From IMG/VR virus record IMGVR_UViG_3300018080_001657, positions 1 through 60,641 of that record: a stretch of DNA of 60,641 nucleotides, one strand, 5' to 3'. The notes beneath the pieces are model-generated. The model was not told where the DNA came from. It made no database searches and saw nothing but the letters and a program-made list of their open reading frames with translations. Positions 1 to 60,641 of the stretch are shown one piece after another (within the stretch, counting starts at the first letter, position 1; the number at the start of each line of letters is the position of its first letter). The DNA comes from a virus. Made by a program: the position numbers and the translations under genes.

Positions 1-117
1 GATCTCAAGTCTGTTAACCGGACTTGAAAAATAATTGGCCTAAAAATGGTTAACAGCGATGCTAATGAAAGCAAGTAATTACAAACATGGTGAGAGTAAA
101 GTTGAATACAAATTTTG

Positions 118-208
118 TGAAGGCATCCGGCTGGATGAGGAGCTAGCCTTGAAAGCTAGTAGGGCTAGTTAAAAGCTAGCCTTGAGAGTTCAAGTCTCTC
201 GCCTTCCT
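118..208 (+). tRNA. tRNA-Ser (anticodon TGA)
   Basis: The anticodon stem is ctagc/gctag around the loop cttgaaa, which gives anticodon TGA (serine, UCA codons). A long variable arm (ggctag/ctagcc) is the hallmark of class II tRNA-Ser. The T arm is gagag/ctctc with loop ttcaagt. The acceptor strands tgaaggc (118-124) and gccttcc (201-207) pair except at the outermost T-C. No CCA is encoded. The outermost mismatch leaves the exact 5' end uncertain by one base. Confidence 0.85.
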
Positions 209-267
209 CTAAAATCCGTAGTCTGCGACTTGTATCGCAGTAAGGGTTCGATTCCCTTGCCCTCCTC
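209..267 (+). pseudogene. tRNA 3'-half remnant
   Basis: A good T arm (aaggg 242-246, loop ttcgatt, ccctt 254-258) and a 3' acceptor strand gccctcc (259-265) are present. A possible anticodon stem ctgcg/cgcag (223-227, 236-240) encloses an eight-base loop instead of seven. No matching 5' acceptor strand (ggagggc) exists before the preceding tRNA ends at 208. I read it as a decayed or deletion-truncated tRNA; the loop would resemble Thr (TGT) if it were ever functional. It could also be part of a processed transcript with the preceding tRNA-Ser. Confidence 0.55.
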
Positions 268-299
268 AAACAAACAAAGAAAAGAAAAGAGGAAAGAAA

Positions 300-1265
300 A
301 TGGCAGCTGAAGTAGAAACAATGATGTATGTAGGACAAGTCCCTTGGCACGGACTAGGAACTTATGTTGGTAATGATCCTGTTACGTCTAAAGAAGCAAT
401 TATTGCAGCAGGACTAAACTGGAATGTTAAACTTAGTAGTCTTTATCATGGAGATATGCTCCCTGCGCCAACACTACATGACGTAAAAACACATCATGCA
501 GTTGTAAGAGAATCCGATAACCATATTCTTGGTGTTGTAGGCAATAGGTATCAACCAGTACAGAATGTAGATGCATTTGAATTTATGGATGGCTTGGTTA
601 AAGATAAATCTATGCGATACCATACTGCTGGTTCGCTTAGAGAAGGCAAAAGAGTTTGGTTGCTTGGTAAAGTAGGAAGCTTTGATGCAGTTCCTGGAGA
701 TCAAGTAGACAAGTATCTCTTCTTATGGAATTCACATGATGGTAGTACTGCTCTTCGTTGTATGTTTACAACAGTAAGAGTTGTATGCGCCAACACTGCA
801 AGAGTTGCATTGTCAGGACAAGGAAGCGATAGTATTTGTCTTTATCATACCAAGAATATTAAAGATTCAATGTATGAAGCAAAAGAAGTACTTGGATTAG
901 CACAAACAAACTTTAGTATGTTTGAAGCATTTAGCAAAACTGCTGTTAACAAACAAATCAACACAGCTGACCTAGACACCTTTGTTAAGAGACTGTTTCC
1001 TGATTCGCCTAACGTTGTCAAGAGAGCATATGCTACTGAGAGGGCTCGTAGTGAGGTCACAAGGCTCTTTGAGGACGGCACTGGGAACAACCTACCTGGA
1101 GTAGCAGGGACGGCCTGGGCAGCTTACAACGCCGTTACAGAGTATTCTAATTATTATCGTTCTTCTAGAGGCACCAACAAACAAGAGCGTAGGTTTGAAT
1201 ATACAATGTTTGGTTCTGGTGTGAACCTAATTGATAAAGCACAAGTACTACTGGCAGCAGCATAA
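300..1265 (+). CDS. DUF932 / phage-plasmid-like protein (TIGR03299-type)
   Basis: The 321-residue protein has the DUF932 layout: an N-terminal GQVPWHGLGT segment, then GNRYQPVQN near residue 83, and a middle block with WNSHDGSTALR and a VRVVCANT segment. The family is common in phages and plasmids; its function is not established. The ATG follows an agagg ribosome site. Its stop overlaps the next start (TAATG). It lies between the tRNA genes. The family call rests on motif memory. Confidence 0.8.
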   Translation: MAAEVETMMYVGQVPWHGLGTYVGNDPVTSKEAIIAAGLNWNVKLSSLYHGDMLPAPTLHDVKTHHAVVRESDNHILGVVGNRYQPVQNVDAFEFMDGLVKDKSMRYHTAGSLREGKRVWLLGKVGSFDAVPGDQVDKYLFLWNSHDGSTALRCMFTTVRVVCANTARVALSGQGSDSICLYHTKNIKDSMYEAKEVLGLAQTNFSMFEAFSKTAVNKQINTADLDTFVKRLFPDSPNVVKRAYATERARSEVTRLFEDGTGNNLPGVAGTAWAAYNAVTEYSNYYRSSRGTNKQERRFEYTMFGSGVNLIDKAQVLLAAA

Positions 1266-1459
1266 TGTATAAGATTGGTGAAAAGACAAAATATGGCTGT
1301 GTTGTTGGGTATGAGTTTTATCATTCAAGCTTAGATAAGATTATAGAAGCACGTTCACAAGAAAAAGCTAATGAGCTTATTGAAATGTATCCTAGTTTCT
1401 GGCGATATATTATCAAAGAAGAGAAAGAACTGTATATTTTTCAGCATGAATTAAAATGA
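1265..1459 (+). CDS. hypothetical small protein
   Basis: This 64-residue protein starts inside the stop of the preceding DUF932 gene (TAATG), so translation is probably coupled. It is aromatic-rich, with an alternating beta-like N-terminus and a helical middle (IIEARSQEKANELIEMYP). I recognise no family. It ends just before the tRNA-Ser(GGA) gene. Confidence 0.65.
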   Translation: MYKIGEKTKYGCVVGYEFYHSSLDKIIEARSQEKANELIEMYPSFWRYIIKEEKELYIFQHELK

Positions 1460-1465
1460 TAAACA

Positions 1466-1550
1466 GGAGGAGTCGTCTAACGGTAGGGCTCTCGCCTGGA
1501 AAGCGAGTGGGGCCTTAAAACCCTTGGGAGTTCGAATCTCCTCCCCTCCT
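1466..1550 (+). tRNA. tRNA-Ser (anticodon GGA)
   Basis: The anticodon stem ctcgc/gcgag encloses the loop ctggaaa, giving anticodon GGA (serine, UCC/UCU codons). A variable-arm hairpin (ggg/ccc around ccttaaaa) fits class II tRNA-Ser. The T arm is gggag/ctcct with loop ttcgaat. The acceptor ggaggag pairs with cccctcc with one A-C mismatch. The two clear tRNAs in this window both read serine codons. Confidence 0.85.
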
Positions 1551-1565
1551 CTAAAGGAAAATATA

Positions 1566-1748
1566 ATGAAGACATGTATGAGATGTGGAAAAGAATATGA
1601 TCCATCAATGGAATTTGTAGAGCCAGCTGAAGATATGGAAATGTTATTAGCAGTAGACGACAGAACTGAAGATTGTTGTCCAGATTGTTGTTGGGAGCTA
1701 ACAGATAAAATCCATACAGCTACAAATTGTTTCTTTACGGAGCTATAA
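1566..1748 (+). CDS. small zinc-ribbon protein
   Basis: The start at 1566 is chosen because aaagga lies just upstream and because any longer reading would run into the tRNA-Ser gene. The 60-residue product has two cysteine knuckles, CMRCG near the N-terminus and CCPDCC near residue 40, which suggests a zinc ribbon. It is otherwise acidic. No specific function can be given. It sits directly ahead of the PARP gene with one base between them. Confidence 0.65.
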   Translation: MKTCMRCGKEYDPSMEFVEPAEDMEMLLAVDDRTEDCCPDCCWELTDKIHTATNCFFTEL

Positions 1749-1749
1749 A

Positions 1750-2937
1750 ATGAGCAGAGTAGCAAAACTAATCATGGTAACTGGTGCTAACAATAATAAA
1801 TACTATGACATGACAGAAGTTGGCAGCGAGATTCAAGTAAAGTATGGTCGTGTAGGTTCTACTGAATGCCGTGCTAGCTATCCTAGTTACAAATGGGATT
1901 CATTGCTTAAGTCAAAAGTAAAAAAAGGCTACAAGGACGTGACAGGACTTCGTGTTGTGTCTGAGTCAGTGGACTTTAAGAACATTACTAACAATGAGAT
2001 TGATGCTATTGTTGTTAAACTACAGGCGTTTGCAAACAAATCTGTTAGTACTAACTATACTGTAAGTTCTGATGCGGTTACACAAGCACAGGTAGATGAA
2101 GCACAGAGGCTACTTGATGATCTTATGAAGATGATAAATAAGAAGAAGAAAGCCGACAAGAAGTTTGATGATCAACTGCTAGAGCTATATCAAGTTATTC
2201 CAAGAAGAATGTCAGATGTTAAACAACATTTAACAGTGGGTGGCCATGATCCATTAAGAATTATTGGCAATGAACAAGCAACCCTTGATGTTATGAAGGG
2301 TCAAGTTAATGTGGCAGTTGCTAAACAAAGCAACACAGTGGAAGATAAACGTACTATTCTAGATGCTATGGGTCTAGACATTCAGATTGCTACACCAGAA
2401 GATGTCAAGATCATTAAGAATAACCTTGGAGATATTGGTCCTCACTTTAAGACAGCATACAAAGTAGATAACTTGAAGTGTCGTGCCAGATATGACAAAT
2501 GGGTAAAGAAATCTGAGAACAAAAAGAGCATGTTGTTCTGGCATGGTTCTCGTAATGAAAACTGGTGGAGTATTCTTGACTCTGGCTTAGTGCTTCGACC
2601 TACAAATGCTGTTGTTACAGGCAAGATGTTTGGTTATGGATTATATTTTGCCGATAAAGCACGAAAGTCATTTAACTATACGTCATATCGTGGTAGTTAT
2701 TGGGCTAGAGGGTCAAGTGATGTAGCTATTATGTGTTTGTATGATGTTCATCTTGGTAATTGGCTGCACAAGAAAAAACATGAAGGGTGGATGACTCAAT
2801 TAACAGAAGATAAGCTTAAACAAAAAGGCAAGTACGATTCTCTATTTGCTGAAGGTGGTATCGACTTAAGAAACAATGAGTATATTGTATACAATGAAGC
2901 ACAGTGTACACCTAGATATTTAGTGGAGTTTAAATGA
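1750..2937 (+). CDS. PARP-family ADP-ribosyltransferase with WGR domain
   Basis: The 395-residue protein follows the eukaryotic PARP order. A WGR domain spans about residues 8-85, with KYGRVGS at 31-37 in place of WGRVG. A helical regulatory-like region spans about 105-235. The catalytic domain runs from about 240 to 395. The H-Y-E triad is visible: H265 in WHGSRNENW, Y299 in GYGLYFAD and E377 in NNEYIVYN. WGR-PARPs transfer ADP-ribose from NAD+ and often respond to DNA breaks or RNA ends. Here the target could be host proteins, nucleic acid or tRNA. The stop overlaps the next ATG (ATGA), so it is co-translated with a nucleotidyltransferase. This differs from the T4 Alt/Mod type, which uses R-S-E. 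Confidence 0.9.
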   Translation: MSRVAKLIMVTGANNNKYYDMTEVGSEIQVKYGRVGSTECRASYPSYKWDSLLKSKVKKGYKDVTGLRVVSESVDFKNITNNEIDAIVVKLQAFANKSVSTNYTVSSDAVTQAQVDEAQRLLDDLMKMINKKKKADKKFDDQLLELYQVIPRRMSDVKQHLTVGGHDPLRIIGNEQATLDVMKGQVNVAVAKQSNTVEDKRTILDAMGLDIQIATPEDVKIIKNNLGDIGPHFKTAYKVDNLKCRARYDKWVKKSENKKSMLFWHGSRNENWWSILDSGLVLRPTNAVVTGKMFGYGLYFADKARKSFNYTSYRGSYWARGSSDVAIMCLYDVHLGNWLHKKKHEGWMTQLTEDKLKQKGKYDSLFAEGGIDLRNNEYIVYNEAQCTPRYLVEFK

Positions 2938-3917
2938 GTAATGAATTAAGAAAAGCAGCAGAAGAGAATAAAATTCTAGAAATTAGATCTGGGTCTCATT
3001 TATATGGTACAAGTACTCCTGAATCAGATGAAGATTATGTTGGTATCTTTATGCCACCAGCAGAGTATGTGTATGGACTTAAGTCAGTGAAAGAAGTTGA
3101 CCTTGGAACAGAAGATAAAGGGCCTGACGGAAAGAACACTGCTGATGCTATTGACCGTAAGCTGTATGAATTTAGAAAGTTTGTAACACTAGCACTAGCA
3201 AACAACCCTAACATTATTGAGATTTTATTTGTTAACCAAGAGAATATTGTTGATACCAATTCTTTTGGTAAAGAACTATTAGCCAATAGGCATTTGTTTC
3301 CTAGCAAGTTAGCTGCTAAAAAGTTTGTTGGTTATGCCCACAGTCAAAAACATAAGATGATTATCCGTAGAGATCATTTTAATGATTTACGAGAAGGATA
3401 TGCTCTATTAAATAGTTTTCATGACAAAGCTACTATGAGTCAAGTATTTGATCGTCATATAGAGGCGTCCCAAGACCCAATGCATTGCAATCCAGATTTA
3501 TTTACCAAAAAATCAAGTGGAATGCATATTCATGTTGGTGACATTTGTTTCGAGCCAGGAGTTTACGTAAAGAAAGCACGTAAGATGCTTAAGGAATGTT
3601 TAGATAAAGCAACCAACAGATCTGAGCTTGTACTTAAGTATGGATATGATACCAAGTTTGCATCACATCTTATCCGTCTGTTAACTGAAGGCATTACACT
3701 ACTAGAGAAAGGATACTTAACCTTTCCTCTTTACAATGCAGATACTATTCTCAATATTAAGAATGGTTCAATGGACATTAAAGAAATTATTGAATATGCT
3801 GATAAGCTTGAAGCACAGTTAGATAGCGTGCTAGAGAAGTCAGAACTGCCAGCTACTCCCTCCTACAATCAAATCGAAGCTCTTGTTATGCGTATGATGA
3901 AAGAGCACCTACACTAG
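2934..3917 (+). CDS. Pol-beta superfamily nucleotidyltransferase (COG3541/RlaP-like)
   Basis: The motif GSHLYGT...SDEDYVG at residues 20-37 is the Pol-beta-fold signature, with a G-S pair and two metal-binding acidic residues, D32 and D34. The rest (327 residues) resembles the predicted nucleotidyltransferase group COG3541, some members of which sit in RNA-repair operons. The ATG overlaps the PARP stop by four bases, so the two are likely translated together. Together they suggest end modification or repair of RNA; that role is inferred. A degenerate relative lies at 7073-7879. Confidence 0.8.
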   Translation: MSNELRKAAEENKILEIRSGSHLYGTSTPESDEDYVGIFMPPAEYVYGLKSVKEVDLGTEDKGPDGKNTADAIDRKLYEFRKFVTLALANNPNIIEILFVNQENIVDTNSFGKELLANRHLFPSKLAAKKFVGYAHSQKHKMIIRRDHFNDLREGYALLNSFHDKATMSQVFDRHIEASQDPMHCNPDLFTKKSSGMHIHVGDICFEPGVYVKKARKMLKECLDKATNRSELVLKYGYDTKFASHLIRLLTEGITLLEKGYLTFPLYNADTILNIKNGSMDIKEIIEYADKLEAQLDSVLEKSELPATPSYNQIEALVMRMMKEHLH

Positions 3918-3923
3918 CCATCT

Positions 3924-3952
3924 TGACATCTTAACCTAGAGAGACTATATTT
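3924..3952 (+). promoter_or_regulatory. sigma70-type promoter
   Basis: TTGACA (3924-3929) is followed by a 17-base spacer and TATATT (3947-3952): a perfect -35 and a five-of-six -10. The expected start near 3959 leaves a leader of about ten bases before the amidase ATG at 3969. This is the best consensus promoter I see and suggests host RNA polymerase transcribes the lysis genes. Confidence 0.75.
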
Positions 3953-3968
3953 AGGGCTGAGGTGTATT

Positions 3969-4658
3969 ATGGGAAAAATTATAGTACTTGATCCAGGACA
4001 TGGACTAAATGAAAAAGGTAAATATTCTCGTCCTTTAATAGATTGTACGGATGACGAAGCTATCATTGTAGATAGTAAAAAGTTTCCTGAAAGCATGTAT
4101 CCTCATGAGAATGATAACGCACCTGATTTCTACAGAGAAGATCTAGGCACGTTGGCTATAGCAAAAAGGACTGCTGCTGAATTAGAATGCAAAGGACATA
4201 AGGTATATATAACAAGAACAGATGAGCATAATGCTGGTGTTTATTTGTCAAGCTTAAGTGACAATGAATGGAAGAAAAGACACTGGAAGTCTTGGAAGTG
4301 GATTAAAGATTTTACAGATAAAAAACAAGCAGATATTTTTGTGTCTATCCATACAAATGCTACCAAGACACACACTGGATCAGGAACAGCTTGTTTCTGG
4401 GCTTCAGCACCTAATGGAGTAGATTTATCTACAGTATTAACACAAGAAATTAATAGTAAATTAGGTTTAAAGATCAGACGAATAGCTAAGCACCGTTACT
4501 TGATTCTACGTCAGGCATGTAATGGTAGAGCAGTTTTATTAGAATGTTTGTTTCACGATAACATAAAAGATATCAAGCTGTTATTAACGCAACAAGGAAT
4601 AAACAGTATGGCACAAGCAATTGCAAGTGGAATAGATAAATACTCTCTAACTTTCTAA
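3969..4658 (+). CDS. N-acetylmuramoyl-L-alanine amidase (Amidase_3), endolysin
   Basis: The Amidase_3 fold is recognisable from DPGHG at residues 8-12, E57 in YREDLG, SIHTNA at 126-131 and LLECLF around E192. The inferred zinc ligands are H11, E57 and H128, with E192 as the catalytic glutamate. The enzyme cuts the bond between N-acetylmuramic acid and L-alanine in peptidoglycan. At 229 residues it is a single catalytic domain without a binding domain or signal peptide. It follows a strong promoter and precedes a lytic transglycosylase. Confidence 0.88.
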   Translation: MGKIIVLDPGHGLNEKGKYSRPLIDCTDDEAIIVDSKKFPESMYPHENDNAPDFYREDLGTLAIAKRTAAELECKGHKVYITRTDEHNAGVYLSSLSDNEWKKRHWKSWKWIKDFTDKKQADIFVSIHTNATKTHTGSGTACFWASAPNGVDLSTVLTQEINSKLGLKIRRIAKHRYLILRQACNGRAVLLECLFHDNIKDIKLLLTQQGINSMAQAIASGIDKYSLTF

Positions 4659-4695
4659 TATAATTTAATATAAATAACTTACAGGAGGATTTGGA

Positions 4696-5457
4696 ATGAA
4701 AACAATCATGCCATTTATACTCACGTGTCTTTTAGTCTCAGGAGTTATTTTCCTGAGTTGTACAGTAAATACAAAAGGAATAAAGACTCCTGAGGAAACC
4801 AAACAAACAATTGTTTATGTAACAGAATATATAACAGAAGCTTCACCAGCAGCAGAAGAAGCGGTAGTCTCGCCAACAAAAGGAGAGAGACCAACACGAG
4901 ATGTTGCCATCAAAGAAGTAGTCGCATTGTGGAATGCTTACTATGATGACGAGAGCATAAGCAAGAAACACAAGAGACGTGCAAGCTTTGGCACATATGC
5001 AGGGTATCTTGTAGACGCAGTACGTATGTATCAAGAACAAGACACAGATATTGGCGGTAGGTTGCCTAATGATAGACATACACATCTTGTTGTAGCAACT
5101 ATGGCTGCTCTTGAATCAGGTGTTAGACCAAAAGTAGTTGGGAAGAGCAGAGGAGAAGTAGGACTGTTACAGATTCATGGCAAACTAGCACTGAATGGGT
5201 ACACGAAAAAGCAGGTACAAAGAAATCCTAGATTAGGTTTGCTTCTTGGTGTACGTTGGCTTGCATATCATACACAGTTCTGCAAGACAAACAAGAAAGG
5301 CATTGACAAGTGGACAAAAACATTGTCTTTATATGGAGCAGGATTAAGTGCTGGGCGCAAGAAAGATGGAACATGCAAGCAGATATGGATGGCACGAAGA
5401 AGGGTCAGACTAACAAAATTCTATAGCACCAGAATCAAATCTGCAACGAAGAGCTAG
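4696..5457 (+). CDS. membrane-anchored lytic transglycosylase (SLT-like)
   Basis: An N-terminal hydrophobic segment (about residues 4-21) ends in LSC, a possible but non-canonical lipobox with C22. A linker follows, then a goose-lysozyme/SLT-type region with the catalytic glutamate E140 in ALESGV and the typical GEVGLLQIH at 153-161. Such enzymes cleave the MurNAc-GlcNAc bond. With the upstream amidase it makes a two-enzyme peptidoglycan-degrading unit. It might act in lysis from the periplasm or outer membrane. A strong AGGAGG lies at the ribosome site. Confidence 0.8.
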   Translation: MKTIMPFILTCLLVSGVIFLSCTVNTKGIKTPEETKQTIVYVTEYITEASPAAEEAVVSPTKGERPTRDVAIKEVVALWNAYYDDESISKKHKRRASFGTYAGYLVDAVRMYQEQDTDIGGRLPNDRHTHLVVATMAALESGVRPKVVGKSRGEVGLLQIHGKLALNGYTKKQVQRNPRLGLLLGVRWLAYHTQFCKTNKKGIDKWTKTLSLYGAGLSAGRKKDGTCKQIWMARRRVRLTKFYSTRIKSATKS

Positions 5458-5496
5458 TTTATTTCAAAGTATGGTATTCTGGCAGTAGGAGGTGTT

Positions 5497-5772
5497 ATGA
5501 GCTTGACGTATTTAGAAGAACTCATTGAAGCTGTCAGTTACGCACAAGATGATGGTACGAACTGGTGGGATGTTTTTGATTCAATAGACGATGCAGATGA
5601 TGTTGTCACGAAAGCTGGCAAAGAAGAGCCTGACGAATATCAGGTGGCACATCTTATGAGCATACTCGAAGATGGAGATATTTTTATAGAAACTCCCCTC
5701 GAAGAATTCAAACGTTGCATTAAGAAGCTTAAAAGAGAACTCAAAAAGATTAGATACACAGACAGAACATAG
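5497..5772 (+). CDS. hypothetical acidic protein
   Basis: The 91-residue protein has an acidic N-terminal two-thirds, including DSIDDADD, and a basic helical C-terminus (KRCIKKLKRELKKIR). It has a clear AGGAGG site six bases upstream. I recognise no family. Confidence 0.65.
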   Translation: MSLTYLEELIEAVSYAQDDGTNWWDVFDSIDDADDVVTKAGKEEPDEYQVAHLMSILEDGDIFIETPLEEFKRCIKKLKRELKKIRYTDRT

Positions 5773-5787
5773 ACAGAGGAGAGCTAT

Positions 5788-6621
5788 ATGCGGTCGAAAC
5801 TTCCTGTTCGTAAATCTAAAGAAGAATTACAATTTTATATAGAGCACGGTAAAATATTCGGTGATATTCTACATCAGTTATTTGATTCACTTTCTAAAGG
5901 AAACTTTACTAATGGTATTGAATTAGAACTAGAATATATACAGCTTGTTGAAAAAATAAAGAATAAAGTTTGGCGCACTGCCAAGTACCCTTTCATACAA
6001 CAGACAAATTATCTTGAAGAATGTTTTGGCTATGGAGTTTGTGTATCAGTAAATGATACAGTCGCTCACTGTAGGCCAAATGCAAATCAATTCAAAGAAG
6101 GAGATGTTATTTCTGTTGATTTTGGTTTGTCCTTAATGTTTAAAGGTAGAGAACTGTTTTTTGATTCAGCGTTTACAACAATATATAAAAAACCTTTTGC
6201 TTCTTGGGTGTTAGCTCCTCATGAAGCTCTGGTAGAAATAGAGAAAGAACAAGCACTGACAACACACAGAATAGCAGAAATTATTTACAACAAAACAATA
6301 GAAAAGAACTTAGAGACAATAGTAATGTTAACAGGGCATGGGATTGGGTACTCGCTTCATGAAGAACCCATTATCCGTAATGCACCAGGAGATTATTCAA
6401 ACGTAAGCCTATTTGATGGCTTGTGTTTTTGTGCTGAACCAATCTTTGTGCTACCAAAAGAACAAAGATATAGTTCAATTTTAGCTAGAGCATATGTAGA
6501 CTCGGATGGTTGGTCCGTAAGGACAGTTAACAATCAGCCAAGCAGCCATTTCGAAACTATGTTCTGCATTTCAAACAACAACTTGGTTGATTTATGTGGC
6601 ATTACCAAATGGTTTTGCTAA
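5788..6621 (+). CDS. map: methionine aminopeptidase-like M24 metallopeptidase
   Basis: All five M24 metal ligands can be traced: D in VISVDFGL, D in FFDSAFTT, H in GHGIGYSLHEEP, E in CAEPIFVLP and E in SHFETMF. The substrate-pocket motif SVNDTVAHCRP matches type I MetAP (family VNEVVCHGIP). The 277-residue length fits. The enzyme removes initiator methionine from new proteins. A phage copy might ensure processing of proteins such as the HslV-like peptidase at 12488, which needs a free N-terminal threonine; that link is speculative. Confidence 0.82.
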   Translation: MRSKLPVRKSKEELQFYIEHGKIFGDILHQLFDSLSKGNFTNGIELELEYIQLVEKIKNKVWRTAKYPFIQQTNYLEECFGYGVCVSVNDTVAHCRPNANQFKEGDVISVDFGLSLMFKGRELFFDSAFTTIYKKPFASWVLAPHEALVEIEKEQALTTHRIAEIIYNKTIEKNLETIVMLTGHGIGYSLHEEPIIRNAPGDYSNVSLFDGLCFCAEPIFVLPKEQRYSSILARAYVDSDGWSVRTVNNQPSSHFETMFCISNNNLVDLCGITKWFC

Positions 6622-6636
6622 AAGAAGAGGTATAGC

Positions 6637-7023
6637 ATGAGAGTAGCAAAAGTATTCGCAAACGCATTTGAGAGTGGTAAACTTCTAGGGTTCGCAGACA
6701 TTATTTTTTCCCTAACAGATGGAGGAAACGGATGTATGACCATTCGTGGATACAAAATCTTTAAGGGAAACAATGGTGGAATCCAAGTTGGTCTTCCTTC
6801 AAAGAAAGACGACAAAGGAGAGTATCGCCCTCTCGTAAGCATGGACTTCGAGAATGAAGATGCTAAAGCATTCATGGACCATGTAACTGAAGAGGTTGCA
6901 AAAGCCTATGCGGCAGCACTGAAAGTCAAGAAAGATGGCGGGAATACAGGGTCTAATAATTCTGGAACAGGCTCATCAGTTCCTTCCGGTGGAGGAATTG
7001 ATGACGACGACATCCCCTTCTAG
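6637..7023 (+). CDS. SpoVG-domain protein with SSB-type acidic tail
   Basis: Residues 1-90 match the SpoVG fold, especially IRGYKIFKGNNGGIQVGLPS (36-55) followed by KKDDKGEYRPLV, like SpoVG's RVIEGNNGLFVAMPS...DGEFRDI. A flexible Gly/Ser/Asn linker (about 99-120) follows. The last eight residues, IDDDDIPF, copy the conserved acidic tip of bacterial SSB, which recruits repair and replication proteins. The layout (binding domain, linker, tip) is that of an SSB, but the OB fold is replaced. I infer that it is the phage's ssDNA- or RNA-binding hub. Confidence 0.8.
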   Translation: MRVAKVFANAFESGKLLGFADIIFSLTDGGNGCMTIRGYKIFKGNNGGIQVGLPSKKDDKGEYRPLVSMDFENEDAKAFMDHVTEEVAKAYAAALKVKKDGGNTGSNNSGTGSSVPSGGGIDDDDIPF

Positions 7024-7072
7024 AATGGTATGTCTTAACTTTCCTTATCCTTTATAATTTCTAGGAGGCACC

Positions 7073-7879
7073 ATGCAGGAGTTCTACTACGGTTTGCCAC
7101 AAATGCTATGGGATAACCTGTGCATAGAAGCTGAAGATCTGCTCCGAGAAGAAGAGTTGGGTACACATTTGGTAGCAGTATACCCTGCTGGCAATAGGAT
7201 TTATGGGTTAGAGTCTTGTCCACCAGGCATCTTTTGTCTTTATGTGGATACAGTAGAAGCCCTTATTAATCCGCTATCTAACTATCATAAACAATCTGGA
7301 TTCAAAGTCTTCTCTGTTGGAAATAATAGTTGTCCAGTCATTATGGCAGACCTATTCAAATGGACACAATGGATAACCAGCAGAGAGATTGACTGGAGAA
7401 GCAGAGCATTCTTGCACGCTATTCCATTTGGACAACATGTTATTCATGAAGACCCTAGTATTTCAGATATCATGGACGCTTGTCATCAAGCTATGAAAGA
7501 CATTAACTTTATGGTTAAAGATACTGGCAGCTCTACAAACTATACAATTCCATATAGGCACGTTTCAGACTATATAAGTCCAAATTGTTTTCTATATGAT
7601 AGAGCAATGCTAAGCTTATTTCATAAACACAAGTTCATGCCAAATATCAATCCCAAATGGGACAAAGTAATAGGAGAAACTAATCTTGGTATTGAATTGT
7701 CAAAAGTATATAGAGAAAAAGATATAGATTATCGAAAAAGAATATTGGAATATAAGTCTTGTACTATGGTTGGTTATTGGGACGATCCAGGCTGTCCTTA
7801 TGAGCTAAGATGTATCAGTAAAGAATCACTTAGCAATATTAGTAAATCTGTAATAGACTTCTACAGGTTTCAACTGTAG
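7073..7879 (+). CDS. degenerate nucleotidyltransferase-like protein
   Basis: The segment AGNRIYGLESCPPGIFCLYV (about residues 38-57) aligns by eye with GSHLYGT...SDEDYVGIFM of the nucleotidyltransferase at 2934. The catalytic Ser and both metal-binding acidic residues are lost. The 268-residue length and helical C-terminal half are also similar. It may be an inactive paralogue, a regulatory partner, or something else. AGGAGG precedes the ATG, and a TATAAT lies at 7053-7058 without a good -35. Confidence 0.5.
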   Translation: MQEFYYGLPQMLWDNLCIEAEDLLREEELGTHLVAVYPAGNRIYGLESCPPGIFCLYVDTVEALINPLSNYHKQSGFKVFSVGNNSCPVIMADLFKWTQWITSREIDWRSRAFLHAIPFGQHVIHEDPSISDIMDACHQAMKDINFMVKDTGSSTNYTIPYRHVSDYISPNCFLYDRAMLSLFHKHKFMPNINPKWDKVIGETNLGIELSKVYREKDIDYRKRILEYKSCTMVGYWDDPGCPYELRCISKESLSNISKSVIDFYRFQL

Positions 7880-7888
7880 AATAAAGGC

Positions 7889-8341
7889 ATGTGCGGAATG
7901 AAAACTGTAATAAATGGTTGTTTCGATCTGATAAACAAAGGTCATATAAACCTAATACACTTGGGCCTTAAGTATGCTCAAAGCGGAACGCTACTTGTAT
8001 TGATAAATTCTGACAAGTCAGTAAGAGAAATGAAAGGAACCCATAGACCGTATGACGATGTAGTTACACGGGGTAGCAATATTGAAAAAATTATTCACAA
8101 GTGGTGCCAAAAGAACAGAGACTATCTAAGAACTAAGGTAGAAATCTTTGGTACTGAAAAAGAACTAGAAAAGAAACTTGAAAGATTTCAGCCTGATATG
8201 ATTATACGTGGACACGATAGGCCCGTTGAAGAAATCACTGGCTATGGAAAATGGCCAATACTTATTGTGCCAAGAACTGTAGATGAGAATGGTATTGAAG
8301 TTTCAACAACACGAACTGCACAAGAAAGAGGAAAAGAATGA
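7889..8341 (+). CDS. heptose-1-phosphate adenylyltransferase (HldE C-domain type)
   Basis: The HxGH nucleotidyltransferase motif is in GCFDLINKGHINLIHL, followed by LLVLINSDKSVREMKG and the later PDMIIRGHD and TTRTA elements. This fits the RfaE/HldE domain II that joins ATP and D-glycero-D-manno-heptose 1-phosphate into ADP-heptose. The 150-residue single domain is separate from its kinase, which lies two genes on. An alternative start is the Met at 7898. The next gene overlaps by ATGA. The related glycerol-3-phosphate cytidylyltransferase family is less likely given the neighbouring kinase. Confidence 0.78.
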   Translation: MCGMKTVINGCFDLINKGHINLIHLGLKYAQSGTLLVLINSDKSVREMKGTHRPYDDVVTRGSNIEKIIHKWCQKNRDYLRTKVEIFGTEKELEKKLERFQPDMIIRGHDRPVEEITGYGKWPILIVPRTVDENGIEVSTTRTAQERGKE

Positions 8342-8796
8342 AAGACGAAAGAGGCTACGATCCAATGCACAGGTTGATTTGTAAAAGTCATTCTTCTTTA
8401 GCACAAAAACACCATGAAACCAAAAAGAAATGGGGAGCAGAATTTTTAGTTAGAAACACAGAAAAATACTGTGTAAAAATTATGACCCTTGAGCCAGATA
8501 CACAATGTTCTATGCATTTTCATGAAGACAAAGAAGAAACATTTGTTCTTGTCTCTGGAGAAATGATTGTTGAAACAATCAATACTAAAAATGCAGAAAG
8601 AAGTGTTACACATCTTGTTGTGGTAGGAGATGCTGTAACACTTAAACCAGGCACACCACATACATTCTATTGTCCAGAAGGTGCTATCCAGACGGCAGTA
8701 TTTATTGAAGCTTCAACGGAGGACAGTCCAAATGATAGTTACAGAATCTTCCCGAGCAGAGGGAAAGATGTTGATCATGGGAGACACAATAATTGA
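8338..8796 (+). CDS. cupin (sugar-phosphate isomerase-like)
   Basis: This single cupin barrel has motif 1 HFHEDKEETFVLVSGE (H-x-H and E) and motif 2 PGTPHTFYCPEG, which give the usual metal-binding His/Glu set. The preceding WGAEFLV...YCVKIMTL resembles the cupin domain of type II mannose-6-phosphate isomerases. It lies between the two halves of a split HldE. A ketose-aldose isomerase here could supply D-glycero-D-manno-heptose 7-phosphate in place of GmhA. That is inference; the cupin could also be an epimerase or a binding protein. Confidence 0.72.
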   Translation: MKDERGYDPMHRLICKSHSSLAQKHHETKKKWGAEFLVRNTEKYCVKIMTLEPDTQCSMHFHEDKEETFVLVSGEMIVETINTKNAERSVTHLVVVGDAVTLKPGTPHTFYCPEGAIQTAVFIEASTEDSPNDSYRIFPSRGKDVDHGRHNN

Positions 8797-9646
8797 TGAA
8801 ACTTGGTATGTAGATGCCAGAAAACTTTCTCCCGAAGCACCAATTCCTGTAGGATATCTTACTTCTTCTGTCCCCCATCGCAGTCCTGGAGGAGCAAGCC
8901 TTGCTGCGTCTTATGCTCTAAAACAAGGCTATCCTTTTACCTTCTTGACAGCCACAAGTAACAACAATACAAGATGGCTAGCAGCCAAAGGCATGGACGT
9001 TCATAGTCTTCAGTCTGTAGACAACGTAACTAAGACACGATACATAGATGTAAATTCAAATTATCATCTCTTAAGAATCGACAACGACGAAGTAGTAACC
9101 TTCCCATCTGTCACTTCTGACAAACTATCCCCTGTTTTAGAAGAACTATTAGATAAAGCAACATGTCTTATTATGTTGGACTATCGCAAAGGCATATTCT
9201 CTAACCTAGAAGCAGTTAAAAAGATGATAGCCGAGGCAGTAAGAAGAAACCTACCGGTATATGTCGACACAAGATGCAGTCCATCAAAATTCAGGATGTC
9301 AACTTACCTTAAACTTAACGAAAAGGAATACGTTGCAGCTTGTGCTGCTCTTGGCTTTAACAATTATCAAGATCTTTGCAGTAACCTCAACATACCGAAT
9401 GTAATTGTTACTGAAGGTAAAAGAGGTGCAACCCTGCATTCTGTCACCAATGAAACATTCCACTCTACTCCAAGTAAGGACAGATACAAAGGAATTCCAG
9501 ATGTTACAGGATGCGGAGATGTATTTGATGTCAACTTCTGCTACTATTGTTTTCAGGAGGGTCTTCCACCGACAGAAGCACTGAAGCTCTCCGTAGAACG
9601 GGCAAGTGAGTATGCCCATACAACAATTGGAGACAGACTATGTTAA
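8732..9646 (+). CDS. heptose-7-phosphate kinase (HldE N-domain, PfkB family)
   Basis: I placed the start at 8732 because ggagga (8718-8723) sits at correct spacing, although the frame opens earlier. The gene overlaps the cupin by 65 bases. RfaE domain I hallmarks are KLSPEAPIPVGYL and PGGASLAASYAL near the N-terminus, DYRKGIFS in the middle, and the PfkB ATP/anion motif DVTGCGDVFD near the C-terminus (usually TGAGDTF). The enzyme phosphorylates heptose 7-phosphate at C1. With the adenylyltransferase at 7889 it makes a complete but split HldE. Confidence 0.82.
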   Translation: MIVTESSRAEGKMLIMGDTIIDETWYVDARKLSPEAPIPVGYLTSSVPHRSPGGASLAASYALKQGYPFTFLTATSNNNTRWLAAKGMDVHSLQSVDNVTKTRYIDVNSNYHLLRIDNDEVVTFPSVTSDKLSPVLEELLDKATCLIMLDYRKGIFSNLEAVKKMIAEAVRRNLPVYVDTRCSPSKFRMSTYLKLNEKEYVAACAALGFNNYQDLCSNLNIPNVIVTEGKRGATLHSVTNETFHSTPSKDRYKGIPDVTGCGDVFDVNFCYYCFQEGLPPTEALKLSVERASEYAHTTIGDRLC

Positions 9647-9849
9647 CTTTTGATGAAAGGATGGACAACCTAGAGGCATTACTGTCAATTGTTGCCTTTA
9701 AGTACTCTAACGAAATTGCTACTGATGACGAACTGGACGCTGCGGTAACTGAAATATGGGACAGAGTAGACTCAATCAAACACAGAACAAAAGTTATTGA
9801 GAATGCTTTGGCCGCAACTAGAGAGATTCTCTCCACAGCGAACGGATAA
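9640..9849 (+). CDS. hypothetical helical small protein
   Basis: The 69-residue, mostly helical acidic protein starts within the last codons of the heptose kinase gene, so translation is probably coupled. Heptad-like spacing (MDNLEALLSIVAFKYSNEI) suggests helix packing or a short coiled coil. No family was recognised. Confidence 0.6.
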   Translation: MLTFDERMDNLEALLSIVAFKYSNEIATDDELDAAVTEIWDRVDSIKHRTKVIENALAATREILSTANG

Positions 9850-9854
9850 TAAAA

Positions 9855-10160
9855 ATGTCTAGATGTGTACATGCTCAGTCAGAGTACAAACTACATCAAC
9901 TACCACGATGTTCCAAATGCAAAGTAGAAATGCAACTTGTATTGGTACAATATGACAACAAACCAAAACCAGTTTGGGAGTGGGAGTGTCGTAAGTGCCC
10001 GAAAGCGGTTGCAAAACACAAGCTACAAGAAGCTCCTCCTTCAGCCTTCGAACAATTCCTAACAGAACGGTGTGAAAATGACCTCAAAGAAGCTATCAAA
10101 AGAAGAGAAAGCAACAAGGCAGCTCTGCAAGACATTAAACCAGCAAAATCTGACGAATAG
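9855..10160 (+). CDS. zinc-ribbon protein
   Basis: The 101-residue protein has CSKC (about residues 19-22) and CRKC (about 45-48) knuckles separated by a beta-rich stretch, as in a zinc ribbon. A charged helical C-terminus follows. The function is unknown. The next gene starts inside its 3' end. Confidence 0.65.
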   Translation: MSRCVHAQSEYKLHQLPRCSKCKVEMQLVLVQYDNKPKPVWEWECRKCPKAVAKHKLQEAPPSAFEQFLTERCENDLKEAIKRRESNKAALQDIKPAKSDE

Positions 10161-10359
10161 GGAGATAGCGAATGTTTTACCCCAGTTTTTGTTTTCAATA
10201 GGGGCTTCGTTAGAAGATTGTAGTTTACAGAGCAGTGAAGAAGTGTTAAAAAGATATGCAGAAGAGCCAACATTCGGTAATGCATTGATGGCACAATCAC
10301 TTTGGATGAAAGAAACATGGGCATTGCCCAACACAGAAAGGGAAACGAAAGATGACTGA
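10072..10359 (+). CDS. hypothetical protein
   Basis: A GTG at 10072 or an ATG at 10078 could start this 93-95-residue basic/helical protein. It overlaps the preceding zinc-ribbon gene by about 85 bases and the next gene by eight. The overlap is larger than usual, but without it the stretch to 10352 would be empty, so I accept it with reserve. The central part, LTNREIANVLPQFLFSIGAS, reads like a globular helical domain. Confidence 0.5.
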   Translation: MKMTSKKLSKEEKATRQLCKTLNQQNLTNREIANVLPQFLFSIGASLEDCSLQSSEEVLKRYAEEPTFGNALMAQSLWMKETWALPNTERETKDD

Positions 10360-10897
10360 ACACTATGAAGAACGAGCAAGAAGAGAAAAAGCACCGATGC
10401 AGTACAGGATTTACAAAGGAATCAAAGGCAAGTCAGGAGCGATGCGACTGAACCTAAAGCGTCCTTATACAAATCCAGATCCAAAAAAATCAGAAGGTGT
10501 CCTGTTTTTAGAAATGGCACCATCTGTTGGACCAAATGATTATGACTGGGAGAACCAAAAAATCATCATGGCCCTAAGTATTGTGGACATCCCGAAAATT
10601 ATTCTTTATTTGAGAAGTCCGGGACATTCTTCCTTCGAACGAACCGATGGAAAACTTAAGTTGCTTCACGATAAAGGTGCTGGTACTGCTAAGAAAGGTC
10701 AAGATGTTAAGACACTTGAAATTGTCAAGTCTGACAGAACTGCAAATTTCTTATTCAACATGTACCAAAACTCAAACGGCAAAAACATCAGTGCCTCTGT
10801 TCCTGTCTCTCCTGATGAAGCAATCGTAATCGGTACACTCCTCCAAGCCGCCATTCCTGTCATTCTTGCCTGGACTGAAGGCCCTTATAACGCATAA
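10352..10897 (+). CDS. Whirly-like single-stranded DNA-binding protein
   Basis: The order of elements matches plant Whirly proteins: a beta-strand GVLFLEMAPSVGPNDYDWEN (49-68; Whirly LEFAP..GVRQYDW), IIMALSIVDI (Whirly VFALSVTEMG), a SSFER...LLHDKGAGT stretch (Whirly SCEFFHDP), VKTLEIVKSDRTANFLFNMY, and SVPVSPDEAIVIGTLLQAAI then PVILAW (Whirly VPVTKAEFAVL...LPYLLGW). Whirly proteins bind ssDNA as tetramers of PC4-like folds and protect organelle genomes. This 181-residue version would be a second candidate SSB beside the SpoVG-type protein. The match is by eye. Confidence 0.72.
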   Translation: MTEHYEERARREKAPMQYRIYKGIKGKSGAMRLNLKRPYTNPDPKKSEGVLFLEMAPSVGPNDYDWENQKIIMALSIVDIPKIILYLRSPGHSSFERTDGKLKLLHDKGAGTAKKGQDVKTLEIVKSDRTANFLFNMYQNSNGKNISASVPVSPDEAIVIGTLLQAAIPVILAWTEGPYNA

Positions 10898-10905
10898 CAT
10901 TAATG

Positions 10906-10938
10906 CATTAAGTTTGGCGCGTTCCACTATCACCTATT
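10906..10938 (+). repeat. direct repeat copy 1 in intergenic region
   Basis: CATTAAGTTTGG followed by cgcgttccactatcacctatt; copy 2 (10992-11024) begins identically and continues ggcgttctactaccaactact. The two lie 86 bases apart in the only sizeable gap of this region, between the Whirly-like gene and an unknown gene. A palindrome taatgcatta lies at the start of copy 1 only. The element may be an operator, a phage promoter element or an origin iteron. Confidence 0.5.
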
Positions 10939-10960
10939 TAATAGTTTGGTCTTGTCTTTC

Positions 10961-10989
10961 TTGAAATAATCATTAGAATAGTAGATTAT
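10961..10989 (+). promoter_or_regulatory. possible sigma70-like promoter
   Basis: TTGAAA (10961-10966), a 17-base spacer and GATTAT (10984-10989) match five and four of six consensus positions. Transcription would start near 10996, inside direct repeat copy 2, leaving a leader of about 43 bases before the ATG at 11039. This is moderate evidence only. Confidence 0.4.
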
Positions 10990-10991
10990 CC

Positions 10992-11024
10992 CATTAAGTT
11001 TGGGGCGTTCTACTACCAACTACT
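10992..11024 (+). repeat. direct repeat copy 2 in intergenic region
   Basis: Second copy of the CATTAAGTTTGG-N-GCGTTC element, ending just before the AGGAGG ribosome site of the gene at 11039. The shared core CATTAAGTTTGG is 12 bases; similarity extends for about 33 bases. Confidence 0.5.
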
Positions 11025-11038
11025 TTCAGGAGGATAAA

Positions 11039-11428
11039 ATGAAACTTATCAGCAAGGCAACTCGCCTTAACCTAAGAAAATTCTTACTAAAAACATATAG
11101 ATCGGCTGTTAAAGCTTCTTATGGCGTGCAGTCAGATGTTTGTGCAGTTTGGGCTGTTGACGATGCTATCTACTGGGAAACTACCCATACAAATGGCACA
11201 CTTGCCAAAGACCAGCCGCTTGAAATACTTATCAGAAAGCTAGTAGGTCAAAATCTTCTTACACTTGCTGGTATACCAAAAGAGAAGGAAGATATTCCAA
11301 CTGTATTTCTGGCTCCGTTTCCTTCTTTGATCAAGGCTATTGGTATTAGTAGGTTCAACAAACTAACCAAGGAATGGCCTGGAAAGTCAATGGCTTTAGA
11401 TATAGAGGTAGTTAGATATAAGATGTAA
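11039..11428 (+). CDS. hypothetical protein
   Basis: The start at 11039 follows a strong aggagg at 11029-11034. The 129-residue protein begins with a basic helix (MKLISKATRLNLRKFLLKT) and has a mixed alpha/beta body with no cysteine pairs or known motif. It leads a run of four genes up to the ribonucleotide reductase and may be controlled by the repeats just upstream. Confidence 0.7.
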   Translation: MKLISKATRLNLRKFLLKTYRSAVKASYGVQSDVCAVWAVDDAIYWETTHTNGTLAKDQPLEILIRKLVGQNLLTLAGIPKEKEDIPTVFLAPFPSLIKAIGISRFNKLTKEWPGKSMALDIEVVRYKM

Positions 11429-11443
11429 CAGAAAGGATAAAGA

Positions 11444-11938
11444 ATGAAAGAAGTAACGTTTGTGGTATGGAATGCTTCACAGGAAGAACTAGAACTTGCC
11501 AACAAAATCAAGGACTATTTTATTAGTTTGTTTGATAGCGATATAAGCGTTAAAATTGACGACTTAAAAAATATTGGCGAAACAACATATGAAAATCTAT
11601 GTGTTGTTTTTGGTACTACAGCAAAAAATTATATCAACCACGATGTGCTATGGGAAGTTCCAGCGCTTTCTACAATGCTGCCAGGCGAAGGTTATGTAAA
11701 GAATAAGCGATCTGCTATGAGGACTCTGAGAAGGGTTGCTGAAGAGCTTAAAACAGAAAAAGAAGAGATCCCTATCACAACACATCTAGAGACGCCACAA
11801 GGAGTTACAGTGGGAAGTGAGGGTTATGACATTAATATTACAGAACAGGAAGTAGACCATCTAAAGAACCTTAAGAAGATTTTAGGCGGAGGCAAGATGG
11901 TTGTTATTAAAGGCGATATAAGAATAGAGGTAGAATAA
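11444..11938 (+). CDS. hypothetical protein
   Basis: The 164-residue protein begins with a beta-alpha unit (VTFVVWNASQEELELANKI) that looks Rossmann- or toprim-like, then a basic helix and a C-terminal acidic beta segment. The stop and next ATG overlap (TAATG). I recognise no family. Confidence 0.65.
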   Translation: MKEVTFVVWNASQEELELANKIKDYFISLFDSDISVKIDDLKNIGETTYENLCVVFGTTAKNYINHDVLWEVPALSTMLPGEGYVKNKRSAMRTLRRVAEELKTEKEEIPITTHLETPQGVTVGSEGYDINITEQEVDHLKNLKKILGGGKMVVIKGDIRIEVE

Positions 11939-12510
11939 TGAATGACATGTCAAGAATTTCCAAGAAACTTAAAGATACTACTGAGTTTCTTAATGAACTA
12001 GGCGGTTACCTAGATGAAAACTTTAAAATTGCTGGTGTTACAGGCAAGGGTCATTCTGTAGAAGAATGGAAAAGCCATTTTTTAGTTGAGATACCAGATG
12101 AAGTTACGTTTCCTGTGCTTGTCAAGCTAGCATCAGAAGTCTTTGAGAAGTACCAAAGAGCTGCATACTTTAGAGACAAACAAACTATTCAGATGTCTAT
12201 AATGGAACAAACACACAAAGAAAAACATTATAGTGCTTATCAAACAGCTCGAAATGAAAACGAACAAAAATTTGGCAAGCCACTAGCAGCTGAAAGTTGT
12301 AAAGTATCTGCTGCACTAGCAACCAAGGAGCTTGATGATGCTATATCAAATCAAAAAGTGGTACGAGACTTTTGGAACAAAACATGCGATACACTTACAG
12401 AACTGCGCAAACTTCTTGAACTTATGGGGTATGCCCTTAGTGGCGATGCTCGTATCAACCGGGACTTTGTAGTTAAAGGAAACAATAATGACGATTATAG
12501 CGGCAGCTGA
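11938..12510 (+). CDS. hypothetical helical protein
   Basis: The 190-residue protein is rich in long charged helices (for example residues 60-140) and probably forms a coiled-coil bundle. It is coupled to the gene before it by one base. The 3' end overlaps the HslV-like gene by 23 bases. The function is unknown. Confidence 0.65.
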   Translation: MNDMSRISKKLKDTTEFLNELGGYLDENFKIAGVTGKGHSVEEWKSHFLVEIPDEVTFPVLVKLASEVFEKYQRAAYFRDKQTIQMSIMEQTHKEKHYSAYQTARNENEQKFGKPLAAESCKVSAALATKELDDAISNQKVVRDFWNKTCDTLTELRKLLELMGYALSGDARINRDFVVKGNNNDDYSGS

Positions 12511-13030
12511 AGATAAAAGTGGTTATTGGATTGGTTCTGACAGCCATGGAATAGTACATAATATTAGTGTTGAATTAGGCCCTAAGCTTATAAAGAAAGA
12601 AAAATATGTCATAGGCTTTAGTAATTCATATAGAGTTAGAGATATTATTACAGAAAATAAACATTTTCCTAAAACTATAGGCTCAACAACAAGCCTACGA
12701 AAATTTAGAGACGTACTTAAAGAAGCTATGGTTAATGACGGTTGTATGCCTGTCGGAATGGACGGCGATACAGTTTTGCATCCAGTTAGTTTGGTTATTA
12801 TTTCACATAATGGTATTTATACAATAGATTGTGATTATCAAATGCACAAAGCAAAACAGTACACAACAATAGGAGCAGGAAGTGATGTCGCACTTGGTGC
12901 ACTAAGAGCTACACTTAATATATCAAAATCTGGTGCTGAAGCAGTAAAACAAGCAGTTGAAGCAGCAATATTCCATTCAACCAAATGTAGTGGCAATATT
13001 CATATTGAACACATACCTAGAAAGAGATAA
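12488..13030 (+). CDS. HslV/proteasome beta-like Ntn peptidase
   Basis: The protein starts MTIIAAAED, so Met removal exposes Thr as the N-terminal nucleophile, as in HslV (TTIVSVR). D18 in WIGSDS and K33 in GPKLIKK sit where HslV has D17 and K33. YTTIGAGSDVALGALRAT (about 125-142) matches the proteasome/HslV GSGxxxAxxAL helix. Length (180) fits HslV. No HslU-type ATPase is seen in the window, so it may work alone, with a host ATPase, or in head maturation. The start is fixed by aaagga at 12475-12480. Confidence 0.78.
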   Translation: MTIIAAAEDKSGYWIGSDSHGIVHNISVELGPKLIKKEKYVIGFSNSYRVRDIITENKHFPKTIGSTTSLRKFRDVLKEAMVNDGCMPVGMDGDTVLHPVSLVIISHNGIYTIDCDYQMHKAKQYTTIGAGSDVALGALRATLNISKSGAEAVKQAVEAAIFHSTKCSGNIHIEHIPRKR

Positions 13031-13042
13031 CTTGGAGACGAA

Positions 13043-15511
13043 ATGACAATTAAAACACGAAGAGTAGACATTACAATTAACGAAAAGCTTATTAAAAAAG
13101 ATTTTGAGATACCAGAGTCTTGGTCTAACAGAGCAGCTACAATTGTAGCAACAAAATATGCAATGGACTATGAAAATTCAGTTCTGGATATTATCAATAG
13201 AGTTGTTGATCAAGTTGCTAAGTGGGGGGTTGATCAAGGATATTTTACTGATAAGCTTCCAAAAGGAACAATGGACGGACATACAGAAAGTGATATTTTT
13301 TGCAATGATTTATGGGACATCCTTATTGATCAAAGAGCTGCCTTCAATAGTCCTGTGTGGTTTAATTGTGGCGTCAAAGAAAATAGTAATCAAATGAGTG
13401 CTTGTTTTATCTTCCCTGTAGAAGACAACATGGAAGACATCTTGGACCATGCAACTAGAGAAGGCATTGTGTTCCGTGCTGGCTCAGGAGCTGGCGTTAA
13501 TGTATCTAAGCTTAGAGGTAAAGGAGAGAAGCTAGCCAATAAAGGAGAAGCATCTGGTCCTCTTAGCTTTATGAAAGTATGGGATGCTAATGCAGGTTCT
13601 ATTAAGTCTGGTGGTAAAAACCGCAGAAGTGCCAAGATGGTGTGTATGGATGTTGACCATCCAGATATCCTAGACTTTATTGAATGCAAAAAGATAGAAG
13701 AAGACAAGGCAAAGATTCTTATTGCTAATGGCACAGACCCTGAAGAAGCATATACAACTGTAGCATTTCAAAATACTAATCATTCTATCAGAGTAACTGA
13801 TGAATTTATGAAAGCAGTAAAAAACCAAAGCAATTGGGACTTGTACAACCGTGGAGACCTAACAACAGCCAAGACCATTGAGGCTGGTTACTTGCTAGCA
13901 AAAACTGCAAGAATTGCATGGGAGACCGGAGATCCTGGTATTCAATTTGATGACGCAATGAACAGAGACAATCCTGTACCATCTATTGATAGAATCAACA
14001 GTACCAATCCTTGCAGTGAGTTCTCAGCAATTGATAACTCTAGTTGCAATTTAGCTAGTCTTAATTTGGTTAAATATTGGGGCGGAGAAGAAGATGGACT
14101 CGATTGGGCCTTGTTCGAAAAAGATATTGGCGTATTAGTTACTGCTATGGATATTCTTATTGATGTAGCTGACTATCCAACACCAGAAGTAGCAACAACA
14201 ACACACAGAACAAGGCCTCTTGGGTTAGGATTCAGCAACCTTGGTGCTTATCTGATGCTAAAAGGACTTCCGTATGATTCTTCAGAAGCCAGGGAAGAAG
14301 CCAAAGAAATTACCAGATATATGACAGCTTGTGCATATGATGCAAGCATTGGCCTTGCAAAGAAATTAGGGTCTTTTGAGGCATTTAAAGACAATAAAGA
14401 TGCTTGTGCCGATATTGCAGCAAGACTAACAGGAACAGATAAAACAGGTTTGACCTGGAAAAATATTAAAAAACATGGCCTTAGAAACTCACAACTTACT
14501 TTACTAGCCCCAACAGGGACAATTAGTTTCATGATGGACTGTGACACAACAGGCATAGAACCACTATATGGACTAGAAACAATAAAAACTCTTGTTGGTG
14601 GCGGAACAATAACAATGACTCCTAACTGTGTACAAGAAACATTTAATAAAATTGTTCTTGGCAGTATAGATTCAAGACACTATCAAGAAGACGTAAAGAA
14701 ACGCATAGAAAGTTTAAATCCAAAGAAACAGGCTATATTTGCTACAGCCAATGAGATTTCTTGGAAAGGTCACATTGATATGATGGCTGCTTGTCAGCAG
14801 CATCTTAATGGGGCTATTAGCAAAACAGTTAACTTGCCTTCAGACTGTACTGTTGAGGATATTGTAGATACTTACATGTATGCGTGGGAGTCAGGAATAA
14901 AAGCTATTGCTATATATAGAAATGGCTCGAAAGGAATGCAGCCTCTTACTGAAGTCAAAGAAGAAAAAGAAATTAAATCAGAAGCATCTCAAGAAGAACA
15001 ATGGACTCCAGTTAGACGCAAGCTAGAAGATACTTGCTATGGACCACAGCATAAATTTAATGTTTCTGGATTCAAAGGCTACATAAATGTAGGCACATAT
15101 GCAGACGGCAAACCTGGTCAAATTTTTATCATAGCTAGCAAATCAGGTTCTACAATGCAAGGATTGCTAGATGCGTTTGCAACTTCTATTTCTATTGGTC
15201 TACAATACGGGGTACCATTAGAAAAACTTATAGAAAAATTCTCAGGCTCACAGTTTGACCCTAGAGGCATAACTGCAAATGAAGATATTAGATTAGCATC
15301 TTCAATTATTGATTATATTTTCAGATGGTTGCAGGTAGAGTTTTTTGATAATGAAGAAGACGAAACAAACCAAGATGAACCTATCAAAGCTGAGCCTATT
15401 AAAGAAGTTATTCTTGATGGACCAAGCTGTCCTTATTGTGGAGGGCTTACACAAAAGAGCGGAACGTGTTATCTTTGTAAAACATGTGGAGAAACAACCG
15501 GATGTAGCTAA
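13043..15511 (+). CDS. nrdJ: class II (B12-dependent) ribonucleotide reductase
   Basis: The 822-residue protein has RNR landmarks in order: QMSACFIFPVEDNM with the first redox cysteine, FRAGSGAGVNVS and SGGKNRRSAKMVCMDVDHPD, the active-site loop NPCSEF, SSCNLASLNL, and LLAPTGTISFMM. The C-terminus carries the CPYCGGLTQKSGTCYLCKTC cysteine cluster typical of TIGR02504-type NrdJ. It makes deoxynucleotides from ribonucleotides using adenosylcobalamin and needs no separate small subunit. It looks intact and intein-free. The supply fits with the nearby ThyX-like and Nudix genes. Confidence 0.92.
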   Translation: MTIKTRRVDITINEKLIKKDFEIPESWSNRAATIVATKYAMDYENSVLDIINRVVDQVAKWGVDQGYFTDKLPKGTMDGHTESDIFCNDLWDILIDQRAAFNSPVWFNCGVKENSNQMSACFIFPVEDNMEDILDHATREGIVFRAGSGAGVNVSKLRGKGEKLANKGEASGPLSFMKVWDANAGSIKSGGKNRRSAKMVCMDVDHPDILDFIECKKIEEDKAKILIANGTDPEEAYTTVAFQNTNHSIRVTDEFMKAVKNQSNWDLYNRGDLTTAKTIEAGYLLAKTARIAWETGDPGIQFDDAMNRDNPVPSIDRINSTNPCSEFSAIDNSSCNLASLNLVKYWGGEEDGLDWALFEKDIGVLVTAMDILIDVADYPTPEVATTTHRTRPLGLGFSNLGAYLMLKGLPYDSSEAREEAKEITRYMTACAYDASIGLAKKLGSFEAFKDNKDACADIAARLTGTDKTGLTWKNIKKHGLRNSQLTLLAPTGTISFMMDCDTTGIEPLYGLETIKTLVGGGTITMTPNCVQETFNKIVLGSIDSRHYQEDVKKRIESLNPKKQAIFATANEISWKGHIDMMAACQQHLNGAISKTVNLPSDCTVEDIVDTYMYAWESGIKAIAIYRNGSKGMQPLTEVKEEKEIKSEASQEEQWTPVRRKLEDTCYGPQHKFNVSGFKGYINVGTYADGKPGQIFIIASKSGSTMQGLLDAFATSISIGLQYGVPLEKLIEKFSGSQFDPRGITANEDIRLASSIIDYIFRWLQVEFFDNEEDETNQDEPIKAEPIKEVILDGPSCPYCGGLTQKSGTCYLCKTCGETTGCS

Positions 15512-15524
15512 GGAGCTGATTTGA

Positions 15525-16178
15525 TTGACAAGTCAACAACAAATGGATATGTACGATGCTTTATCTAAAAAAATTAAACATCGTTTTAAGAATTTTAAAC
15601 TAAGATACAAGAGCGACTATATTTTTTGGAGGATACTACCAAAGAAACTTAGGCGTTCAGCAATGACATTTGGAAATACAATTTGGATGCCGAGCAGAGC
15701 ATATAATGTATCAACATTGGCACATGAGTATGCACATCTTGTTACGTTTAACAAAATGGGACTATTAAAGTTCCTTTGGCTCTATCTACAGCCACAAATA
15801 TTTTGCATTCCTTTCTTCATTACTGCTGTTGTTTTATTCATCATGTCTTTTAAAATAGCAGCAGTAATTTCTTTACTTGCAGGTATAGTAATGTTAATGC
15901 CTTGGCCATCTAAAGAAAGAATGAAGCTTGAAGCAGAAGGGTACACAATGACTTTGGCTGTAGAAAAATGGGGTCATGGTGTAAATACTAAGTACTTACA
16001 AAAATATATCGTTGACAGTCTTATGAGTTGGCTCTATTATAAGATGACTTGGAACAGAGTTGAAGCTACTAAACTAGTTGAACAAATGACAAAACAAGTC
16101 AATGAGGAGTCAAGCGAACCAATGAATAACATTGCATATACAGACACATACGAGATATTCCACAATGAGCAGACCTAA
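15525..16178 (+). CDS. membrane HExxH metallopeptidase-like protein
   Basis: A TTG at 15525 follows aggag at 15511-15515. The 217-residue protein has HEYAH at 67-71, the zinc-binding and catalytic helix, then two hydrophobic segments (about 80-125: LWLYLQPQIFCIPFFITAVV and IAAVISLLAGIVMLM). A glutamate in KLEAEGYTM after the membrane part could be the third ligand. The layout is like small M48-type membrane peptidases, but I cannot assign a family. It might process phage or envelope proteins. Confidence 0.62.
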   Translation: MTSQQQMDMYDALSKKIKHRFKNFKLRYKSDYIFWRILPKKLRRSAMTFGNTIWMPSRAYNVSTLAHEYAHLVTFNKMGLLKFLWLYLQPQIFCIPFFITAVVLFIMSFKIAAVISLLAGIVMLMPWPSKERMKLEAEGYTMTLAVEKWGHGVNTKYLQKYIVDSLMSWLYYKMTWNRVEATKLVEQMTKQVNEESSEPMNNIAYTDTYEIFHNEQT

Positions 16179-17061
16179 ATACGATCACGTTGACAAAGAG
16201 GATCGTCTTGCACAGCTCTCTAGTAGAACAGAAACAATCAGTAAAAGCTTTGTAACAGACCTTTGGATGAAGGTATTGCATAGAGCAATTGATGATATTG
16301 TTTTGTTTACAACAATGAGAGACGGTAACATTCCTTTAAAGGAAGAAGAAATTGAGCTTGAGAAATCTGCCAATGAATTTTTGTTTGATGATAGTCATCG
16401 TATACCAATGGATGACTACATAGTAAACATCAAGTGTAGCTGTTGCGAAGATACAATATATACAGACAACATGAGTGTTTTATCTGCTGGGGACTCCATA
16501 TGCCCTACATGTTCTTTCAAAGCAGATGAAAAATTAACTAAATATGAAATCTCAAGTGAATTTTTAGTTAAAGATGTGTCATTAGCAGAGTTGCTAGCGA
16601 TGTGGAACATCTATGATGTTAGTGGGTTTCGTAAGGGCACAAGAATAAGAATAGAGAAACTAGTTATAAAGAAGAAAAATGCTGCAATTGCAAGAGCAAA
16701 AGCGAAGGAGAATAAGATGAAGAATGGACTTCGTGCCATAAAGAAAGAACCCAAGGAAAGTGAAAATTTTCAACCACCTACTAAGACTGAGCTGTCAGAT
16801 TTTGACAAAGGCATTATCAAAGTTCTTGATGAAACAAAAGAAATGTTGATGGCAAAGAATAGAAAGTATGGAAACTCTGCAACCAAACCGGTTAGAGCAT
16901 TCTCAAAGGCAGATCCACAAGAGCAAATCAAAGTTCGTATTGACGATAAGATTTCTCGTCTAATTAGAAGCAACAGTAAAGAAGAAGACGAAGATGTAGT
17001 GAAAGATCTCATCGGTTACTTGACAATTCTTGCCGCTATTCAACGTGGCTACGTTCAATAA
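16165..17061 (+). CDS. zinc-ribbon protein with DUF1599 (Nmad1-like) domain
   Basis: The start at 16165 overlaps the previous gene by 14 bases. A four-cysteine ribbon, CSCCEDTI...CPTC, lies at about residues 90-122. A basic linker follows. The C-terminal 90 residues (MLMAKNRKYGNSATKPVRAF ... RIDDKISRL ... DLIGYLTILAAI) match DUF1599, a domain linked to modified-nucleotide metabolism in phages and resembling all-alpha MazG-type pyrophosphatases. It lies between the RNR and RecA genes, which fits nucleotide handling. The exact reaction is unknown. Confidence 0.68.
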   Translation: MSRPKYDHVDKEDRLAQLSSRTETISKSFVTDLWMKVLHRAIDDIVLFTTMRDGNIPLKEEEIELEKSANEFLFDDSHRIPMDDYIVNIKCSCCEDTIYTDNMSVLSAGDSICPTCSFKADEKLTKYEISSEFLVKDVSLAELLAMWNIYDVSGFRKGTRIRIEKLVIKKKNAAIARAKAKENKMKNGLRAIKKEPKESENFQPPTKTELSDFDKGIIKVLDETKEMLMAKNRKYGNSATKPVRAFSKADPQEQIKVRIDDKISRLIRSNSKEEDEDVVKDLIGYLTILAAIQRGYVQ

Positions 17062-17074
17062 TTAAGGAGACAAT

Positions 17075-19138
17075 ATGAGTCCAGAGATGAAAGACAACCT
17101 AGCGGTGTTGTGCGCTCAGGTTGACAAGAAATATGGTAAAGGTTCTGTGATGAAACTTACTGACAAGGTCTCGTTTGAGCCTGATCAAGTAATTAGTTCT
17201 GAATCTATTGGTTTAGATATGGCTTTGGGTATTGGAGGATACAAGAAAGGTAGGATCATAGAAATTTATGGCCAGGAATCGAGCGGGAAAACAACTCTTT
17301 GTTTGCATGCCGTTGCAAGTGCACAGAAACAAAACTTAAATTGTCTTTATATTGACGCAGAACACTCTTTAGATCCGTTATATGCAAAAACATTAGGTGT
17401 AAATTTAGACAACTTGTTAATCTCTCAACCAGACTATGGCGAACAAGCTTTAGATTTAGTTGATACCTTTGTTAGATCAGGGGAAGTTGGATTGATTGTT
17501 GTTGATTCGGTAGCAGCTCTTGTCCCTAAGAAAGAACTAGAAGGAGACATTGGCGATTCACATGTTGGCCTACAGGCTAGAATGATGAGCCAAGCCATGA
17601 GAAAGATTGCTGGTCAATGTAGTCATACAAATTGTGTAATTATTTTTATTAATCAGATTCGTATGAAGATTGGAGTTATGTTTGGCTGTTTTCATTATGA
17701 TACATTAGTAAATTTTGCAGATGGTAGAAGTTTGCCAATTGGCAAGGTTGTAGACGAAAAAATTAGTGGCAACGTGTATTGTCTAAACCAAGACACTGAA
17801 GAATTGGAAATTAAACCTATCATTGACTGGCATGACAATGGTAAAGTAGAAACACGTAACGACTTTCTTCATATTCAGACAGAATCAATTGATGGAAGAG
17901 GACGTTTTGGTTTTACATGTACACCAAATCACAAAATACTAACTGAAGAAGGATGGAAAGAAGCTAAAGATTTATCATTCGAAGATAAACTTATATCTAA
18001 ATATACAGAAACAGTTAATTGTTCATATAGAAATTTCTTAAATGGTTGTTTAATAGGAGATAGTCATATTAGCATAAGAGACAAGAACACAGGATCTATA
18101 AGAATTCAAGACAACAAAAATAGAGAATACACCAATTGGAAACTAGACAAGTTATCAAAATTTATTGATTTCTCAGAAAGAGAAGTACAACAAGGATACA
18201 GATATGATTCTGAGTACTCTTATGAATTTGCAAAGATAAAGAAAGAATTGGTCAATAGAGATCCAATGTATATGCTAAGAGATTATTCAGATTTAAGCAT
18301 GGCATTATGGATTATGGACGATGGCCATTTGGATTTAAACGATTCTCATTGTAGATATACAATATCAATGAAAAGGTTTAAAAACAATATAGGGAAACTA
18401 ACACAAGTAGCAAGAAAACTATCAAGTTTAGGATTTGAATGCAGTTATAGGCAAAATGATGGGAGTATTATATTTAATAAAGAAACAACGAAATATATTG
18501 CAAGGAGCATATATAAATACATACCAAAATGCATGCAATATAAGCTTCCAGAAGAATTTAGAGGACAATATGAAGAATTTGAATTGTTTAATGCACCAAA
18601 ACTCGAAGTAACAGAGGCAAGTATAAAAGAAATTAGAGAAGCATCAAATCGTCAGATAAGAAACAAACGTAAGTTTGATATCTCAGTAGAAGGTAACCAT
18701 AATTATATGGTTGGTGGTAAATACAACGGAGTAATTGTACACAATTCCCCAGAAACAACAACTGGCGGGAATGCTCTCAAGTTTTATGCATCTCAAAGGC
18801 TAGACATCAGACGCATTGGAAACCTAAAGCGAGGCGAAGACATAATCGGCAACAAAACTAAAGTAACAGTTGTCAAGAACAAGACTGCACCGCCTAAGAA
18901 AGTTGCAGAGTTCAACATTATGTTTGGCAAAGGAATAGATACCGATAGTGAAATCCTAGACTTAGCAATTATGGACCGTATCATTGAGAAAGCAGGGTCT
19001 TGGTACAAACATGAAGGTGTCAGCATTGCACAAGGCGAAGCGAATGCTATCTTGTGGCTCAATGAAAACCCAGACCAAAAGAAAGAGATTCTAAATCAAA
19101 TCAAAGAGAACAGAGGAATTGCAAATGAAAAAGAATAA
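17075..19138 (+). CDS. recA: RecA recombinase precursor containing an intein
   Basis: RecA exteins are residues 1-204 and 558-687, giving a 334-residue mature protein. Walker A is GQESSGKT at 66-73; [20 protein letters not shown] and [14 protein letters not shown] follow. The reading then enters an intein at C205 and returns at S558 with [15 protein letters not shown]. The residue after the intein is Ser where most RecA have Asn, as splicing requires. RecA forms filaments on ssDNA and exchanges strands; in phages it serves recombination and replication. AAGGAG precedes the ATG. Confidence 0.95.
17687..18745 (+). mobile_element. RecA intein with LAGLIDADG endonuclease domain
   Basis: This is 353 codons, precursor residues 205-557. 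The N-terminal splice block is CFHYDTLV, with [18 protein letters not shown] as the TxxH block. The endonuclease motifs are [11 protein letters not shown] and [12 protein letters not shown], the two LAGLIDADG-type helices with acidic residues. The C-terminal blocks are [14 protein letters not shown] and GVIVHN, followed by S+1. The last His-Asn is intact, so splicing looks possible. It interrupts RecA in the conserved MKIGVMFG|S(N)PETTTGG loop. Confidence 0.93.
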
Positions 19139-19283
19139 TGATGAAGTGCTGGCGAAGATTAAGGAAATTGAAGAATTGACAATAGAGTGTATGAAATATA
19201 CACATGAAGACTTAGAGTTCGCCATGAAAATAATGAGCAAGAAAGTAAAAGAACTAGAAAAGTTAATGAACAAGGAGAAGTAA
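19125..19283 (+). CDS. small coiled-coil protein
   Basis: A 52-residue reading frame begins at the ATG at 19125 inside the 3' end of recA and ends at 19283, one base before the next ATG. It is strongly charged and helical ([14 protein letters not shown] ... [14 protein letters not shown]), a likely short coiled coil. A gagg-type site lies about ten bases upstream. The function is unknown. Confidence 0.6.
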
Positions 19284-19284
19284 A

Positions 19285-19983
19285 ATGGAAATCGTAAAAG
19301 CAGTAGAAAAGTCAGCGAATAGCAAAACAGGTCCCGTTAGCGTTACATATGCACCAATTCATTCCTGTCCTACATCGTGTCCATTCTTGGACTCAGGCTG
19401 TTATGCACAAACAGGACACTGTGGCATGCACCTAGCCAAGCTAAACAAAACAGCAGAAGCAGAAGGCTTTACACGTCCTCTCGATATTGCCAAGAAAGAA
19501 GCAGAAGCTATCAAGAAGCTTAAGGGAGACAAGCCCTTACGTTTACATATTGTAGGCGATTGTCGTACCTCACAGGCCGCAGAGGTTGTTGCCAAGGCAG
19601 CTGCTGAATACACTGCCAAAGAGGGGCAGCCAGTATGGACATACACGCATGCGTGGAAGCAAGTCCCTCGTAGTAAGTGGGGAAGCATTTCTGTTCTTGC
19701 AAGCTGTGAGACTATTGATGAAGCGAAGGCAGCGATGAAGAGAGGATATGCAGCAAGCATTGTACGCCTTAAAGAATTTAGCAGACCTTTTGCTTGGGAG
19801 AATGTGATCTTAATGCCATGTCTTGAGATGACAAAAGGAACCAAATGCGACAAATGCAAGCTTTGCTTTAACGACCAAGCCCTTCTTCAGAAGAAGAAAG
19901 TTATTTGTTTCTTTCCACATGGTAGCGGAACCAACAAGGCTAAAGACGCTATCCGTGTCAAGGAAGGATTCAAAACATCATGA
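19285..19983 (+). CDS. conserved cysteine-rich phage protein
   Basis: The 232-residue protein opens with a cysteine cluster (HSCPTSCPFLDSGCYAQTGHC at about 27-47) and has a second cluster CDKCKLCF near residue 190. The middle is a beta/alpha pattern (RLHIVGDC, VWTYTHAW, ISVLASCETIDEA). Clustered cysteines with a TIM-barrel-like pattern would suit an iron-sulfur protein; similar proteins occur in many phages without assigned function. I would not call it radical SAM, as no CxxxCxxC is seen at the start. Confidence 0.6.
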   Translation: MEIVKAVEKSANSKTGPVSVTYAPIHSCPTSCPFLDSGCYAQTGHCGMHLAKLNKTAEAEGFTRPLDIAKKEAEAIKKLKGDKPLRLHIVGDCRTSQAAEVVAKAAAEYTAKEGQPVWTYTHAWKQVPRSKWGSISVLASCETIDEAKAAMKRGYAASIVRLKEFSRPFAWENVILMPCLEMTKGTKCDKCKLCFNDQALLQKKKVICFFPHGSGTNKAKDAIRVKEGFKTS

Positions 19984-20001
19984 ACATAAAAGAGGCACTA
20001 G

Positions 20002-20154
20002 ATGAGACAGAAAAGACATGACTTTAAAACTTTGTTTTGGTTGTTTATAATCATTGTTGTATTCTTCTTTTGTATAGGTTGCTTCCTGCCGTTCTTATTA
20101 ATAATGATTTTGCCAATAATTATGTTAGTGTTGGCTCTTAGATGGAGAAAATAA
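20002..20154 (+). CDS. small two-helix membrane protein
   Basis: This is a 50-residue frame with agagg upstream. After a basic start (MRQKRHDFK) come two hydrophobic stretches (about 10-27 and 28-45) split by a CFLP turn, and a basic end RWRK. It is a likely inner-membrane miniprotein. It could be holin-like by topology, but it is far from the lysis genes, so I leave the function open. Confidence 0.55.
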   Translation: MRQKRHDFKTLFWLFIIIVVFFFCIGCFLPFLLIMILPIIMLVLALRWRK

Positions 20155-20155
20155 A

Positions 20156-20698
20156 ATGAAAGTAACAGTTAAAAGATTAGTTGGTCCAGAGTATATGACA
20201 GGGGCTTTGAGAACTACTGCTGGCAAAGACATGTATGTCGTCAAGAAGCCTACACTAGAGACATTTAAGAAAATGGTCGTGTCTGCTGGAGGAGTACCGC
20301 ACTCGCCACTCAGAGCTGTTAACTATAGAATCTATGTTGAAGATGTTAAGTCTTGGGTAACTGTTCATTATGTAAGACATCACATTGGAGTACAGTTTTA
20401 TATTAAAAGTCAAAGAACCGACAGAGATGTTTCTAGTGGTGACAGAAACAAAGACCCACAAGATACTTTAATTAATATGATGTTTGACGTTAATGCGAAT
20501 TCATTATTAATGATGGCACAAGCTAGATTGTGTGTAAAGGCTGCTCCTGATACACAAGCTGTCATGAAAGAAATCAAAAAACAAATACTAGAAGGAGATG
20601 ACTACGACCAAATTATTGGTGGAGCCATGCAGCCTTCATGTGAATGGTACAGCAAATGTTTTGAGCCTAGTCCTTGTGGGAAGTGGAAGTATGTCTAA
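20156..20698 (+). CDS. ThyX-like flavin-dependent thymidylate synthase
   Basis: The segment VRHHIGVQFYIKSQRTDR (residues 73-90) resembles the ThyX signature RHR-x7-S, with RHH and one extra residue. An upstream HSPL (49-52) and a downstream NANSLLMMAQARLC also fit ThyX. ThyX methylates dUMP to dTMP with FAD and folate. At 180 residues it is shorter than usual (about 210-250), and the altered motif leaves room for another pyrimidine modification. It is near RNR, RecA and a Nudix gene. Confidence 0.6.
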   Translation: MKVTVKRLVGPEYMTGALRTTAGKDMYVVKKPTLETFKKMVVSAGGVPHSPLRAVNYRIYVEDVKSWVTVHYVRHHIGVQFYIKSQRTDRDVSSGDRNKDPQDTLINMMFDVNANSLLMMAQARLCVKAAPDTQAVMKEIKKQILEGDDYDQIIGGAMQPSCEWYSKCFEPSPCGKWKYV

Positions 20699-20825
20699 AA
20701 TATTAAGATTGTTTAAAAGATTTAGACATTGCTTTAGACATTCTGATAAAGAAATTAGTAAAGAAGAAATGAAAAAGCTTATGAAGCAATTGAATAAAAG
20801 AATGAAGGAGATGAAAATTGACTAA
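20691..20825 (+). CDS. small basic protein
   Basis: The 44-residue frame begins at 20691 within the end of the ThyX-like gene and overlaps the next TTG start. It is very basic and helical (LRLFKRFRHCFRH, KKLMKQLNKRMKEMK). The function is unknown. A ggaag site precedes the ATG. Confidence 0.5.
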   Translation: MSKILRLFKRFRHCFRHSDKEISKEEMKKLMKQLNKRMKEMKID

Positions 20826-21426
20826 GGAGAAAGTACTTGTTTTTGACGAACAAAGAATGGAAGATTTTAAGGGCCTCCCAGGGGTATCCACCATTAAAGA
20901 AGATCTCAGAAAATTTGGTGGAGAAATCATTCACACAGCAGTATACATTGACAGGGATGAAGCAGAAACCAATCCTAAATACAAACAGATTATTCCATAC
21001 ACCGTACTTATCAAAGACGATAACGTTTTGGTGTACAAGAGAACAAAGAAAGGCGGCGAAGGACGCCTACACGAAAAACTCTCTATTGGAATCGGCGGGC
21101 ACGTTAATCCAATTGACGGCTTAGGTTTAGTCGCACTAGGTGAAGCGATAGGCAGAGAAATAAATGAAGAGACAACACTTCCTGCATACTTTACTGAAGA
21201 GGAATGTAAACTAGATATTATTGGTTTGCTTTATGATCCGTCTAACGATGTAGGAAAGGTCCATGTTGGTCTTGTGTCAACAGTTGTTCTTGGCAAAGAT
21301 ATACCACAGCCAGAGCCAAAAGATCCTGCTTGTGCAGAATTCAACTGGGTACCAATTAACGAGCTGAAAGAAAACCCACCAGAAAACTTAGAGAATTGGT
21401 CTAAGATGGTGTTAAAAGTACTGTAG
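20818..21426 (+). CDS. Nudix hydrolase
   Basis: The Nudix box is visible: GHVNPIDGLGLVALGEA then IGREINEETTL (the REUxEE core) at about residues 95-125. The 202-residue protein starts at a TTG (20818) preceded by aaggag. Nudix enzymes cleave nucleoside diphosphates linked to another group; this one could clean nucleotides, NAD or ADP-ribose products, which is interesting given the PARP gene. The substrate cannot be told from the sequence. Confidence 0.85.
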   Translation: MTKEKVLVFDEQRMEDFKGLPGVSTIKEDLRKFGGEIIHTAVYIDRDEAETNPKYKQIIPYTVLIKDDNVLVYKRTKKGGEGRLHEKLSIGIGGHVNPIDGLGLVALGEAIGREINEETTLPAYFTEEECKLDIIGLLYDPSNDVGKVHVGLVSTVVLGKDIPQPEPKDPACAEFNWVPINELKENPPENLENWSKMVLKVL

Positions 21427-21442
21427 CGAAAGATTTAAAATT

Positions 21443-22810
21443 ATGTCATTTGTACATCACAACTCAAAGACACAATTCCAAACTGGGAGTACGACAAAAA
21501 TCATGGAAGATAAAGACAAAAGGAACAATACGGGTGTGGAGTGTGGTTTTATTCACCTCCACACTCATTAGGTTTGCTCAGACTTCAGTCCTCAAGATGG
21601 TGCTCAAAGCTGTACTCAGATTGCTACAAGGGCTGCTGAACTAGGCATGTCGGCTGTTGCTCTTACCGACCATGGCAGAGCTGGCGGCTTGCTTCAGCTA
21701 AAGACAGCATGTCATAAAGCTGGGGTAAAGCCAATCTATGGTGTAGAGTTGTACGTGGCACCCGAAAGCCGATTCACTAAAGAAAAGTTGGATGGACACA
21801 CAAAGACATCCTACCATCTTACAGTGTTAGCCAAGAACGAGGAAGGTCTGAAGAATATCTTTAGGCTAACCTCTCTTGGCTGGCTTGAAGGCTATTACTA
21901 TAAGCCTAGAGTAGACATAGAACTTCTTAAAAAATATTCAGAAGGACTTGTTGTTCTGTCTGGTTGTGGCTCAGGTCGTGCTTCTGTCAAAATTATAGAG
22001 GGCGATTTTAAAGATGCTGTTAAAAATATAAAAACATTAAGGGACATATTCAAAGATGATTTTTATATTGAAGTACAGAATCATAATCTTTCATGGCAAA
22101 AACCACTCAAGCAAGCATTGTTTACATTGTCAGATACACTAACTATTCCTATTGTTGCCACACAAGATTCTCACTATCCTAAGAGAGAAGATGCAGTGTT
22201 GCATAATAATATATGTAAATTAGCAGCAGGCGATCTCTCTTTTGATTCTGACCACTCGTGGTTTAAGAGCAAAGATGAAATGAGAGAAATGTTTGATGCT
22301 GAGAATGGAGAATGGGAAGCTATAGATAATACTTCTATTGTTGCCGACAAATGTCAGTGCGATTGGAAACATGATCAAACTATCTGGCCAGTATATGACT
22401 TGCCAGATGGCACTACGCCTAAACAAAAACTAAGAGAGCTTTCTGAAGAAGGGTTTAAGAAGTACTTTGGAGAAGGCACACAGGAGTATCGTGACCGTTT
22501 AGAATATGAATTAAGAATTATTAACGAGATGGGATTCCCTACTTACTTTCTAGTAGTACAAGACTTTATTAACTGGGCAAAGAACAATGGCATTCCTGTT
22601 GGTCCAGGTCGAGGTAGTGGTGCTGGAAGTTTGGTTTGTTATTGTACTGGCATTACAGGTGTAGACCCAATAAAATATGGATTGTATTTTGAAAGGTTTC
22701 TTAATCCGGCTCGTATGGGAAGTCCGAATTTAGAAACTAAAGAAATTAGTATTGAAGAATTTAAAAATAAAATATTCCCCACATTTGACAAAGATTTATT
22801 GCTAGAATAA
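21443..22810 (+). CDS. dnaE: DNA polymerase III alpha, N-terminal part (amber-interrupted)
   Basis: From 21443 the frame reads MSFVHHNSK..., then GFIHLHTH (PHP domain), a TAG at 21569-21571, and VCSDFSPQDGAQS before continuing without stops. Downstream are ALTDHGRAGG, YGVELYV, GLVVLSGC, ATQDSHYP and the polymerase motif GPGRGSGAGSL, ending FERFLNPARMGS. After about 22723 the reading leaves DnaE homology and stops at 22810. If the TAG is not read through, translation may begin at 21647 with the PHP domain cut. TAG is an ordinary stop elsewhere here, so reassignment is unlikely. Confidence 0.85.
21569..21571 (+). other. in-frame amber codon within DnaE PHP domain
   Basis: HLHTH and SDFSPQDGA are in the same frame, separated by TAG GTT TGC. 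Typical DnaE runs H-x-H directly into S-E-F-S-x-L-D-G, so the nine bases look like an in-frame insertion carrying a stop. It could be a mutation, an assembly error, or a readthrough or bypass site. Confidence 0.85.
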
Positions 22811-23816
22811 GATAGCAGCATGAAACAAATAAACAATAGAATAATAGAGTTATACAAACAGGGAATAGCTGGATTTAAAATTGCAAAAGAATTAAGTCTT
22901 ACCAATCATAAAGTCTATAGTCTTCTTAGAAGCAAAGGAATTACTAGAACAAACAAAGAGAATTATGCTTTAGATTTTATTGATGATTATTTTGAAAAAA
23001 TAGACACAGAAGAAAAAGCTTATTTCTTAGGTCTTATGGCGTCTGATGGTTGTGTGCTAAAACCTAAACAAAGTTCTAGTGTTGTAAAACTAGAACTAAA
23101 ATCATTAGACTCAGAATTGGTTCTTAAATTCTCTAAAGCACTTGGTCTTCCAGAAGAAAGGATAAAAAATTATTCTTATGGACCAAATAAAGGAGAAGAA
23201 TCAACACGCTTGTTAGTTCCATCTGACAAGCTTGCATTCGATTTAAACAAGTTTGGAATTAAACCAAAAAAAACTTTTGACATTACATATCCTAATATAT
23301 CAGAAGATCTAGATAATCATTTTATTAGAGGTTATTTTGATGGAGATGGTTGTATCACAACTGGGCCAACTATAAAAATTGTTGGAACTATTGATTTTTT
23401 AATTATGGTACAGAACAAGCTAATACAAAATTGCTCAGTAGGGAAAACAAAACTACAACAAAGACACCTAAGCAGAGAAAATAATATTAGATCGCTGGAA
23501 ATTGGTGGGCGCTTACAGGTTAGTCGTGTGTATCATTTCTTGTATACTAATTCTACTATATGTCTAGAACGGAAAAAGAATAGATTTATGGAGTTATTAA
23601 ATGAGAATAGAAAATAAAATTATAAAAAAAGAATACCAGACTAATGTTATTTCAGAATGGTTAGAATTAACAAACGAACAGAAAGCATATGTATCTTATT
23701 TATTAAGCACAAATAAAAAATACACAAATACTAATAATTCATGGGTGCTCTATGGGCTCGGAATTTCAGACGAGAAGCCAAATTCAGCTGTGTCAAGGAA
23801 TAATGATGGTGGTGGA
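22724..23816 (+). other. intervening sequence in dnaE (probable self-splicing intron)
   Basis: DnaE homology stops at ARMGS (22723) and resumes at LCDIDVDFCRDRR (about 23817). The roughly 1.1 kb between has stop codons and a complete LAGLIDADG endonuclease gene. The flanks lack intein splice blocks (no Cys/Ser block A, no terminal His-Asn), so RNA splicing fits best. A short hairpin ggctcg/cgagaagcc lies at 23754-23779 near the 3' end. I could not confirm a group I core or exact splice sites. Confidence 0.6.
22820..23617 (+). CDS. LAGLIDADG homing endonuclease
   Basis: The 265-residue protein has two dodecapeptide motifs, AYFLGLMASDGCV (about 68-80) and HFIRGYFDGDGCI (about 172-184), each with the acidic metal-binding residue. 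The N-terminus (IIELYKQGIAGFKIAKELSL) looks like a helix-turn-helix found in such enzymes. It lies wholly inside the dnaE intervening sequence. Homing endonucleases cut intron-less alleles and spread the element by repair. Confidence 0.9.
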   Translation: MKQINNRIIELYKQGIAGFKIAKELSLTNHKVYSLLRSKGITRTNKENYALDFIDDYFEKIDTEEKAYFLGLMASDGCVLKPKQSSSVVKLELKSLDSELVLKFSKALGLPEERIKNYSYGPNKGEESTRLLVPSDKLAFDLNKFGIKPKKTFDITYPNISEDLDNHFIRGYFDGDGCITTGPTIKIVGTIDFLIMVQNKLIQNCSVGKTKLQQRHLSRENNIRSLEIGGRLQVSRVYHFLYTNSTICLERKKNRFMELLNENRK

Positions 23817-26027
23817 TTATGTGATATTGATGTTGATTTCTGTCGAGACAGAAGAGATAAGGTTATTAAGTATGTAGCAGACAAGTACGGAGCAGATAAG
23901 GTTGCACAGATTGGCACATATGCATCATTTAAACCTAGAGGTTCATTAAGAGCATTTGCACGTGTAATGGGATACGACCCAAATGTAGGACATGTTCTTG
24001 CAAACATGGTGCCCCCAGACGTATCAGGCAAACAGGCTAAATTTAATGATGTAATAGAAGTCTCTCCTGAAATCTTAAAAACAGAGTGGCCAGACGTAAT
24101 TGACATGGCAAGAAAAGCAGAAGGATTACACAATCAAGCTGGCGTTCATGCTGCTGGTGTGGTTATTTCTGATACACCAATTATGGAAAGAGCACCTTTG
24201 TTTCTTGGCAAGCATAAAGAGATTACAACACAGTTCGATATGCATGACGTAGAAGATATTGGTCTTGTTAAGTATGACTTCTTGGGACTAAGAAATCTTA
24301 CTGTTATTCAAGATACAGTTGATCTCATTAAAAAAACACATGGAGTAGAAATAGATTTTGATAACATCGAAGATAAAGACGAAAAAGTTTATGATGAAAT
24401 ATTTAAACAAGGAAGACTTGAAGGCATCTTTCAATTCGAAACATCTTCTGGATTCAAAGATCTATGTGTACAGGTAAGACCCAAGTCTATTGAAGACCTA
24501 GCTGCTATTACATCTCTGTTTCGTCCTGGTCCACTAGGAACTAAAGATGACGATAATAAAAGCATGGTTGATTACTATGTAATGGGCCGCAGAAAGAACA
24601 AAGGAAAATATCTTATTCCTGAGCTAGAACCAATCCTTAATGAAACATATGGTGTTATGACATATCAAGAACAGATTATGAAAATCTGTACAGATATAGC
24701 TAGCTACACGTTGCCTGAAGCTGATAACATGAGAAAGATTATCGGCAAGAAACTTCCTGAAAAGATGAAGTTAGAGCGAGAAAAATTTGTAAGTGGATGT
24801 ATTAAAAACAATATTGACGAAGCAGTGGCATCAAAACTATTCGATGACATTGAAGGCTTTGCCTCTTATTCGTTCAACAAATCTCATGCCGTTGCATACT
24901 CAATGATTTCATATATGACAGCATGGCTTAAAGCATACTATCCTCATGAGTTCTATACAGCGCTATTGAACTCTACAATTGATAACCAAGACAGGATGGT
25001 TAAATATATTTATGCTGCCAAGGAAGATGGAGTTCCTGTTCTTCCTCCTGATGTAAATAAATCTGGATCTAAATTCACATTAGACGAAGGTACAATTCTA
25101 TTTGGCCTGGTAGGGATAAAAGGAGTTGGAGACAAGGCAGTTGAACACCTTGTAGAAGCTCGGACTGGCATTGAGTTTGGCACGTTGGAGGATCTTGTTA
25201 GAGCAAAGATTAAAAAAAGCGTTCTAGAAGCACTTGCAGAATGCGGCGCGTTAGAAGAGATCACAGATCTTTCTAGAAATCAAATCAAAGATCATGCAGA
25301 AATGCTAATCAAACACTTTAACAAATTGACAAAGTGGGAAGAAAGAGCACAGAGATATGCAGCTAGAGAGCAAGAGATTAAAGACGCTGTAGCAGAGGGC
25401 CATAAGCCTCCTCGTAGATTGCCAAAGCTACCAGACAAACCAGAACTTAAACATATTGAGGCTACCGATCCTCTTAGTAGATATGAAAGAATTAAGCTAG
25501 AGAGAAAGACACTTGGCTTCTACTTGACAGGACATCCATTAGACGATTATCCTGGTGTGGTGAGATTAGCTAAATATACTATATCAGGTCTACGCGGAGG
25601 TGCAGCTAAAGACAAGGAAAAGATTAGTATTCCTGTTGTTGTGTCGTCTGTTACTGAGAAAAGAACTCGTAAAGGAAAAAACTATGCAACATTAATCATA
25701 GAGGATTGTACAGGCCGCATGGAGGCAACAGTTTTTTCAAGGGGTTGGGAGAAAATCAAAAACAGTATCGAAGAAGATATGGTGTGTGTCTTGCAAGGCA
25801 GAATTCATAAAGAGAACTCAGACAACGAGGACTCTCCACCAATTATTAGTATATCCGTTTCTGGCATTAGAAAGGTTAATAATGACGTGTCTAATATGAT
25901 TAAAGACATTGGTATTACTTTACGAGACGGAACAACTGTCACATTTAAACCAAGTGAGAATCAAGATGTTGGTTCTTGGCAGCGTGCAGCTACATATTGT
26001 GACAATCTACAAAGGATGGGATATTAA
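23601..26027 (+). CDS. dnaE: DNA polymerase III alpha, C-terminal part
   Basis: Reading from about residue 73 it is DnaE: CDIDVDFCRDRRDKVIKY with two catalytic aspartates, then LHNQAGVHAAGVVI, KYDFLGLRNLTVI, SLFRPGPLG, YGVMTYQEQIM and FNKSHAVAYSMIS. A helix-hairpin-helix region follows (LVGIKGVGDKAVEHL) and a C-terminal OB fold (SIPVVVSSVTEKRTRKGKNY). Residues 1-72 come from the intervening sequence, so the annotated ATG is probably not the true start. It is the replicative polymerase of the phage. Confidence 0.92.
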   Translation: MRIENKIIKKEYQTNVISEWLELTNEQKAYVSYLLSTNKKYTNTNNSWVLYGLGISDEKPNSAVSRNNDGGGLCDIDVDFCRDRRDKVIKYVADKYGADKVAQIGTYASFKPRGSLRAFARVMGYDPNVGHVLANMVPPDVSGKQAKFNDVIEVSPEILKTEWPDVIDMARKAEGLHNQAGVHAAGVVISDTPIMERAPLFLGKHKEITTQFDMHDVEDIGLVKYDFLGLRNLTVIQDTVDLIKKTHGVEIDFDNIEDKDEKVYDEIFKQGRLEGIFQFETSSGFKDLCVQVRPKSIEDLAAITSLFRPGPLGTKDDDNKSMVDYYVMGRRKNKGKYLIPELEPILNETYGVMTYQEQIMKICTDIASYTLPEADNMRKIIGKKLPEKMKLEREKFVSGCIKNNIDEAVASKLFDDIEGFASYSFNKSHAVAYSMISYMTAWLKAYYPHEFYTALLNSTIDNQDRMVKYIYAAKEDGVPVLPPDVNKSGSKFTLDEGTILFGLVGIKGVGDKAVEHLVEARTGIEFGTLEDLVRAKIKKSVLEALAECGALEEITDLSRNQIKDHAEMLIKHFNKLTKWEERAQRYAAREQEIKDAVAEGHKPPRRLPKLPDKPELKHIEATDPLSRYERIKLERKTLGFYLTGHPLDDYPGVVRLAKYTISGLRGGAAKDKEKISIPVVVSSVTEKRTRKGKNYATLIIEDCTGRMEATVFSRGWEKIKNSIEEDMVCVLQGRIHKENSDNEDSPPIISISVSGIRKVNNDVSNMIKDIGITLRDGTTVTFKPSENQDVGSWQRAATYCDNLQRMGY

Positions 26028-27145
26028 TGTACAAGAAACAGAAAAGTCGCTCATGGTCCTCTAAAGAGAAAGCTCTAGTGATGGAACTTATGGAAGAGAA
26101 CCAAATGTATAGAGACGTATCAGCAGCATTGCTGGCCAAGGGTTATGTTAGGTCACCTGAAGCTATCAGAAAGTTTTTTAAACGAAACGAAAAGAAAGAA
26201 GATTTTGCCGTGTCAGACAAGAAGGAAAAACATATTAATCTGGATGTACAACAAGAACATAGTGATGCTCTGCTGGCAATTGAAGACAAAAGACAACGTC
26301 TCTTTAATATCGTCACAGAAAGATATGAAAAGATTGGCAATCCTACTGGCAAGCTACATAAAGTAGTTTCTATTAGTGATTTACATATACCATGGGTAAA
26401 CGATAATGTTATTGCCGACATGATCAGCAAGCACAGTGATGCCGAAGTGCTAGTCGTTAATGGCGACATCTTAGATCAGTTCTCTGTTTCCAAGTGGCCC
26501 AAGAACAAAGGCGTTATGCTCCGTCACGAGTACGAAATTGGACTAGAGTATGTTAGAGAATTCTCTAAAGTCTTTAAAAAGGTAGTACTTACTAGAGGGA
26601 ATCATGATGACAGACTAGAGTCTTACTTTGCAAGTAATCTAGATCCAGGTATTTGTTTTATGACTCATCCTGACATGCTAGAACGTATTGCTAATGGTTA
26701 TGGATTTAATAAATATGACAAGCTAGAGAAAATGTACGACCTTAGTAATGTGCATTATACTGGTGGGCTGTCAGGCTGGTATGCCAAGGTAGGAAACTGT
26801 ATTTTTGCACACCCCAAAGGCGGAAGTAAGATTCCTATGCGCTCAGCTGTAACAGTTGCAGATTACTTCTTGGAGAAAGAAGACTATGATGCTATTGTTA
26901 TTGGACACACACATAAGATCGGGCAAATTATTTGGAAAGGTAAAATGCTAATTGAACAAGGCTGTTGTTGTGTACCAATGGACTATGAAGCAGATGCAAA
27001 GATGGCATATAGCCAACAAGCATTTGGATATGCAGTTATTTATATGAACAGCAAGGGTCAAGTTCACTTTGACAAAAGCAGACCTGTCTATTATGGTACT
27101 GCAACAGCTGTTGATGCAGACATTAGAATGTCATTAGGAGAATAA
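26027..27145 (+). CDS. calcineurin-like metallophosphoesterase with N-terminal DNA-binding-like domain
   Basis: Metallophosphoesterase motifs are SDLH (117-120), NGDILD (145-150), RGNHDD (190-195) and GHTHK (about 294). The N-terminal 55 residues, SRSWSSKEKALVMELM...SPEAIRKFFKR, look like a Myb/SANT-type helix-turn-helix. The two are joined by a charged helical linker. Such enzymes in phages may be nucleases or phosphatases linked to DNA; the binding-like domain hints at DNA targeting. It overlaps dnaE by one base (TAATG). Confidence 0.8.
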   Translation: MYKKQKSRSWSSKEKALVMELMEENQMYRDVSAALLAKGYVRSPEAIRKFFKRNEKKEDFAVSDKKEKHINLDVQQEHSDALLAIEDKRQRLFNIVTERYEKIGNPTGKLHKVVSISDLHIPWVNDNVIADMISKHSDAEVLVVNGDILDQFSVSKWPKNKGVMLRHEYEIGLEYVREFSKVFKKVVLTRGNHDDRLESYFASNLDPGICFMTHPDMLERIANGYGFNKYDKLEKMYDLSNVHYTGGLSGWYAKVGNCIFAHPKGGSKIPMRSAVTVADYFLEKEDYDAIVIGHTHKIGQIIWKGKMLIEQGCCCVPMDYEADAKMAYSQQAFGYAVIYMNSKGQVHFDKSRPVYYGTATAVDADIRMSLGE

Positions 27146-27146
27146 T

Positions 27147-27632
27147 ATGGACACAAAAGACATGGATCAGTTGATTCAAATCGCTGGCGGACAGACACCA
27201 CAGGACAACCCTGTTGGAAATCTAGCCAAGCTAGTTAAGCAAATGAAAAACATTACTGGGTACTTACATCACCTAGAGAGTGGTGTTGTTGCTATGTCTC
27301 ATGAGCTTCAGGCACAAGGGCTTGGGTTACAAATGCTAATGAGAATTTTAATTGAGAAGGGTCATTGTACAGAAGAAGAGATCAAAAAATATCATAATAC
27401 GTATGTCTTTGAACCAATGCAAAAGATGGCCAAAGAAATGCAAGACAAAATGGCAGAAGCCGAAAAGGTTGCAAAGGCCAAAGGCACACAAGAAGTATTA
27501 ACAGCAGAAGAAACACCAGAGATGCCACCAACTCTAGACGAAACAAATGAAGATGAGCATAGTGATGTAGTTTTGGCTTCTGAAAGAGCCAATAACGTAG
27601 TGAGGTTTCCAAGTGACAGACAAGATAGTTAA
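27147..27632 (+). CDS. hypothetical acidic helical protein
   Basis: The 161-residue protein has a helical core (about 25-120) rich in Met, Gln and Lys, then an acidic proline-containing tail (ETPEMPPTLDETNEDEHSD). The end overlaps the next GTG start by 20 bases. No family was recognised. Confidence 0.65.
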   Translation: MDTKDMDQLIQIAGGQTPQDNPVGNLAKLVKQMKNITGYLHHLESGVVAMSHELQAQGLGLQMLMRILIEKGHCTEEEIKKYHNTYVFEPMQKMAKEMQDKMAEAEKVAKAKGTQEVLTAEETPEMPPTLDETNEDEHSDVVLASERANNVVRFPSDRQDS

Positions 27633-27864
27633 CATTCCTGAGGGACAATGGGTTGATTTCATTAATATTCTGTATGCATCTATAGAGCATATCGCACATA
27701 CAGAAAATAACCGTGGAATCATGATGACCTTACGCCAAATCGTAGGCGATTCGTTCCACAAAGGAGAAGTCCTTGTAGTAGATGGAAAGATTGTGCCCAG
27801 GGACTATTTTAAAAATGACAAAAGAACTTCTATTCTCAGTAACAAAGAAAGATCTAGTACTTGA
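27613..27864 (+). CDS. hypothetical protein
   Basis: The 83-residue frame begins with GTG at 27613, with a gagg-like site upstream. It has an N-terminal helix and a beta-like FHKGEVLVVDGKIVPRDYF. It overlaps both neighbours (20 and 50 bases). It is reasonable as a coupled gene but of unknown function. Confidence 0.5.
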   Translation: MTDKIVNIPEGQWVDFINILYASIEHIAHTENNRGIMMTLRQIVGDSFHKGEVLVVDGKIVPRDYFKNDKRTSILSNKERSST

Positions 27865-28168
27865 ATACTTTAGTGGTTCAGGTGCTGGCGGACAACATAG
27901 AAACAAATGCCAAAACAGTTGTAGATGTAAGCACCCACCAAGTGGAGCAGTAGGCTCTTGCCAAGAACATAGAAGCAAAATTCAAAATACAAAGATTGCT
28001 TTTCGTAGAATGGTACAGTCAAAAGAATTTCAAGAGTGGATAAGAATAGAGTCAGCCAGAGCGACAGGACAGCTGACACTAACCAAAGACGAAGTAGATC
28101 GTGGAATAACAAAAAACATTAAGGTTGAAGTTAAGAAAAACGGTCGCTGGGTAGAGGAAAGGCAATAA
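27815..28168 (+). CDS. GGQ-domain peptidyl-tRNA hydrolase / release-factor-like protein
   Basis: The start at 27815 gives 117 residues. GSGAGGQHRNKC (21-32) holds the GGQ motif of class I release factors, followed by HPPSGAV and QEHRSKIQNTKIAFRRM (RF: HLPTGIVV, DERSQHKNKAKAL). Codon-recognition domains are missing, so it resembles ArfB/PrfH/C12orf65-type rescue factors. An extra pair of cysteines (CQNSCRC) sits just after the GGQ. It probably frees stalled ribosomes or cuts peptidyl-tRNA. Confidence 0.8.
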   Translation: MTKELLFSVTKKDLVLEYFSGSGAGGQHRNKCQNSCRCKHPPSGAVGSCQEHRSKIQNTKIAFRRMVQSKEFQEWIRIESARATGQLTLTKDEVDRGITKNIKVEVKKNGRWVEERQ

Positions 28169-28172
28169 TATA

Positions 28173-29117
28173 ATGACAGATACACAAGAGTTCTCAGTTG
28201 TAGCAGCTGAGGACGCATATGTAGTTAAGCCTAAAGGGCTTTATAGGCATAGACCAGGGCTACATCCAACAGAAGCATCAGTTGAATTTACAGAAGACAA
28301 CAGAAAGCTTGTTGTCGGCAAGTGTATGCGAGCTGCATGGTATAGAAGCATGGAAGTACGCAAGACAGAAAGTGCATCGGCAGGACTAATGCAGAAGGCA
28401 CATCTTGGCAAGTGGGACGAACAAGGCATCGTAGACAGATGGAAAGAAATGAGTATTTGGTATGACAATAACATTAAGTTCTATCAAAAGAGCCATTTCT
28501 TATCAGGAGAAATTGATGCAGTATTAAAGAACCCTAATACTGGTGGGCTTATTGGTATGGAAGTTAAATCTTTCTACGGATATTATGCCAACAAAATGGT
28601 TACTGGTGCCAAGAGAGAACAAACTCCTGGAGTTCCTAAAGAACCACAGTTCTTGCAGGCAATCATTTATGCTTGGGAGTACAGAGACATACTAGAAGAG
28701 TTTAGACTATATTACATTGAGCGTGGAGATGGACATAGAGTAGAGTTCCGTGTAGGTTTTGACGAAAGACCTGACGGCAAACACCAGGCATGGTGGCAAC
28801 AAATAGATGGCAAATACTGGAACTATTTTGTCCCAGATAAAGTATTTCAACCATATACCATTGAGGACATCTATGACAGGTATACTCTTTTGTTACAAAA
28901 GCTTAAAAATAAAGAACTTCCTGGTAAAGATTTCTCTGGTAAGTGGGACGACGAAACTGTAGAGTGGATGTGGACACATGGCAGACTCGGCAAAACAAAG
29001 TACCAGGCCTGGACAAAGAACTCATCAAAGAATCCTGTTGGCGACTGGCAATGTTCATATTGTGACTACAAGGCTCAATGTATGCAAGACGAACTAACAG
29101 CAGCTGCAACAGACTAG
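28173..29117 (+). CDS. Cas4/RecB-type PD-(D/E)XK nuclease with Fe-S cysteines
   Basis: The nuclease core is SGEIDAVLKN...LIGMEVKSF (D in EIDA, E-x-K in MEVKS). A cysteine in VGKCMRAAWYR and the C-terminal CSYCDYKAQC fit the four-cysteine iron-sulfur site of Cas4/AddB nucleases. A QFLQAIIYAWEY motif (QxxxY) follows the core. At 314 residues it is a stand-alone exonuclease, likely for DNA end processing or recombination next to RecA and the primase. A second likely relative lies at 32505. Confidence 0.78.
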   Translation: MTDTQEFSVVAAEDAYVVKPKGLYRHRPGLHPTEASVEFTEDNRKLVVGKCMRAAWYRSMEVRKTESASAGLMQKAHLGKWDEQGIVDRWKEMSIWYDNNIKFYQKSHFLSGEIDAVLKNPNTGGLIGMEVKSFYGYYANKMVTGAKREQTPGVPKEPQFLQAIIYAWEYRDILEEFRLYYIERGDGHRVEFRVGFDERPDGKHQAWWQQIDGKYWNYFVPDKVFQPYTIEDIYDRYTLLLQKLKNKELPGKDFSGKWDDETVEWMWTHGRLGKTKYQAWTKNSSKNPVGDWQCSYCDYKAQCMQDELTAAATD

Positions 29118-29127
29118 AGAGGCTAAT

Positions 29128-29715
29128 ATGAAAATTGGAGTAGACATGGATGGAGTTTTGGCAAACTTCACAAGTGCAGCATTACGTAATGTAAAGAAGA
29201 AATGGAATATTGATATTACATATGAAGAGATGCTAGAGCCTAGGCTTAGCGAAATGATATTAAATCATTTGCCGGAGTCAAAAATGTCTGGCAGAGATAT
29301 CTATAAGCATATTGCACCTAAAGGTTTCTTCGAAGATTTAGATCCATATCCTGGTGCAATTGATGCACTTAAAGAACTTAGCAAAATACATGAAGTAACT
29401 ATTGTCACAAAACCTCTTGAATGGGAAAACTGTCCAGGAGAAAAATACTCTTGGTTAAAGAAACATCTTGGATACCACCCTAAAATCGTGCTGGTTAGTT
29501 CTATGGAAATCAAAGGAATGATTGATGTTGATGTTATGATTGATGACGACCCAAGAGTTATTAAAAATCTTTCGACAGCTATGCCTATTGTTGTGCAGCA
29601 CCCATGGAACAGAGAGTTCTTAAAATTTGAAGCAGTTCACTCGGTAGGTAATTTTAGCCAAGTACCTGCTCTTCTTAGCAGGGTAGCGCCCTTACTATTT
29701 AACCCAACCTATTAG
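29128..29715 (+). CDS. HAD-type 5'(3')-deoxyribonucleotidase
   Basis: It starts with the HAD motif IGVDMDGVLANF (DxDGV) and has ITYEEM, a GFFEDLDPYPGAIDALKEL cap region, TIVTKP (motif II Thr), and DVMIDDDPRVIKNL (motif IV). The 195-residue length fits NT5C-type nucleotidases, which dephosphorylate deoxynucleoside monophosphates. I considered GmhB, the heptose bisphosphate phosphatase, but the NT5C-like cap and late motif favour a nucleotidase. Confidence 0.78.
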   Translation: MKIGVDMDGVLANFTSAALRNVKKKWNIDITYEEMLEPRLSEMILNHLPESKMSGRDIYKHIAPKGFFEDLDPYPGAIDALKELSKIHEVTIVTKPLEWENCPGEKYSWLKKHLGYHPKIVLVSSMEIKGMIDVDVMIDDDPRVIKNLSTAMPIVVQHPWNREFLKFEAVHSVGNFSQVPALLSRVAPLLFNPTY

Positions 29716-29726
29716 GAGAATATAAT

Positions 29727-32177
29727 ATGAAACCAAGACTAATCAATCTTGAAGAAACTACAAGAGTAATCAGACCGTACTTAGAACAGTATCTACAAGA
29801 ACATGGGATTGATCCGTCAAAAAACTTTAGCTGTCTTAACCCAAAACATACAGATTCTTCTCCGTCTATGACGTGCAAACAAGTACCTGAGAGAGCATTC
29901 TGTTTTGGTTGTGGTTATACAGCTGACATCTTTGCCGCTGCAAGCTGTATTGAAGGAAAACCTAGTACTGGCATTGGATATATAGAAGACAATGTATTAT
30001 ATTTAGCAGAGAAATATGGCATTCAGGTCAAACTAAGTGACCTTACGCCAGAAGAACTTTATGAATACCGTACATATCAGGCATATAAAATGGCTGCTGA
30101 ACTAGTAGCTGACCCAAACTTTGGAGACTACTCGGTAGTTGACAAAGAAATTGACAGAAGAGGGTGGGACAAAAACAAAATAGCTGAGTGGGGCATTGGT
30201 ACAATTGATTTTAATGAGTTTAGAGAGAAACTAAAAGCTGCGGGCTATGAACCTAAGTTTCTTGGCGGAATAGACCTAGACAGATCAAATCTATTCAATT
30301 CAAACAACTTGTTGTTTACTGTATATGATGACCAGGGACGACCAGTAGGGTTTTCTGCTAAAAATCTTAAATACAATGGAGATGGTCATAGTGGACCTAA
30401 GTACATCAACACAAGAGGTACTGGCCTGGAGTGTGCAATCTTTAAGAAGGGCGAAAGACTCTATGGATATGAGATTGCCAAAGAAGCTCCAGACCCATTA
30501 TATATCTTTGAAGGCCAGGCAGATGTAATCACTGCCAGGCATCATGGCCTTATGAACTGTTGCTGTGGCATGGGTACAGCACTAACAGACCATCATATTA
30601 CACTGTTAAAGAAACATGGCTCTTTCAATATAGTTTTGGTATATGACTCTGATAAAGCAGGAGAGCTAGCGGCACAAAAAGCCTTAGATGAAAAATTTGG
30701 CAAAGAGAAAGACTTTAGGGTTAAGTTGTGTCAGCTGCCAGCTGGACAAGACCCAGATGAATTGATCAGAACACATGGATTCGATGAATTCGTAAGGCTT
30801 AAAAGATGGACTGCCTTCGAGTGGCGAATGATGAAGTTCGTAGAAGACTTTGGTGGCGATCTAGATGACGACCAGAGAAGAGAAGTAGCCGAGAAAATGA
30901 TTCCAATCATTGTTGCTGAGATGAGCCATATTCGACAAGAAGAAATGGCTAAACAAGTAGCAAAGATGACTGGCTATGACCTTACCACTATTGTGTCAGA
31001 AGTCAGAAGACAAAAGAACGAGAAAGATGCAGAGGTTCAAACCAAGAAGAAGAATCTTATTGAAGCACTGCTTACAGATGTAAAGAAGAATCCAAATGAT
31101 GCAGAGTTAGCACTGGCCCAGTGTCAAAATGCTATTAGTGACATCAATAAGTCTTTGCAGGTAGAGAACGAAGAGTCTTCTACTGTCTCTGCTATTGCTT
31201 CACTGAAAGAAGCAGATGAAATGAAGACAGGAGAATTTGCAGGCTTCTTCTTAAAGGCAGATGGACTTGGTGGTATTGGCGCTAGAATGGATGATGACTG
31301 GAAACGTGACAATCTTATGTTTGTTGGAGGCTCAGAGCAAGCTGGCAAGACTACTTTCTGTGCACAGTTGGCATATGAAATTGCTGACGATAAGAAGAAT
31401 GACGCTATTTGTATCTACCATTCTATTGATGATGCTAAAAAGTCTATCATTTACAAGTGGATATGCAACGCTTCTGAAGATAAAAGACTGACACTTAACA
31501 TGGTTAGCAATCCTAACTACTGGGCCTTACAGCCAGGCTGTGAATTCGTGCATGAGGCCAGAGAGAAGGCCTATCGCAAGGTCTTAAAGATGGTAAAGAA
31601 CGGTCAGCTAGTTGTAAAAGACTCAAGTGACGGATCTTCTGTTTCTTATGCCGAGAATGTAGTTAGGTATTACAGAGAACTGTATCCTGAAAAGAATATT
31701 GTGTTGTTTATTGATAACTTTCATAAGTTACCGGATTATTCTGAAATTCAAGGACACGAAAGAGTAAAAAGACTATCAAATCATTTGAAAAATATGGCCG
31801 TAGCACATAATATTACTATTATTTGTACTGTCGAGTACAGAAAGCTACAAGCAGGAGAGAAACCAACAAATCTAGCCATTGCAGAGTCACGTTCTTTGGC
31901 CTACGATTCTACTGTTATTGTTCACTTGCATAATGACATGCATCACAAGGGAGAACAGGAGTCTGTGCTCGTGCATCAAGATGAGGACGGTAAATTACTG
32001 CCAAGAATCTGGTGTAAGTTCGGTAAGAACAAAGTGTCTGGCTATGAAGGCAGAGAGTTCTTAGACCTGCATCCAGCTGGTGCCAGAATGTCTTCAGTAC
32101 AGATAGAGATTGCCGAACAAGAACAAAGAGACAGGCTAGCATATCTAAAAGAGAATCATGCAACAGAACAATATTAA
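29727..32177 (+). CDS. primase-helicase (T7 gp4-like)
   Basis: The N-terminal CHC2-type zinc finger uses C36, H41, C59 and C62. A Toprim primase domain follows, with LYIFEGQADVITA and LVYDSDKAGELAA. A RecA/DnaB-type helicase domain starts near residue 530: GGSEQAGKTTF (Walker A, about 534-544), IVLFIDNFHKL (Walker B) and ICTVEYRKL. The 816-residue protein therefore lays primers and unwinds DNA in one chain. It partners the DnaE polymerase. Confidence 0.88.
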   Translation: MKPRLINLEETTRVIRPYLEQYLQEHGIDPSKNFSCLNPKHTDSSPSMTCKQVPERAFCFGCGYTADIFAAASCIEGKPSTGIGYIEDNVLYLAEKYGIQVKLSDLTPEELYEYRTYQAYKMAAELVADPNFGDYSVVDKEIDRRGWDKNKIAEWGIGTIDFNEFREKLKAAGYEPKFLGGIDLDRSNLFNSNNLLFTVYDDQGRPVGFSAKNLKYNGDGHSGPKYINTRGTGLECAIFKKGERLYGYEIAKEAPDPLYIFEGQADVITARHHGLMNCCCGMGTALTDHHITLLKKHGSFNIVLVYDSDKAGELAAQKALDEKFGKEKDFRVKLCQLPAGQDPDELIRTHGFDEFVRLKRWTAFEWRMMKFVEDFGGDLDDDQRREVAEKMIPIIVAEMSHIRQEEMAKQVAKMTGYDLTTIVSEVRRQKNEKDAEVQTKKKNLIEALLTDVKKNPNDAELALAQCQNAISDINKSLQVENEESSTVSAIASLKEADEMKTGEFAGFFLKADGLGGIGARMDDDWKRDNLMFVGGSEQAGKTTFCAQLAYEIADDKKNDAICIYHSIDDAKKSIIYKWICNASEDKRLTLNMVSNPNYWALQPGCEFVHEAREKAYRKVLKMVKNGQLVVKDSSDGSSVSYAENVVRYYRELYPEKNIVLFIDNFHKLPDYSEIQGHERVKRLSNHLKNMAVAHNITIICTVEYRKLQAGEKPTNLAIAESRSLAYDSTVIVHLHNDMHHKGEQESVLVHQDEDGKLLPRIWCKFGKNKVSGYEGREFLDLHPAGARMSSVQIEIAEQEQRDRLAYLKENHATEQY

Positions 32178-32186
32178 GAGGTGTTA

Positions 32187-32342
32187 ATGAAACAAATTAT
32201 AAAAACAAGTGGACTGCTAACAGGCATTACTGTTATTAATAACTTAGATGCTGCTATGGAGTTCACGTCTGAAAAGGTGAAAGATATAGCCGACATCTTA
32301 GAACAAATTGATAACAATCTGGAGGTTGAAAAGAATGACTAA
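32187..32342 (+). CDS. hypothetical small protein
   Basis: A 51-residue frame from 32187, preceded by agagg, overlaps the next ATG by eight bases. It is mostly helical and acidic (ADILEQIDNNLEVEK). No family was recognised. Confidence 0.55.
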   Translation: MKQIIKTSGLLTGITVINNLDAAMEFTSEKVKDIADILEQIDNNLEVEKND

Positions 32343-32505
32343 AAGCTACGTATGTGGTGCATGTGGACAAGAAGTAAACAAATATAAAGATCAGTGCCCT
32401 TACTGTAAGGCATCTGGTGATAATCTTGTGGCAAATCCTTGGGGTATGGGAGACTTTGAAGACTACGATGACCTAGATGGCTACGGATACGACGACACAG
32501 AGTAA
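32335..32505 (+). CDS. small zinc-ribbon protein with acidic tail
   Basis: The start at 32335 has ggagg upstream. The 56-residue product holds CGAC and CPYC knuckles 12 residues apart, then a run rich in Asp and Tyr (DFEDYDDLDGYGYDD). Its stop overlaps the next ATG (TAATG). It is a rubredoxin-like zinc ribbon; the partner is unknown. Confidence 0.65.
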   Translation: MTKSYVCGACGQEVNKYKDQCPYCKASGDNLVANPWGMGDFEDYDDLDGYGYDDTE

Positions 32506-33257
32506 TGATTTTTACTCCAACAGACATAGCATGTTTCTTGTACTGTCCTATGCTCCCTAAGGGGTCAGAATACCTTGTGTATGAGAAAAGTACTGTGTTT
32601 GAGTCATGTGTGGGCAATGCCATTGTGGAAGCAGAACGTGGTTGTTTGCTAAATGATAGCGAAATCAACCCAAGAATGATAAACAAGGCATGGGACAATA
32701 CCTGGTGGCCTGTCTGTGCAACTCATAAGATTCCATTTAAAAAAGCTCAAGACAAAACAGTCAAAGCAGGACCTTACTTCTTGGACTATTGCAAATATGA
32801 CATCTCAGATTTCTTACATCCAACTGTAGCTGTAGATATAGACGTACAAGTCCCTGTAGGACAAAGTGTCCTTCATGCTCACGTTGATTTGATGAAAGTA
32901 GACCTTACTGTATCAAACAAGAACATGATGTTAATAGACTTTAGCAAGAAGGGAATGAAAACTTTTGATGCTGGACTAGATCCAGGAATCGCTGCAACTG
33001 CCATGGCATTTCATAGAGGTGTCAAAGAGACAATACAATATGTTTTAGTTGAAGTTGACGAAAATACAGAGAAACTGTTCGTAACTTCTGCTGTTTTTAG
33101 ACCATCTGACATAGAGAATATAAAGAAAATGATATCTTATGTTGAGAATAGTATGCGCAATGGAGTATCTTATGGTAATAGATGGAAATGTAAGGAGTGT
33201 AAAGCGTGTCCAAGTTTCAAATACTTAATGAAAGAAGATTCCCTCTTAAGACAATAG
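32505..33257 (+). CDS. second Cas4-like PD-(D/E)XK nuclease (probable)
   Basis: The N-terminal DIACFLYCP and the C-terminal CKECKACPSF give cysteines where Cas4-like iron-sulfur nucleases have them. Between are LHAHVDLMKVD and MMLIDFSKKG, which could be the D and D-x-K core. The match is weaker than for the gene at 28173, since the usual E-x-K is D-F-S-K. It may be a diverged or inactive paralogue. Confidence 0.55.
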   Translation: MIFTPTDIACFLYCPMLPKGSEYLVYEKSTVFESCVGNAIVEAERGCLLNDSEINPRMINKAWDNTWWPVCATHKIPFKKAQDKTVKAGPYFLDYCKYDISDFLHPTVAVDIDVQVPVGQSVLHAHVDLMKVDLTVSNKNMMLIDFSKKGMKTFDAGLDPGIAATAMAFHRGVKETIQYVLVEVDENTEKLFVTSAVFRPSDIENIKKMISYVENSMRNGVSYGNRWKCKECKACPSFKYLMKEDSLLRQ

Positions 33258-33553
33258 ATTCTGCTGATACAGCGCATATGCCGTCTACGTGGAATGTTAA
33301 AGATAAAAATAAAGACTTGTTGCCCTTCTGGAGATGGGAACATAGAGTTACTTTGGGCTGGAATGCACGAGAATTTATGGTATTTATTGACCAAGTGCGT
33401 CAGAGTATACACATAGAAGAAATTACTGGTGGCCATCTAGAGACAGTAGCAGATGATAATTTGTTTGAGAGCTTACTTAATTTTGCACAAACAAAAGGAT
33501 TCTGTGAAATCATTGCCCCAATGATGAAGCCTACTAAGGAAAGGTTTATCTAA
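33206..33553 (+). CDS. hypothetical protein
   Basis: A GTG at 33206 preceded by aaggag opens a 115-residue frame overlapping the previous gene by 52 bases. It contains an aromatic-rich stretch (FWRWEHRVTLGWNAREFMVF) and a helical end. The function is unknown. Confidence 0.6.
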   Translation: MSKFQILNERRFPLKTIDSADTAHMPSTWNVKDKNKDLLPFWRWEHRVTLGWNAREFMVFIDQVRQSIHIEEITGGHLETVADDNLFESLLNFAQTKGFCEIIAPMMKPTKERFI

Positions 33554-33843
33554 TGGATAAAATACCTGAAAAATTACCTACTAAGAATGTTAAGAAAACA
33601 GCCATTTCAACTTTGCAAGAGTCTTTAGAGCCTTACATTGGTGAAAAAATGACAGACGTGCAACTAAGAGCAATTGGGAACGCTATCAATAGTTTCTTTC
33701 TTAAATGCATAGAGCAAAAAATTCTTGATAAAGAGAAGTGGGACAAGGACAATACAATTATTGTTCAAGAAAAGAATGATAATGAAATTGATATTATTCT
33801 CCCTGATTGGATATATGAATGGATGGAGAATGAGGAAAACTAG
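33553..33843 (+). CDS. hypothetical protein
   Basis: The 96-residue protein starts in the stop of the gene before it (TAATG). It has a helical centre (QLRAIGNAINSFFLKCIEQ) and an acidic beta-like C-terminus. The next gene starts inside its end. No family was recognised. Confidence 0.6.
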   Translation: MDKIPEKLPTKNVKKTAISTLQESLEPYIGEKMTDVQLRAIGNAINSFFLKCIEQKILDKEKWDKDNTIIVQEKNDNEIDIILPDWIYEWMENEEN

Positions 33844-34372
33844 AACACCAGTTCAGCTTGCCAAGAATGCCTCTAAGCTACATAAGCATATAGGAGAGCT
33901 TCTTGTATCAAATGATTCACCTTTTAAGCACTATGAAATCAGACAAGAATACCATGTATCTATGGTCAATCCAGATTATCACTCAAATAAAGAGAAATTT
34001 GATTGGGTTATTCTTAATTTGAATGTAGTAATAGAAGTGCACGGCGAACAACATTTTTGTCCTGTATGTTTTGGTGGCATAACTAAAGATGAAGCTAAGA
34101 GAAACTTTTTACGTAGACTCTACCTAGACATGCAAAAACAAGAAGCTGCTGAGAAGGCTCTGTGGGCCTATGTAGTGGTCAAACACGATGAGAAGAACTT
34201 TACCCTAGATAAGCTTGTAGCACGTATCAGATCGGCTCTGGAACGTGTTCCTGAAGGTGTCTATGAACAAAAGAAACCTAAGGCTAAGATACAAGGTCGG
34301 GGGTTTCAGAAATCAAATAGGAAATATCAATGGCCAACAAGGAAAATACAGAACAGAGGGTTCCAGAAATAA
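33830..34372 (+). CDS. Vsr/DUF559-like endonuclease (PD-(D/E)XK fold)
   Basis: The start at 33830 overlaps the previous gene by 14 bases and has ggatggag upstream. The core EKFDWVILNLNVVIEVHGEQ (about 60-79) followed by HF fits the D...E-x-H/Q pattern of Vsr- and DUF559-type nucleases, with a catalytic Asp and Glu. A cysteine pair CPVC follows. The C-terminus is basic and repetitive (GRGFQKSNRK, NRGFQK). It may nick or cut DNA. Confidence 0.62.
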   Translation: MRKTRTPVQLAKNASKLHKHIGELLVSNDSPFKHYEIRQEYHVSMVNPDYHSNKEKFDWVILNLNVVIEVHGEQHFCPVCFGGITKDEAKRNFLRRLYLDMQKQEAAEKALWAYVVVKHDEKNFTLDKLVARIRSALERVPEGVYEQKKPKAKIQGRGFQKSNRKYQWPTRKIQNRGFQK

Positions 34373-34793
34373 CAGAATTGTTTTCCCTCGTGAAATGGCA
34401 CCTATTTATATGGCGGGTAGCCCAGATCCAAGAACATTTGCACGTGGCAAACGAACAATTGCAGGCTCTCTAATTGGAGTTGTCTTTGACAAAGAAAACC
34501 TAGAAGCTGTTCTTTCAAAAAGAAATTTTTATAATACTGAAGAACAGGATTTTGGACATATGCCTACAATTGATATTATTCTTATTGGTACAAATGAATA
34601 TGGAGCACAATCTTTTATGAAGATTCTTGGCTGTGAACTAATGAAAAGTGGTTATGGCGTGCCTATTAACGAAGTTATAACAGACAAAATTGAAACAATA
34701 ACTTATGTTGCTAATAAGATAGTTCCTTGGACAGTACCAGATATTGATATTGAAATCGTTAATCCATTTACTAAAAGAAAGAGTTTATTGTAA
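34263..34793 (+). CDS. possible virion structural protein
   Basis: Starts at 34245 and 34263 (gaaggt upstream) are possible, overlapping the nuclease gene; the conserved-looking part begins at 34395. It reads like structural proteins of myophages: an APIYMAGSPDPRTFARGKR segment, IAGSLIGVVFD, and TIDIILIGTNEYGAQS. I cannot name the family, so the structural role is tentative, and the first 40 or so residues may not be translated. Confidence 0.45.
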   Translation: MNKRNLRLRYKVGGFRNQIGNINGQQGKYRTEGSRNNRIVFPREMAPIYMAGSPDPRTFARGKRTIAGSLIGVVFDKENLEAVLSKRNFYNTEEQDFGHMPTIDIILIGTNEYGAQSFMKILGCELMKSGYGVPINEVITDKIETITYVANKIVPWTVPDIDIEIVNPFTKRKSLL

Positions 34794-34957
34794 TGGCTGA
34801 AGAAATAACAAAAGTAAGATGTGTAAATTGTGGAGCAAGGTGGGAATATGAAGGTCGTATCGATGATGACTTTGAGAAAAACATAGAATGTCCAGAGTGT
34901 GGTTTTGTATGTTCGGCATGGACATTTATCCCAGCTACTGGAGTTCTTGATGAATAA
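34793..34957 (+). CDS. small zinc-ribbon protein
   Basis: The 54-residue frame starts in a TAATG overlap. It carries CVNCG (10-14) and CPECG (33-37) knuckles, as in transcription-factor-type zinc ribbons. It overlaps the next gene by eight bases. Confidence 0.65.
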   Translation: MAEEITKVRCVNCGARWEYEGRIDDDFEKNIECPECGFVCSAWTFIPATGVLDE

Positions 34958-35246
34958 GATAAATGATAATTTTGAAAGATGTGGCTTAGCAATTAAGATA
35001 TATCCTCACTGGACATATGATATGGTTATTAACCATCTTGAAGTATGTAAGAAAGCTATAACTAGACACCTAATTTATAAGGGATATTGTGAGCCTGCTG
35101 AAAACAGAATTGAAGTACGATTTGAGCCAAGAGACGGATATACTAGGGTGAAAATAGTTTATGCCTATACTGAAGAAGATAGCATAAGTAACAATCCAGA
35201 CTATCAGGCTAAATTAGTTGAAGACATGGTAGAAATAGGAGAATAA
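34950..35246 (+). CDS. hypothetical protein
   Basis: The start at 34950 follows ctggag. The 98-residue protein has a helical first half and an alternating second half with NRIEVRFEPRDGYTRVKIVY. The function is unknown. Confidence 0.6.
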   Translation: MNKINDNFERCGLAIKIYPHWTYDMVINHLEVCKKAITRHLIYKGYCEPAENRIEVRFEPRDGYTRVKIVYAYTEEDSISNNPDYQAKLVEDMVEIGE

Positions 35247-35251
35247 TATTA

Positions 35252-35830
35252 ATGGTAAATCGAGCTGTTAAATGTAGTGTGTGTAAAAAAGGTATCTTCT
35301 ATCTGCCTGAAGGCTACAAGATGGATCTTAAGGTAACTTGTGTAGAGTGTCAGAAGGGCACCAAGAAGAAAAGAACCCGTCAAACAGCAGCAGCTAGCTA
35401 TTCTAAAATGAAGAAGGGTGTTAGGCCTGATATTCATCCTACATATAGCTTTAGGTCTGCAACCGAAGCAAATTTTGCACGAATCATGAACAAACTAGGT
35501 GTCTCTTGGAAGTACGAGGAGAGGGCCTTCAGCTTCCCTGGTTATAAAACTAAACCTCATGTATATATTATGGACTTCGAGATCACAGAGGGCTGTACAG
35601 AGCTTCCTGCTGGCTTCTATGAGATCAAAGGATACATGACGCCACAGAGTAGACAGAAACTCAGACGTCTTAAAAGATGTTATCCAGAAGAGTTCTCTAG
35701 AACAACTGTAGTCGTCTACAATAAATACAAGAAGAAAGACATAGAGCTTTGTGAGAAGCTAGGATACAAGACTATGCTATATGATGAATTGACTGCTAGA
35801 TTTTCAAAGGATATACCAACATGGGAATAG
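35252..35830 (+). CDS. PD-(D/E)XK endonuclease with zinc ribbon, resolvase-like
   Basis: An N-terminal ribbon (CSVCKKG, CVECQKG) leads to a nuclease core: a FRSATEANFARIMN helix, VSWKYEERAFSF, YIMDFEIT and FYEIKGYMT. D in MDFE and E-x-K in YEIKG are catalytic candidates, as in T7 endonuclease I-like and DUF1064-type enzymes. It could resolve branched DNA during replication or packaging. The 192-residue protein overlaps the next gene by ten bases. Confidence 0.7.
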   Translation: MVNRAVKCSVCKKGIFYLPEGYKMDLKVTCVECQKGTKKKRTRQTAAASYSKMKKGVRPDIHPTYSFRSATEANFARIMNKLGVSWKYEERAFSFPGYKTKPHVYIMDFEITEGCTELPAGFYEIKGYMTPQSRQKLRRLKRCYPEEFSRTTVVVYNKYKKKDIELCEKLGYKTMLYDELTARFSKDIPTWE

Positions 35831-36141
35831 ATCCTGATAAGAAAAGAATTGTTCAAGTTCTAAAAGATGATGAATGGGTCAACATCAAAATGAAAGACAT
35901 TAAAACTGGTAATGTTTTTAGGCTATATGACCCTGGCGGGCTTCCTGTTAAAGATGAACATGGCAATACTGAGTTTACTGCTCGTGCTGATGGAGAAGAA
36001 GTAGATGGAGTTGGTATTGTAGAAGCAGAAGATATGGACAAGCTGGAACCTAGAGGAGATTGTCTTAAGTGTCGAACCTACACAAAGAATCCAGAACATA
36101 ATTATTTCTATTGTTATATAAAAGGACATTGTCCTGTATGA
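35821..36141 (+). CDS. hypothetical protein with C-terminal cysteines
   Basis: The 106-residue protein has a beta-rich first half (KTGNVFRLYDPGGLPVKDE) and a C-terminal cluster CLKCRTYT...YCYIKGHC. The function is unknown. It overlaps the nuclease gene and is followed by a frame that lacks a start. Confidence 0.6.
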   Translation: MGIDPDKKRIVQVLKDDEWVNIKMKDIKTGNVFRLYDPGGLPVKDEHGNTEFTARADGEEVDGVGIVEAEDMDKLEPRGDCLKCRTYTKNPEHNYFYCYIKGHCPV

Positions 36142-36276
36142 ACGGACCCTAAAGAAACATGTGAACATGATTTTAAAGAACATTATTACTCAAGTTCAGA
36201 CATGCTAGGCTTACAGTGCACTAAGTGCGGCCTACAAGATAAGTATTCTTGGAGGAAGAAAGAATGGAAAAAATAA
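36142..36276 (+). pseudogene. zinc-ribbon reading frame lacking a start codon
   Basis: The frame reads TDPKETCEHDFKEHYYSSSD then MLGLQCTKCG and ends at 36276. It looks like a small zinc-ribbon protein, but no ATG, GTG or TTG precedes the first cysteine. The upstream stop sits in GTATGAACGG; without one A an ATGACG overlap would give a normal start. A one-base insertion or an assembly error would explain this. The Met at 36199-36201 would yield only a fragment. Confidence 0.5.
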
Positions 36277-36452
36277 ATTGTCCAAATATTAAATGTAAAG
36301 GTCATCTAAAATGTATTGCTAACGAATCAACAACAATTGGATATTTTACTTATGATCAAAATGTTTGTACGGAAACATATAAATGTAATATATGTTTGTC
36401 AAAATTTGAAAGATCATGGAGGTGGCATAAGGAGGAATTAAATGATGATTGA
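36264..36452 (+). CDS. small zinc-ribbon protein
   Basis: The start at 36264 follows ggaggaag. The 62-residue product has cysteine pairs CPNIKC and CNIC with HLKC between. It overlaps the preceding broken frame by 13 bases and the next gene by 11. The function is unknown. Confidence 0.62.
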   Translation: MEKINCPNIKCKGHLKCIANESTTIGYFTYDQNVCTETYKCNICLSKFERSWRWHKEELNDD

Positions 36453-36630
36453 GGGCGATAGAGACTTGAAGATAGATTTTCAAGAAGACTTTGATACTGG
36501 CATGCAACTAGTAAAGTTTACCAAGTATACATTTGATGGCAGAAGAAAAACTTTTATATTAGTCATAAAAGATAGTGATTTCTTTGAAGTCTCTGAAGGA
36601 GCAACTATTCCTAGGAGACATTTGGGATAG
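36442..36630 (+). CDS. hypothetical small protein
   Basis: The 62-residue acidic, beta-like protein (MQLVKFTKYTFDGRRKTFIL) has aaggagg upstream. No family was recognised. Confidence 0.6.
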   Translation: MMIEGDRDLKIDFQEDFDTGMQLVKFTKYTFDGRRKTFILVIKDSDFFEVSEGATIPRRHLG

Positions 36631-36633
36631 ACC

Positions 36634-37248
36634 GTGTTAATTCCATCAGCTAAAGCACAACTACTAAGAGACTATCAGAGTGCACTGTTCTATCAGATAA
36701 CAGAACCAAAGAATGAGAGACAGTATGTATTCTATCTGCTTCTGAGGCCTCTTCTGTTGTGGGTTAGAGATACTATGATAGACGATTGCCTGTTAGAACC
36801 TGCCGAGGCAGAGAGCGAGCTGTACTTGCTCTGCTGTAAGATATTTGATGACTTCGACAAAGAGAAAAGCAGTATCATTCCTTATCTAAGGAAAGCTATT
36901 CCGTGGAAAGTACATCATCTACTAAGAAAGCTTAAGAGAGTGTCTCAGAGAGAAATACCTTCTGGACTAACAGAAACAACTGAAGATTTATATGAAACAG
37001 ATGAAGAATATTACTGGAAGATACCAGAAATGTTTATTACCGATAGATTTATAGGTAAACTCTTTACAATAAGAGAAAAATACTATATATATAAGATACT
37101 TGTAGCCGACAACGACAAGTTAACACAAAAAGACCTAGCCAAAAGCTGTAAAGTCAGCAGGCCAACTATGAATATAAGGCTCTCAGAACTAAAGGAAGCC
37201 TTAGTAACTGGAGGATATAATGGTACTACCCAAAGACGTAAAACCTGA
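36634..37248 (+). CDS. sigma factor-like protein
   Basis: A GTG start gives 204 residues. Residues about 56-100 (AEAESELYLLCCKIFDDFDK, IIPYLRKAIPWKVHHLLRK) fit sigma region 2. The C-terminus (REKYYIYKI, TQKDLAKSCKVSRPTMNIRL) fits a region 4 helix-turn-helix. The layout is like T4 gp55-type late sigma factors. It could direct host RNA polymerase to late promoters. The similarity is by pattern only. Confidence 0.55.
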   Translation: MLIPSAKAQLLRDYQSALFYQITEPKNERQYVFYLLLRPLLLWVRDTMIDDCLLEPAEAESELYLLCCKIFDDFDKEKSSIIPYLRKAIPWKVHHLLRKLKRVSQREIPSGLTETTEDLYETDEEYYWKIPEMFITDRFIGKLFTIREKYYIYKILVADNDKLTQKDLAKSCKVSRPTMNIRLSELKEALVTGGYNGTTQRRKT

Positions 37249-37792
37249 AGATGTTATGCACCCAACAGGAGTTTTCTTTCGTAACCCCACTCACATGGAA
37301 GAAGCAGACATGGCACAGAGCCAAAACCAAATTGTAAAAGCACTTACGGCCGCTAAACGTGAACAAATAACCGAAGTACTGTCATTTACAGAAGAATCAA
37401 AACCATGGACTCTTCCTGGATTTGTTAATATTAGAGAAATGGATGAACTTCAATGTGAACAGCTTTGTCGGACCATGATGCGATACAGACCAAATATCTT
37501 TAAGGTTCATATTAAACTAGGGAATTACGTCAATGCTAAGCCTATTAAGACACTAAAAACAAGAAACCTATCTTCTTTAGAGCCACGTTTCCATACAGAA
37601 GTTGCAAAGAAAATGTCTGATGTTTTGTCTGACAGGTCTCTCAATGTAACAGAAATTATTTATACAGTTCATAGTGCTGAGCCTGGAAACTTTCGTGCAG
37701 TCAGTGAAGTATTTGGCATGGTAGATGACGAAGACTATGAGAATGATGAGCTATTTACACCTGGTATTCTAATCGAATATTACTCAAACTAA
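37220..37792 (+). CDS. hypothetical protein
   Basis: The 190-residue protein starts inside the sigma-like gene with ggagga upstream. It has mixed alpha/beta content and an acidic C-terminal region (DDEDYENDE). No family was recognised. It is the last gene before the sugar island. Confidence 0.65.
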   Translation: MVLPKDVKPEDVMHPTGVFFRNPTHMEEADMAQSQNQIVKALTAAKREQITEVLSFTEESKPWTLPGFVNIREMDELQCEQLCRTMMRYRPNIFKVHIKLGNYVNAKPIKTLKTRNLSSLEPRFHTEVAKKMSDVLSDRSLNVTEIIYTVHSAEPGNFRAVSEVFGMVDDEDYENDELFTPGILIEYYSN

Positions 37793-37816
37793 TTTTCCTG
37801 CCAAAGGAGCTAACTA

Positions 37817-39808
37817 ATGGCTCAACGTGTTCATGGTGTTATAAAACCTAACAGGCGTGGCAATGTACCTGCTAGAGTAGTGAACGTCCAGTCCAAAAAG
37901 AAAAATGAAAATAATAAGATTCGTCTTGATAAACTAACATCTGATAATCCTGTTATCTGTGTTAAGAGAAGACTTGGTGGCATTGGTGATGTCATTATGA
38001 CAACACCTCTTCTTAAAGAAATAAAAAGACTAATTCCTGATTGTCATCTAATATATGCTACAGACCTAGAGTATGCAGACGGAGCACTAGGAGATATAAT
38101 TAGACATAACCCATATGTTGATGAGCTTATACCAAATTCGCAAATCGCAGAAAGTACCTATGCCTATAGTGTAGATGTTACTGCTACTGGTTTAGCAAAA
38201 GAAAAAGCAGGACAAATACCTCCAAACAGAATTGATATGTTTGCAGAAGCTGTAGGTGTATGCGTAGGTGCAGATCCAGTTCCTGTATATGAAGTGACTG
38301 ATGAAGAAAGAGAGATGGCAACAAAGCGTATTGAAGCTGATTTCCTTGGACCAGCAAAAAGTAGAGAAGATATAAAGTTAATTGTAATTCAAGTAAGAAG
38401 TAACGACGCCAGAAGAACATGGCCTCTTGATCATATGGATAAATTGGCTGATATGTTAGCAAAAGACCCAAGCATTAGAGTTCTTTTGTGTGACTGGGGA
38501 GATAAAGCAGATAGATGGGAATCAAGAGAACGGGTATGGGCCATTAAGAATGAAAGCATTGTAGACATAGCTGCGATTATAGAACAATCTGATTTAGTTA
38601 TCTGTCCAGACAGTAGTATTCTTCATCTTGCTGGTGCGTTAAGTAAAAAGATTGTTGCTATCTTTGGGCCAATACCTCCTGAGAGCCGTATTAATCATTA
38701 TACAAATGCACATGCTGTTACATTAGGTTTGTCTTGTCAGTATTGCTGGTATACTCCAATGTGTATTAGAAGCAACAACACAAAATTTGATTGTCTAACA
38801 AAACTTACACCAAAAATGGTACACGACGTGGCAATAAAGAAAATGGCAAATGAATATATTGTAGAAACGAAAGTAGAATATGGTAAAAATATGACTACAG
38901 TCGGGGGACAAGATCCTGTTATATTAGTCAAAAGAACAACAGGAGGCATTGGCGATCTTGTTATGGCTACAGCAGGCATAGAAGCACTTAAGGAAAAGTT
39001 TCCTAACAAGAAATTACATGTTGCAGTAAATAAAAATCTACATCCAGTACTAGAAAACAATCCATATATTGACCATGTGCTTGATATTAATCAGCCAATA
39101 AATGCAAAAATCTATCATATGATTTTTGATATTTCTCATCCTTGTGCGCGATACGAAGTAGCAAGACTAAGAGCCAGAAAGCCTGTTGAAAAGAATAGAG
39201 TTGAAATTTATGCAGAAGCACTTGGGTCAAGAGAAATTATTAAAGATCTTAAACCAAGGATACATTTTACAGAAGAAGAACTTAAAGAAGGAAAAAAGTT
39301 TTTATTAGAAAATGGACTGAACCCAAACAAAAAGACTATTGCTATTGCAACTAACAGTACAGAACTTTACAGAGACTGGCCAGAAGAGAATTACACAGTG
39401 CTATTTGAAGCATTGAAAGACAAGTTTAATATTGCAATATTCCACAAAGAACGTAAAAACTTTTACCCTGGAATTATAGATGCTCGTGGTCTTCCATTAA
39501 GAAAAGCAATTAGTACCATGGCAACATGTGATGGTCTTATCACTGTAGACACAGGGTACTTGCATATTGCAGCAGCATTAAATATACCAACAGTGGCATT
39601 GTTTGGTCCTATTGATTACAAAGCAAGATGTAAAGGATATAAGAACACAACAGTTATTGTGTCAAATCTAGACTGTATTCCTTGTTGGCGTAATGGCACA
39701 ACAAAATGTAAACATACTGGTTTAGTAAAATCTTATTCTAGATGTATGGAAAATATTCATGTTAAACAAGTAATTAAAGTAGCACTTACAAAATTTAAAG
39801 GAATATAA
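37817..39808 (+). CDS. double-domain ADP-heptose:LPS heptosyltransferase (GT9 x2)
   Basis: Two complete GT9 domains are fused. Domain 1 (about 50-345) has RRLGGIGDVIMTTPLLKEIK, VICPDSSILHLAGAL and VAIFGPIPPESR. Domain 2 (about 368-655) has KRTTGGIGDLVMATAGIEAL, TVDTGYLHIAAALNIP and TVALFGPIDYKARC. The D-[ST]-[GS]-x-x-H motif is the donor-site signature of heptosyltransferases. Each domain ends with a CxxC-type pair (CQYCW, CIPCW). The enzyme transfers heptose from ADP-heptose. Two domains could give two successive transfers. Confidence 0.85.
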   Translation: MAQRVHGVIKPNRRGNVPARVVNVQSKKKNENNKIRLDKLTSDNPVICVKRRLGGIGDVIMTTPLLKEIKRLIPDCHLIYATDLEYADGALGDIIRHNPYVDELIPNSQIAESTYAYSVDVTATGLAKEKAGQIPPNRIDMFAEAVGVCVGADPVPVYEVTDEEREMATKRIEADFLGPAKSREDIKLIVIQVRSNDARRTWPLDHMDKLADMLAKDPSIRVLLCDWGDKADRWESRERVWAIKNESIVDIAAIIEQSDLVICPDSSILHLAGALSKKIVAIFGPIPPESRINHYTNAHAVTLGLSCQYCWYTPMCIRSNNTKFDCLTKLTPKMVHDVAIKKMANEYIVETKVEYGKNMTTVGGQDPVILVKRTTGGIGDLVMATAGIEALKEKFPNKKLHVAVNKNLHPVLENNPYIDHVLDINQPINAKIYHMIFDISHPCARYEVARLRARKPVEKNRVEIYAEALGSREIIKDLKPRIHFTEEELKEGKKFLLENGLNPNKKTIAIATNSTELYRDWPEENYTVLFEALKDKFNIAIFHKERKNFYPGIIDARGLPLRKAISTMATCDGLITVDTGYLHIAAALNIPTVALFGPIDYKARCKGYKNTTVIVSNLDCIPCWRNGTTKCKHTGLVKSYSRCMENIHVKQVIKVALTKFKGI

Positions 39809-39810
39809 AA

Positions 39811-40689
39811 ATGTCAAACATTCCTAGCTCTGTATTTGTAACTTTAGGTGGTGGTCTTGGTGATGTATTTTATACGTATGTAAACGGTAAAAATGGATGG
39901 GGTTATATAGAGTCTTTAAAAAAGACATATCCAAGTATTAAAATAAAAGCTATGTGTGCAACTCATAATCCACAAACATTAGACTTTATTGAAAATAATC
40001 CATATATTGATTCAATAGTTGAATTTGGATGGGTATTAGACGCAACAGAATTATGGAAAAAATACAAAGGAGATGCTGTACGTCTTGATAAACAAAAAGA
40101 CTTACTTAAAAAATTAAAAGATAAAAAACCTAATGTTTATTTAAGTCAAACAGACAAAGAAACTGTTAACAATATAACTAGTAGTGGAAATTTTGTGCTT
40201 CTTCATCCTTTTGCAGGAGAGCCACATCGTAGAGCACTGCCAGCTGAAGAATATATACCATTGATCGATAGTATTATAGATAAACTTGGATTAAATGTTG
40301 TTCTTATTGGCGGTAGCTATACAAGAAGTAATCGAGTCCACAAAGAACTAAAGACAGAATACTTAGATTACAATAGAAGTGGACTGCATAATATTATTGG
40401 CAAATCAAATGCTCGTATATGTTTGACATTGGCAAGAAAACAAACATGCTTTTTGGGTTCGTGGTCAGCGTACTCTTGTGCTTCATGGCTGTACAATAAG
40501 CACACAACAATATTGCTCCAAGAAAATGACGTAGAGAAACTTAATAAGAAACTAAGTAAAGGACAAAGATGGGACGGAGCAAAATGTGACATGATAACAA
40601 CCAAAGGACCATATCATAATCCAAAAGACACAAACTTCAAGAAGGTTCGAGAAGAAGCCTTTAACAAGATACAAAATGAAACAAAATAA
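39811..40689 (+). CDS. GT9-like glycosyltransferase
   Basis: The 292-residue protein starts with GGGLGDVFYTYVNGKNGW, a GT9-like phosphate-binding loop, and has NNPYIDSIVEF, LLHPFAGEPHRRALPAEEYI, VVLIGGSYTR and an LGSWSAYSCASWL motif where GT9 has D-[ST]-G-x-x-H. The donor-site Asp is replaced by Gly, so its donor may differ. Related genes at 40676 and 43647 share this variant. Confidence 0.7.
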   Translation: MSNIPSSVFVTLGGGLGDVFYTYVNGKNGWGYIESLKKTYPSIKIKAMCATHNPQTLDFIENNPYIDSIVEFGWVLDATELWKKYKGDAVRLDKQKDLLKKLKDKKPNVYLSQTDKETVNNITSSGNFVLLHPFAGEPHRRALPAEEYIPLIDSIIDKLGLNVVLIGGSYTRSNRVHKELKTEYLDYNRSGLHNIIGKSNARICLTLARKQTCFLGSWSAYSCASWLYNKHTTILLQENDVEKLNKKLSKGQRWDGAKCDMITTKGPYHNPKDTNFKKVREEAFNKIQNETK

Positions 40690-41497
40690 AGTATATTTAG
40701 GGTTGATTGGAGGGCTTGGGGATGTAATTTATCAGTATTTACATGACCCAGCATGGCAATCTCTTGCTGACTACAAAACAAAGAACCCTAATACTTGTAT
40801 CAAGGCTATCGTAGTCTCACACAACCCTCTAGCCCATCAAATCGTAGAATTAAACCCTTATATAGATGAAGTAGAACAACATCCTCCAAAGAGAGAGATG
40901 AGAGATAAAAACTGGAAGCATCACGAAGTCATACATCAGTATGCACAAGGAGAATCAAGACTTATCGGGTCTAACCTAACACACAATAGACCTGTATTCT
41001 ATCTAAAGAACTCAGAAGTTGAGTTAGTAAATCAATTAGTTGTTGGCAAGACAGCTGTAGTACATCCATTTGCATCAGAAGAAGCAAGAGTTTGTATCCC
41101 ACCAAAGGACTATAGATCTATTGTCGACAAATTAAGACACAAAATGTTCAATGTAATTATGCTTGGCGGAAGCTATGTAAAATCATTTGGAGAAGAAGAA
41201 AAGTATAATAAAGTCGAGAAGTTCTTGTACCCTAAGACAGATGGGTTCACGAATCTAATAGGCAAAACAAATGCAAGAACTTCATTAGCCTTAGTAACTA
41301 ATGCTGATTTGTTTGTTGGAACTTGGTCTTGTTATGGTGTAACAGCATGGATGCACGGTATAAAATCAATAATATGTGTGCCTGACAAAATGTCTGAAGG
41401 ATGTTATAAAATACATGATGGTAAATATAAAAACCATAACAAAGCAGATAAGATAATTAAAGAATCAAATAGCAAAATGATAGTGAGGCTAATATGA
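40676..41497 (+). CDS. GT9-like glycosyltransferase
   Basis: This 273-residue paralogue of the upstream gene shares [74 protein letters not shown] and [13 protein letters not shown]. It overlaps its neighbours by 14 and 4 bases, so the cluster is translated as one unit. The acceptor is unknown. Confidence 0.7.
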
Positions 41498-42522
41498 AGA
41501 AGGCATTAATAACTGGTATCACAGGACAAGATGGATCTTACCTGGCTGAATTGCTTCTTGATAAAGGTTATGAAGTACATGGAATAATTCGTCGTACAAG
41601 CAGCTATGTGAGACAAAGAATTGATCATTTGTCAATGGACCCAGAGATAAAAGACAAAACATTGTTTTTGCATTATGGAGACATGACAGACGGCTCAAAT
41701 ATCTCAAGACTAATTGAGAAAATTATGCCTGATGAGGTTTATAACCTGGCTGCGCAATCACATGTAAAGATTTCTTTTGATGTACCTGAATATAGTGCAC
41801 AGGTTGATGGCATTGGAACCATTAGGCTGCTAGATGCCCTTAGAGAATTATGCCCAAAGGCTAGGTTTTATCAAGCTTCTACATCTGAGCTGTACGGACT
41901 AGTACAGGAGACTCCACAGAAGGAAACTACGCCCTTCTATCCTCGTTCCCCTTATGCAGTAGCTAAACTATATGCATACTGGATCACAAGGAACTACAGA
42001 GAGGCTTATGGCATGTTTGCCTGTAATGGCATTCTGTTTAATCATGAGTCTGAGAGACGTGGAGAAAACTTTGTTACTAGAAAAATCACAATGTCAGTGG
42101 CACGTATTGCTCGTGGCCAACAAGACAAAATATCTTTAGGAAATCTATCTGCATTAAGAGACTGGGGATATGCGCCTGATTATGTAAGAGGAATGTGGAT
42201 GATGCTCCAGCAAGATGAGCCAATGGATATTGTGATGGCCACAGGAGAGCAACACTCTGTAGAAGACTTCTGTCTTGCAGCATTTGATGCTATTGGAATG
42301 CCCATTAAGTTCAAAGGAGAAGGTGTTGATCGTAAAGGGTATAACATAAATGGTGTTGTACGTGTAGATGTTAATCCAAAGTTCTTTAGGCCAACAGAAG
42401 TACAAACACTACTAGGTGATCCAACAATGGCTAAAGAAGTTTTAGGTTGGGAACCAACTATTAGCTTCAAAGAATTAGTTACTCGCATGGTAGTTAACGA
42501 TCTTAATGAGATAAAACAATGA
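41494..42522 (+). CDS. gmd: GDP-mannose 4,6-dehydratase
   Basis: The N-terminal NAD(P)-binding [20 protein letters not shown] is the Gmd signature. [47 protein letters not shown] with the catalytic Thr/Ser region, and [13 protein letters not shown] (YxxxK) follow; [18 protein letters not shown] is also typical. The enzyme makes GDP-4-keto-6-deoxy-mannose, the precursor of GDP-perosamine, fucose and rhamnose. The aminotransferase at 46699 could take the next step. Confidence 0.92.
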
Positions 42523-42758
42523 GCACTGGAAATAACATAGACAGGTTAATTGATATAAATAACAAACTGTGGCATGAAGCAACACAGATAAAAGACTTTG
42601 ATAACAAACCAATCAAAGGACTCTCTTCAGAAGAAAGAGTTAAATGTTTCCTTGCAGTTAGAAAACTTAATTCTAGTCGATCTGCAATTAGAGCAGAGAT
42701 AGATAGAGAATTTGATGACGGAGTTGACGAATCTAAAGTCAACTATTCTGGAGAGTAA
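42519..42758 (+). CDS. small helical protein, DUF4254-like (tentative)
   Basis: The 79-residue protein has [20 protein letters not shown], a motif resembling DUF4254 proteins found beside GT9 genes. It overlaps gmd by four bases. A shorter relative follows at 42760. The role is unknown, perhaps as a chaperone or subunit of a glycosyltransferase. Confidence 0.5.
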
Positions 42759-42759
42759 A

Positions 42760-42975
42760 ATGCTAACATATAGTATCGGAGAAATGGTTGATAAATTATG
42801 TGTAATTCATCTTAAGGTTTGGCATCTAGAAGAACAAATTCAAAAAGCAGAAGCAGATAGCCTAGACGCAAAAGAAATAGAAAAGTTATGTGACAAAGTA
42901 GTAAATCTAAATGCCTACAGGATGAAGATCGTCAAATCAATAGACGAATACTTTGAGGCAAAGGCAAATGGATGA
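42760..42975 (+). CDS. small helical protein, DUF4254-like (tentative)
   Basis: The 71-residue protein from 42760 has IGEMVDKLCVIHLKVWHLEE, similar in pattern to the gene just upstream (D-x-L/I...L-K-x-W-H-x-E). The two look like a tandem duplication. It overlaps the next gene by eight bases. Confidence 0.5.
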   Translation: MLTYSIGEMVDKLCVIHLKVWHLEEQIQKAEADSLDAKEIEKLCDKVVNLNAYRMKIVKSIDEYFEAKANG

Positions 42976-43654
42976 AGCTCTTATTAAAAAAACAATCAAT
43001 GGGGTTCAGAATTCTTCACTAGAATACATGAAGAGATATAGCTTATGTGATTGTGTTACTCTTGGATTCCCCGAAACATATAACGCTATGGGATTAGGAC
43101 TAGATGTATTCAACAGCAAGATAGAAGCTGGTAAGAAATACATCATGCCATATGCAAACAAAGTATCTGAGGAAGACATTAGAATCCTTAGACCTGTCGG
43201 CTACAAGACTCCCAAAGAAATTGAGACATTCTTATGGAGTCCATTTCATGATTCCACAAGCACATTCTATGATCTAGGTGACGACGTCATTCATTCTTTT
43301 AGATTTAAAGGACAGTGGTTAAGGAAATATAGCTTTGTAAAGCAACGTTCTGAACCATTGTTTACAGAAGTTATACGGTCAATTAAAACAATGAAAACAA
43401 AGATATATAACATGTGGGGATCAGATGTAAACTGCATGTTGTTGTTCTACGATAACTCTAGGTTGAATAATAAGACTGTCAAGAAGAGAATGGAAAGATA
43501 TAACGAAATATCACTAGAAGTATTGCATGACTGGCATGAATTGAAAGTTGAGCTGACAGAAGAAGACAAAGAAGGAAAAGAATGGGAGCATTATAAGAGG
43601 CCAGCAAGAATGAATTTATTAGATCAAATCAAGAAGATAGAAGACAATGCATAG
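42968..43654 (+). CDS. hypothetical protein
   Basis: The start at 42968 overlaps the upstream gene by eight bases. The 228-residue protein has a central CDCVTLGFPETYNAMGLGLD and aromatic-rich segments; the second half is helical and charged. No family was recognised; it may belong to the sugar island. Confidence 0.6.
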   Translation: MDEALIKKTINGVQNSSLEYMKRYSLCDCVTLGFPETYNAMGLGLDVFNSKIEAGKKYIMPYANKVSEEDIRILRPVGYKTPKEIETFLWSPFHDSTSTFYDLGDDVIHSFRFKGQWLRKYSFVKQRSEPLFTEVIRSIKTMKTKIYNMWGSDVNCMLLFYDNSRLNNKTVKKRMERYNEISLEVLHDWHELKVELTEEDKEGKEWEHYKRPARMNLLDQIKKIEDNA

Positions 43655-44507
43655 TAAATTCTATGTACATACTTGTGGAGGAATGGGAGACCATTATCTA
43701 GGATACTTCAACCCAAACTGCAAAAAATATGGACTTGGTTTTATTGAACAGCTTAAAGAAGAATACCCTAACTCAACTGTAAAACTTATTGCTCATCCTG
43801 CCAACCCACAAGGACCAGAGTTCTTTAGATACCATCCACATATAGATGAGATTGAAACACATCCATGGGTTGCAGGGCTAGGGAACTGTAAGAACAAAGA
43901 GAAAGAAGCAAAAGGATATATAGAGCTAGAAGAATTTGGTAAAGAGAAGGAATGGGCAAAGAGAAAGAATGAAACGATATATACTTCTGAAGAAGATGAC
44001 AAGTTCTTAAAAACAATCTTAAATAAAAAACCATTTGTTGTTTTACATCCATTCGCCAGTGATAAACAAAGAATGCCCATGCAACCAAGACAATTTTTTC
44101 CTTTGGTTGATAGTATTATCAAAGACTATGGCATCAAAGTAATTGTTTTAGGTGGCTCATACAAGAGAACAAGAAATAGACTAGATCAAATCAAAGAAGA
44201 ATTCCCCTATGAGAGAGAAGGTTTAATCAATCTTATCGGCAAGACCAATAGCAGAACAGCAGCTAAAATAATACACTCATCGAAGGTATTAATTGCTAAT
44301 CATTCTGGGCTATGGTGTGCTGCCTCAATAGGAGGAATAAAACTTATAGCAATGCACAGGAATCCAGAGTACCATAGCAAATGGATCAAATCTATCTTTG
44401 TAGATGATGGAGCTTCTTCTGTTGTCATAGATGTAAATGAAAAGATTAGAAAAAACATAATTAGAGCAAATATCATAGAGCGACTAGATAAAATCTTGAG
44501 GGCATAA
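43647..44507 (+). CDS. GT9-like glycosyltransferase
   Basis: The 286-residue protein shares the cluster's variant: TCGGMGDHYLGYFNPNCKKY, YHPHIDEIETHPW, VVLHPFASDKQRMPMQPRQF, VIVLGGSYKRTRNR, LINLIGKTNSRTAAKII and IANHSGLWCAASIGG. The H-S-G variant lies where GT9 has D-S-G-x-x-H. It is the fifth GT9-like domain in the island. Confidence 0.72.
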   Translation: MHSKFYVHTCGGMGDHYLGYFNPNCKKYGLGFIEQLKEEYPNSTVKLIAHPANPQGPEFFRYHPHIDEIETHPWVAGLGNCKNKEKEAKGYIELEEFGKEKEWAKRKNETIYTSEEDDKFLKTILNKKPFVVLHPFASDKQRMPMQPRQFFPLVDSIIKDYGIKVIVLGGSYKRTRNRLDQIKEEFPYEREGLINLIGKTNSRTAAKIIHSSKVLIANHSGLWCAASIGGIKLIAMHRNPEYHSKWIKSIFVDDGASSVVIDVNEKIRKNIIRANIIERLDKILRA

Positions 44508-44508
44508 A

Positions 44509-45312
44509 ATGGATAAAGTATTTATAAAGAAAAACCACACGACAAAACAACAAGAATACTATAAGAAATTCAGAAACAACAAACACTGGGCAAAAGAATC
44601 ATCTAGGACTGGCAACCATTATCTTAATACATATCAGAACCTTAGAGATATCAACAAGCATGTTTTTCCTTATAACTTTGTATCGAATACAGACACAATA
44701 GTTAGTTGTGGGTGTGCACGGATGTATTTAGACATGGGAATATCTGACCCATTTATATTTGCAACTCTTGCTAAGAAAGTCATACTGTTTGAGGCAGACC
44801 CAATCAACATTCCTGCTGTTAGTTCTTATATAGAGAATAACAATGTAGAAAATGTAGAGCTTATATCTAAGGCAGTATGGGACAAGAATGAAGAGGTCAT
44901 GTTCTCTTCCTACAAGAAAACACCTGGTGGATCAAACCATATAGGTGGTTCGAATAGAAACATCCTAGTGCCTATTGAAGGAATAACACTAGACGCAGCA
45001 ATCAAAGAACCAGTTGACCTCTTACATCTCACAATCAATGGCATTGAGCACAAAGTGCTAAAGACAGCAGAATCACTGTTGGAGAACAAACCAATTGTGA
45101 CAGTAGCAATGTTTAACAAGAGTCATGAGATGTTTAAGAACAGGAAGAAAGCAGTAGAGTTGTTGTATGACTCTGGATATTACATTGGATGGGCAAAAGC
45201 ATCCTCTATTCCATGGGAAGATTTTAATTTCTGGTTTGCTATTGCCACACCAGACAAAGATCAATTACAATCACTAGGCTTTGAGCAGACATCAGAACTG
45301 TTCCCTGTATAG
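44509..45312 (+). CDS. FkbM-family methyltransferase
   Basis: The FkbM pattern is clear: VSCGCARMYLDMG, VILFEADPINIPAVSSYIEN, VENVELISKAVWD, then the late GITLDAAIKEPVDLLHLTIN and GIEHKVLKTAESLL (FkbM: DLIKIDVEGAELEVLKG). These enzymes O-methylate sugars or lipids. At 267 residues it is complete. In this island it may cap a transferred sugar. Confidence 0.78.
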   Translation: MDKVFIKKNHTTKQQEYYKKFRNNKHWAKESSRTGNHYLNTYQNLRDINKHVFPYNFVSNTDTIVSCGCARMYLDMGISDPFIFATLAKKVILFEADPINIPAVSSYIENNNVENVELISKAVWDKNEEVMFSSYKKTPGGSNHIGGSNRNILVPIEGITLDAAIKEPVDLLHLTINGIEHKVLKTAESLLENKPIVTVAMFNKSHEMFKNRKKAVELLYDSGYYIGWAKASSIPWEDFNFWFAIATPDKDQLQSLGFEQTSELFPV

Positions 45313-45322
45313 AGAGGCACAT

Positions 45323-45967
45323 ATGTTTTTATCACCACGAAAAGAAGAAGTACCTTTTATATTGAACAACATCAAGAGTGGAAACATTCTTAATATTGGT
45401 GGAGCACAAGGAGAATGGAAAAGCAAACTTCTAGATAAAGGTCACCAGATGACAATTGTTGACGTAAGGAAATGTGTTTCCAACAGGAAGAATTGTACTG
45501 TTGTGCAGGCAGATGTAAGAAACGTGACACCAGAGTCCATAGGAACATTTGACAATATCATATTGATGTCTACTCTAGAGCATATCTCATTGCCTCTCTT
45601 CTCTAAAGACAACACAAAGACTTGGCAAGATGGACCGTGGAAAGAACAATTGAAAGTATTCAAGCACTGTACAACACTGCTTAAAGAGAACGGCATTATT
45701 ATATTTACTATTCCATGTGGGACACCAACAAAAGCACCAAGACATAAGCTGCTATATAACGAAGAGATGATTGAAGCAATAAAAGCAGAATGTGAAGTAG
45801 AGAAAGAACATTACATTCTTAGGCGTCCTGATAAATGGGAACACAGATCTGAATTTCCAATAGAATGTTGTTCTCCTGAAGAAGAAGCCGAGAGAATAGC
45901 AGACTCAACAGGAAGATTTGCATCTGCAATCTGTCTCATGATATTAAAAAAACCAAAAGAGGACTAA
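45323..45967 (+). CDS. class I SAM-dependent methyltransferase
   Basis: The start at 45323 has agagg upstream. NILNIGGAQGEWKSKLLDKG is the SAM-binding loop, followed by MTIVDVRK, CTVVQADVRN and FDNIILMSTLEHISLPL. The 214-residue protein ends with a LLKENGIIIFTIPCG segment. The acceptor is unknown. It lies between a FkbM enzyme and a sulfotransferase. Confidence 0.78.
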   Translation: MFLSPRKEEVPFILNNIKSGNILNIGGAQGEWKSKLLDKGHQMTIVDVRKCVSNRKNCTVVQADVRNVTPESIGTFDNIILMSTLEHISLPLFSKDNTKTWQDGPWKEQLKVFKHCTTLLKENGIIIFTIPCGTPTKAPRHKLLYNEEMIEAIKAECEVEKEHYILRRPDKWEHRSEFPIECCSPEEEAERIADSTGRFASAICLMILKKPKED

Positions 45968-46711
45968 ATGCCACTTCCAAACTTTATTATTATTGGTGAG
46001 ACCAAGTGTGGTACCACCTCAATGTATGACAATCTTATTCAACACCCACAGATATTGCCAACAGTTGGAAATGGGAATGATAGGATTGTTGATGCTAGTG
46101 TGCCGCTCGGAGTAAAAGAACTCAGATTCTTTGATCGTAATTATCATAGAGGCTGGGACTGGTACAAGTCATGCTTCCCCGAATGCCCTGAAGGCTGTAT
46201 TACAGGTGAAGCAACACCTATGTATCTTAATAGAACATTAGCATTAGACCGTATTGCTTCTGTGCTTCAAGATAACGTAAAGCTCATCGTGATGATAAGA
46301 AATCCAGCTAAAAGACTAGTGTCACATTTCTATCACAATCAAAGTATCAACAAGGATTGGCATATAAAATATCCAACAATATATGAATTCTGGCACAAGG
46401 TATCAGATCCAGATTATCATATGATTGAAAGAGGTATCTATTGGAAATCATTATTTAACTTGCAGAACTTTTTCAACAATGAGAATATACGTGTAGTTAT
46501 ATTAGAAGACATGCTTACGAGGCCACAAAAGGTATTGAATAATTTGTTTGATTTTCTAGAAGTAGACAAGACAGACACGATAGTTCCTGCTCATTCAAGA
46601 AAGAGCCAGAATAAACAAAAAGAAGCTGCACCTGATTATGTTTATGACTTTTACAAAACACACAATCTAATATTAGAAGAAATGTTACAGACAAAACTAT
46701 GGACAAAATAA
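45968..46711 (+). CDS. PAPS-dependent sulfotransferase
   Basis: FIIIGETKCGTTSMYDNLIQ (6-25) is the 5'-phosphosulfate loop, and KLIVMIRNPAKRLVSHFYHN (about 108-127) the 3'-phosphate site, as in heparan-sulfate-type sulfotransferases. GEATPMYL and ERGIYWKSLFN also fit. The enzyme moves sulfate from PAPS onto a hydroxyl or amine, probably a sugar of this island. It overlaps the aminotransferase by 13 bases. Confidence 0.88.
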   Translation: MPLPNFIIIGETKCGTTSMYDNLIQHPQILPTVGNGNDRIVDASVPLGVKELRFFDRNYHRGWDWYKSCFPECPEGCITGEATPMYLNRTLALDRIASVLQDNVKLIVMIRNPAKRLVSHFYHNQSINKDWHIKYPTIYEFWHKVSDPDYHMIERGIYWKSLFNLQNFFNNENIRVVILEDMLTRPQKVLNNLFDFLEVDKTDTIVPAHSRKSQNKQKEAAPDYVYDFYKTHNLILEEMLQTKLWTK

Positions 46712-47772
46712 ATCTACTTGAACCAGTAATACCGCCTAAGTCAAAAGAGTATGTGAATGACTGCTTAGACACGGGATGGCTATCATACTCAGGAAGCTAC
46801 GTAAAGCAACTTGAGAACCAAGTTAAAGACTTTGTAAGAACTAAGTCTGCTGTAGCTATGGGAAACGGCACAGGAGCTTTGTGGGTAGCACTAAAAACAT
46901 TTAGTATAGGACCAGGAGACTTTGTAGTAGTGCCGTCAATGACATTTGTAGCTACTGTAAATGCAGTTATTCAGACAGGTGCCACTCCAGTGTTTGTAGA
47001 CTGTAACAATAATCTACAAATAGATATAAATTTTTTACGTGATGCTATCGAAAAGCTAAAACCAAAAGCAATTATTCCTGTGCACATACTAGGAAACTTA
47101 TGCGACATGGACACAATTAAAAGTCTTGCCTATAACGACTGTATACCTGTAATTGAAGATGCAGCACAAGCATTAGGATCTATAGACAAATGTAATTGTT
47201 ATGCTGGTACAAGAGGAACAGTTGGAATGTATTCGTTTAGTTTCAACAAACTTATTGCTGCTGGACAAGGCGGAATGTTAGTCACAAGAGAAGAAAGACT
47301 TGGAAATCATATGAAGTATTTCTCTTTACAGTCAAAAGATAATGCTGAGATGTATGTTCATGATGAAGCTGGCTTTAATATGGGCATGTCAAATATAAAC
47401 GCAGCATTAGCCTGTGGGCAAATGGAAAACATAGATGAGACATTAAAGCAGAAGAGACGTGTACGTGACAAATATGTAGAACTTCTAGGCAAAGAGAACA
47501 TGTACTATCAAGAAGGTGGAAACGGGTGGTTAAATGCCTACAAGACAAACAAGGCCTATAAAGAGGTATCTTTAAGATGCAAAAGAGCTGGAATTCAAGT
47601 AAGACCGCTCTTCTATCCTAATCACAAACAAACAAGCTTCAATAAATATCCATATTTTGGAAACCATATGGCAGAAAACAAATATAAAACCACCGTATGT
47701 ATTCCATCGAGCCCAAACCTTACAGACGAACAAATCCAACATGTAGTAAAATCAATTAGAGGTGATAAATAA
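46699..47772 (+). CDS. DegT/DnrJ/EryC1 aminotransferase, perosamine synthase-like
   Basis: The fold-type I sugar aminotransferase motifs are GNGTGALWVALKTFSIGPGD, VPSMTFVATVNAVIQTGATP, VIEDAAQALGS and SFSFNKLIAAGQGG, where K184 would bind PLP. With Gmd at 41494, the product GDP-4-keto-6-deoxymannose could be converted to GDP-perosamine. The 357-residue length fits. The substrate is inferred from the pairing and not proven. Confidence 0.82.
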   Translation: MDKINLLEPVIPPKSKEYVNDCLDTGWLSYSGSYVKQLENQVKDFVRTKSAVAMGNGTGALWVALKTFSIGPGDFVVVPSMTFVATVNAVIQTGATPVFVDCNNNLQIDINFLRDAIEKLKPKAIIPVHILGNLCDMDTIKSLAYNDCIPVIEDAAQALGSIDKCNCYAGTRGTVGMYSFSFNKLIAAGQGGMLVTREERLGNHMKYFSLQSKDNAEMYVHDEAGFNMGMSNINAALACGQMENIDETLKQKRRVRDKYVELLGKENMYYQEGGNGWLNAYKTNKAYKEVSLRCKRAGIQVRPLFYPNHKQTSFNKYPYFGNHMAENKYKTTVCIPSSPNLTDEQIQHVVKSIRGDK

Positions 47773-47984
47773 TGGCACTTACATACGAAGAAAAGCTTAG
47801 GCTTAAGAATGCTGAAGAAACAACACAAGGATTAAAAGATCTTGTAGATGGAGCTGGCAGCAAGAACCAACTAAAACAGTTGCTTACTCTATGTCAAGAA
47901 CAACTAAGAAGAGTTGAGGCTAGATTAGATACTATTGAAACAGATCTAGAGGCAGCATTAACATTAGCTAGACGCCTTCAATAA
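47772..47984 (+). CDS. hypothetical small helical protein
   Basis: The 70-residue, all-helical protein (QEQLRRVEARLDTIETDLEA) likely forms a coiled coil. It begins one base within the previous stop and is the last plus-strand gene; its end overlaps the minus-strand gene by 17 bases. Confidence 0.65.
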   Translation: MALTYEEKLRLKNAEETTQGLKDLVDGAGSKNQLKQLLTLCQEQLRRVEARLDTIETDLEAALTLARRLQ

Positions 47985-48321
47985 TAGAATGCTTCCATCT
48001 CTTATGAGACTTTAATCCTCGCTCTGATTTAGATTCAAACCCACAAATATCACACTTGTTGGTCTTTGGAAAAAGACTTTCAAAATCAAACATCTTATCT
48101 TCCTCTTCAACAGGATCTGGTTCTTCAATCTTTTCTTCTTTAATAGGTATATGAATTACTTCCTCAGTATTTGGAGTAGCAACATACACCTCTACAGTTT
48201 GTACTGGTTCAACAATAACTTCTGGTTCTTGTGTTTTAGGATAAAATCCTTGTTTTCTTCTAGGACGAATAGGCTTGTTTGTTCTTGGCCCACCTATCAC
48301 TCCATGTCTTCTAGTTGTCAT
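47968..48321 (-). CDS. proline/glutamate-rich protein with C2H2 zinc finger
   Basis: The 117-residue protein has a basic N-terminus (MTTRRHGVIGGPRTNKPIRP), an acidic Pro/Glu/Val middle and a C-terminal finger CDICGFESKSERGLKSHKRW with a final KH. The spacing C-x2-C-x12-H-x4-H plus the F and L of the core fits a classical C2H2 finger. It is unusual in phages. It sits at the strand switch, last in the minus-strand tail block. It may bind DNA or be a structural linker. Confidence 0.7.
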   Translation of the reverse strand: MTTRRHGVIGGPRTNKPIRPRRKQGFYPKTQEPEVIVEPVQTVEVYVATPNTEEVIHIPIKEEKIEEPDPVEEEDKMFDFESLFPKTNKCDICGFESKSERGLKSHKRWKHSIIEGV

Positions 48322-48333
48322 ATTAAAAACTCC

Positions 48334-50781
48334 TTATTGCAAATAAATTAAATTAAAATCTGTTAGTGTCGGGGCGTCAAAGTTTTCTGACAGTTTATGA
48401 ATCTGAACAAAGATATGAGTTCCTTGTCCTGCAACTGAATAAGCAGGTGTTCCGGCATCATCGTGCATATATTTTGCTTCTTCCCAATACCAACCTGCAC
48501 CTGCAACTTTATTAGGATCATAAACACCAATACAACAGTTTTGACTTCTAATCTTTAAAGAAAAAGTACCAGCTGAAGTATCATTTCCACCATTGTATAA
48601 CTCTACTCCTGCAGCAGTAGTTGTTGGGTCAGTAGTAGCACCAAGGAGAATATTATGGTATTCTGTATCGAGACCATAGTTGTAAGAAGCACCATACCAT
48701 ACTGGCATTCCACCATGTCCACAAACACCTATAAAAACCTCAAATCCTTCAGTAGAACTAAGAGTTGGCGCATCAAAAATAACTTCTGCTTCCCAGTTAT
48801 GTGGCCTCATAAGAGGAACTATAAAAGAAGGACCTGAATTAGTACTTGCTCCAACTGGAACAAGACCTGAACTCCAAGTCCAGCTTCCTGTTGTAGCACT
48901 GCCAGCAATATGAGTTGGATATGGTATTGTTCCACTAGAAACATCTGTATGGTCACTTATAACAATTCCTAATGCTAATAGTTCTGCATCGGAATTAGTT
49001 GCAACATTAGTAAAATCAATTTCAAAAACTTGCTCTCCAAGCCTCCATATGTTTTCATCACTACTGCTGCCTATTTTAAACAAATCAGTAGTCCATTGCG
49101 TAACACCATCTGAATCACATGACAATAATGTTGTAGCATTTCTAACTAAAGTAAAATCATTAGTATAAGGATCGTCGTTATACGTAAGAGTTAATGCATT
49201 GCCAGAAGTTATTGAAACGTTATCTGCAGCATCTAATATTATATCATCTGATGAATCTAAGCTAATATTACCGGCTCCTAGTGTTGTTGCATTGAAGTTC
49301 TGTCCACTAGCGGGATCGAATTCTACTCCGCCTGCAGCAGTAAACGTAGCTACAACTGAAGCAGTGCCACCATAAAAATCAGTCTTCCCATCTCCTGCCA
49401 GTACCATTACATCACTATATGTCTGAGGTGTTCCTGCTGGAGTAGCGCCTCTTGCTATTGAATAGTTATTTGGTGTCCCAAGCGCATTGTATCTGTGTAT
49501 GTGTTGTGCAGTATACCAAGTAGCAGATCCGTACCTATTTATTGTCAGAACCTCATCTGCGGCAGAACCCCTTTGTAAAATAAAATCTCCAGAGCTATCA
49601 CCAGCATCATATCTAATCACTATATCGTCATCTGCGTATTGAGTAATATCGTCACCAGATGTCAAACTAATATCGCCAGTTCCGTTAGTAGTTAAGTTTA
49701 TAGCGTAATTAGCCGAAGGATACAAAAGAAAAGACCCCGTCGGAGTGAAATCAACTTGACCAAGACGATTAAATTTGAGTATGTTCGTGGTGTTATTCTG
49801 AACAGTGAAATCATTTGATACTACAGCAGATCCGGCAGTATTATATGCAAGTGTATGATCTGTTGTTGCATAGATTCTAACATCTGCCCCGGCATTGAAA
49901 TATAAATAGTTTGCCCCGGTCTGAGACATAACAAAACCTTCGCCGTCTAAAGGATCAACAATAACATCGCCATCTTGGGTGCACGATAAAACAGCAGTGG
50001 ACCCCTGATGTCTAACGGAAAAATCATCATGGTAATTACCCGCAGCAGACTTGCCATAGTCAATATTAATTCCTGAATTTGCTTCTAAAGCAATAGTGCC
50101 ATATGTATCAGCAAGAGTAGAAATAAAAGAAATAGTTGAAGCAGAGGTTAAAGTAATATTGCCTGCGCCAGAAGAAGTTATCTCACAATTCTGACCAGAA
50201 ATAGGATCTATTTCTATCTTTCCATTTTCGTCACACAAAAAAACAGTAGTAGTTCCTTTGCGTACTCTAAAATCTTCTGACCCTCCTGTCGTTCCTGCGG
50301 CATTATAGCTTATAATTGTACCAATTTGAGAAGTTAAATTTATATTGGTATCTGCATTTACAAGAATATTACCAGTACCAGTAGCATTGATCGTAGTGTC
50401 AAAATCTGCGGTAGTAGAAGTAAAAGTGGTCTGAGGAGTTAAAGCAATCGCACGAGTAAACTCTGCTATAGTTGCAGAACTACGAATAAGCTTTAAATAA
50501 TCAGAAGATCCTCCTGCATCTGCATAGACAAGCTCAGTATTAGTATTAGATTTAGTTGTAAGAATTCCACCTCCACTAGACGAGTGGAGAAGCACATCAT
50601 CAGAAGCTAGGAGTGTTAGATTGTCGCCAGAAGTCAAAGAGATGTCTCCAGCTCCATCAGTATCTACATTAAAATCATAACCAGATCCTGGATTTATTAC
50701 GTTATCTCTGCCTTCGCCAAGAACAAAGTCAGACCCATCCCCAATATACAAAGCTTCTCGAATTCTTGTTTCGCCAGCCAT
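48334..50781 (-). CDS. repetitive tail-fibre-like protein
   Basis: The 815-residue protein is built of repeats such as GAGDISLTSGDNLTLLASDD, GAGNISLDSSDDIILDAADN and GTGDISLTSGDDITQYADDD. Each has G-x-G-[DN]-I-[ST]-L and D-D/N turns, like beta-helical fibre repeats in marine phages. The C-terminal 200 residues form a different, globular-looking domain, perhaps for receptor binding. The N-terminus MAGETRIREALYIGDGS is shared in style with other fibre genes. taaggagt precedes the start. Confidence 0.75.
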   Translation of the reverse strand: MAGETRIREALYIGDGSDFVLGEGRDNVINPGSGYDFNVDTDGAGDISLTSGDNLTLLASDDVLLHSSSGGGILTTKSNTNTELVYADAGGSSDYLKLIRSSATIAEFTRAIALTPQTTFTSTTADFDTTINATGTGNILVNADTNINLTSQIGTIISYNAAGTTGGSEDFRVRKGTTTVFLCDENGKIEIDPISGQNCEITSSGAGNITLTSASTISFISTLADTYGTIALEANSGINIDYGKSAAGNYHDDFSVRHQGSTAVLSCTQDGDVIVDPLDGEGFVMSQTGANYLYFNAGADVRIYATTDHTLAYNTAGSAVVSNDFTVQNNTTNILKFNRLGQVDFTPTGSFLLYPSANYAINLTTNGTGDISLTSGDDITQYADDDIVIRYDAGDSSGDFILQRGSAADEVLTINRYGSATWYTAQHIHRYNALGTPNNYSIARGATPAGTPQTYSDVMVLAGDGKTDFYGGTASVVATFTAAGGVEFDPASGQNFNATTLGAGNISLDSSDDIILDAADNVSITSGNALTLTYNDDPYTNDFTLVRNATTLLSCDSDGVTQWTTDLFKIGSSSDENIWRLGEQVFEIDFTNVATNSDAELLALGIVISDHTDVSSGTIPYPTHIAGSATTGSWTWSSGLVPVGASTNSGPSFIVPLMRPHNWEAEVIFDAPTLSSTEGFEVFIGVCGHGGMPVWYGASYNYGLDTEYHNILLGATTDPTTTAAGVELYNGGNDTSAGTFSLKIRSQNCCIGVYDPNKVAGAGWYWEEAKYMHDDAGTPAYSVAGQGTHIFVQIHKLSENFDAPTLTDFNLIYLQ

Positions 50782-50790
50782 ATTAACTCC

Positions 50791-52668
50791 TTAAATAACA
50801 GAACTTCTAATAACTGAAACAGACCAGTTATCAGAAGTAGAGATAGCTCTTAGTCGAACGTCTCCCGAAGCACCAGACATATCAACAGACAGCGTAACAT
50901 CTACAGTACCAGCATCAAGAGTAGTAACTTCATTGTACACTGGTGTTGTCCCTGCTGAATAATCCCACGAACACACAATCATTCCAGCACGATGATTTGT
51001 ATCATCGTCATTATCAATGATATTAAAGAACCATACACACCCTCCATTGTCTCCAGGGTCAAAAGTATCTACATCTTCAATAACTTGATCTACATCTGTA
51101 TTAGAAGCAGCAGACCATGAAGAACCACCAGCAGAAATAGGAGAGCCACTCCAGTACAAAGTTCCACTAACATTATATAGTTTGTCGGTTGTAGTTCCTG
51201 GCGATGAAATTTGTGCAAGCTGACATTCAGAATCAAAGTAAGAAATACCATCAACTTCAATCCTACCAGAAACAAACAAATCTCCATCAGTAGCTAAAGA
51301 ATGACTTGTGGTGCTTGTTGGTCCTATTGATAAATTTCCTTTGCCAGTTTGTATTCTGCCATCTGTTTGATCATGATACAGCCCAAGCCATTGAGTATTA
51401 TCGCTATCAGGATCAGTAACTGAATGAATAAAAATTGTAGGGTCTGTTTGTGTGGCATGATCGTAATCTTTGCCGTCACCATTAGCAACATCACCAAAAA
51501 CAAGATGTCTTCCTTCCGGTGGCCCAAGTAAAAAATACATCTGATTAATAGTATTTGAAGATTTCATACGACCGCCTACAGCAGTTGTATTAAAGTACAT
51601 AGCAACACCATCACCAAGAATAAGACTATTGTACTGATAGACAGCTCCATCAAAATAAGCTATTCCATCAACTTCAAGTTGATCAGCTACATAAAGGTCG
51701 CCAGCGCCAAAAGAAAAACGACTAGCAGCTTCTGTTCCAATGCTAAGACTAGCAAACTCAGGACTAGCAGAAACCTGCAAATCTTGGTCTAAAGTACAAT
51801 CAGCACTTACAGTAAGTAGCGTTGTACCTTGAGCAAGAGTAAGTGTATTGCCTGTATAACCAAGTGCAACAGTAGTTTCTACAACAGTGCTAGGAGCTGG
51901 AGTGCCGTCAGTTGTATATAAAACACTTGGGTTGGTATATGAACTCGGAGTGTCAGTGAGTCCTAAGAAAGAAGTAACGCCACCGCCTCCAACTGGAGAG
52001 CCAGCCCAATAGAGAGTGCCACCAATATTATATAGCTTGTCGGTAGATGTCCCTGGAGCTGAAATTTGATTTAATTCAATTTCAGAATCAAAGTAAGAAA
52101 TACCAGTTACTTCAAGGCTACTAGAAACATATAAATCACCGTCAGCAGTCAAAGAATGATTGGTTGTAAGAGAACCTATAGATAAATTACCTTTACCAGT
52201 TTGTATTCTACCGTCTGTTTGATCATGATACAATCCTAGCCATTGAGTATTATCTGAACTTGGACTAGTATTAGAATGAATAAAAACTGTAGGGTCTGTT
52301 GGTGTGCTATGTCCATGGTCTAGTGCTCTACTTGCAAACTCAGTAATAACTAGTTGGTTGCCCTGTAAGGTTCCTAAGCCTAAAGCAACCTGGTAAGTAG
52401 TTGCCCTGAATGCACTTCTGCCAGCACTGTCACTAAAAGCTATATCTTCTGTTGCATATAAAGCCGACAAGGTATATGCTGCACCGTCAAAATAAGAAAC
52501 GCCATCAACTTCAAATTGACTAGTGACATATAATGACTTGTCTGTTGTGGCACGATTAGGTGTGCCGTCTCCAATATATACACTATCGTTGGCAACAGCA
52601 GGAGTTAAAATCGATCCTGTCTTTGTCCAAAGACCAGGACCAGTTATAATTGCACTATTAGTAGCCAT
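50791..52668 (-). CDS. repetitive tail-fibre-like protein with duplicated modules
   Basis: The 625-residue protein contains repeated modules: LYVTSQFEVDGVSYFDG, LYVSSSLEVTGISYFDS, LYVADQLEVDGIAYFDG and LFVSGRIEVDGISYFDS. A longer module (DNTQWLGLYHDQTDGRIQTG then KGNLSIG) occurs twice. The N-terminus begins with ITGPGLWTKTGSILTPA. The C-terminus has a calmer beta domain. The pattern is of fibres seen in cyanophages and similar viruses. The role is probably host recognition. Confidence 0.75.
   Translation of the reverse strand: MATNSAIITGPGLWTKTGSILTPAVANDSVYIGDGTPNRATTDKSLYVTSQFEVDGVSYFDGAAYTLSALYATEDIAFSDSAGRSAFRATTYQVALGLGTLQGNQLVITEFASRALDHGHSTPTDPTVFIHSNTSPSSDNTQWLGLYHDQTDGRIQTGKGNLSIGSLTTNHSLTADGDLYVSSSLEVTGISYFDSEIELNQISAPGTSTDKLYNIGGTLYWAGSPVGGGGVTSFLGLTDTPSSYTNPSVLYTTDGTPAPSTVVETTVALGYTGNTLTLAQGTTLLTVSADCTLDQDLQVSASPEFASLSIGTEAASRFSFGAGDLYVADQLEVDGIAYFDGAVYQYNSLILGDGVAMYFNTTAVGGRMKSSNTINQMYFLLGPPEGRHLVFGDVANGDGKDYDHATQTDPTIFIHSVTDPDSDNTQWLGLYHDQTDGRIQTGKGNLSIGPTSTTSHSLATDGDLFVSGRIEVDGISYFDSECQLAQISSPGTTTDKLYNVSGTLYWSGSPISAGGSSWSAASNTDVDQVIEDVDTFDPGDNGGCVWFFNIIDNDDDTNHRAGMIVCSWDYSAGTTPVYNEVTTLDAGTVDVTLSVDMSGASGDVRLRAISTSDNWSVSVIRSSVI
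51140..51465 (-). repeat. duplicated fibre module, copy B
   Basis: About 330 bases of the fibre gene repeat the segment at 51994-52325 with high similarity, including a stretch ctgtttgatcatgatacag shared exactly. Both encode GDL(Y/F)VS...SYFDS...TDKLYN and LGLYHDQTDGRIQTGKGNLSIG-type text. Such repeats can recombine and change fibre length. Confidence 0.7.
51994..52325 (-). repeat. duplicated fibre module, copy A
   Basis: Partner of the module at 51140-51465, about 850 bases apart in the same gene. The copies differ mostly at third codon positions and in a few variable residues (for example STPTDPTVF against ATQTDPTIF), so this is an old duplication kept by selection. Confidence 0.7.
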
Positions 52669-52682
52669 TTATAGTCAACTCC

Positions 52683-54656
52683 TTAAACAACACCAAGATA
52701 TTTTGTAATAGCTTGACTTCCATCGACAGCACCTAGACAAATTTTAGAACCAGAATACATACCAACACCAATGTAAGCAGCAGTAGTATTTGTTATGTCA
52801 GTATCATTTAATATTAAGGTTCCATCTAAATATACTTTAAATTCTCCATTATGATCTCTAGTAATCTTTATATTTTGCCACGTATCAACAGTTACAGTAT
52901 TAATTGCAGTTGTGTCCATTACTGCTATATTGCATTCGATAAGGGCTACGTGCTCATCATTGTAAACCTGAACCCTGTAGTTACCAACAGTTATGGGTTC
53001 AATGGCCGAACCAAAATGAAACGTATAGTTATCTGTTGTCTCTTTGTAAATCCAAAAATCCCAAGTTCCAAAAGCAGCTTCTGTCTCTGTACACATGAAC
53101 TCAGAAACAGGAATATATACTATTTCGGTGGTAGAGGTGGAAGTAAGAACTTTACAAAGCTTCCCGTTTACTTCTTCTGTTTGTATCTTCCAAGCTCCAG
53201 CATCTACTTGCATTTTAGTATTACCAATGAAACCATCGGTTATATGGTCACCAGATTCGCCAGCAGACCAATCTGTTTTAAACTGAACAGTCTTAGCAAA
53301 TTCTTTATATTGTTTATCGACCCAATCAGAATCTTTCTCTTCAGAATACATTTGGAAATCTGCTATCTCTCCATTCCAACTTCTACCAGACTGATCTGAA
53401 GCAAGGTAAACATAGTAGCTACTAGTAGAGGTATGGTTAAATGAGTGTGTAACGTCTCCAACTAATTCTGAATTTAAGTATAACTTAAAACCAGCTTGAG
53501 TTTTTGTGAGAACAATATGATTCCAAGTATCATACTGTGGAGCTTCTGTAGTGGACAACAATGATGCATTGCCACCACCAGATTCATCAGAATATATTTC
53601 AAATGTTCCATCTGTATGTTGCCATAACCAAAAGAAATTACTTGCATTGTAATAGATACAAACTAATCCAGCTGGATTATGACTACCAGCTCCATGTTGT
53701 TTAAAGATAATCTGATATGTTAGATCGCCTGAAGCTAAATTGTAATCAGAATCATTGCCAATAGTAAGTCTACTGCTAGCAGTATTATCAAAGAACAATG
53801 CAGAACCTAATGCACTATCCGTTGAATGAATATCATAAACAATCTCTCCATGATTAAAATTAGCAGACTTGTCTATTACTTTATTTCCAACAGGACTCAT
53901 ATCCCACGAGCCTATTAAAGTATCTTCTGTTGGTATTGAGAATGTTTTACGTTGAGAATATCCATTTGTTTTTCTTGGCCATTTTGTGCTAAGCAAATCG
54001 CTATGTATTAACGCCATTTCTTTTTCAGTAAATTGTTCCATAGCAACAATAATTGACTTTAATCCTGCTCCAGTATGTGCGCCATATCCTCTTGATGTAC
54101 CAATAAGTAACGAATCAGCAGTAGTGTCTATAGTAAGTGGAATAGAAGAAGTACTTGTTGAAAAATTAATACCATTAGTATAAAAATTAACTAATTGTCC
54201 TTTCTTTGTGGTTATTCCAACAGAGGATAAAAAAGGATAACTAGCCTGCGCATCTATAGAATCTATGCTTCCATACGAAACAGTTCCAGTATAAAAAACT
54301 AAGTCTCCAGCACTTACGTCAAAATTAAATTGATAATTTACACTGCTAGCATCATTTCTTTGAATATAAACATCATCAGAAGAATTAGAACCTGAAGTAT
54401 GAGTCCATCCTATTTGCACTGGCATTGCTATAATAGTAAGTTCATCATCAAAGACAAGCTTACTGTCTGCATAATGAGCAGATATGTCTGGTCTTCCAGT
54501 TCCAGCATTGGAAGTACGATAATAATCTCTATAGAACCTTATATCTGTTGATGTGCCATGAAAATCATTACCAGAAAAATCTCTTGCAGAACCAGAACGA
54601 TAATCATGATAAAGAGATATTCTATTTTCTTTAATTAGACTTTCTAAAAAACTCAT
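52683..54656 (-). CDS. LamG/concanavalin-like adhesin or tail protein
   Basis: The 657-residue protein looks like three LamG-type jelly-roll lectin domains: about 25-220 (FTEKEMALIHSDLLSTKWPR at its end), 240-440 (LIGSWDMSPVG...WNHIVLTKTQAGFKLYLNSE) and 480-650 (WQNIKITRDHNGEFKVYLDG). The W-x-x-[IV]-x-[IL]-[TK]...[FG]-K-x-Y-[LV]-[ND]-G pattern is typical of the fold. LamG domains bind sugars or proteins, so host surface binding is likely. Confidence 0.75.
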   Translation of the reverse strand: MSFLESLIKENRISLYHDYRSGSARDFSGNDFHGTSTDIRFYRDYYRTSNAGTGRPDISAHYADSKLVFDDELTIIAMPVQIGWTHTSGSNSSDDVYIQRNDASSVNYQFNFDVSAGDLVFYTGTVSYGSIDSIDAQASYPFLSSVGITTKKGQLVNFYTNGINFSTSTSSIPLTIDTTADSLLIGTSRGYGAHTGAGLKSIIVAMEQFTEKEMALIHSDLLSTKWPRKTNGYSQRKTFSIPTEDTLIGSWDMSPVGNKVIDKSANFNHGEIVYDIHSTDSALGSALFFDNTASSRLTIGNDSDYNLASGDLTYQIIFKQHGAGSHNPAGLVCIYYNASNFFWLWQHTDGTFEIYSDESGGGNASLLSTTEAPQYDTWNHIVLTKTQAGFKLYLNSELVGDVTHSFNHTSTSSYYVYLASDQSGRSWNGEIADFQMYSEEKDSDWVDKQYKEFAKTVQFKTDWSAGESGDHITDGFIGNTKMQVDAGAWKIQTEEVNGKLCKVLTSTSTTEIVYIPVSEFMCTETEAAFGTWDFWIYKETTDNYTFHFGSAIEPITVGNYRVQVYNDEHVALIECNIAVMDTTAINTVTVDTWQNIKITRDHNGEFKVYLDGTLILNDTDITNTTAAYIGVGMYSGSKICLGAVDGSQAITKYLGVV

Positions 54657-54665
54657 ATTATCTCC

Positions 54666-57425
54666 TTATGTACGATTAAGTCTCTTCATCATATTTAGAT
54701 ATATGTCGCTAGCCATTATTTGCGTAAGAGGCTGAGATAAGATTTGAATCTCATAAATGTCACCAACCCAATGAAAAGCATCTGTTCCATTACTATTAGC
54801 TCCTGCTAAATAAAATGGATAAGTTCCAGGATAACCAGTATGAGCAGCAGAATAGGCTTCTCTACCATCTAGAAAAAGTGTAGCTGTAGTTCCGTTCCAG
54901 CTCAACATAAGTACATGTACCTTACCGACTTCTACAATATTACCAGCAGTTCCATGTATTAGACTCCAAGTATCATTGCCTACTGCCCCGCCGATAAGCC
55001 CACTATACACACCAAGGTAGGCACGAGGAGAAAGAGAACCTATAATCATTAAGTCACTACCAGTAACTGAATCATATTTTACAATACCAATAATCGCACC
55101 TCTCTTTGGAGGAACAATTGTTGTTTCTAAAAAATTAGCACCACAAGTATATCCATGACGATCTAAAATTTTATCAGGAAAACTAGTAGCTAATGTTGAT
55201 GCGGCATGATTCTCGTTCCCAGAGATATCTAAAACTCTGACCAGTATGTTTTTTATACTAATACCATCAAATTCACAGTATGATGCAGAAGATGACCCTC
55301 CTGCAAAACCAAAACCAATACCTGTTGATGCTACTGTTACTATCAGATTAAATTCTTGCCAACTTGTTGAAGTCGTACCTGTCCATAAAGTTGTTCCTCC
55401 GTCATATACACGAGGCGGATTCACGCCATTTGATCTTGCCCAGCCTGTAATTTGATATTTAGCTCCAATTGTTAATATTGATTGCTGTGCTCTTGGAGTA
55501 GATACTGAACTATAAGCTACCTTTAATACTTGTGAACCTTCATATGGAGACGTAGTTTCTTTAGTTAACGTAGCACTGTTTATAGCAGTCCAGTCAGCAA
55601 CACCAACTGTTTCCATATCATTATCAGCTAACAACTCAGTATCAATAACATTACTAAGATCACAAGTACTAGATGTAAATGGATAATGAGCAACAAGATT
55701 AGTAGGCTTGTGGTGTATGCTTGCTTGGAAGGCAGTTGCGTCAACAGTCTCTAGGCACTTGTCAAAAATCTTGAAACAAGTTATCTCGCCATCAAAAGCA
55801 TCAGTACTAGATTCGTCTTCTCCACCAAAAGTTATCGAACCAATTAATGCTGGAGTCCATGCCGTAGTATCAGTATCTAGAATAAGATTATTGTTTAACC
55901 AAACATCAGTTCTCTCTGAATCAGCAGAGACTATTAAAACGTTACGATGGTTTGTACTCCAATATCCATTCCATGTAGCATTGGTAATAGCAGCGATTTC
56001 AGTATTAGCTAGCTGTATTACTAATTCATCTGAAGCATTTTTAAAAACAAAGTATCTAGAATCACTATCAAAAAGATAGTGGGCATTACCATCATTGCCA
56101 GCAAAGTCAGGGTTGAATTCTAATACCGCAGAAAAATTAGTAATGGCAGGAACAAGCGTAGGAAATATAATATAGTCTGATGTACCATCAAACTCAGCAC
56201 CATTGTCAATAGTAGGAGATCCTTGTATGTCTGGCATTTCTAATATAGAAAAACAATCAACATAAACAATGTCTCCAGAAGACCCTACTCCAGGACCAGT
56301 CTCATAAATACGAACAGTAGCTGTCGTAGAAGATGCAGTTACATCATATTCAAAATAGGTCCAGTCTGTAGAGGGAATACTAACAGCAACAGGTGCTCCT
56401 GTTAGGTTCACCCAGCCAGTAATTTGTTGATTAGTGCCCTGAGATCCACGTTTTGCCCAAAAAGAAATTCTATATTTTCGTCCAGATGTAGTATCAAAAA
56501 CAATTTCTGTTCGATTGCTAGTTCCAGATGCAGTTGCTTTTAAACAATAGTCACCAAGATGTGCAGCCGTATCAGTAGAGTCTACTGATGCAATCGATCC
56601 TCCACCGCCTGCAGACCAACCAGACGTAGTGTCTAATTCTTGTTCGATACGAGAAGTACAACAGTTATTCTGATAATGAATATCTTTATTGAAATGAGAT
56701 TCAAGTAAAGTTTCATTTATAAATCGTTCTGACCATATTGGTTTGATAGAAGTATTTTTGTGTTCTAATGAATTACCTTTGTGGTATGCATAAAGTTCTT
56801 GGTCGCTCAAAACCCTATCAAATGCCTTAAAAGAAATAAACTTTCCGTCAAATCTATCGCCACCACCTACATTTCCACCCAATGTAAAGTTTTCCATAGG
56901 CGTCCAAATATTTGTTAGCGATCCAGCGTTTACATCATACAGTTTTACTCCGTTAAAAAACAATTTTCTTTCATCACCATTTGACAAATTAACAGTAACG
57001 GCAATAATATTCTTTTTGTTATAACGCAGATATGGAATCAATGTAGCGCTAGAAAAATCAAAAACAACAGCATTACCTATAGCAAATTGAATATTATTAG
57101 AAGCATCTTCTCTAAAATAATGAAATCCATTTCCTGTTGAAGAAGTTGAAAATCGTTTAGCAGTACTGTTGCCAAAAATAAAGCCATTTCCAGGGACAAA
57201 CTCATAAATAAGAGTAATCGCATCTTTTACTTCAAAAGTAAAACCTGATTGAGTTACATATTCAGTAGTACCAGAAAGCGATAGCCCATTATTTATTACT
57301 GGTTCATTTGCAATAGTCCAGCCATTTCTAATAACAGACTCAGCAGATTCAAATCCCTCAGCAAAATAACATCCAGCCTCTCGCTCTGCAGGAGTAGTAT
57401 ATTTATTAATCAAGGGACAAAGCAT
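54666..57425 (-). CDS. LamG and CBM-like multidomain adhesin
   Basis: The 919-residue protein appears to alternate jelly-roll types. LamG-like parts lie at about 40-220, 410-590 and 740-910 (with FDGEITCFKIFDKCLETVDA and VGDIYEIQILSQPLTQIM as end strands). Carbohydrate-binding-module-like parts lie at about 260-400 and 600-720 (GRKYRISFWAKRGSQGTNQQ, GAKYQITGWARSNGVNPP). This suggests a sugar-binding virion protein. No signal peptide is seen. Confidence 0.75.
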   Translation of the reverse strand: MLCPLINKYTTPAEREAGCYFAEGFESAESVIRNGWTIANEPVINNGLSLSGTTEYVTQSGFTFEVKDAITLIYEFVPGNGFIFGNSTAKRFSTSSTGNGFHYFREDASNNIQFAIGNAVVFDFSSATLIPYLRYNKKNIIAVTVNLSNGDERKLFFNGVKLYDVNAGSLTNIWTPMENFTLGGNVGGGDRFDGKFISFKAFDRVLSDQELYAYHKGNSLEHKNTSIKPIWSERFINETLLESHFNKDIHYQNNCCTSRIEQELDTTSGWSAGGGGSIASVDSTDTAAHLGDYCLKATASGTSNRTEIVFDTTSGRKYRISFWAKRGSQGTNQQITGWVNLTGAPVAVSIPSTDWTYFEYDVTASSTTATVRIYETGPGVGSSGDIVYVDCFSILEMPDIQGSPTIDNGAEFDGTSDYIIFPTLVPAITNFSAVLEFNPDFAGNDGNAHYLFDSDSRYFVFKNASDELVIQLANTEIAAITNATWNGYWSTNHRNVLIVSADSERTDVWLNNNLILDTDTTAWTPALIGSITFGGEDESSTDAFDGEITCFKIFDKCLETVDATAFQASIHHKPTNLVAHYPFTSSTCDLSNVIDTELLADNDMETVGVADWTAINSATLTKETTSPYEGSQVLKVAYSSVSTPRAQQSILTIGAKYQITGWARSNGVNPPRVYDGGTTLWTGTTSTSWQEFNLIVTVASTGIGFGFAGGSSSASYCEFDGISIKNILVRVLDISGNENHAASTLATSFPDKILDRHGYTCGANFLETTIVPPKRGAIIGIVKYDSVTGSDLMIIGSLSPRAYLGVYSGLIGGAVGNDTWSLIHGTAGNIVEVGKVHVLMLSWNGTTATLFLDGREAYSAAHTGYPGTYPFYLAGANSNGTDAFHWVGDIYEIQILSQPLTQIMASDIYLNMMKRLNRT

Positions 57426-57427
57426 TA

Positions 57428-57748
57428 TTATTCTTCCTCTTCGCTATCATAGAGAGCTTTCATTGCAGAAAGTTCTGACAAGATAGATACAGCCTGAGCT
57501 GTAGTTAAGTTATTAGCATTAGCAACAGCCTTTATTCCTCCAGCCTTTTCAATTGCTTTAGCAGGACTATATGTATTAAATATAGTATTAAAGATACTAA
57601 CAATTTTAGCTTTGGTAACTGTTGGTTGTCCTGGTGGCTCAGGAGGTTCAGGAATTGCTTCAAGCTTAGTCTCTATTTGCAACACAGTAAATTCTCCAAT
57701 TGCCATAATCTCAGGGGCAACAGCTTCATATTCTTCTAATGTGGCCAT
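57428..57748 (-). CDS. hypothetical protein in tail block
   Basis: The 106-residue protein is acidic at both ends, with a proline-rich hinge (AIPEPPEPPGQPTV) and a helical C-terminal half. It sits between structural genes and could be a small tail component or chaperone. Confidence 0.6.
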   Translation of the reverse strand: MATLEEYEAVAPEIMAIGEFTVLQIETKLEAIPEPPEPPGQPTVTKAKIVSIFNTIFNTYSPAKAIEKAGGIKAVANANNLTTAQAVSILSELSAMKALYDSEEEE

Positions 57749-57762
57749 TCATATCCTTTCTT

Positions 57763-58200
57763 TTAGTACATTTTTTTAGACCAAATAGTTAAGCCTGCAT
57801 CGTCGGCTGTTCCCGTAGTAATTTCATATTTGATTCTTACCCATTTTACAGCTATGTTTTCTGTAGAAACAAGAAAGTCTGTATCAACCCAACTAGCCAC
57901 GCCGAACCAAGCATTTGTAACATCAATAAACGAACAACTAGCAGGAGCAGTACCATCGTCTTGAATAGAAGCTTCTATAGTAATTGTAAGTTCATCTGTT
58001 ACTATAGTTGTTGTTCCTTGTAGTCCAAGATGTTTAAATCCACTCATGTCAACATAGACATATAATGGAGTTTCACTTGCGTCAATTGCAGAATCATCTA
58101 ATAACACTTCACCTACATATTTTTGATCAGGTGAATCTATCTCTTCAACCCTAACAGCTTCAGAGAATTCATTGTAACCTTGTGTTGTAAAAAGACTCAT
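57763..58200 (-). CDS. hypothetical beta-rich structural protein
   Basis: The 145-residue, beta-rich protein (ETPLYVYVDMSGFKHLGLQG, TIEASIQDDGTAPASC, KWVRIKYEITTGTADD) resembles a jelly-roll or small tail protein. AGGAG precedes the ATG. No family was recognised. Confidence 0.6.
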   Translation of the reverse strand: MSLFTTQGYNEFSEAVRVEEIDSPDQKYVGEVLLDDSAIDASETPLYVYVDMSGFKHLGLQGTTTIVTDELTITIEASIQDDGTAPASCSFIDVTNAWFGVASWVDTDFLVSTENIAVKWVRIKYEITTGTADDAGLTIWSKKMY

Positions 58201-58211
58201 TTTATATCTCC

Positions 58212-59801
58212 TTAATTAACCACAAACAAATTAGAACTATCGCTTACAAGAGTAACAGTGTCGTAGTTACCATTGATAATTAGATTTGATTGGCCATTAA
58301 TAGTTTCAGAACCACCAGTATTAACTGTTATGTTGTTTGTGCCAGCAAGACCACCAGAATCATTGATGGTTATTTTAAATCCATCAACAGCAATAACTGC
58401 TGTCGGAATAGTAATAACTACAGATCCTGTAGTTGTATAGCTAACAAAAACAACAGAATCTGTTACTAGTATAGTGTATGTGGAGGCTGCAACAGTCGTA
58501 GTTGCTCCTGAGCCAGCAGCAACAAGCGCCTCCATAATAGAGACTTCACCATATTTAGATTCAAATGCGTCCCATGTGGTTGTTGAGCCGTCAGACAATA
58601 ACATATGTGTTTGCGTCCAAGTAGAACCACTATTGCCTCCATCGGTAAATCTAATTTCTCCCGACCCACCAGATGACACTGCATTTAAATGAACCCAAGC
58701 GTCTTCTGTTCCTGCTGATGTCTCAGCATTTATTTTAACAGCCGCCTCTGTATCTGCTCCAGCATTCTCATGAGAGACAAGGATGCCAGGAGTAGTTGTT
58801 AAAGCATTATCTATATCTGTAAATAGCACCATTGAAGACGAAGATCTAATAATAGACTCATAAGCATTAGTGGCACTTTGTAAGTATATATTTGCAGCGC
58901 CAGTAACATCGTACCCAGTATGTTGATAGTTCTGTCTAAAGACAGCGACATTGTTCGCTGCGTTTGTGGTGTTATATACAGTTAAAGGATTAGTAACCCC
59001 AGCTCCAGTAGTATAGTAAGAGATTAAGAAGGCACCATTATTATCCACAGCAAGAGTACTATTTGAAGCAGTGTCCTCGATCTCAAGTTTGTAATCAGAC
59101 AAACCGCCAGTATCACCATCAATTAGAATACCAGCAGAAGACGATGTGCTGTATTGTACGGCACCAGAGTCTACTGTAATTGTTCTGCCTGCTCCTGAAC
59201 CAGTGCCATCATAACTAGCATCCATGGTTTGATAGTTTGATGCAGAAACAAGAGAAGGTCTAAATGGAAGTACAAATAAAGTATTAGCATCTAAAATTTT
59301 AACAATAGGATTTTGATAGCTAGACACAGAAGCAGGAGCAGTAGATGTTAAGTCGCCAGCAACTGAATCAGACAAAAACAAAACCTCTCCAGCAGAACCT
59401 TCTCCGTGAGAAGTAAAAGTAACGGTGCCATCTTGTGCAGCAAGGAAATAAGTGTCTGCTGCGTTAGCACCAACAACAATAGTTACAGGCTCAGAAAGAG
59501 TACTTCCTGAGTCAGCCTGAGCTGTTGTCCAAGTGCCAGAGTTGTCATAGATTACATTTTTGGCAACCAATCCGTGAGATGATTGATTAACAATAAATCC
59601 ATTAGTAGAAACACAATCCCAATTACCTAGGTCTTCAAAAAAACTTGACGCATGTGAAGTGTGAGGAGAAGTACAGCGGAACCTAAGCCCCAAGTGAAGT
59701 ACTTCTTGATTAACAGCATATGCTGTAGCTACTGTCCAATCACTAATAGACTGTGCAAAGCCAGCTGCGCCGGTTCCTTTAATTGCTGCATTTTGTGCCA
59801 T
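58212..59801 (-). CDS. tail-fibre-like protein with N-terminal CBM5/12-like region
   Basis: Residues 18-65 (SISDWTVATAYAVNQEVLHL, FRCTSPHTSHASSFFED, NWDCV) resemble the W-x-x-x-x-x-Y-x-x-G-x-x-V carbohydrate-binding motif used in phage fibres. The rest (529 residues in all) is low-complexity Ser/Thr/Gly/Ala beta repeats, with a C-terminal part (VSIMEALVAAGSGATTTVAA, ITINDSGGLAGTNNITVNTG) common in phage fibre tips. A TAGGAGTG ribosome site is upstream. Confidence 0.72.
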   Translation of the reverse strand: MAQNAAIKGTGAAGFAQSISDWTVATAYAVNQEVLHLGLRFRCTSPHTSHASSFFEDLGNWDCVSTNGFIVNQSSHGLVAKNVIYDNSGTWTTAQADSGSTLSEPVTIVVGANAADTYFLAAQDGTVTFTSHGEGSAGEVLFLSDSVAGDLTSTAPASVSSYQNPIVKILDANTLFVLPFRPSLVSASNYQTMDASYDGTGSGAGRTITVDSGAVQYSTSSSAGILIDGDTGGLSDYKLEIEDTASNSTLAVDNNGAFLISYYTTGAGVTNPLTVYNTTNAANNVAVFRQNYQHTGYDVTGAANIYLQSATNAYESIIRSSSSMVLFTDIDNALTTTPGILVSHENAGADTEAAVKINAETSAGTEDAWVHLNAVSSGGSGEIRFTDGGNSGSTWTQTHMLLSDGSTTTWDAFESKYGEVSIMEALVAAGSGATTTVAASTYTILVTDSVVFVSYTTTGSVVITIPTAVIAVDGFKITINDSGGLAGTNNITVNTGGSETINGQSNLIINGNYDTVTLVSDSSNLFVVN

Positions 59802-59862
59802 ATATTACTCACTCCTATAGAGTTAAACAATTATAATTTTATCATAGCTAGAGAATATCAAC

Positions 59863-60641
59863 TTAGTTGAAGGCCCAAAGCAAAGACTTAGTAGAAGTAG
59901 AAACTGCTACTTGTAATTCATAAGCTCCCATGTCTGAATAAGCAGGAGTTCCAGCACCTGTGTTTGTTATTCCTGGATAGTCTACACGAGAATTACCAAG
60001 AATGTCGGTTGATGGATAATCGGTAGCCCCGGCATTACCTGAATCTATGCACTCGCTTGTAGTCGAGAAATTGTAGGGGTCATCACCAGACCCAACAAAA
60101 TTCGGATCATCGTTAACGTTGCCGGTTCCAGTATAAGTCCCTGAAGACTGCTCAACATCCGTATAGGTTACGGTCAACGTTGATGCGTTATAGAAATTGT
60201 TGATCGCAGCTCCTACCCGGTTTCCCCATGAAATGCAATTTACCAACGTTGTATTAGCACCTCCAGTATTACGGATAGCCCCACCATTGGTTACCGCAGT
60301 GTTGTCAGCGAAAATGCAATTTGTAAAAACATGCGTTCCACCCAACAGATAAGCACCGCCACCATAGTTCGCGGCGTTACCAGTTATCAGGCAGTTGACC
60401 CAATTCGAGTTAGCATTTGAAACCTGTATTCCACCTCCATAAGAGCCTCCGGTGTGGCCATCAATTCTAACTCGTTCTGCGTTGATAGTTGCCCCAGTAC
60501 TACCTGACCCAACGTCGCCTGGATATGTTCCGGATCCAGTGTTATCTGTAAAACTGCAGTCTGTCAGGTTAAGCACCGCCCCACTTGTGGACACGCTGAC
60601 AGCCGCTTTTCCTGAATTGCTATGGTTACCCTCGAAAGTGC
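59863..60641 (-). CDS. beta-helix surface protein, 5' end outside window
   Basis: The frame is open to the window edge, so it is partial; the GTG at 60594 is not its true start. Repeats such as NLTDCSFTDNTG, WVNCLITGNAANYGGGAYL and VFTNCIFADNTAVTNGGAI follow the (F/V)xNCxFxxNxAxxxGGAxx pattern of right-handed beta-helix, polymorphic-outer-membrane-type proteins. The end STDILGNSRVDYPGI...YSDMGAYEL is the usual close of such proteins. The DNA is richer in G+C (near half) than the rest, which hints at transfer from a bacterium. Confidence 0.75.
   Translation of the reverse strand, partial: TFEGNHSNSGKAAVSVSTSGAVLNLTDCSFTDNTGSGTYPGDVGSGSTGATINAERVRIDGHTGGSYGGGIQVSNANSNWVNCLITGNAANYGGGAYLLGGTHVFTNCIFADNTAVTNGGAIRNTGGANTTLVNCISWGNRVGAAINNFYNASTLTVTYTDVEQSSGTYTGTGNVNDDPNFVGSGDDPYNFSTTSECIDSGNAGATDYPSTDILGNSRVDYPGITNTGAGTPAYSDMGAYELQVAVSTSTKSLLWAFN

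Follow-up and report, generated by a model that had tools for sequence, protein, structure and literature searches.

The window analysed here, a linear IMG/VR virus record of 60,641 bases (IMGVR_UViG_3300018080_001657), carries three overlapping genes for an adenylyltransferase, a cupin and a kinase that, judging from sequence and gene context, quite probably belong to an NDP-heptose pathway whose first step would be catalysed by a metal-dependent cupin instead of the SIS-fold isomerase GmhA. We also regard as likely a broader reading, according to which the cupins would form a hitherto unrecognised family and a second class of sedoheptulose 7-phosphate isomerase, without structural relation to GmhA. 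This family would have taken over the place of GmhA in operons of DPANN archaea, undergone fusion with HldA in either order and spread among marine T4-like phages and into the present phage lineage, giving a GmhA-independent route to ADP-heptose. Since the record is linear and probably an incomplete fragment, the absence of a gene from the window is weak evidence.

The gene trio lies on the plus strand between positions 7889 and 9646. An HldC-like adenylyltransferase of 150 aa (7889..8341) shares four bases (ATGA), its stop and the next start, with the gene of a 152-aa cupin (8338..8796), the proposed sedoheptulose 7-phosphate isomerase and GmhA analogue, which in turn overlaps by 65 bases the gene of a 304-aa HldA-like kinase of the PfkB family (8732..9646). 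The kinase ATG at 8732 is preceded by GGAGG, the GTG at 8681 in the ORF listing being merely the earliest possible start, and all three frames are open and have good start contexts. Coordinates and family matches confirm the overlapping arrangement described in the initial annotation, the matches being clear but divergent, with all three proteins below the curated equivalog cut-offs. The accompanying idea of a split HldE stands insofar as adenylyltransferase and kinase are separate genes; such a split is by itself no novelty, HldA and HldC being established as separate enzymes. Mono-domain nucleotidyltransferases are, in addition, one of three known classes (PMC11573728). With such a split being ordinary, the cupin becomes the question. 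A DNA-level search of phages gave no match, and a scan of viral contigs with the single kinase sequence likewise returned no relative; alignments and the cupin were needed.

The adenylyltransferase has its best NCBIfam match in TIGR02199 (rfaE_dom_II, 9.9e-14), accompanied by matches to Pfam CTP_transf_like (PF01467, 3e-7) and to the PHROG 'heptose adenylyltransferase' (7e-16). The kinase scores 105.8 bits (2.3e-30) against TIGR02198 (rfaE_dom_I), whose curated cut-off is 345; the next PfkB family reaches 19 bits. Among solved structures, D-beta-D-heptose 7-phosphate kinase (4e84, 3e-30) comes nearest to the profile of the kinase family. The earlier concern that the kinase might be of another PfkB type is not borne out at family level, where rfaE_dom_I is far ahead. 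The GxGD, SPEAP and DYxKG motifs are retained (G17-D18, S33-P37, D150-Y151-K153-G154 and G260/G262/D263), including the catalytic Asp263; gone are the two conserved Asn of the GGAxNxAxN motif, N57 and N61. The adenylyltransferase, for its part, has NKGH in place of HxGH, with Asn at the position of the first His, a state seen in the window alone among about 108 relatives compared, nearly all of which have HxGH. NKGH and HKGH differ by a single base (AAC/CAC), and the AAC could be a sequence error.

These losses raise an alternative in which the pathway is decaying in the window, its adenylyltransferase and kinase being impaired, such that no ADP-heptose would be made here though the family makes it elsewhere. 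The singularity of NKGH and the long branch of the cupin in the tree fit this alternative, as does a sister phage, described below, in which the adenylyltransferase is encoded at another place, fused to GmhB, and has its motif intact. Against it stand the three open frames with their start contexts, the core residues of cupin and kinase kept in both window and sister phage, and the one-base, possibly erroneous, nature of the NKGH change, and we consider decay unlikely.

The cupin matches Cupin_2 (1e-9), the ManP-isomerase C-terminal domain (1e-6) and the cyanophage family phrog_7851 (1.7e-24); the WbuC family, which has a cut-off of 42 bits, was rejected on a score of 32 bits. Both family match and AlphaFold2 model make the protein a cupin and not an SIS-fold enzyme. 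The model is a confident barrel (pLDDT 88) with near folds that include the Thermococcus phosphomannose isomerase (Z 15.0), D-lyxose isomerase (Z 13.9) and many other cupins, generic cupins being ranked first by Foldseek alone. The fold thus does not decide the function, and we therefore relied on active-site residues and context. The nearest PDB sequences to the phage cupin profile are D-lyxose and L-ribose isomerases, and an archaea-weighted profile matches quercetin dioxygenase cupins as well.

In TsLI, the lyxose isomerase of Thermofilum, sugar and metal are bound by K62, H75, H77, K86, E88, H143, E156 and D163, and mutating the equivalents of K86, E156 and D163 abolished activity (PMC8378251). 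The first seven of these residues align with K47, H60, H62, K65, E67, H108 and E124 of the window cupin. Its metal ligands are all present, H62, E67 and H108 in 84 of 84 sequences of the family and H60 in 80 of them, and the active-site residues K47, K65 and E124 are invariant throughout the 84. By its spacing, D163 would correspond to column 131, which is Pro in the window and Asp or Glu in 81 of 84 sequences, in an alignment that is ambiguous by two residues and in which Asp133 is invariant. In the tree, the cupins of the window and of the sister phage form a long branch outside the main family, so that the fusion and operon evidence given below reaches the window cupin by homology only.

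In a rival explanation, the cupin would be a phosphomannose isomerase, or an isomerase of some other sugar phosphate, supplying GDP-mannose synthesis elsewhere and standing beside heptose genes by chance. This would account for the Pfam ManP_isomerase match (1e-6), for the place of the Thermococcus enzyme among the closest folds and for an equivalog-level GDP-mannose 4,6-dehydratase (534 bits) in the glycan cluster of the window. We find this explanation improbable, because the HxHxxKxE signature suits lyxose and ribose isomerases and because the cupin is tied to heptose by its recurrent fusion with the HldA kinase and by the way it alternates with GmhA in the hld operon. The proposed activity is chemically close to a known one: the conversion of sedoheptulose 7-phosphate into its manno-aldose, which is the GmhA reaction, has the same stereochemistry as that of fructose 6-phosphate into mannose 6-phosphate, which cupins are known to catalyse.

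A scan of 84,980 prokaryote genomes placed most relatives in Woesearchaeota and further DPANN archaea, candidate phyla, Planctomycetota and Campylobacterota; MAGs make up most of these archaeal and bacterial data, and some of the 'MAG' loci that contain the complete phage module are probably contigs of phages. Kinase and cupin are fused in a single open frame, with the cupin C-terminal, in Woesearchaeota, a nanoarchaeal relative and a Bdellovibrionales MAG, and with the cupin N-terminal in Peregrinibacteria, the two orders falling into separate supported clades of the tree. Within one archaeal phylum, three loci (L185, L186 and L188) have a GmhA-HldD-kinase-(HAD)-adenylyltransferase operon and eight (L119, L121, L128, L132, L144, L147, L183 and L184) a cupin-HldD-kinase-(HAD)-adenylyltransferase operon, which by gene order read as the same operon with its first gene swapped between GmhA and cupin.

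The two proteins also exclude each other among 157 genomes of one archaeal phylum, 34 of which have a strong HldA kinase. Of these kinase-positive genomes, 28 were identified by a route other than the cupin; strong GmhA is found in 17 of the 28, the cupin in 4 and both in 0 (Fisher p 0.016, or 3e-4 with 6 cupin-ascertained genomes added), and the cupin occurs in 0 of 42 kinase-negative genomes (Fisher p 0.022 for the cupin-kinase association), with the genomes in both tests not being phylogenetically independent. GmhA above its cut-off is present in 0 of 43 cupin-bearing genomes; an Opitutaceae genome combines the cupin with a GmhA just below the cut-off, and SIS homologues of weaker score occur in six further genomes with the cupin. 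In the archaea with the cupin, kinases, adenylyltransferases and HldD reach the NCBIfam cut-offs in one or another operon, and that of archaeon L151 joins HldD and GmhB, both over the cut-off, to a kinase-cupin fusion and HldC, in a genome where a search for GmhA gave no match. As kinase, adenylyltransferase, HldD and GmhB all reach their cut-offs, the identity of the pathway is firm in those archaea.

In three Campylobacterota (L114, L120 and L127; Poseidonibacter and a Campylobacterales MAG), the cupin has an HldC-like gene and a glycosyltransferase as neighbours in a genome without an HldA-type kinase. This pairing with an adenylyltransferase alone, together with the sub-equivalog scores and lost residues of the window kinase and adenylyltransferase, would suit a trio that activates a different sugar, either another heptose or a C5 or C6 sugar phosphate, through the same order of isomerase, kinase and nucleotidyltransferase steps. 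The cut-off-level pathway genes of the cupin-bearing archaea, distributed across operons, and the genes of the GT9 heptosyltransferase family in both window and sister phage argue against a different sugar, which we hold to be doubtful.

The initial annotation had proposed a search for the same trio in other phages, and tblastn located it: the three proteins co-occur only in marine cyanophages, with scattered single matches elsewhere. The cyanophage cluster consists of the adenylyltransferase, the kinase, a protein of about 110 aa recorded as 'phosphoheptose isomerase', the cupin, recorded as 'cysteine dioxygenase', and in most cases an HldD-like epimerase. Adenylyltransferase, kinase and HAD lie within 5 kb of the cupin at 59 of 86 viral loci, and within the same distance at 28 of the 35 loci whose flanks extend for 4 kb or more in both directions. 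The recorded isomerase was rejected as a cyanophage GmhA, the 110-aa protein being an HAD with DxDGT and not an SIS protein; it also has a DD motif, is related to capsule-type HAD phosphatases (9iqw, 8e-15; 1xpj, 2e-11; TIGR01689) and is best read, on these motifs and matches, as the phosphatase step. A search of six complete cyanophage genomes for SIS and SIS_2 domains found none, the control genomes giving matches. With kinase, phosphatase, adenylyltransferase and epimerase present, only the isomerase is missing from the cyanophage set, to which the cupin has been added.

Two labels in cyanophage records, for example that of P-SSM2, look wrong: the 'phosphoheptose isomerase' at L003:7646-7990 (phrog_1238) is HAD phosphatase-like, and the 'cysteine dioxygenase' at L003:7971-8327 (phrog_7851) is likely a sugar isomerase.

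Could the host provide the missing step? A host GmhA might supply heptose 7-phosphate and leave the cupin as an accessory protein or a later-acting NDP-sugar epimerase; epimerases and proteins without enzymatic activity are common among cupins, and the window is a fragment. We judge this highly improbable, as the cupin retains a complete metal site with its Lys and Glu and the operon swap involves GmhA, with HldD staying put. For the cyanophages, a host-supplied GmhA was rejected as unlikely on the ground that cyanobacterial LPS is without heptose (PMC4390846), which makes their hosts unlikely sources of the enzyme.

The closest view of the window's own lineage comes from the sister phage (IMGVR_UViG_3300037297_000275, loci L200 and L206-L208), which is collinear with the window. 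Its cupin and kinase, again encoded by overlapping genes, are 47% and 42% identical to those of the window, and the retention of the core residues of both proteins at such identities implies selection. Its trio locus is without the adenylyltransferase, which is encoded elsewhere in a 355-aa HldC-GmhB fusion (L207:2957-4021; rfaE_dom_II 132 bits, GmhB 136 bits) and has the intact motif HLGH. A GT9 pair of 655 aa is 49% identical to the window protein at 37817-39808, and a search of the sister phage for an SIS_2 domain found none. The sister phage therefore encodes an isomerase candidate, a kinase, a phosphatase, an adenylyltransferase and GT9 proteins, and lacks only GmhA. Operon swap, fusions in both orders, exclusion of GmhA, isomerase residues and this gene set together support, at the level of sequence, the earlier proposal that the cupin takes the place of GmhA. 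The sister genome also contains about six paralogous proteins of about 150 aa (MCLxI..DQ..NEKDL..WFG.RKKFAYVYK) scattered among its genes at L200:6152-13216, two of which lie between the counterpart of window 7073-7879 and the cupin, i.e., at the position of the window's adenylyltransferase.

Across the window, SIS_2 (PF13580) and SIS (PF01380) domains were sought and none was found, and a regex search of its ORFs for an HAD-type DxD motif also gave none, hence no GmhB is visible. The initial remark that neither GmhA nor GmhB can be seen holds for the window itself; in its relatives GmhB is not always lacking, being fused to the adenylyltransferase in the sister phage, and a small HAD is present in the cyanophages. 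Further along the plus strand, a 663-aa protein of the GT9 heptosyltransferase family (37817..39808; PF01075, 2.9e-29; TIGR02193 heptosyltransferase I, 1.6e-32, under the cut-off) is the proposed user of NDP-heptose; a second GT9-family protein (40676..41497) is a weak match just under the cut-off (PF01075, 2e-4), and a third lies at 43647..44507 (PF01075, 3e-6). The glycan cluster at 37817-47772 holds, besides the GT9 proteins, FkbM-like and other methyltransferases, a sulfotransferase and a DegT aminotransferase.

Other features were noted elsewhere in the window. A protein with a PARP catalytic domain is followed directly by an RlaP-type nucleotidyltransferase (1750-3917), possibly an ADP-ribosylation or RNA-repair pair. 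A Whirly-domain protein (10352-10897; PF08536, 6e-15), of a family better known as a plant transcription and ssDNA-binding factor, is kept in the sister phage, and a proteasome-subunit-like phage protein (12488-13030) scores just below the PF00227 cut-off. At 17075-19138, a LAGLIDADG-containing segment, probably an intein, interrupts a UvsX-like recombinase ORF, and the DNA polymerase at 21647-26027 is divided into two ORFs with the ORF 22820-23617 between them, in the sister phage being a single ORF.

In the pathway that we favour, the cupin would isomerise sedoheptulose 7-phosphate, as the operon swap and the fusions suggest, and the kinase, whose PfkB family membership is clear, would add a C1 phosphate to give the 1,7-bisphosphate. 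A GmhB-like HAD phosphatase, absent from the fragment and present in the sister phage and the cyanophages, would then remove the 7-phosphate, the adenylyltransferase would make ADP-heptose, and GT9-family enzymes encoded 28 kb downstream may transfer the heptose to a glycan of the host surface or the virion. The same cupin would also serve DPANN archaea, and some bacteria of candidate phyla, in which GmhA is missing but HldA, HldC and, as a rule, HldD are present. The weak points of this reading are the missing first His of HxGH in the window adenylyltransferase, the two missing Asn of the kinase and Pro at cupin residue 131; NKGH, the loss of N57 and N61 and the long cupin branch mean that the window version may be specialised or decaying.

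All synthesis of glycero-manno-heptoses is considered to start with GmhA, and the enzyme is being pursued as a target for antibacterials. If the proposed role of the cupin is true, GmhA-based surveys miss heptose producers, including phages and DPANN archaea; which organisms may make ADP-heptose is of interest because ALPK1 senses this molecule as an immune agonist. Such a role would likewise explain the function of a common marine cyanophage module, and two names used across many phage records would need correcting, that of the HAD ('phosphoheptose isomerase') and that of the likely isomerase ('cysteine dioxygenase'). A search of the open-access literature for a cupin with GmhA, heptose or sedoheptulose isomerase returned no relevant paper, and a GmhA-independent cupin entry to ADP-heptose is probably undescribed in the open-access papers searched, in which Tang et al. 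is represented by commentaries.

Compared with the ADP-L-glycero-D-manno-heptose pathway (GmhA, HldE or HldA plus HldC, GmhB and HldD), the window has a kinase and an adenylyltransferase of the same HldA and HldC families, and GmhB- and HldD-like partners accompany the cupin in its relatives; it differs in having no SIS-fold GmhA but a cupin instead, placed between separate adenylyltransferase and kinase genes. In 2024, Tang et al. (Science) described HldE-type enzymes in viruses and archaea, as conveyed by two commentaries (PMC11461863, PMC11573728) whose accounts mention no cupin isomerase and present the viruses as being without the phosphatase, whereas the sister phage has an HldC-GmhB fusion. 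The cupin D-lyxose/D-mannose and L-ribose isomerases (2y0o, 7nzo, 3kmh and 5avp) share with the window family the fold, the HxH..KxE..H signature and the downstream Glu, and perform aldose-ketose isomerase chemistry; they act, however, on unphosphorylated sugars and are about 20% identical to the window family, which is tied to heptose genes. The type II/archaeal cupin phosphomannose isomerases (7zvy, 7zvm) are likewise small single cupins (fold Z ~15) that convert a sugar-phosphate ketose into a manno-aldose with the stereochemistry of the proposed reaction, but they have no HldA/HldC association, and the type II motif differs from the window cupin in its spacing around the metal Glu. The nearest counterpart in gene content is the LPS/heptose module of cyanophages (P-SSM2, S-CAM1, S-SSM7 and P-TIM68; PMC7378029), where adenylyltransferase, PfkB kinase, cupin and HAD are adjacent, with an HldD-like epimerase in most, and where the labels given to HAD and cupin have hidden the gap left by the missing isomerase.

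Follow-up and report, generated by a model that had tools for sequence, protein, structure and literature searches.

The locus studied here raises the question of what a phage builds with a block of sugar genes of its own, and where the product is placed. The window is a stretch of viral DNA of 60,641 nt (IMG/VR record IMGVR_UViG_3300018080_001657), in which the block was studied at 37,817-47,772. The original prediction described it as a sugar island whose product could coat virions, alter the host LPS or modify DNA. Cyanophage 'LPS genes' have been on record for years as genes of unsettled function (PMC3037559), and no demonstrated target of phage 'LPS genes' was found in the literature searched. 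The island and its two bordering genes are:

37793..47771, + strand: the whole glycan island, 9979 bp, flanked by two phage genes.
37220..37792, + strand: left-border phage gene of 190 aa; homologue 5' of the double GT9 in 10 of 11 relatives and at the empty site of relative G013.
47772..47984, + strand: right-border gene of 70 aa; every one of the six full islands ends with a homologue (inverted in G006), and one lies directly at the empty site.

The observation of an island was confirmed: the genes named for it are in place, and it ends almost exactly as predicted. It contains a fused double GT9 gene, three GT9-fold variants, Gmd, a DegT aminotransferase, two methyltransferases and a carbohydrate sulfotransferase, together with two small DUF4254-like genes and a 233-aa gene without assigned function, three genes that the original prediction did not name. 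The genes run in the direction of the replication genes with inter-frame gaps of -47 to +2 nt (frames taken from the first start codon), and the island closes the replication-side operon, standing outside the structural one. In G013 the site is naturally empty and the two border genes are just 8 nt apart. The GC content of the island tracks the rest of its own locus over a range of 31 to 51% across records, and promoter and terminator scans gave results no better than shuffled sequence. Membrane-type hydrophobic segments were found in none of the 12 island proteins, so the island carries no flippase or polymerase.

The glycosyltransferases of the island are the following.

37817..39808, + strand: fused tandem GT9 (heptosyltransferase-type), 663 aa; PF01075 in two stretches, 102.5 bits.
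39811..40689, + strand: GT9-fold variant 1; fold match, model pLDDT 94.
40676..41497, + strand: GT9-fold variant 2; PF01075 21.1 bits, just below the cut-off of 22.
43647..44507, + strand: GT9-fold variant 3; PF01075 27.1 bits, cut-off 22.

The predicted fused double heptosyltransferase indeed has two GT9 domains by Pfam, but it does not reach the heptosyltransferase equivalog cut-offs: it scores 113, 102.8 and 76.3 bits against the NCBIfam models of LPS heptosyltransferases I, II and III, where 185.3, 134.6 and 170.2 are required. Its halves are 26.5% identical to each other, both contain the GxGD and D-S/T-G/S..H motifs, and a basic extension of about 45 aa precedes them at the N-terminus. 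By strict patterns, and with the first two units of the three-domain version in G003 counted, GxGD is kept in 22 of 24 halves and D..H in 23. Identity to the ten bacterial GT9 loci found is 23-26%, and neither the double GT9 nor one GT9 variant nor the sulfotransferase had a match among 50,697 phage records. The five GT9-type domains that had been anticipated are thus two in the fused protein and one each in the genes starting at 43647 (over the Pfam cut-off), 40676 (marginal, just under it) and 39811 (fold). Variant 1 is 31% identical to variants 2 and 3, gives no Pfam match and, judged by its structure model, belongs to GT9 by fold only. GT9 structures are its best matches (3tov, Z 17.7; 1psw, Z 16.7). 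Among solved structures, the characterised LPS heptosyltransferases WaaF and WaaC rank with the nearest relatives of the island GT9 enzymes, and they share the GT9 family with 3tov by Pfam and fold; the phage protein differs from these three in its two GT9 domains per chain (three in G003) and its basic N-terminal extension. On the basis of family, the island GT9 enzymes are candidate heptose transferases that would act on a glycan or a protein.

Activated heptose could be partly made by a group of three genes about 28 kb upstream of the island.

7889..8341, + strand: HldE-C-like nucleotidyltransferase (split HldE); rfaE_dom_II 51 bits, cut-off 181.5.
8338..8796, + strand: cupin, candidate sugar-phosphate isomerase; Cupin_2 38 bits, Lyx_isomer 27.3 bits.
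8681..9646, + strand: HldE-N-like heptose-7-phosphate kinase (split HldE); rfaE_dom_I 105.6 bits, cut-off 345.

The split HldE of the original prediction exists as genes for an HldE-like kinase and nucleotidyltransferase, but both are divergent and under the equivalog cut-offs, yet no other family scores higher. With its profile, the kinase finds heptose-7-phosphate kinase 4e84 as best PDB match (E 9.5e-19). In the nucleotidyltransferase an Asn replaces the first His of the HxGH motif, giving NxGH. Kinase and cupin are present in all four records that reach this stretch (the window, G008, G010 and G011; the G006 record ends short of it), and the nucleotidyltransferase has homologues in G010, G011 and cyanophages, with none seen in G008. 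A SIS-type GmhA (SIS_2) was found in none of 12 records, mostly fragments, with a control that rang in 9 of 14 genomes, and a GDP_Man_Dehyd search gave no dehydratase or epimerase besides Gmd itself. The phage therefore relies either on its host or on the neighbouring cupin, a candidate substitute for GmhA as judged from sequence.

The remaining island genes would supply and modify further sugars.

41494..42522, + strand: Gmd, GDP-mannose 4,6-dehydratase; TIGR01472 534 bits, equivalog cut-off 415.
42519..42758, + strand: small DUF4254-like protein; weak, 14.3 bits, below the cut-off of 27.
42712..42975, + strand: small DUF4254 protein; 31.6 bits, cut-off 27.
42953..43654, + strand: conserved 233-aa protein; homologues in G002, G010 and G011.
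44509..45312, + strand: FkbM-type methyltransferase; TIGR01444 52.4 bits, cut-off 37.7.
45281..45967, + strand: class I methyltransferase; PF13489 38 bits, passes Pfam.
45968..46711, + strand: carbohydrate sulfotransferase; PF00685 63 bits, passes Pfam.
46699..47772, + strand: DegT-family sugar aminotransferase; PF01041 280 bits.

Gmd, both methyltransferases and the sulfotransferase are as predicted, with the FkbM-type enzyme over the NCBIfam cut-off and under that of Pfam (20.1 bits, cut-off 22.7). The nearest solved relatives of the sulfotransferase are heparan sulfate 3-O-sulfotransferases (1t8t, E 2.4e-15). No APS kinase for PAPS supply was found in any of the 12 records, which would leave the host to provide the sulfate donor. 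The aminotransferase, which had been called perosamine-type, belongs to the DegT family, but perosamine as its product was not established: the best NCBIfam model is LegC-type (312 bits, cut-off 420), all equivalog cut-offs are missed, and G006 has the aminotransferase without Gmd in its 115-kb fragment. In the PDB ranking 7b0m comes before the perosamine synthases 3bn1, 3dr7 and 3dr4 (PerA, matches 2-4), and from these sequence relations perosamine is a plausible product of Gmd and the aminotransferase. The model of the 233-aa protein weakly resembles SGNH esterases/O-acetyltransferases (best Foldseek E 4.9e-3, with no match at E <= 0.001), and no sequence match was found in the PDB. The route from sugar phosphates to a decorated glycan is well supported in gene content, but incomplete in its heptose part.

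Comparison of related genomes separates a fixed part of the island from a variable one. The relatives were found by a primase scan and then by alignment of five double GT9s; the double GT9 as a lone query protein had found none among the viral contigs. Eleven further IMG/VR records have the double GT9 at the same locus, eight of which were also found via the primase and three (G006, G007 and G009) via the GT9 query alone. The less biased count is that of the primase-selected relatives reaching the locus, 8 of 9, which leaves out G012 (too short for the locus) and G014-G018 (distant, primase 27-38% identical). Over nine records the double GT9 and the primase are co-inherited (r = 0.75, 0 of 10,000 permutations). 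The double GT9 is inherited together with the replication genes and the other island genes turn over, with a pyruvyl transferase or a hexapeptide acyltransferase in the cargo of relatives. A macro-domain reading of one G011 gene was dropped, as Pfam gave no support.

Sugar genes of this kind are known from other phages. The T4-like cyanophages P-SSM2, S-SSM7 and Sf-CH8 also have a split HldE and a homologous cupin (25-40% identical), clustered with other sugar genes, whereas here the trio is remote from the island. The P-SSM2 homologues of the heptose genes sit in a region flanked by two annotated tail-fibre genes. In view of the homologues in P-SSM2 and S-SSM7, phage heptose cassettes are already known. 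Ten island proteins gave no match in the three cyanophage stretches (tblastn, E 0.01), in which kinase and cupin controls matched. The island is related in kind to the phage 'LPS gene' clusters already described, and what sets it apart is a conserved tandem-GT9 core whose cargo can be exchanged. The HldE-cupin trio in common with cyanophages points to a possibly non-canonical route to activated heptose. Literature searches found no paper linking phage ADP-heptose to tail fiber glycosylation or a cupin to a heptose isomerase role, and none on a phage heptosyltransferase together with sulfotransferase and lipopolysaccharide or as phage-encoded auxiliary metabolic gene.

Next to the island lies a convergent operon that could encode the acceptor.

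48334..59801, - strand: fibre operon, candidate acceptor; its proteins are rich in Ser/Thr, and laminin-G and CBM domains occur in some of them.

In five of its proteins Ser and Thr make up 19-25%, and the domains detected are PF13385 and PF02018, with PF02839 just under its cut-off. Tail fibres are often rich in Ser and Thr in any case, which weakens this trait as an argument for the acceptor role. We tentatively favour the island as the glycan-assembly module of a myophage clade, with the glycan on these Ser/Thr-rich tail fibres, and hold this with slightly less than even confidence. In this mechanism the fixed core, the fused tandem GT9 and at least one GT9-fold partner, would use an activated heptose-type sugar, part-made by the phage's HldE-like kinase and nucleotidyltransferase with the cupin perhaps acting as isomerase. 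The swappable cargo (Gmd with the DegT aminotransferase, methyltransferases, sulfotransferases) would add and modify outer sugars, so that each phage would have its own glycan variant, and attachment to the neighbouring-encoded fibres would mask or tune them. ADP-heptose as donor, the order of the steps and the fibre as acceptor are inferred. The reading as a whole draws on the enzyme families, the GT9 fold of variant 1, the conserved locus with its empty site and cargo turnover, the co-inheritance with the primase, the island GC, the HldE-like kinase and cupin, the lack of a flippase or polymerase, the Ser/Thr-rich fibres, the place of the heptose genes in P-SSM2, and decorating genes near fibres in relatives. 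The last are a GT25 gene inside or beside the tail/fibre operons of G008 and G013, and sulfotransferase and GT2-TPR genes inside or beside that of G010. Decoration of tail proteins, as originally suggested, gains support from them, but modification of host LPS stays a close rival.

For protein heptosylation a precedent is TibC, a GT-B heptosyltransferase using ADP-D,D-heptose; TibC/AAH enzymes have a GT9-related GT-B fold and act on Ser-rich repeat autotransporters (PMC4358343). Yet the model of variant 1 is nearer the LPS enzymes: Z is 14.2-17.7 against 3tov and these enzymes and 12.4 against TibC, which is also outranked by some non-GT9 folds, such as UDP-GlcNAc 2-epimerases (Z <=14.1) and plant NDH-PSI subunits (Z <=14.3). 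The N-terminal beta-barrel of TibC is absent from the model, the alignment starting at TibC residue 90. Tetra-Cys clusters are present in the double GT9, but as a link to the TibC iron finger they were rejected since the same pattern occurs in 6 of the 10 bacterial GT9 loci examined. The NxGH motif, the nucleotidyltransferase homologue not seen in G008 and the missing APS kinase also speak against the fibre reading, and the fibres may adjoin the island only because two operons converge. For glycans on phage virion proteins there is the mycobacteriophage case (Freeman 2023, cited in PMC12619734). There the hosts are others, whereas here the phage also supplies sugar-nucleotide, methyl and sulfate enzymes. 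Enzymes and sugars of the mycobacteriophage system are reportedly other than those of the island.

The closeness to WaaF and WaaC instead suits a remodelling of the host surface, in which the GT9 enzymes would cap the LPS core with heptose on the cytoplasmic side and the cargo would add modified sugars, thus blocking co-infecting phages or grazers. The same idea was put forward for the LPS genes of P-SSM2 (PMC2984593), and the shared direction with the replication genes and the tight spacing of the island frames agree with it. It is a serious but somewhat less probable possibility, as the island encodes no membrane protein, the decorating genes of relatives are in or beside fibre/tail operons, and a lytic cell would have little time to replace its surface. 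The position beside replication genes would suit sugars placed on phage DNA, where they would block restriction, and glycosyltransferases of phages are known to modify DNA (PMC12619734). We consider this very improbable, and the corresponding option of the original prediction is disfavoured: thymidylate-synthase/dCMP-hydroxymethylase family members occur in 0 of 12 records, mostly fragments, with a control that rang in 9 of 14 genomes, and cargo turnover and sulfation would be unusual for base modification. A Tet/JBP search carries no weight here, as no control rang in it. Still slightly less probable is that the genes ride along as stuffer or passenger DNA and serve no selected function, a possibility raised earlier for cyanophage LPS genes (PMC3037559). 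The locus can be empty, as in G013, and its cargo varies, but the double GT9 persists with the primase, its motifs are kept, and the frames are intact and tightly spaced.

Returning to fibre glycosylation, a more specific version would make the island an 'O-antigen locus for the virion'. ADP-D,D-heptose would come from a shortened route with the cupin isomerase in place of GmhA, GT9-fold enzymes would O-heptosylate fibre Ser/Thr as TibC does adhesins, the tandem GT9 would extend the chain, and methyl, amino-sugar and sulfate groups particular to each type would come from interchangeable cargo, so that every phage would have a sugar serotype of its own. We regard this full scheme as unlikely. 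Should tail fibres prove to be the acceptor, the phage would carry an exchangeable sugar coat on its receptor-binding machinery. This would matter for host range and immune recognition, and for how many metagenomic 'auxiliary' sugar genes are interpreted. With one fixed locus, a conserved core, differing cargo and an empty-site relative, the clade offers a clean natural comparison.

An RxHGVI motif at the N-terminus of the double GT9 recurs in a 117-aa zinc-finger-like protein (47968-48321). Taken as a virion signal and searched with a loose pattern in six records, it matched 23 frames, mostly chance-looking, and did not match the double GT9 of G006. Among plausible genes the matches fall mainly on the double GT9, on the zinc-finger-like protein and on one G004 GT9 variant.

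The island of sugar genes at 37793-47771 is a unit with natural borders. It lies in a 60.6-kb linear virus record that is probably a fragment, and comprises 12 + strand reading frames, which are spaced by -47 to +2 nt when called from the first start codon. Besides a fused tandem GT9 (heptosyltransferase-type) protein, here called double GT9, and three GT9-type variants, the frames encode Gmd, an unknown 233-aa gene product, a DegT aminotransferase, FkbM and class I methyltransferases, a sulfotransferase and two small DUF4254-like proteins, one of which scores above the Pfam cut-off. The nearest solved structures to the sulfotransferase are heparan sulfate 3-O-sulfotransferases, so its acceptor is likely a carbohydrate. 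The features discussed below are:

7889-8341, nucleotidyltransferase
8338-8796, cupin
8681-9646, PfkB kinase
37220-37792, gene at the left border of the island
37817-39808 (+), double GT9
39811-40689 (+), GT9-type variant
40676-41497 (+), GT9-type variant
43647-44507 (+), GT9-type variant
47772-47984, 70-aa gene at the right border
48334-59801 (-), convergent operon with Ser/Thr-rich fibre proteins

IMG/VR was scanned with the primase-helicase and, separately, with an alignment of double GT9, which was found in 11 further records (G001-G011). A homologue of the left border gene directly precedes it in 10 of these. The right end of all six complete islands (window, G004, G006, G008, G010 and G011) is a homologue of the 70-aa gene, inverted in G006. 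In the relative G013 just 8 nt separate the two border genes (17711 to 17720 on its stretch L088) and GT9 was not found in that record; we read this locus as an empty site. Among relatives picked by primase, at least 57% identical and extending to the locus, double GT9 is present in 8 of 9. Five more distant records (primase 27-38%), which may not reach the equivalent place, gave no GT9.

Double GT9 is the element common to the window and G001-G011. Across nine records its pairwise identities (mean 0.52) track those of the primase (mean 0.64) with r = 0.75, a value reached in none of 10,000 permutations, so it has been inherited together with the replication genes. At the ten bacterial loci found, identity to double GT9 is only 23-26%. 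The protein carries a conserved basic N-terminal extension (window 37817-37950; roughly HGVI..P....PARVVN..SK+R) in the window and all 11 relatives, and a zinc-finger-like protein at the fibre operon end (47968-48321, -; weak Pfam match) has a similar N-terminus.

The cargo varies. Complete islands hold three (window, G004), two (G006, G008) or one (G010, G011) GT9-type variants. DegT occurs in four of the six, as do Pfam-level sulfotransferases, which in G004 and G008 were recognised as homologues of the one in the window. Gmd is found in three of the six and in 6 of the 12 records overall, some of them truncated at contig ends. Other cargo includes, in G010, a fusion of polysaccharide pyruvyl transferase and methyltransferase, in G006 a hexapeptide acyltransferase and in G008 a sub-threshold GDSL match. 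Five more cargo genes, 269-282 aa long, are sulfotransferase-like by eye only, and Pfam gave no, sub-threshold or unrelated matches for them; G011 has two of these, and G002, G006 and G010 have a single one. The GC content of the islands follows that of their own loci over a range of 31 to 51%, and the island genes thus look long-resident. Just ahead of double GT9 in G007 lies a TnpB/OrfB_IS605 gene (L033 8824-9969), a possible agent of cargo exchange. The Gmd genes of G004 (L030 12920-15145) and G005 (L029 12859-14828) contain long in-frame inserts with ends that are intein-like by eye, the former next to the TSE motif and the latter at a later conserved motif. A sugar-nucleotide enzyme would be an unusual host for an intein.

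The original prediction of five GT9-type domains stands if fold is counted; Pfam alone passes three, two in double GT9 and one in 43647-44507. The variant at 40676-41497 scores 0.9 bit below the Pfam cut-off, and 39811-40689 has no Pfam match. The confident model of the latter (pLDDT 94) resembles GT9 enzymes (3tov, Z 17.7; WaaF 1psw, Z 16.7; WaaC, Z 14.7), with the top non-GT9 entry at Z 14.3. A single open frame in G003 contains three GT9 units.

The nucleotidyltransferase, cupin and kinase genes at 7889-9646 overlap in series. The top NCBIfam models are HldE domain II for the nucleotidyltransferase (51 bits, far below the equivalog cut-off of 181.5) and HldE domain I for the kinase (105.6 bits, far below 345). 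The kinase profile matches heptose-7-phosphate kinase 4e84 (E 9.5e-19; next entry 4.4e-6). Kinase genes occur in 4 of the 12 records (window, G008, G010, G011), a count to be read knowing that G002 and G006 end before this stretch and that the rest are shorter on that side or may not reach it. The cupin accompanies the kinase in G008, G010 and G011. Of these three relatives, G010 and G011 also have the nucleotidyltransferase, of which G008 showed no homologue. The nucleotidyltransferase motif HxGH is present in the copies of G010 and G011, and the copy in the window has NxGH. A GmhA-type SIS protein was found in none of the 12 records, and a dehydratase/epimerase search returned nothing besides Gmd.

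In the cyanophages P-SSM2, S-SSM7 and Sf-CH8, homologues of the three genes lie within one cluster, the S-SSM7 nucleotidyltransferase being identified by annotation only. The stretch of P-SSM2 that holds them has an annotated tail-fibre gene on either side. The cupin is weakly like D-lyxose and L-ribose isomerases, with oxalate decarboxylase-type cupins scoring about equally. This likeness and the recurrence of the cupin with split HldE in cyanophages and in the present clade suggest that it may be a pathway enzyme, perhaps replacing GmhA. The P-SSM2 gene annotated 'phosphoheptose isomerase' (L096 9755-10099) resembles by eye a short phosphatase of HAD type rather than a SIS isomerase, and Pfam gives it only a weak LNS2 match; the adjoining cupin is annotated 'cysteine dioxygenase'.

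Three targets for the glycan can be considered. Sugars on phage DNA, one of the options proposed originally, are disfavoured because a thymidylate-synthase-type enzyme is found in none of the 12 records, which include two of 174 and 198 kb (the control was positive in 9 of 14). Evidence on the choice between virion and host surface is indirect, and we tentatively place the fibres first, a little ahead of LPS. Five fibres have 19-25% Ser+Thr versus 8-14% in twelve other window proteins, and GT25 genes adjoin fibre genes in G008 and in the empty-site phage G013. In G010 a sulfotransferase is located at the fibre operon and a GT2-TPR gene in the tail operon. Export machinery is absent from the island proteins, none of the 12 having a membrane-type hydrophobic stretch (top 19-residue Kyte-Doolittle mean 1.56, versus 2.50 for a window protein used as control). 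A published precedent is TibC, which uses ADP-D,D-heptose to attach heptose to serines in repeat adhesins (PMC4358343). Action on the host surface is a possibility to which we give slightly less weight: the closest characterised relatives include LPS enzymes, which by fold rank above TibC, the island operon belongs to the replication side, and PMC2984593 already proposes a host-surface role for P-SSM2.

Earlier publications (PMC3037559, PMC2984593, PMC10747093, PMC12619734, PMC8290583 and PMC10829341) describe LPS gene clusters, a heptosyltransferase and glycosyltransferases of phages as well as viral sulfotransferases, and split HldE is already annotated in cyanophage records. For the combination of a tandem-GT9 core, a fixed locus, exchangeable cargo and an empty site no published match was found in the literature searched. 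Double GT9, the sulfotransferase and one GT9 variant have no match among 50,697 phage records; the aminotransferase matches 86, each below 60% identity. The clade is a myovirus group, since G004 encodes a tail sheath, portal, large terminase and major head protein. Partial alignments at 31-32% identity link its sheath to 4 of the 50,697 records.

Elsewhere in the window, a PARP-type ADP-ribosyltransferase (1750-2937) adjoins an RlaP-type nucleotidyltransferase (2934-3917), with 60-63% identity in G010 and G011; PARP homologues occur in 14 of the 50,697 phage records. G011 also has a nicotinate phosphoribosyltransferase and a cytidylyltransferase-like gene, NadD-like by eye, which suggests that NAD supply is linked to ADP-ribosylation there. 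Read by eye, a RecA-like gene (17075-19138) seems to contain an interrupting insert, and a homing-endonuclease-like frame (22820-23617) separates the parts of a split DNA polymerase III alpha (21647-26027).
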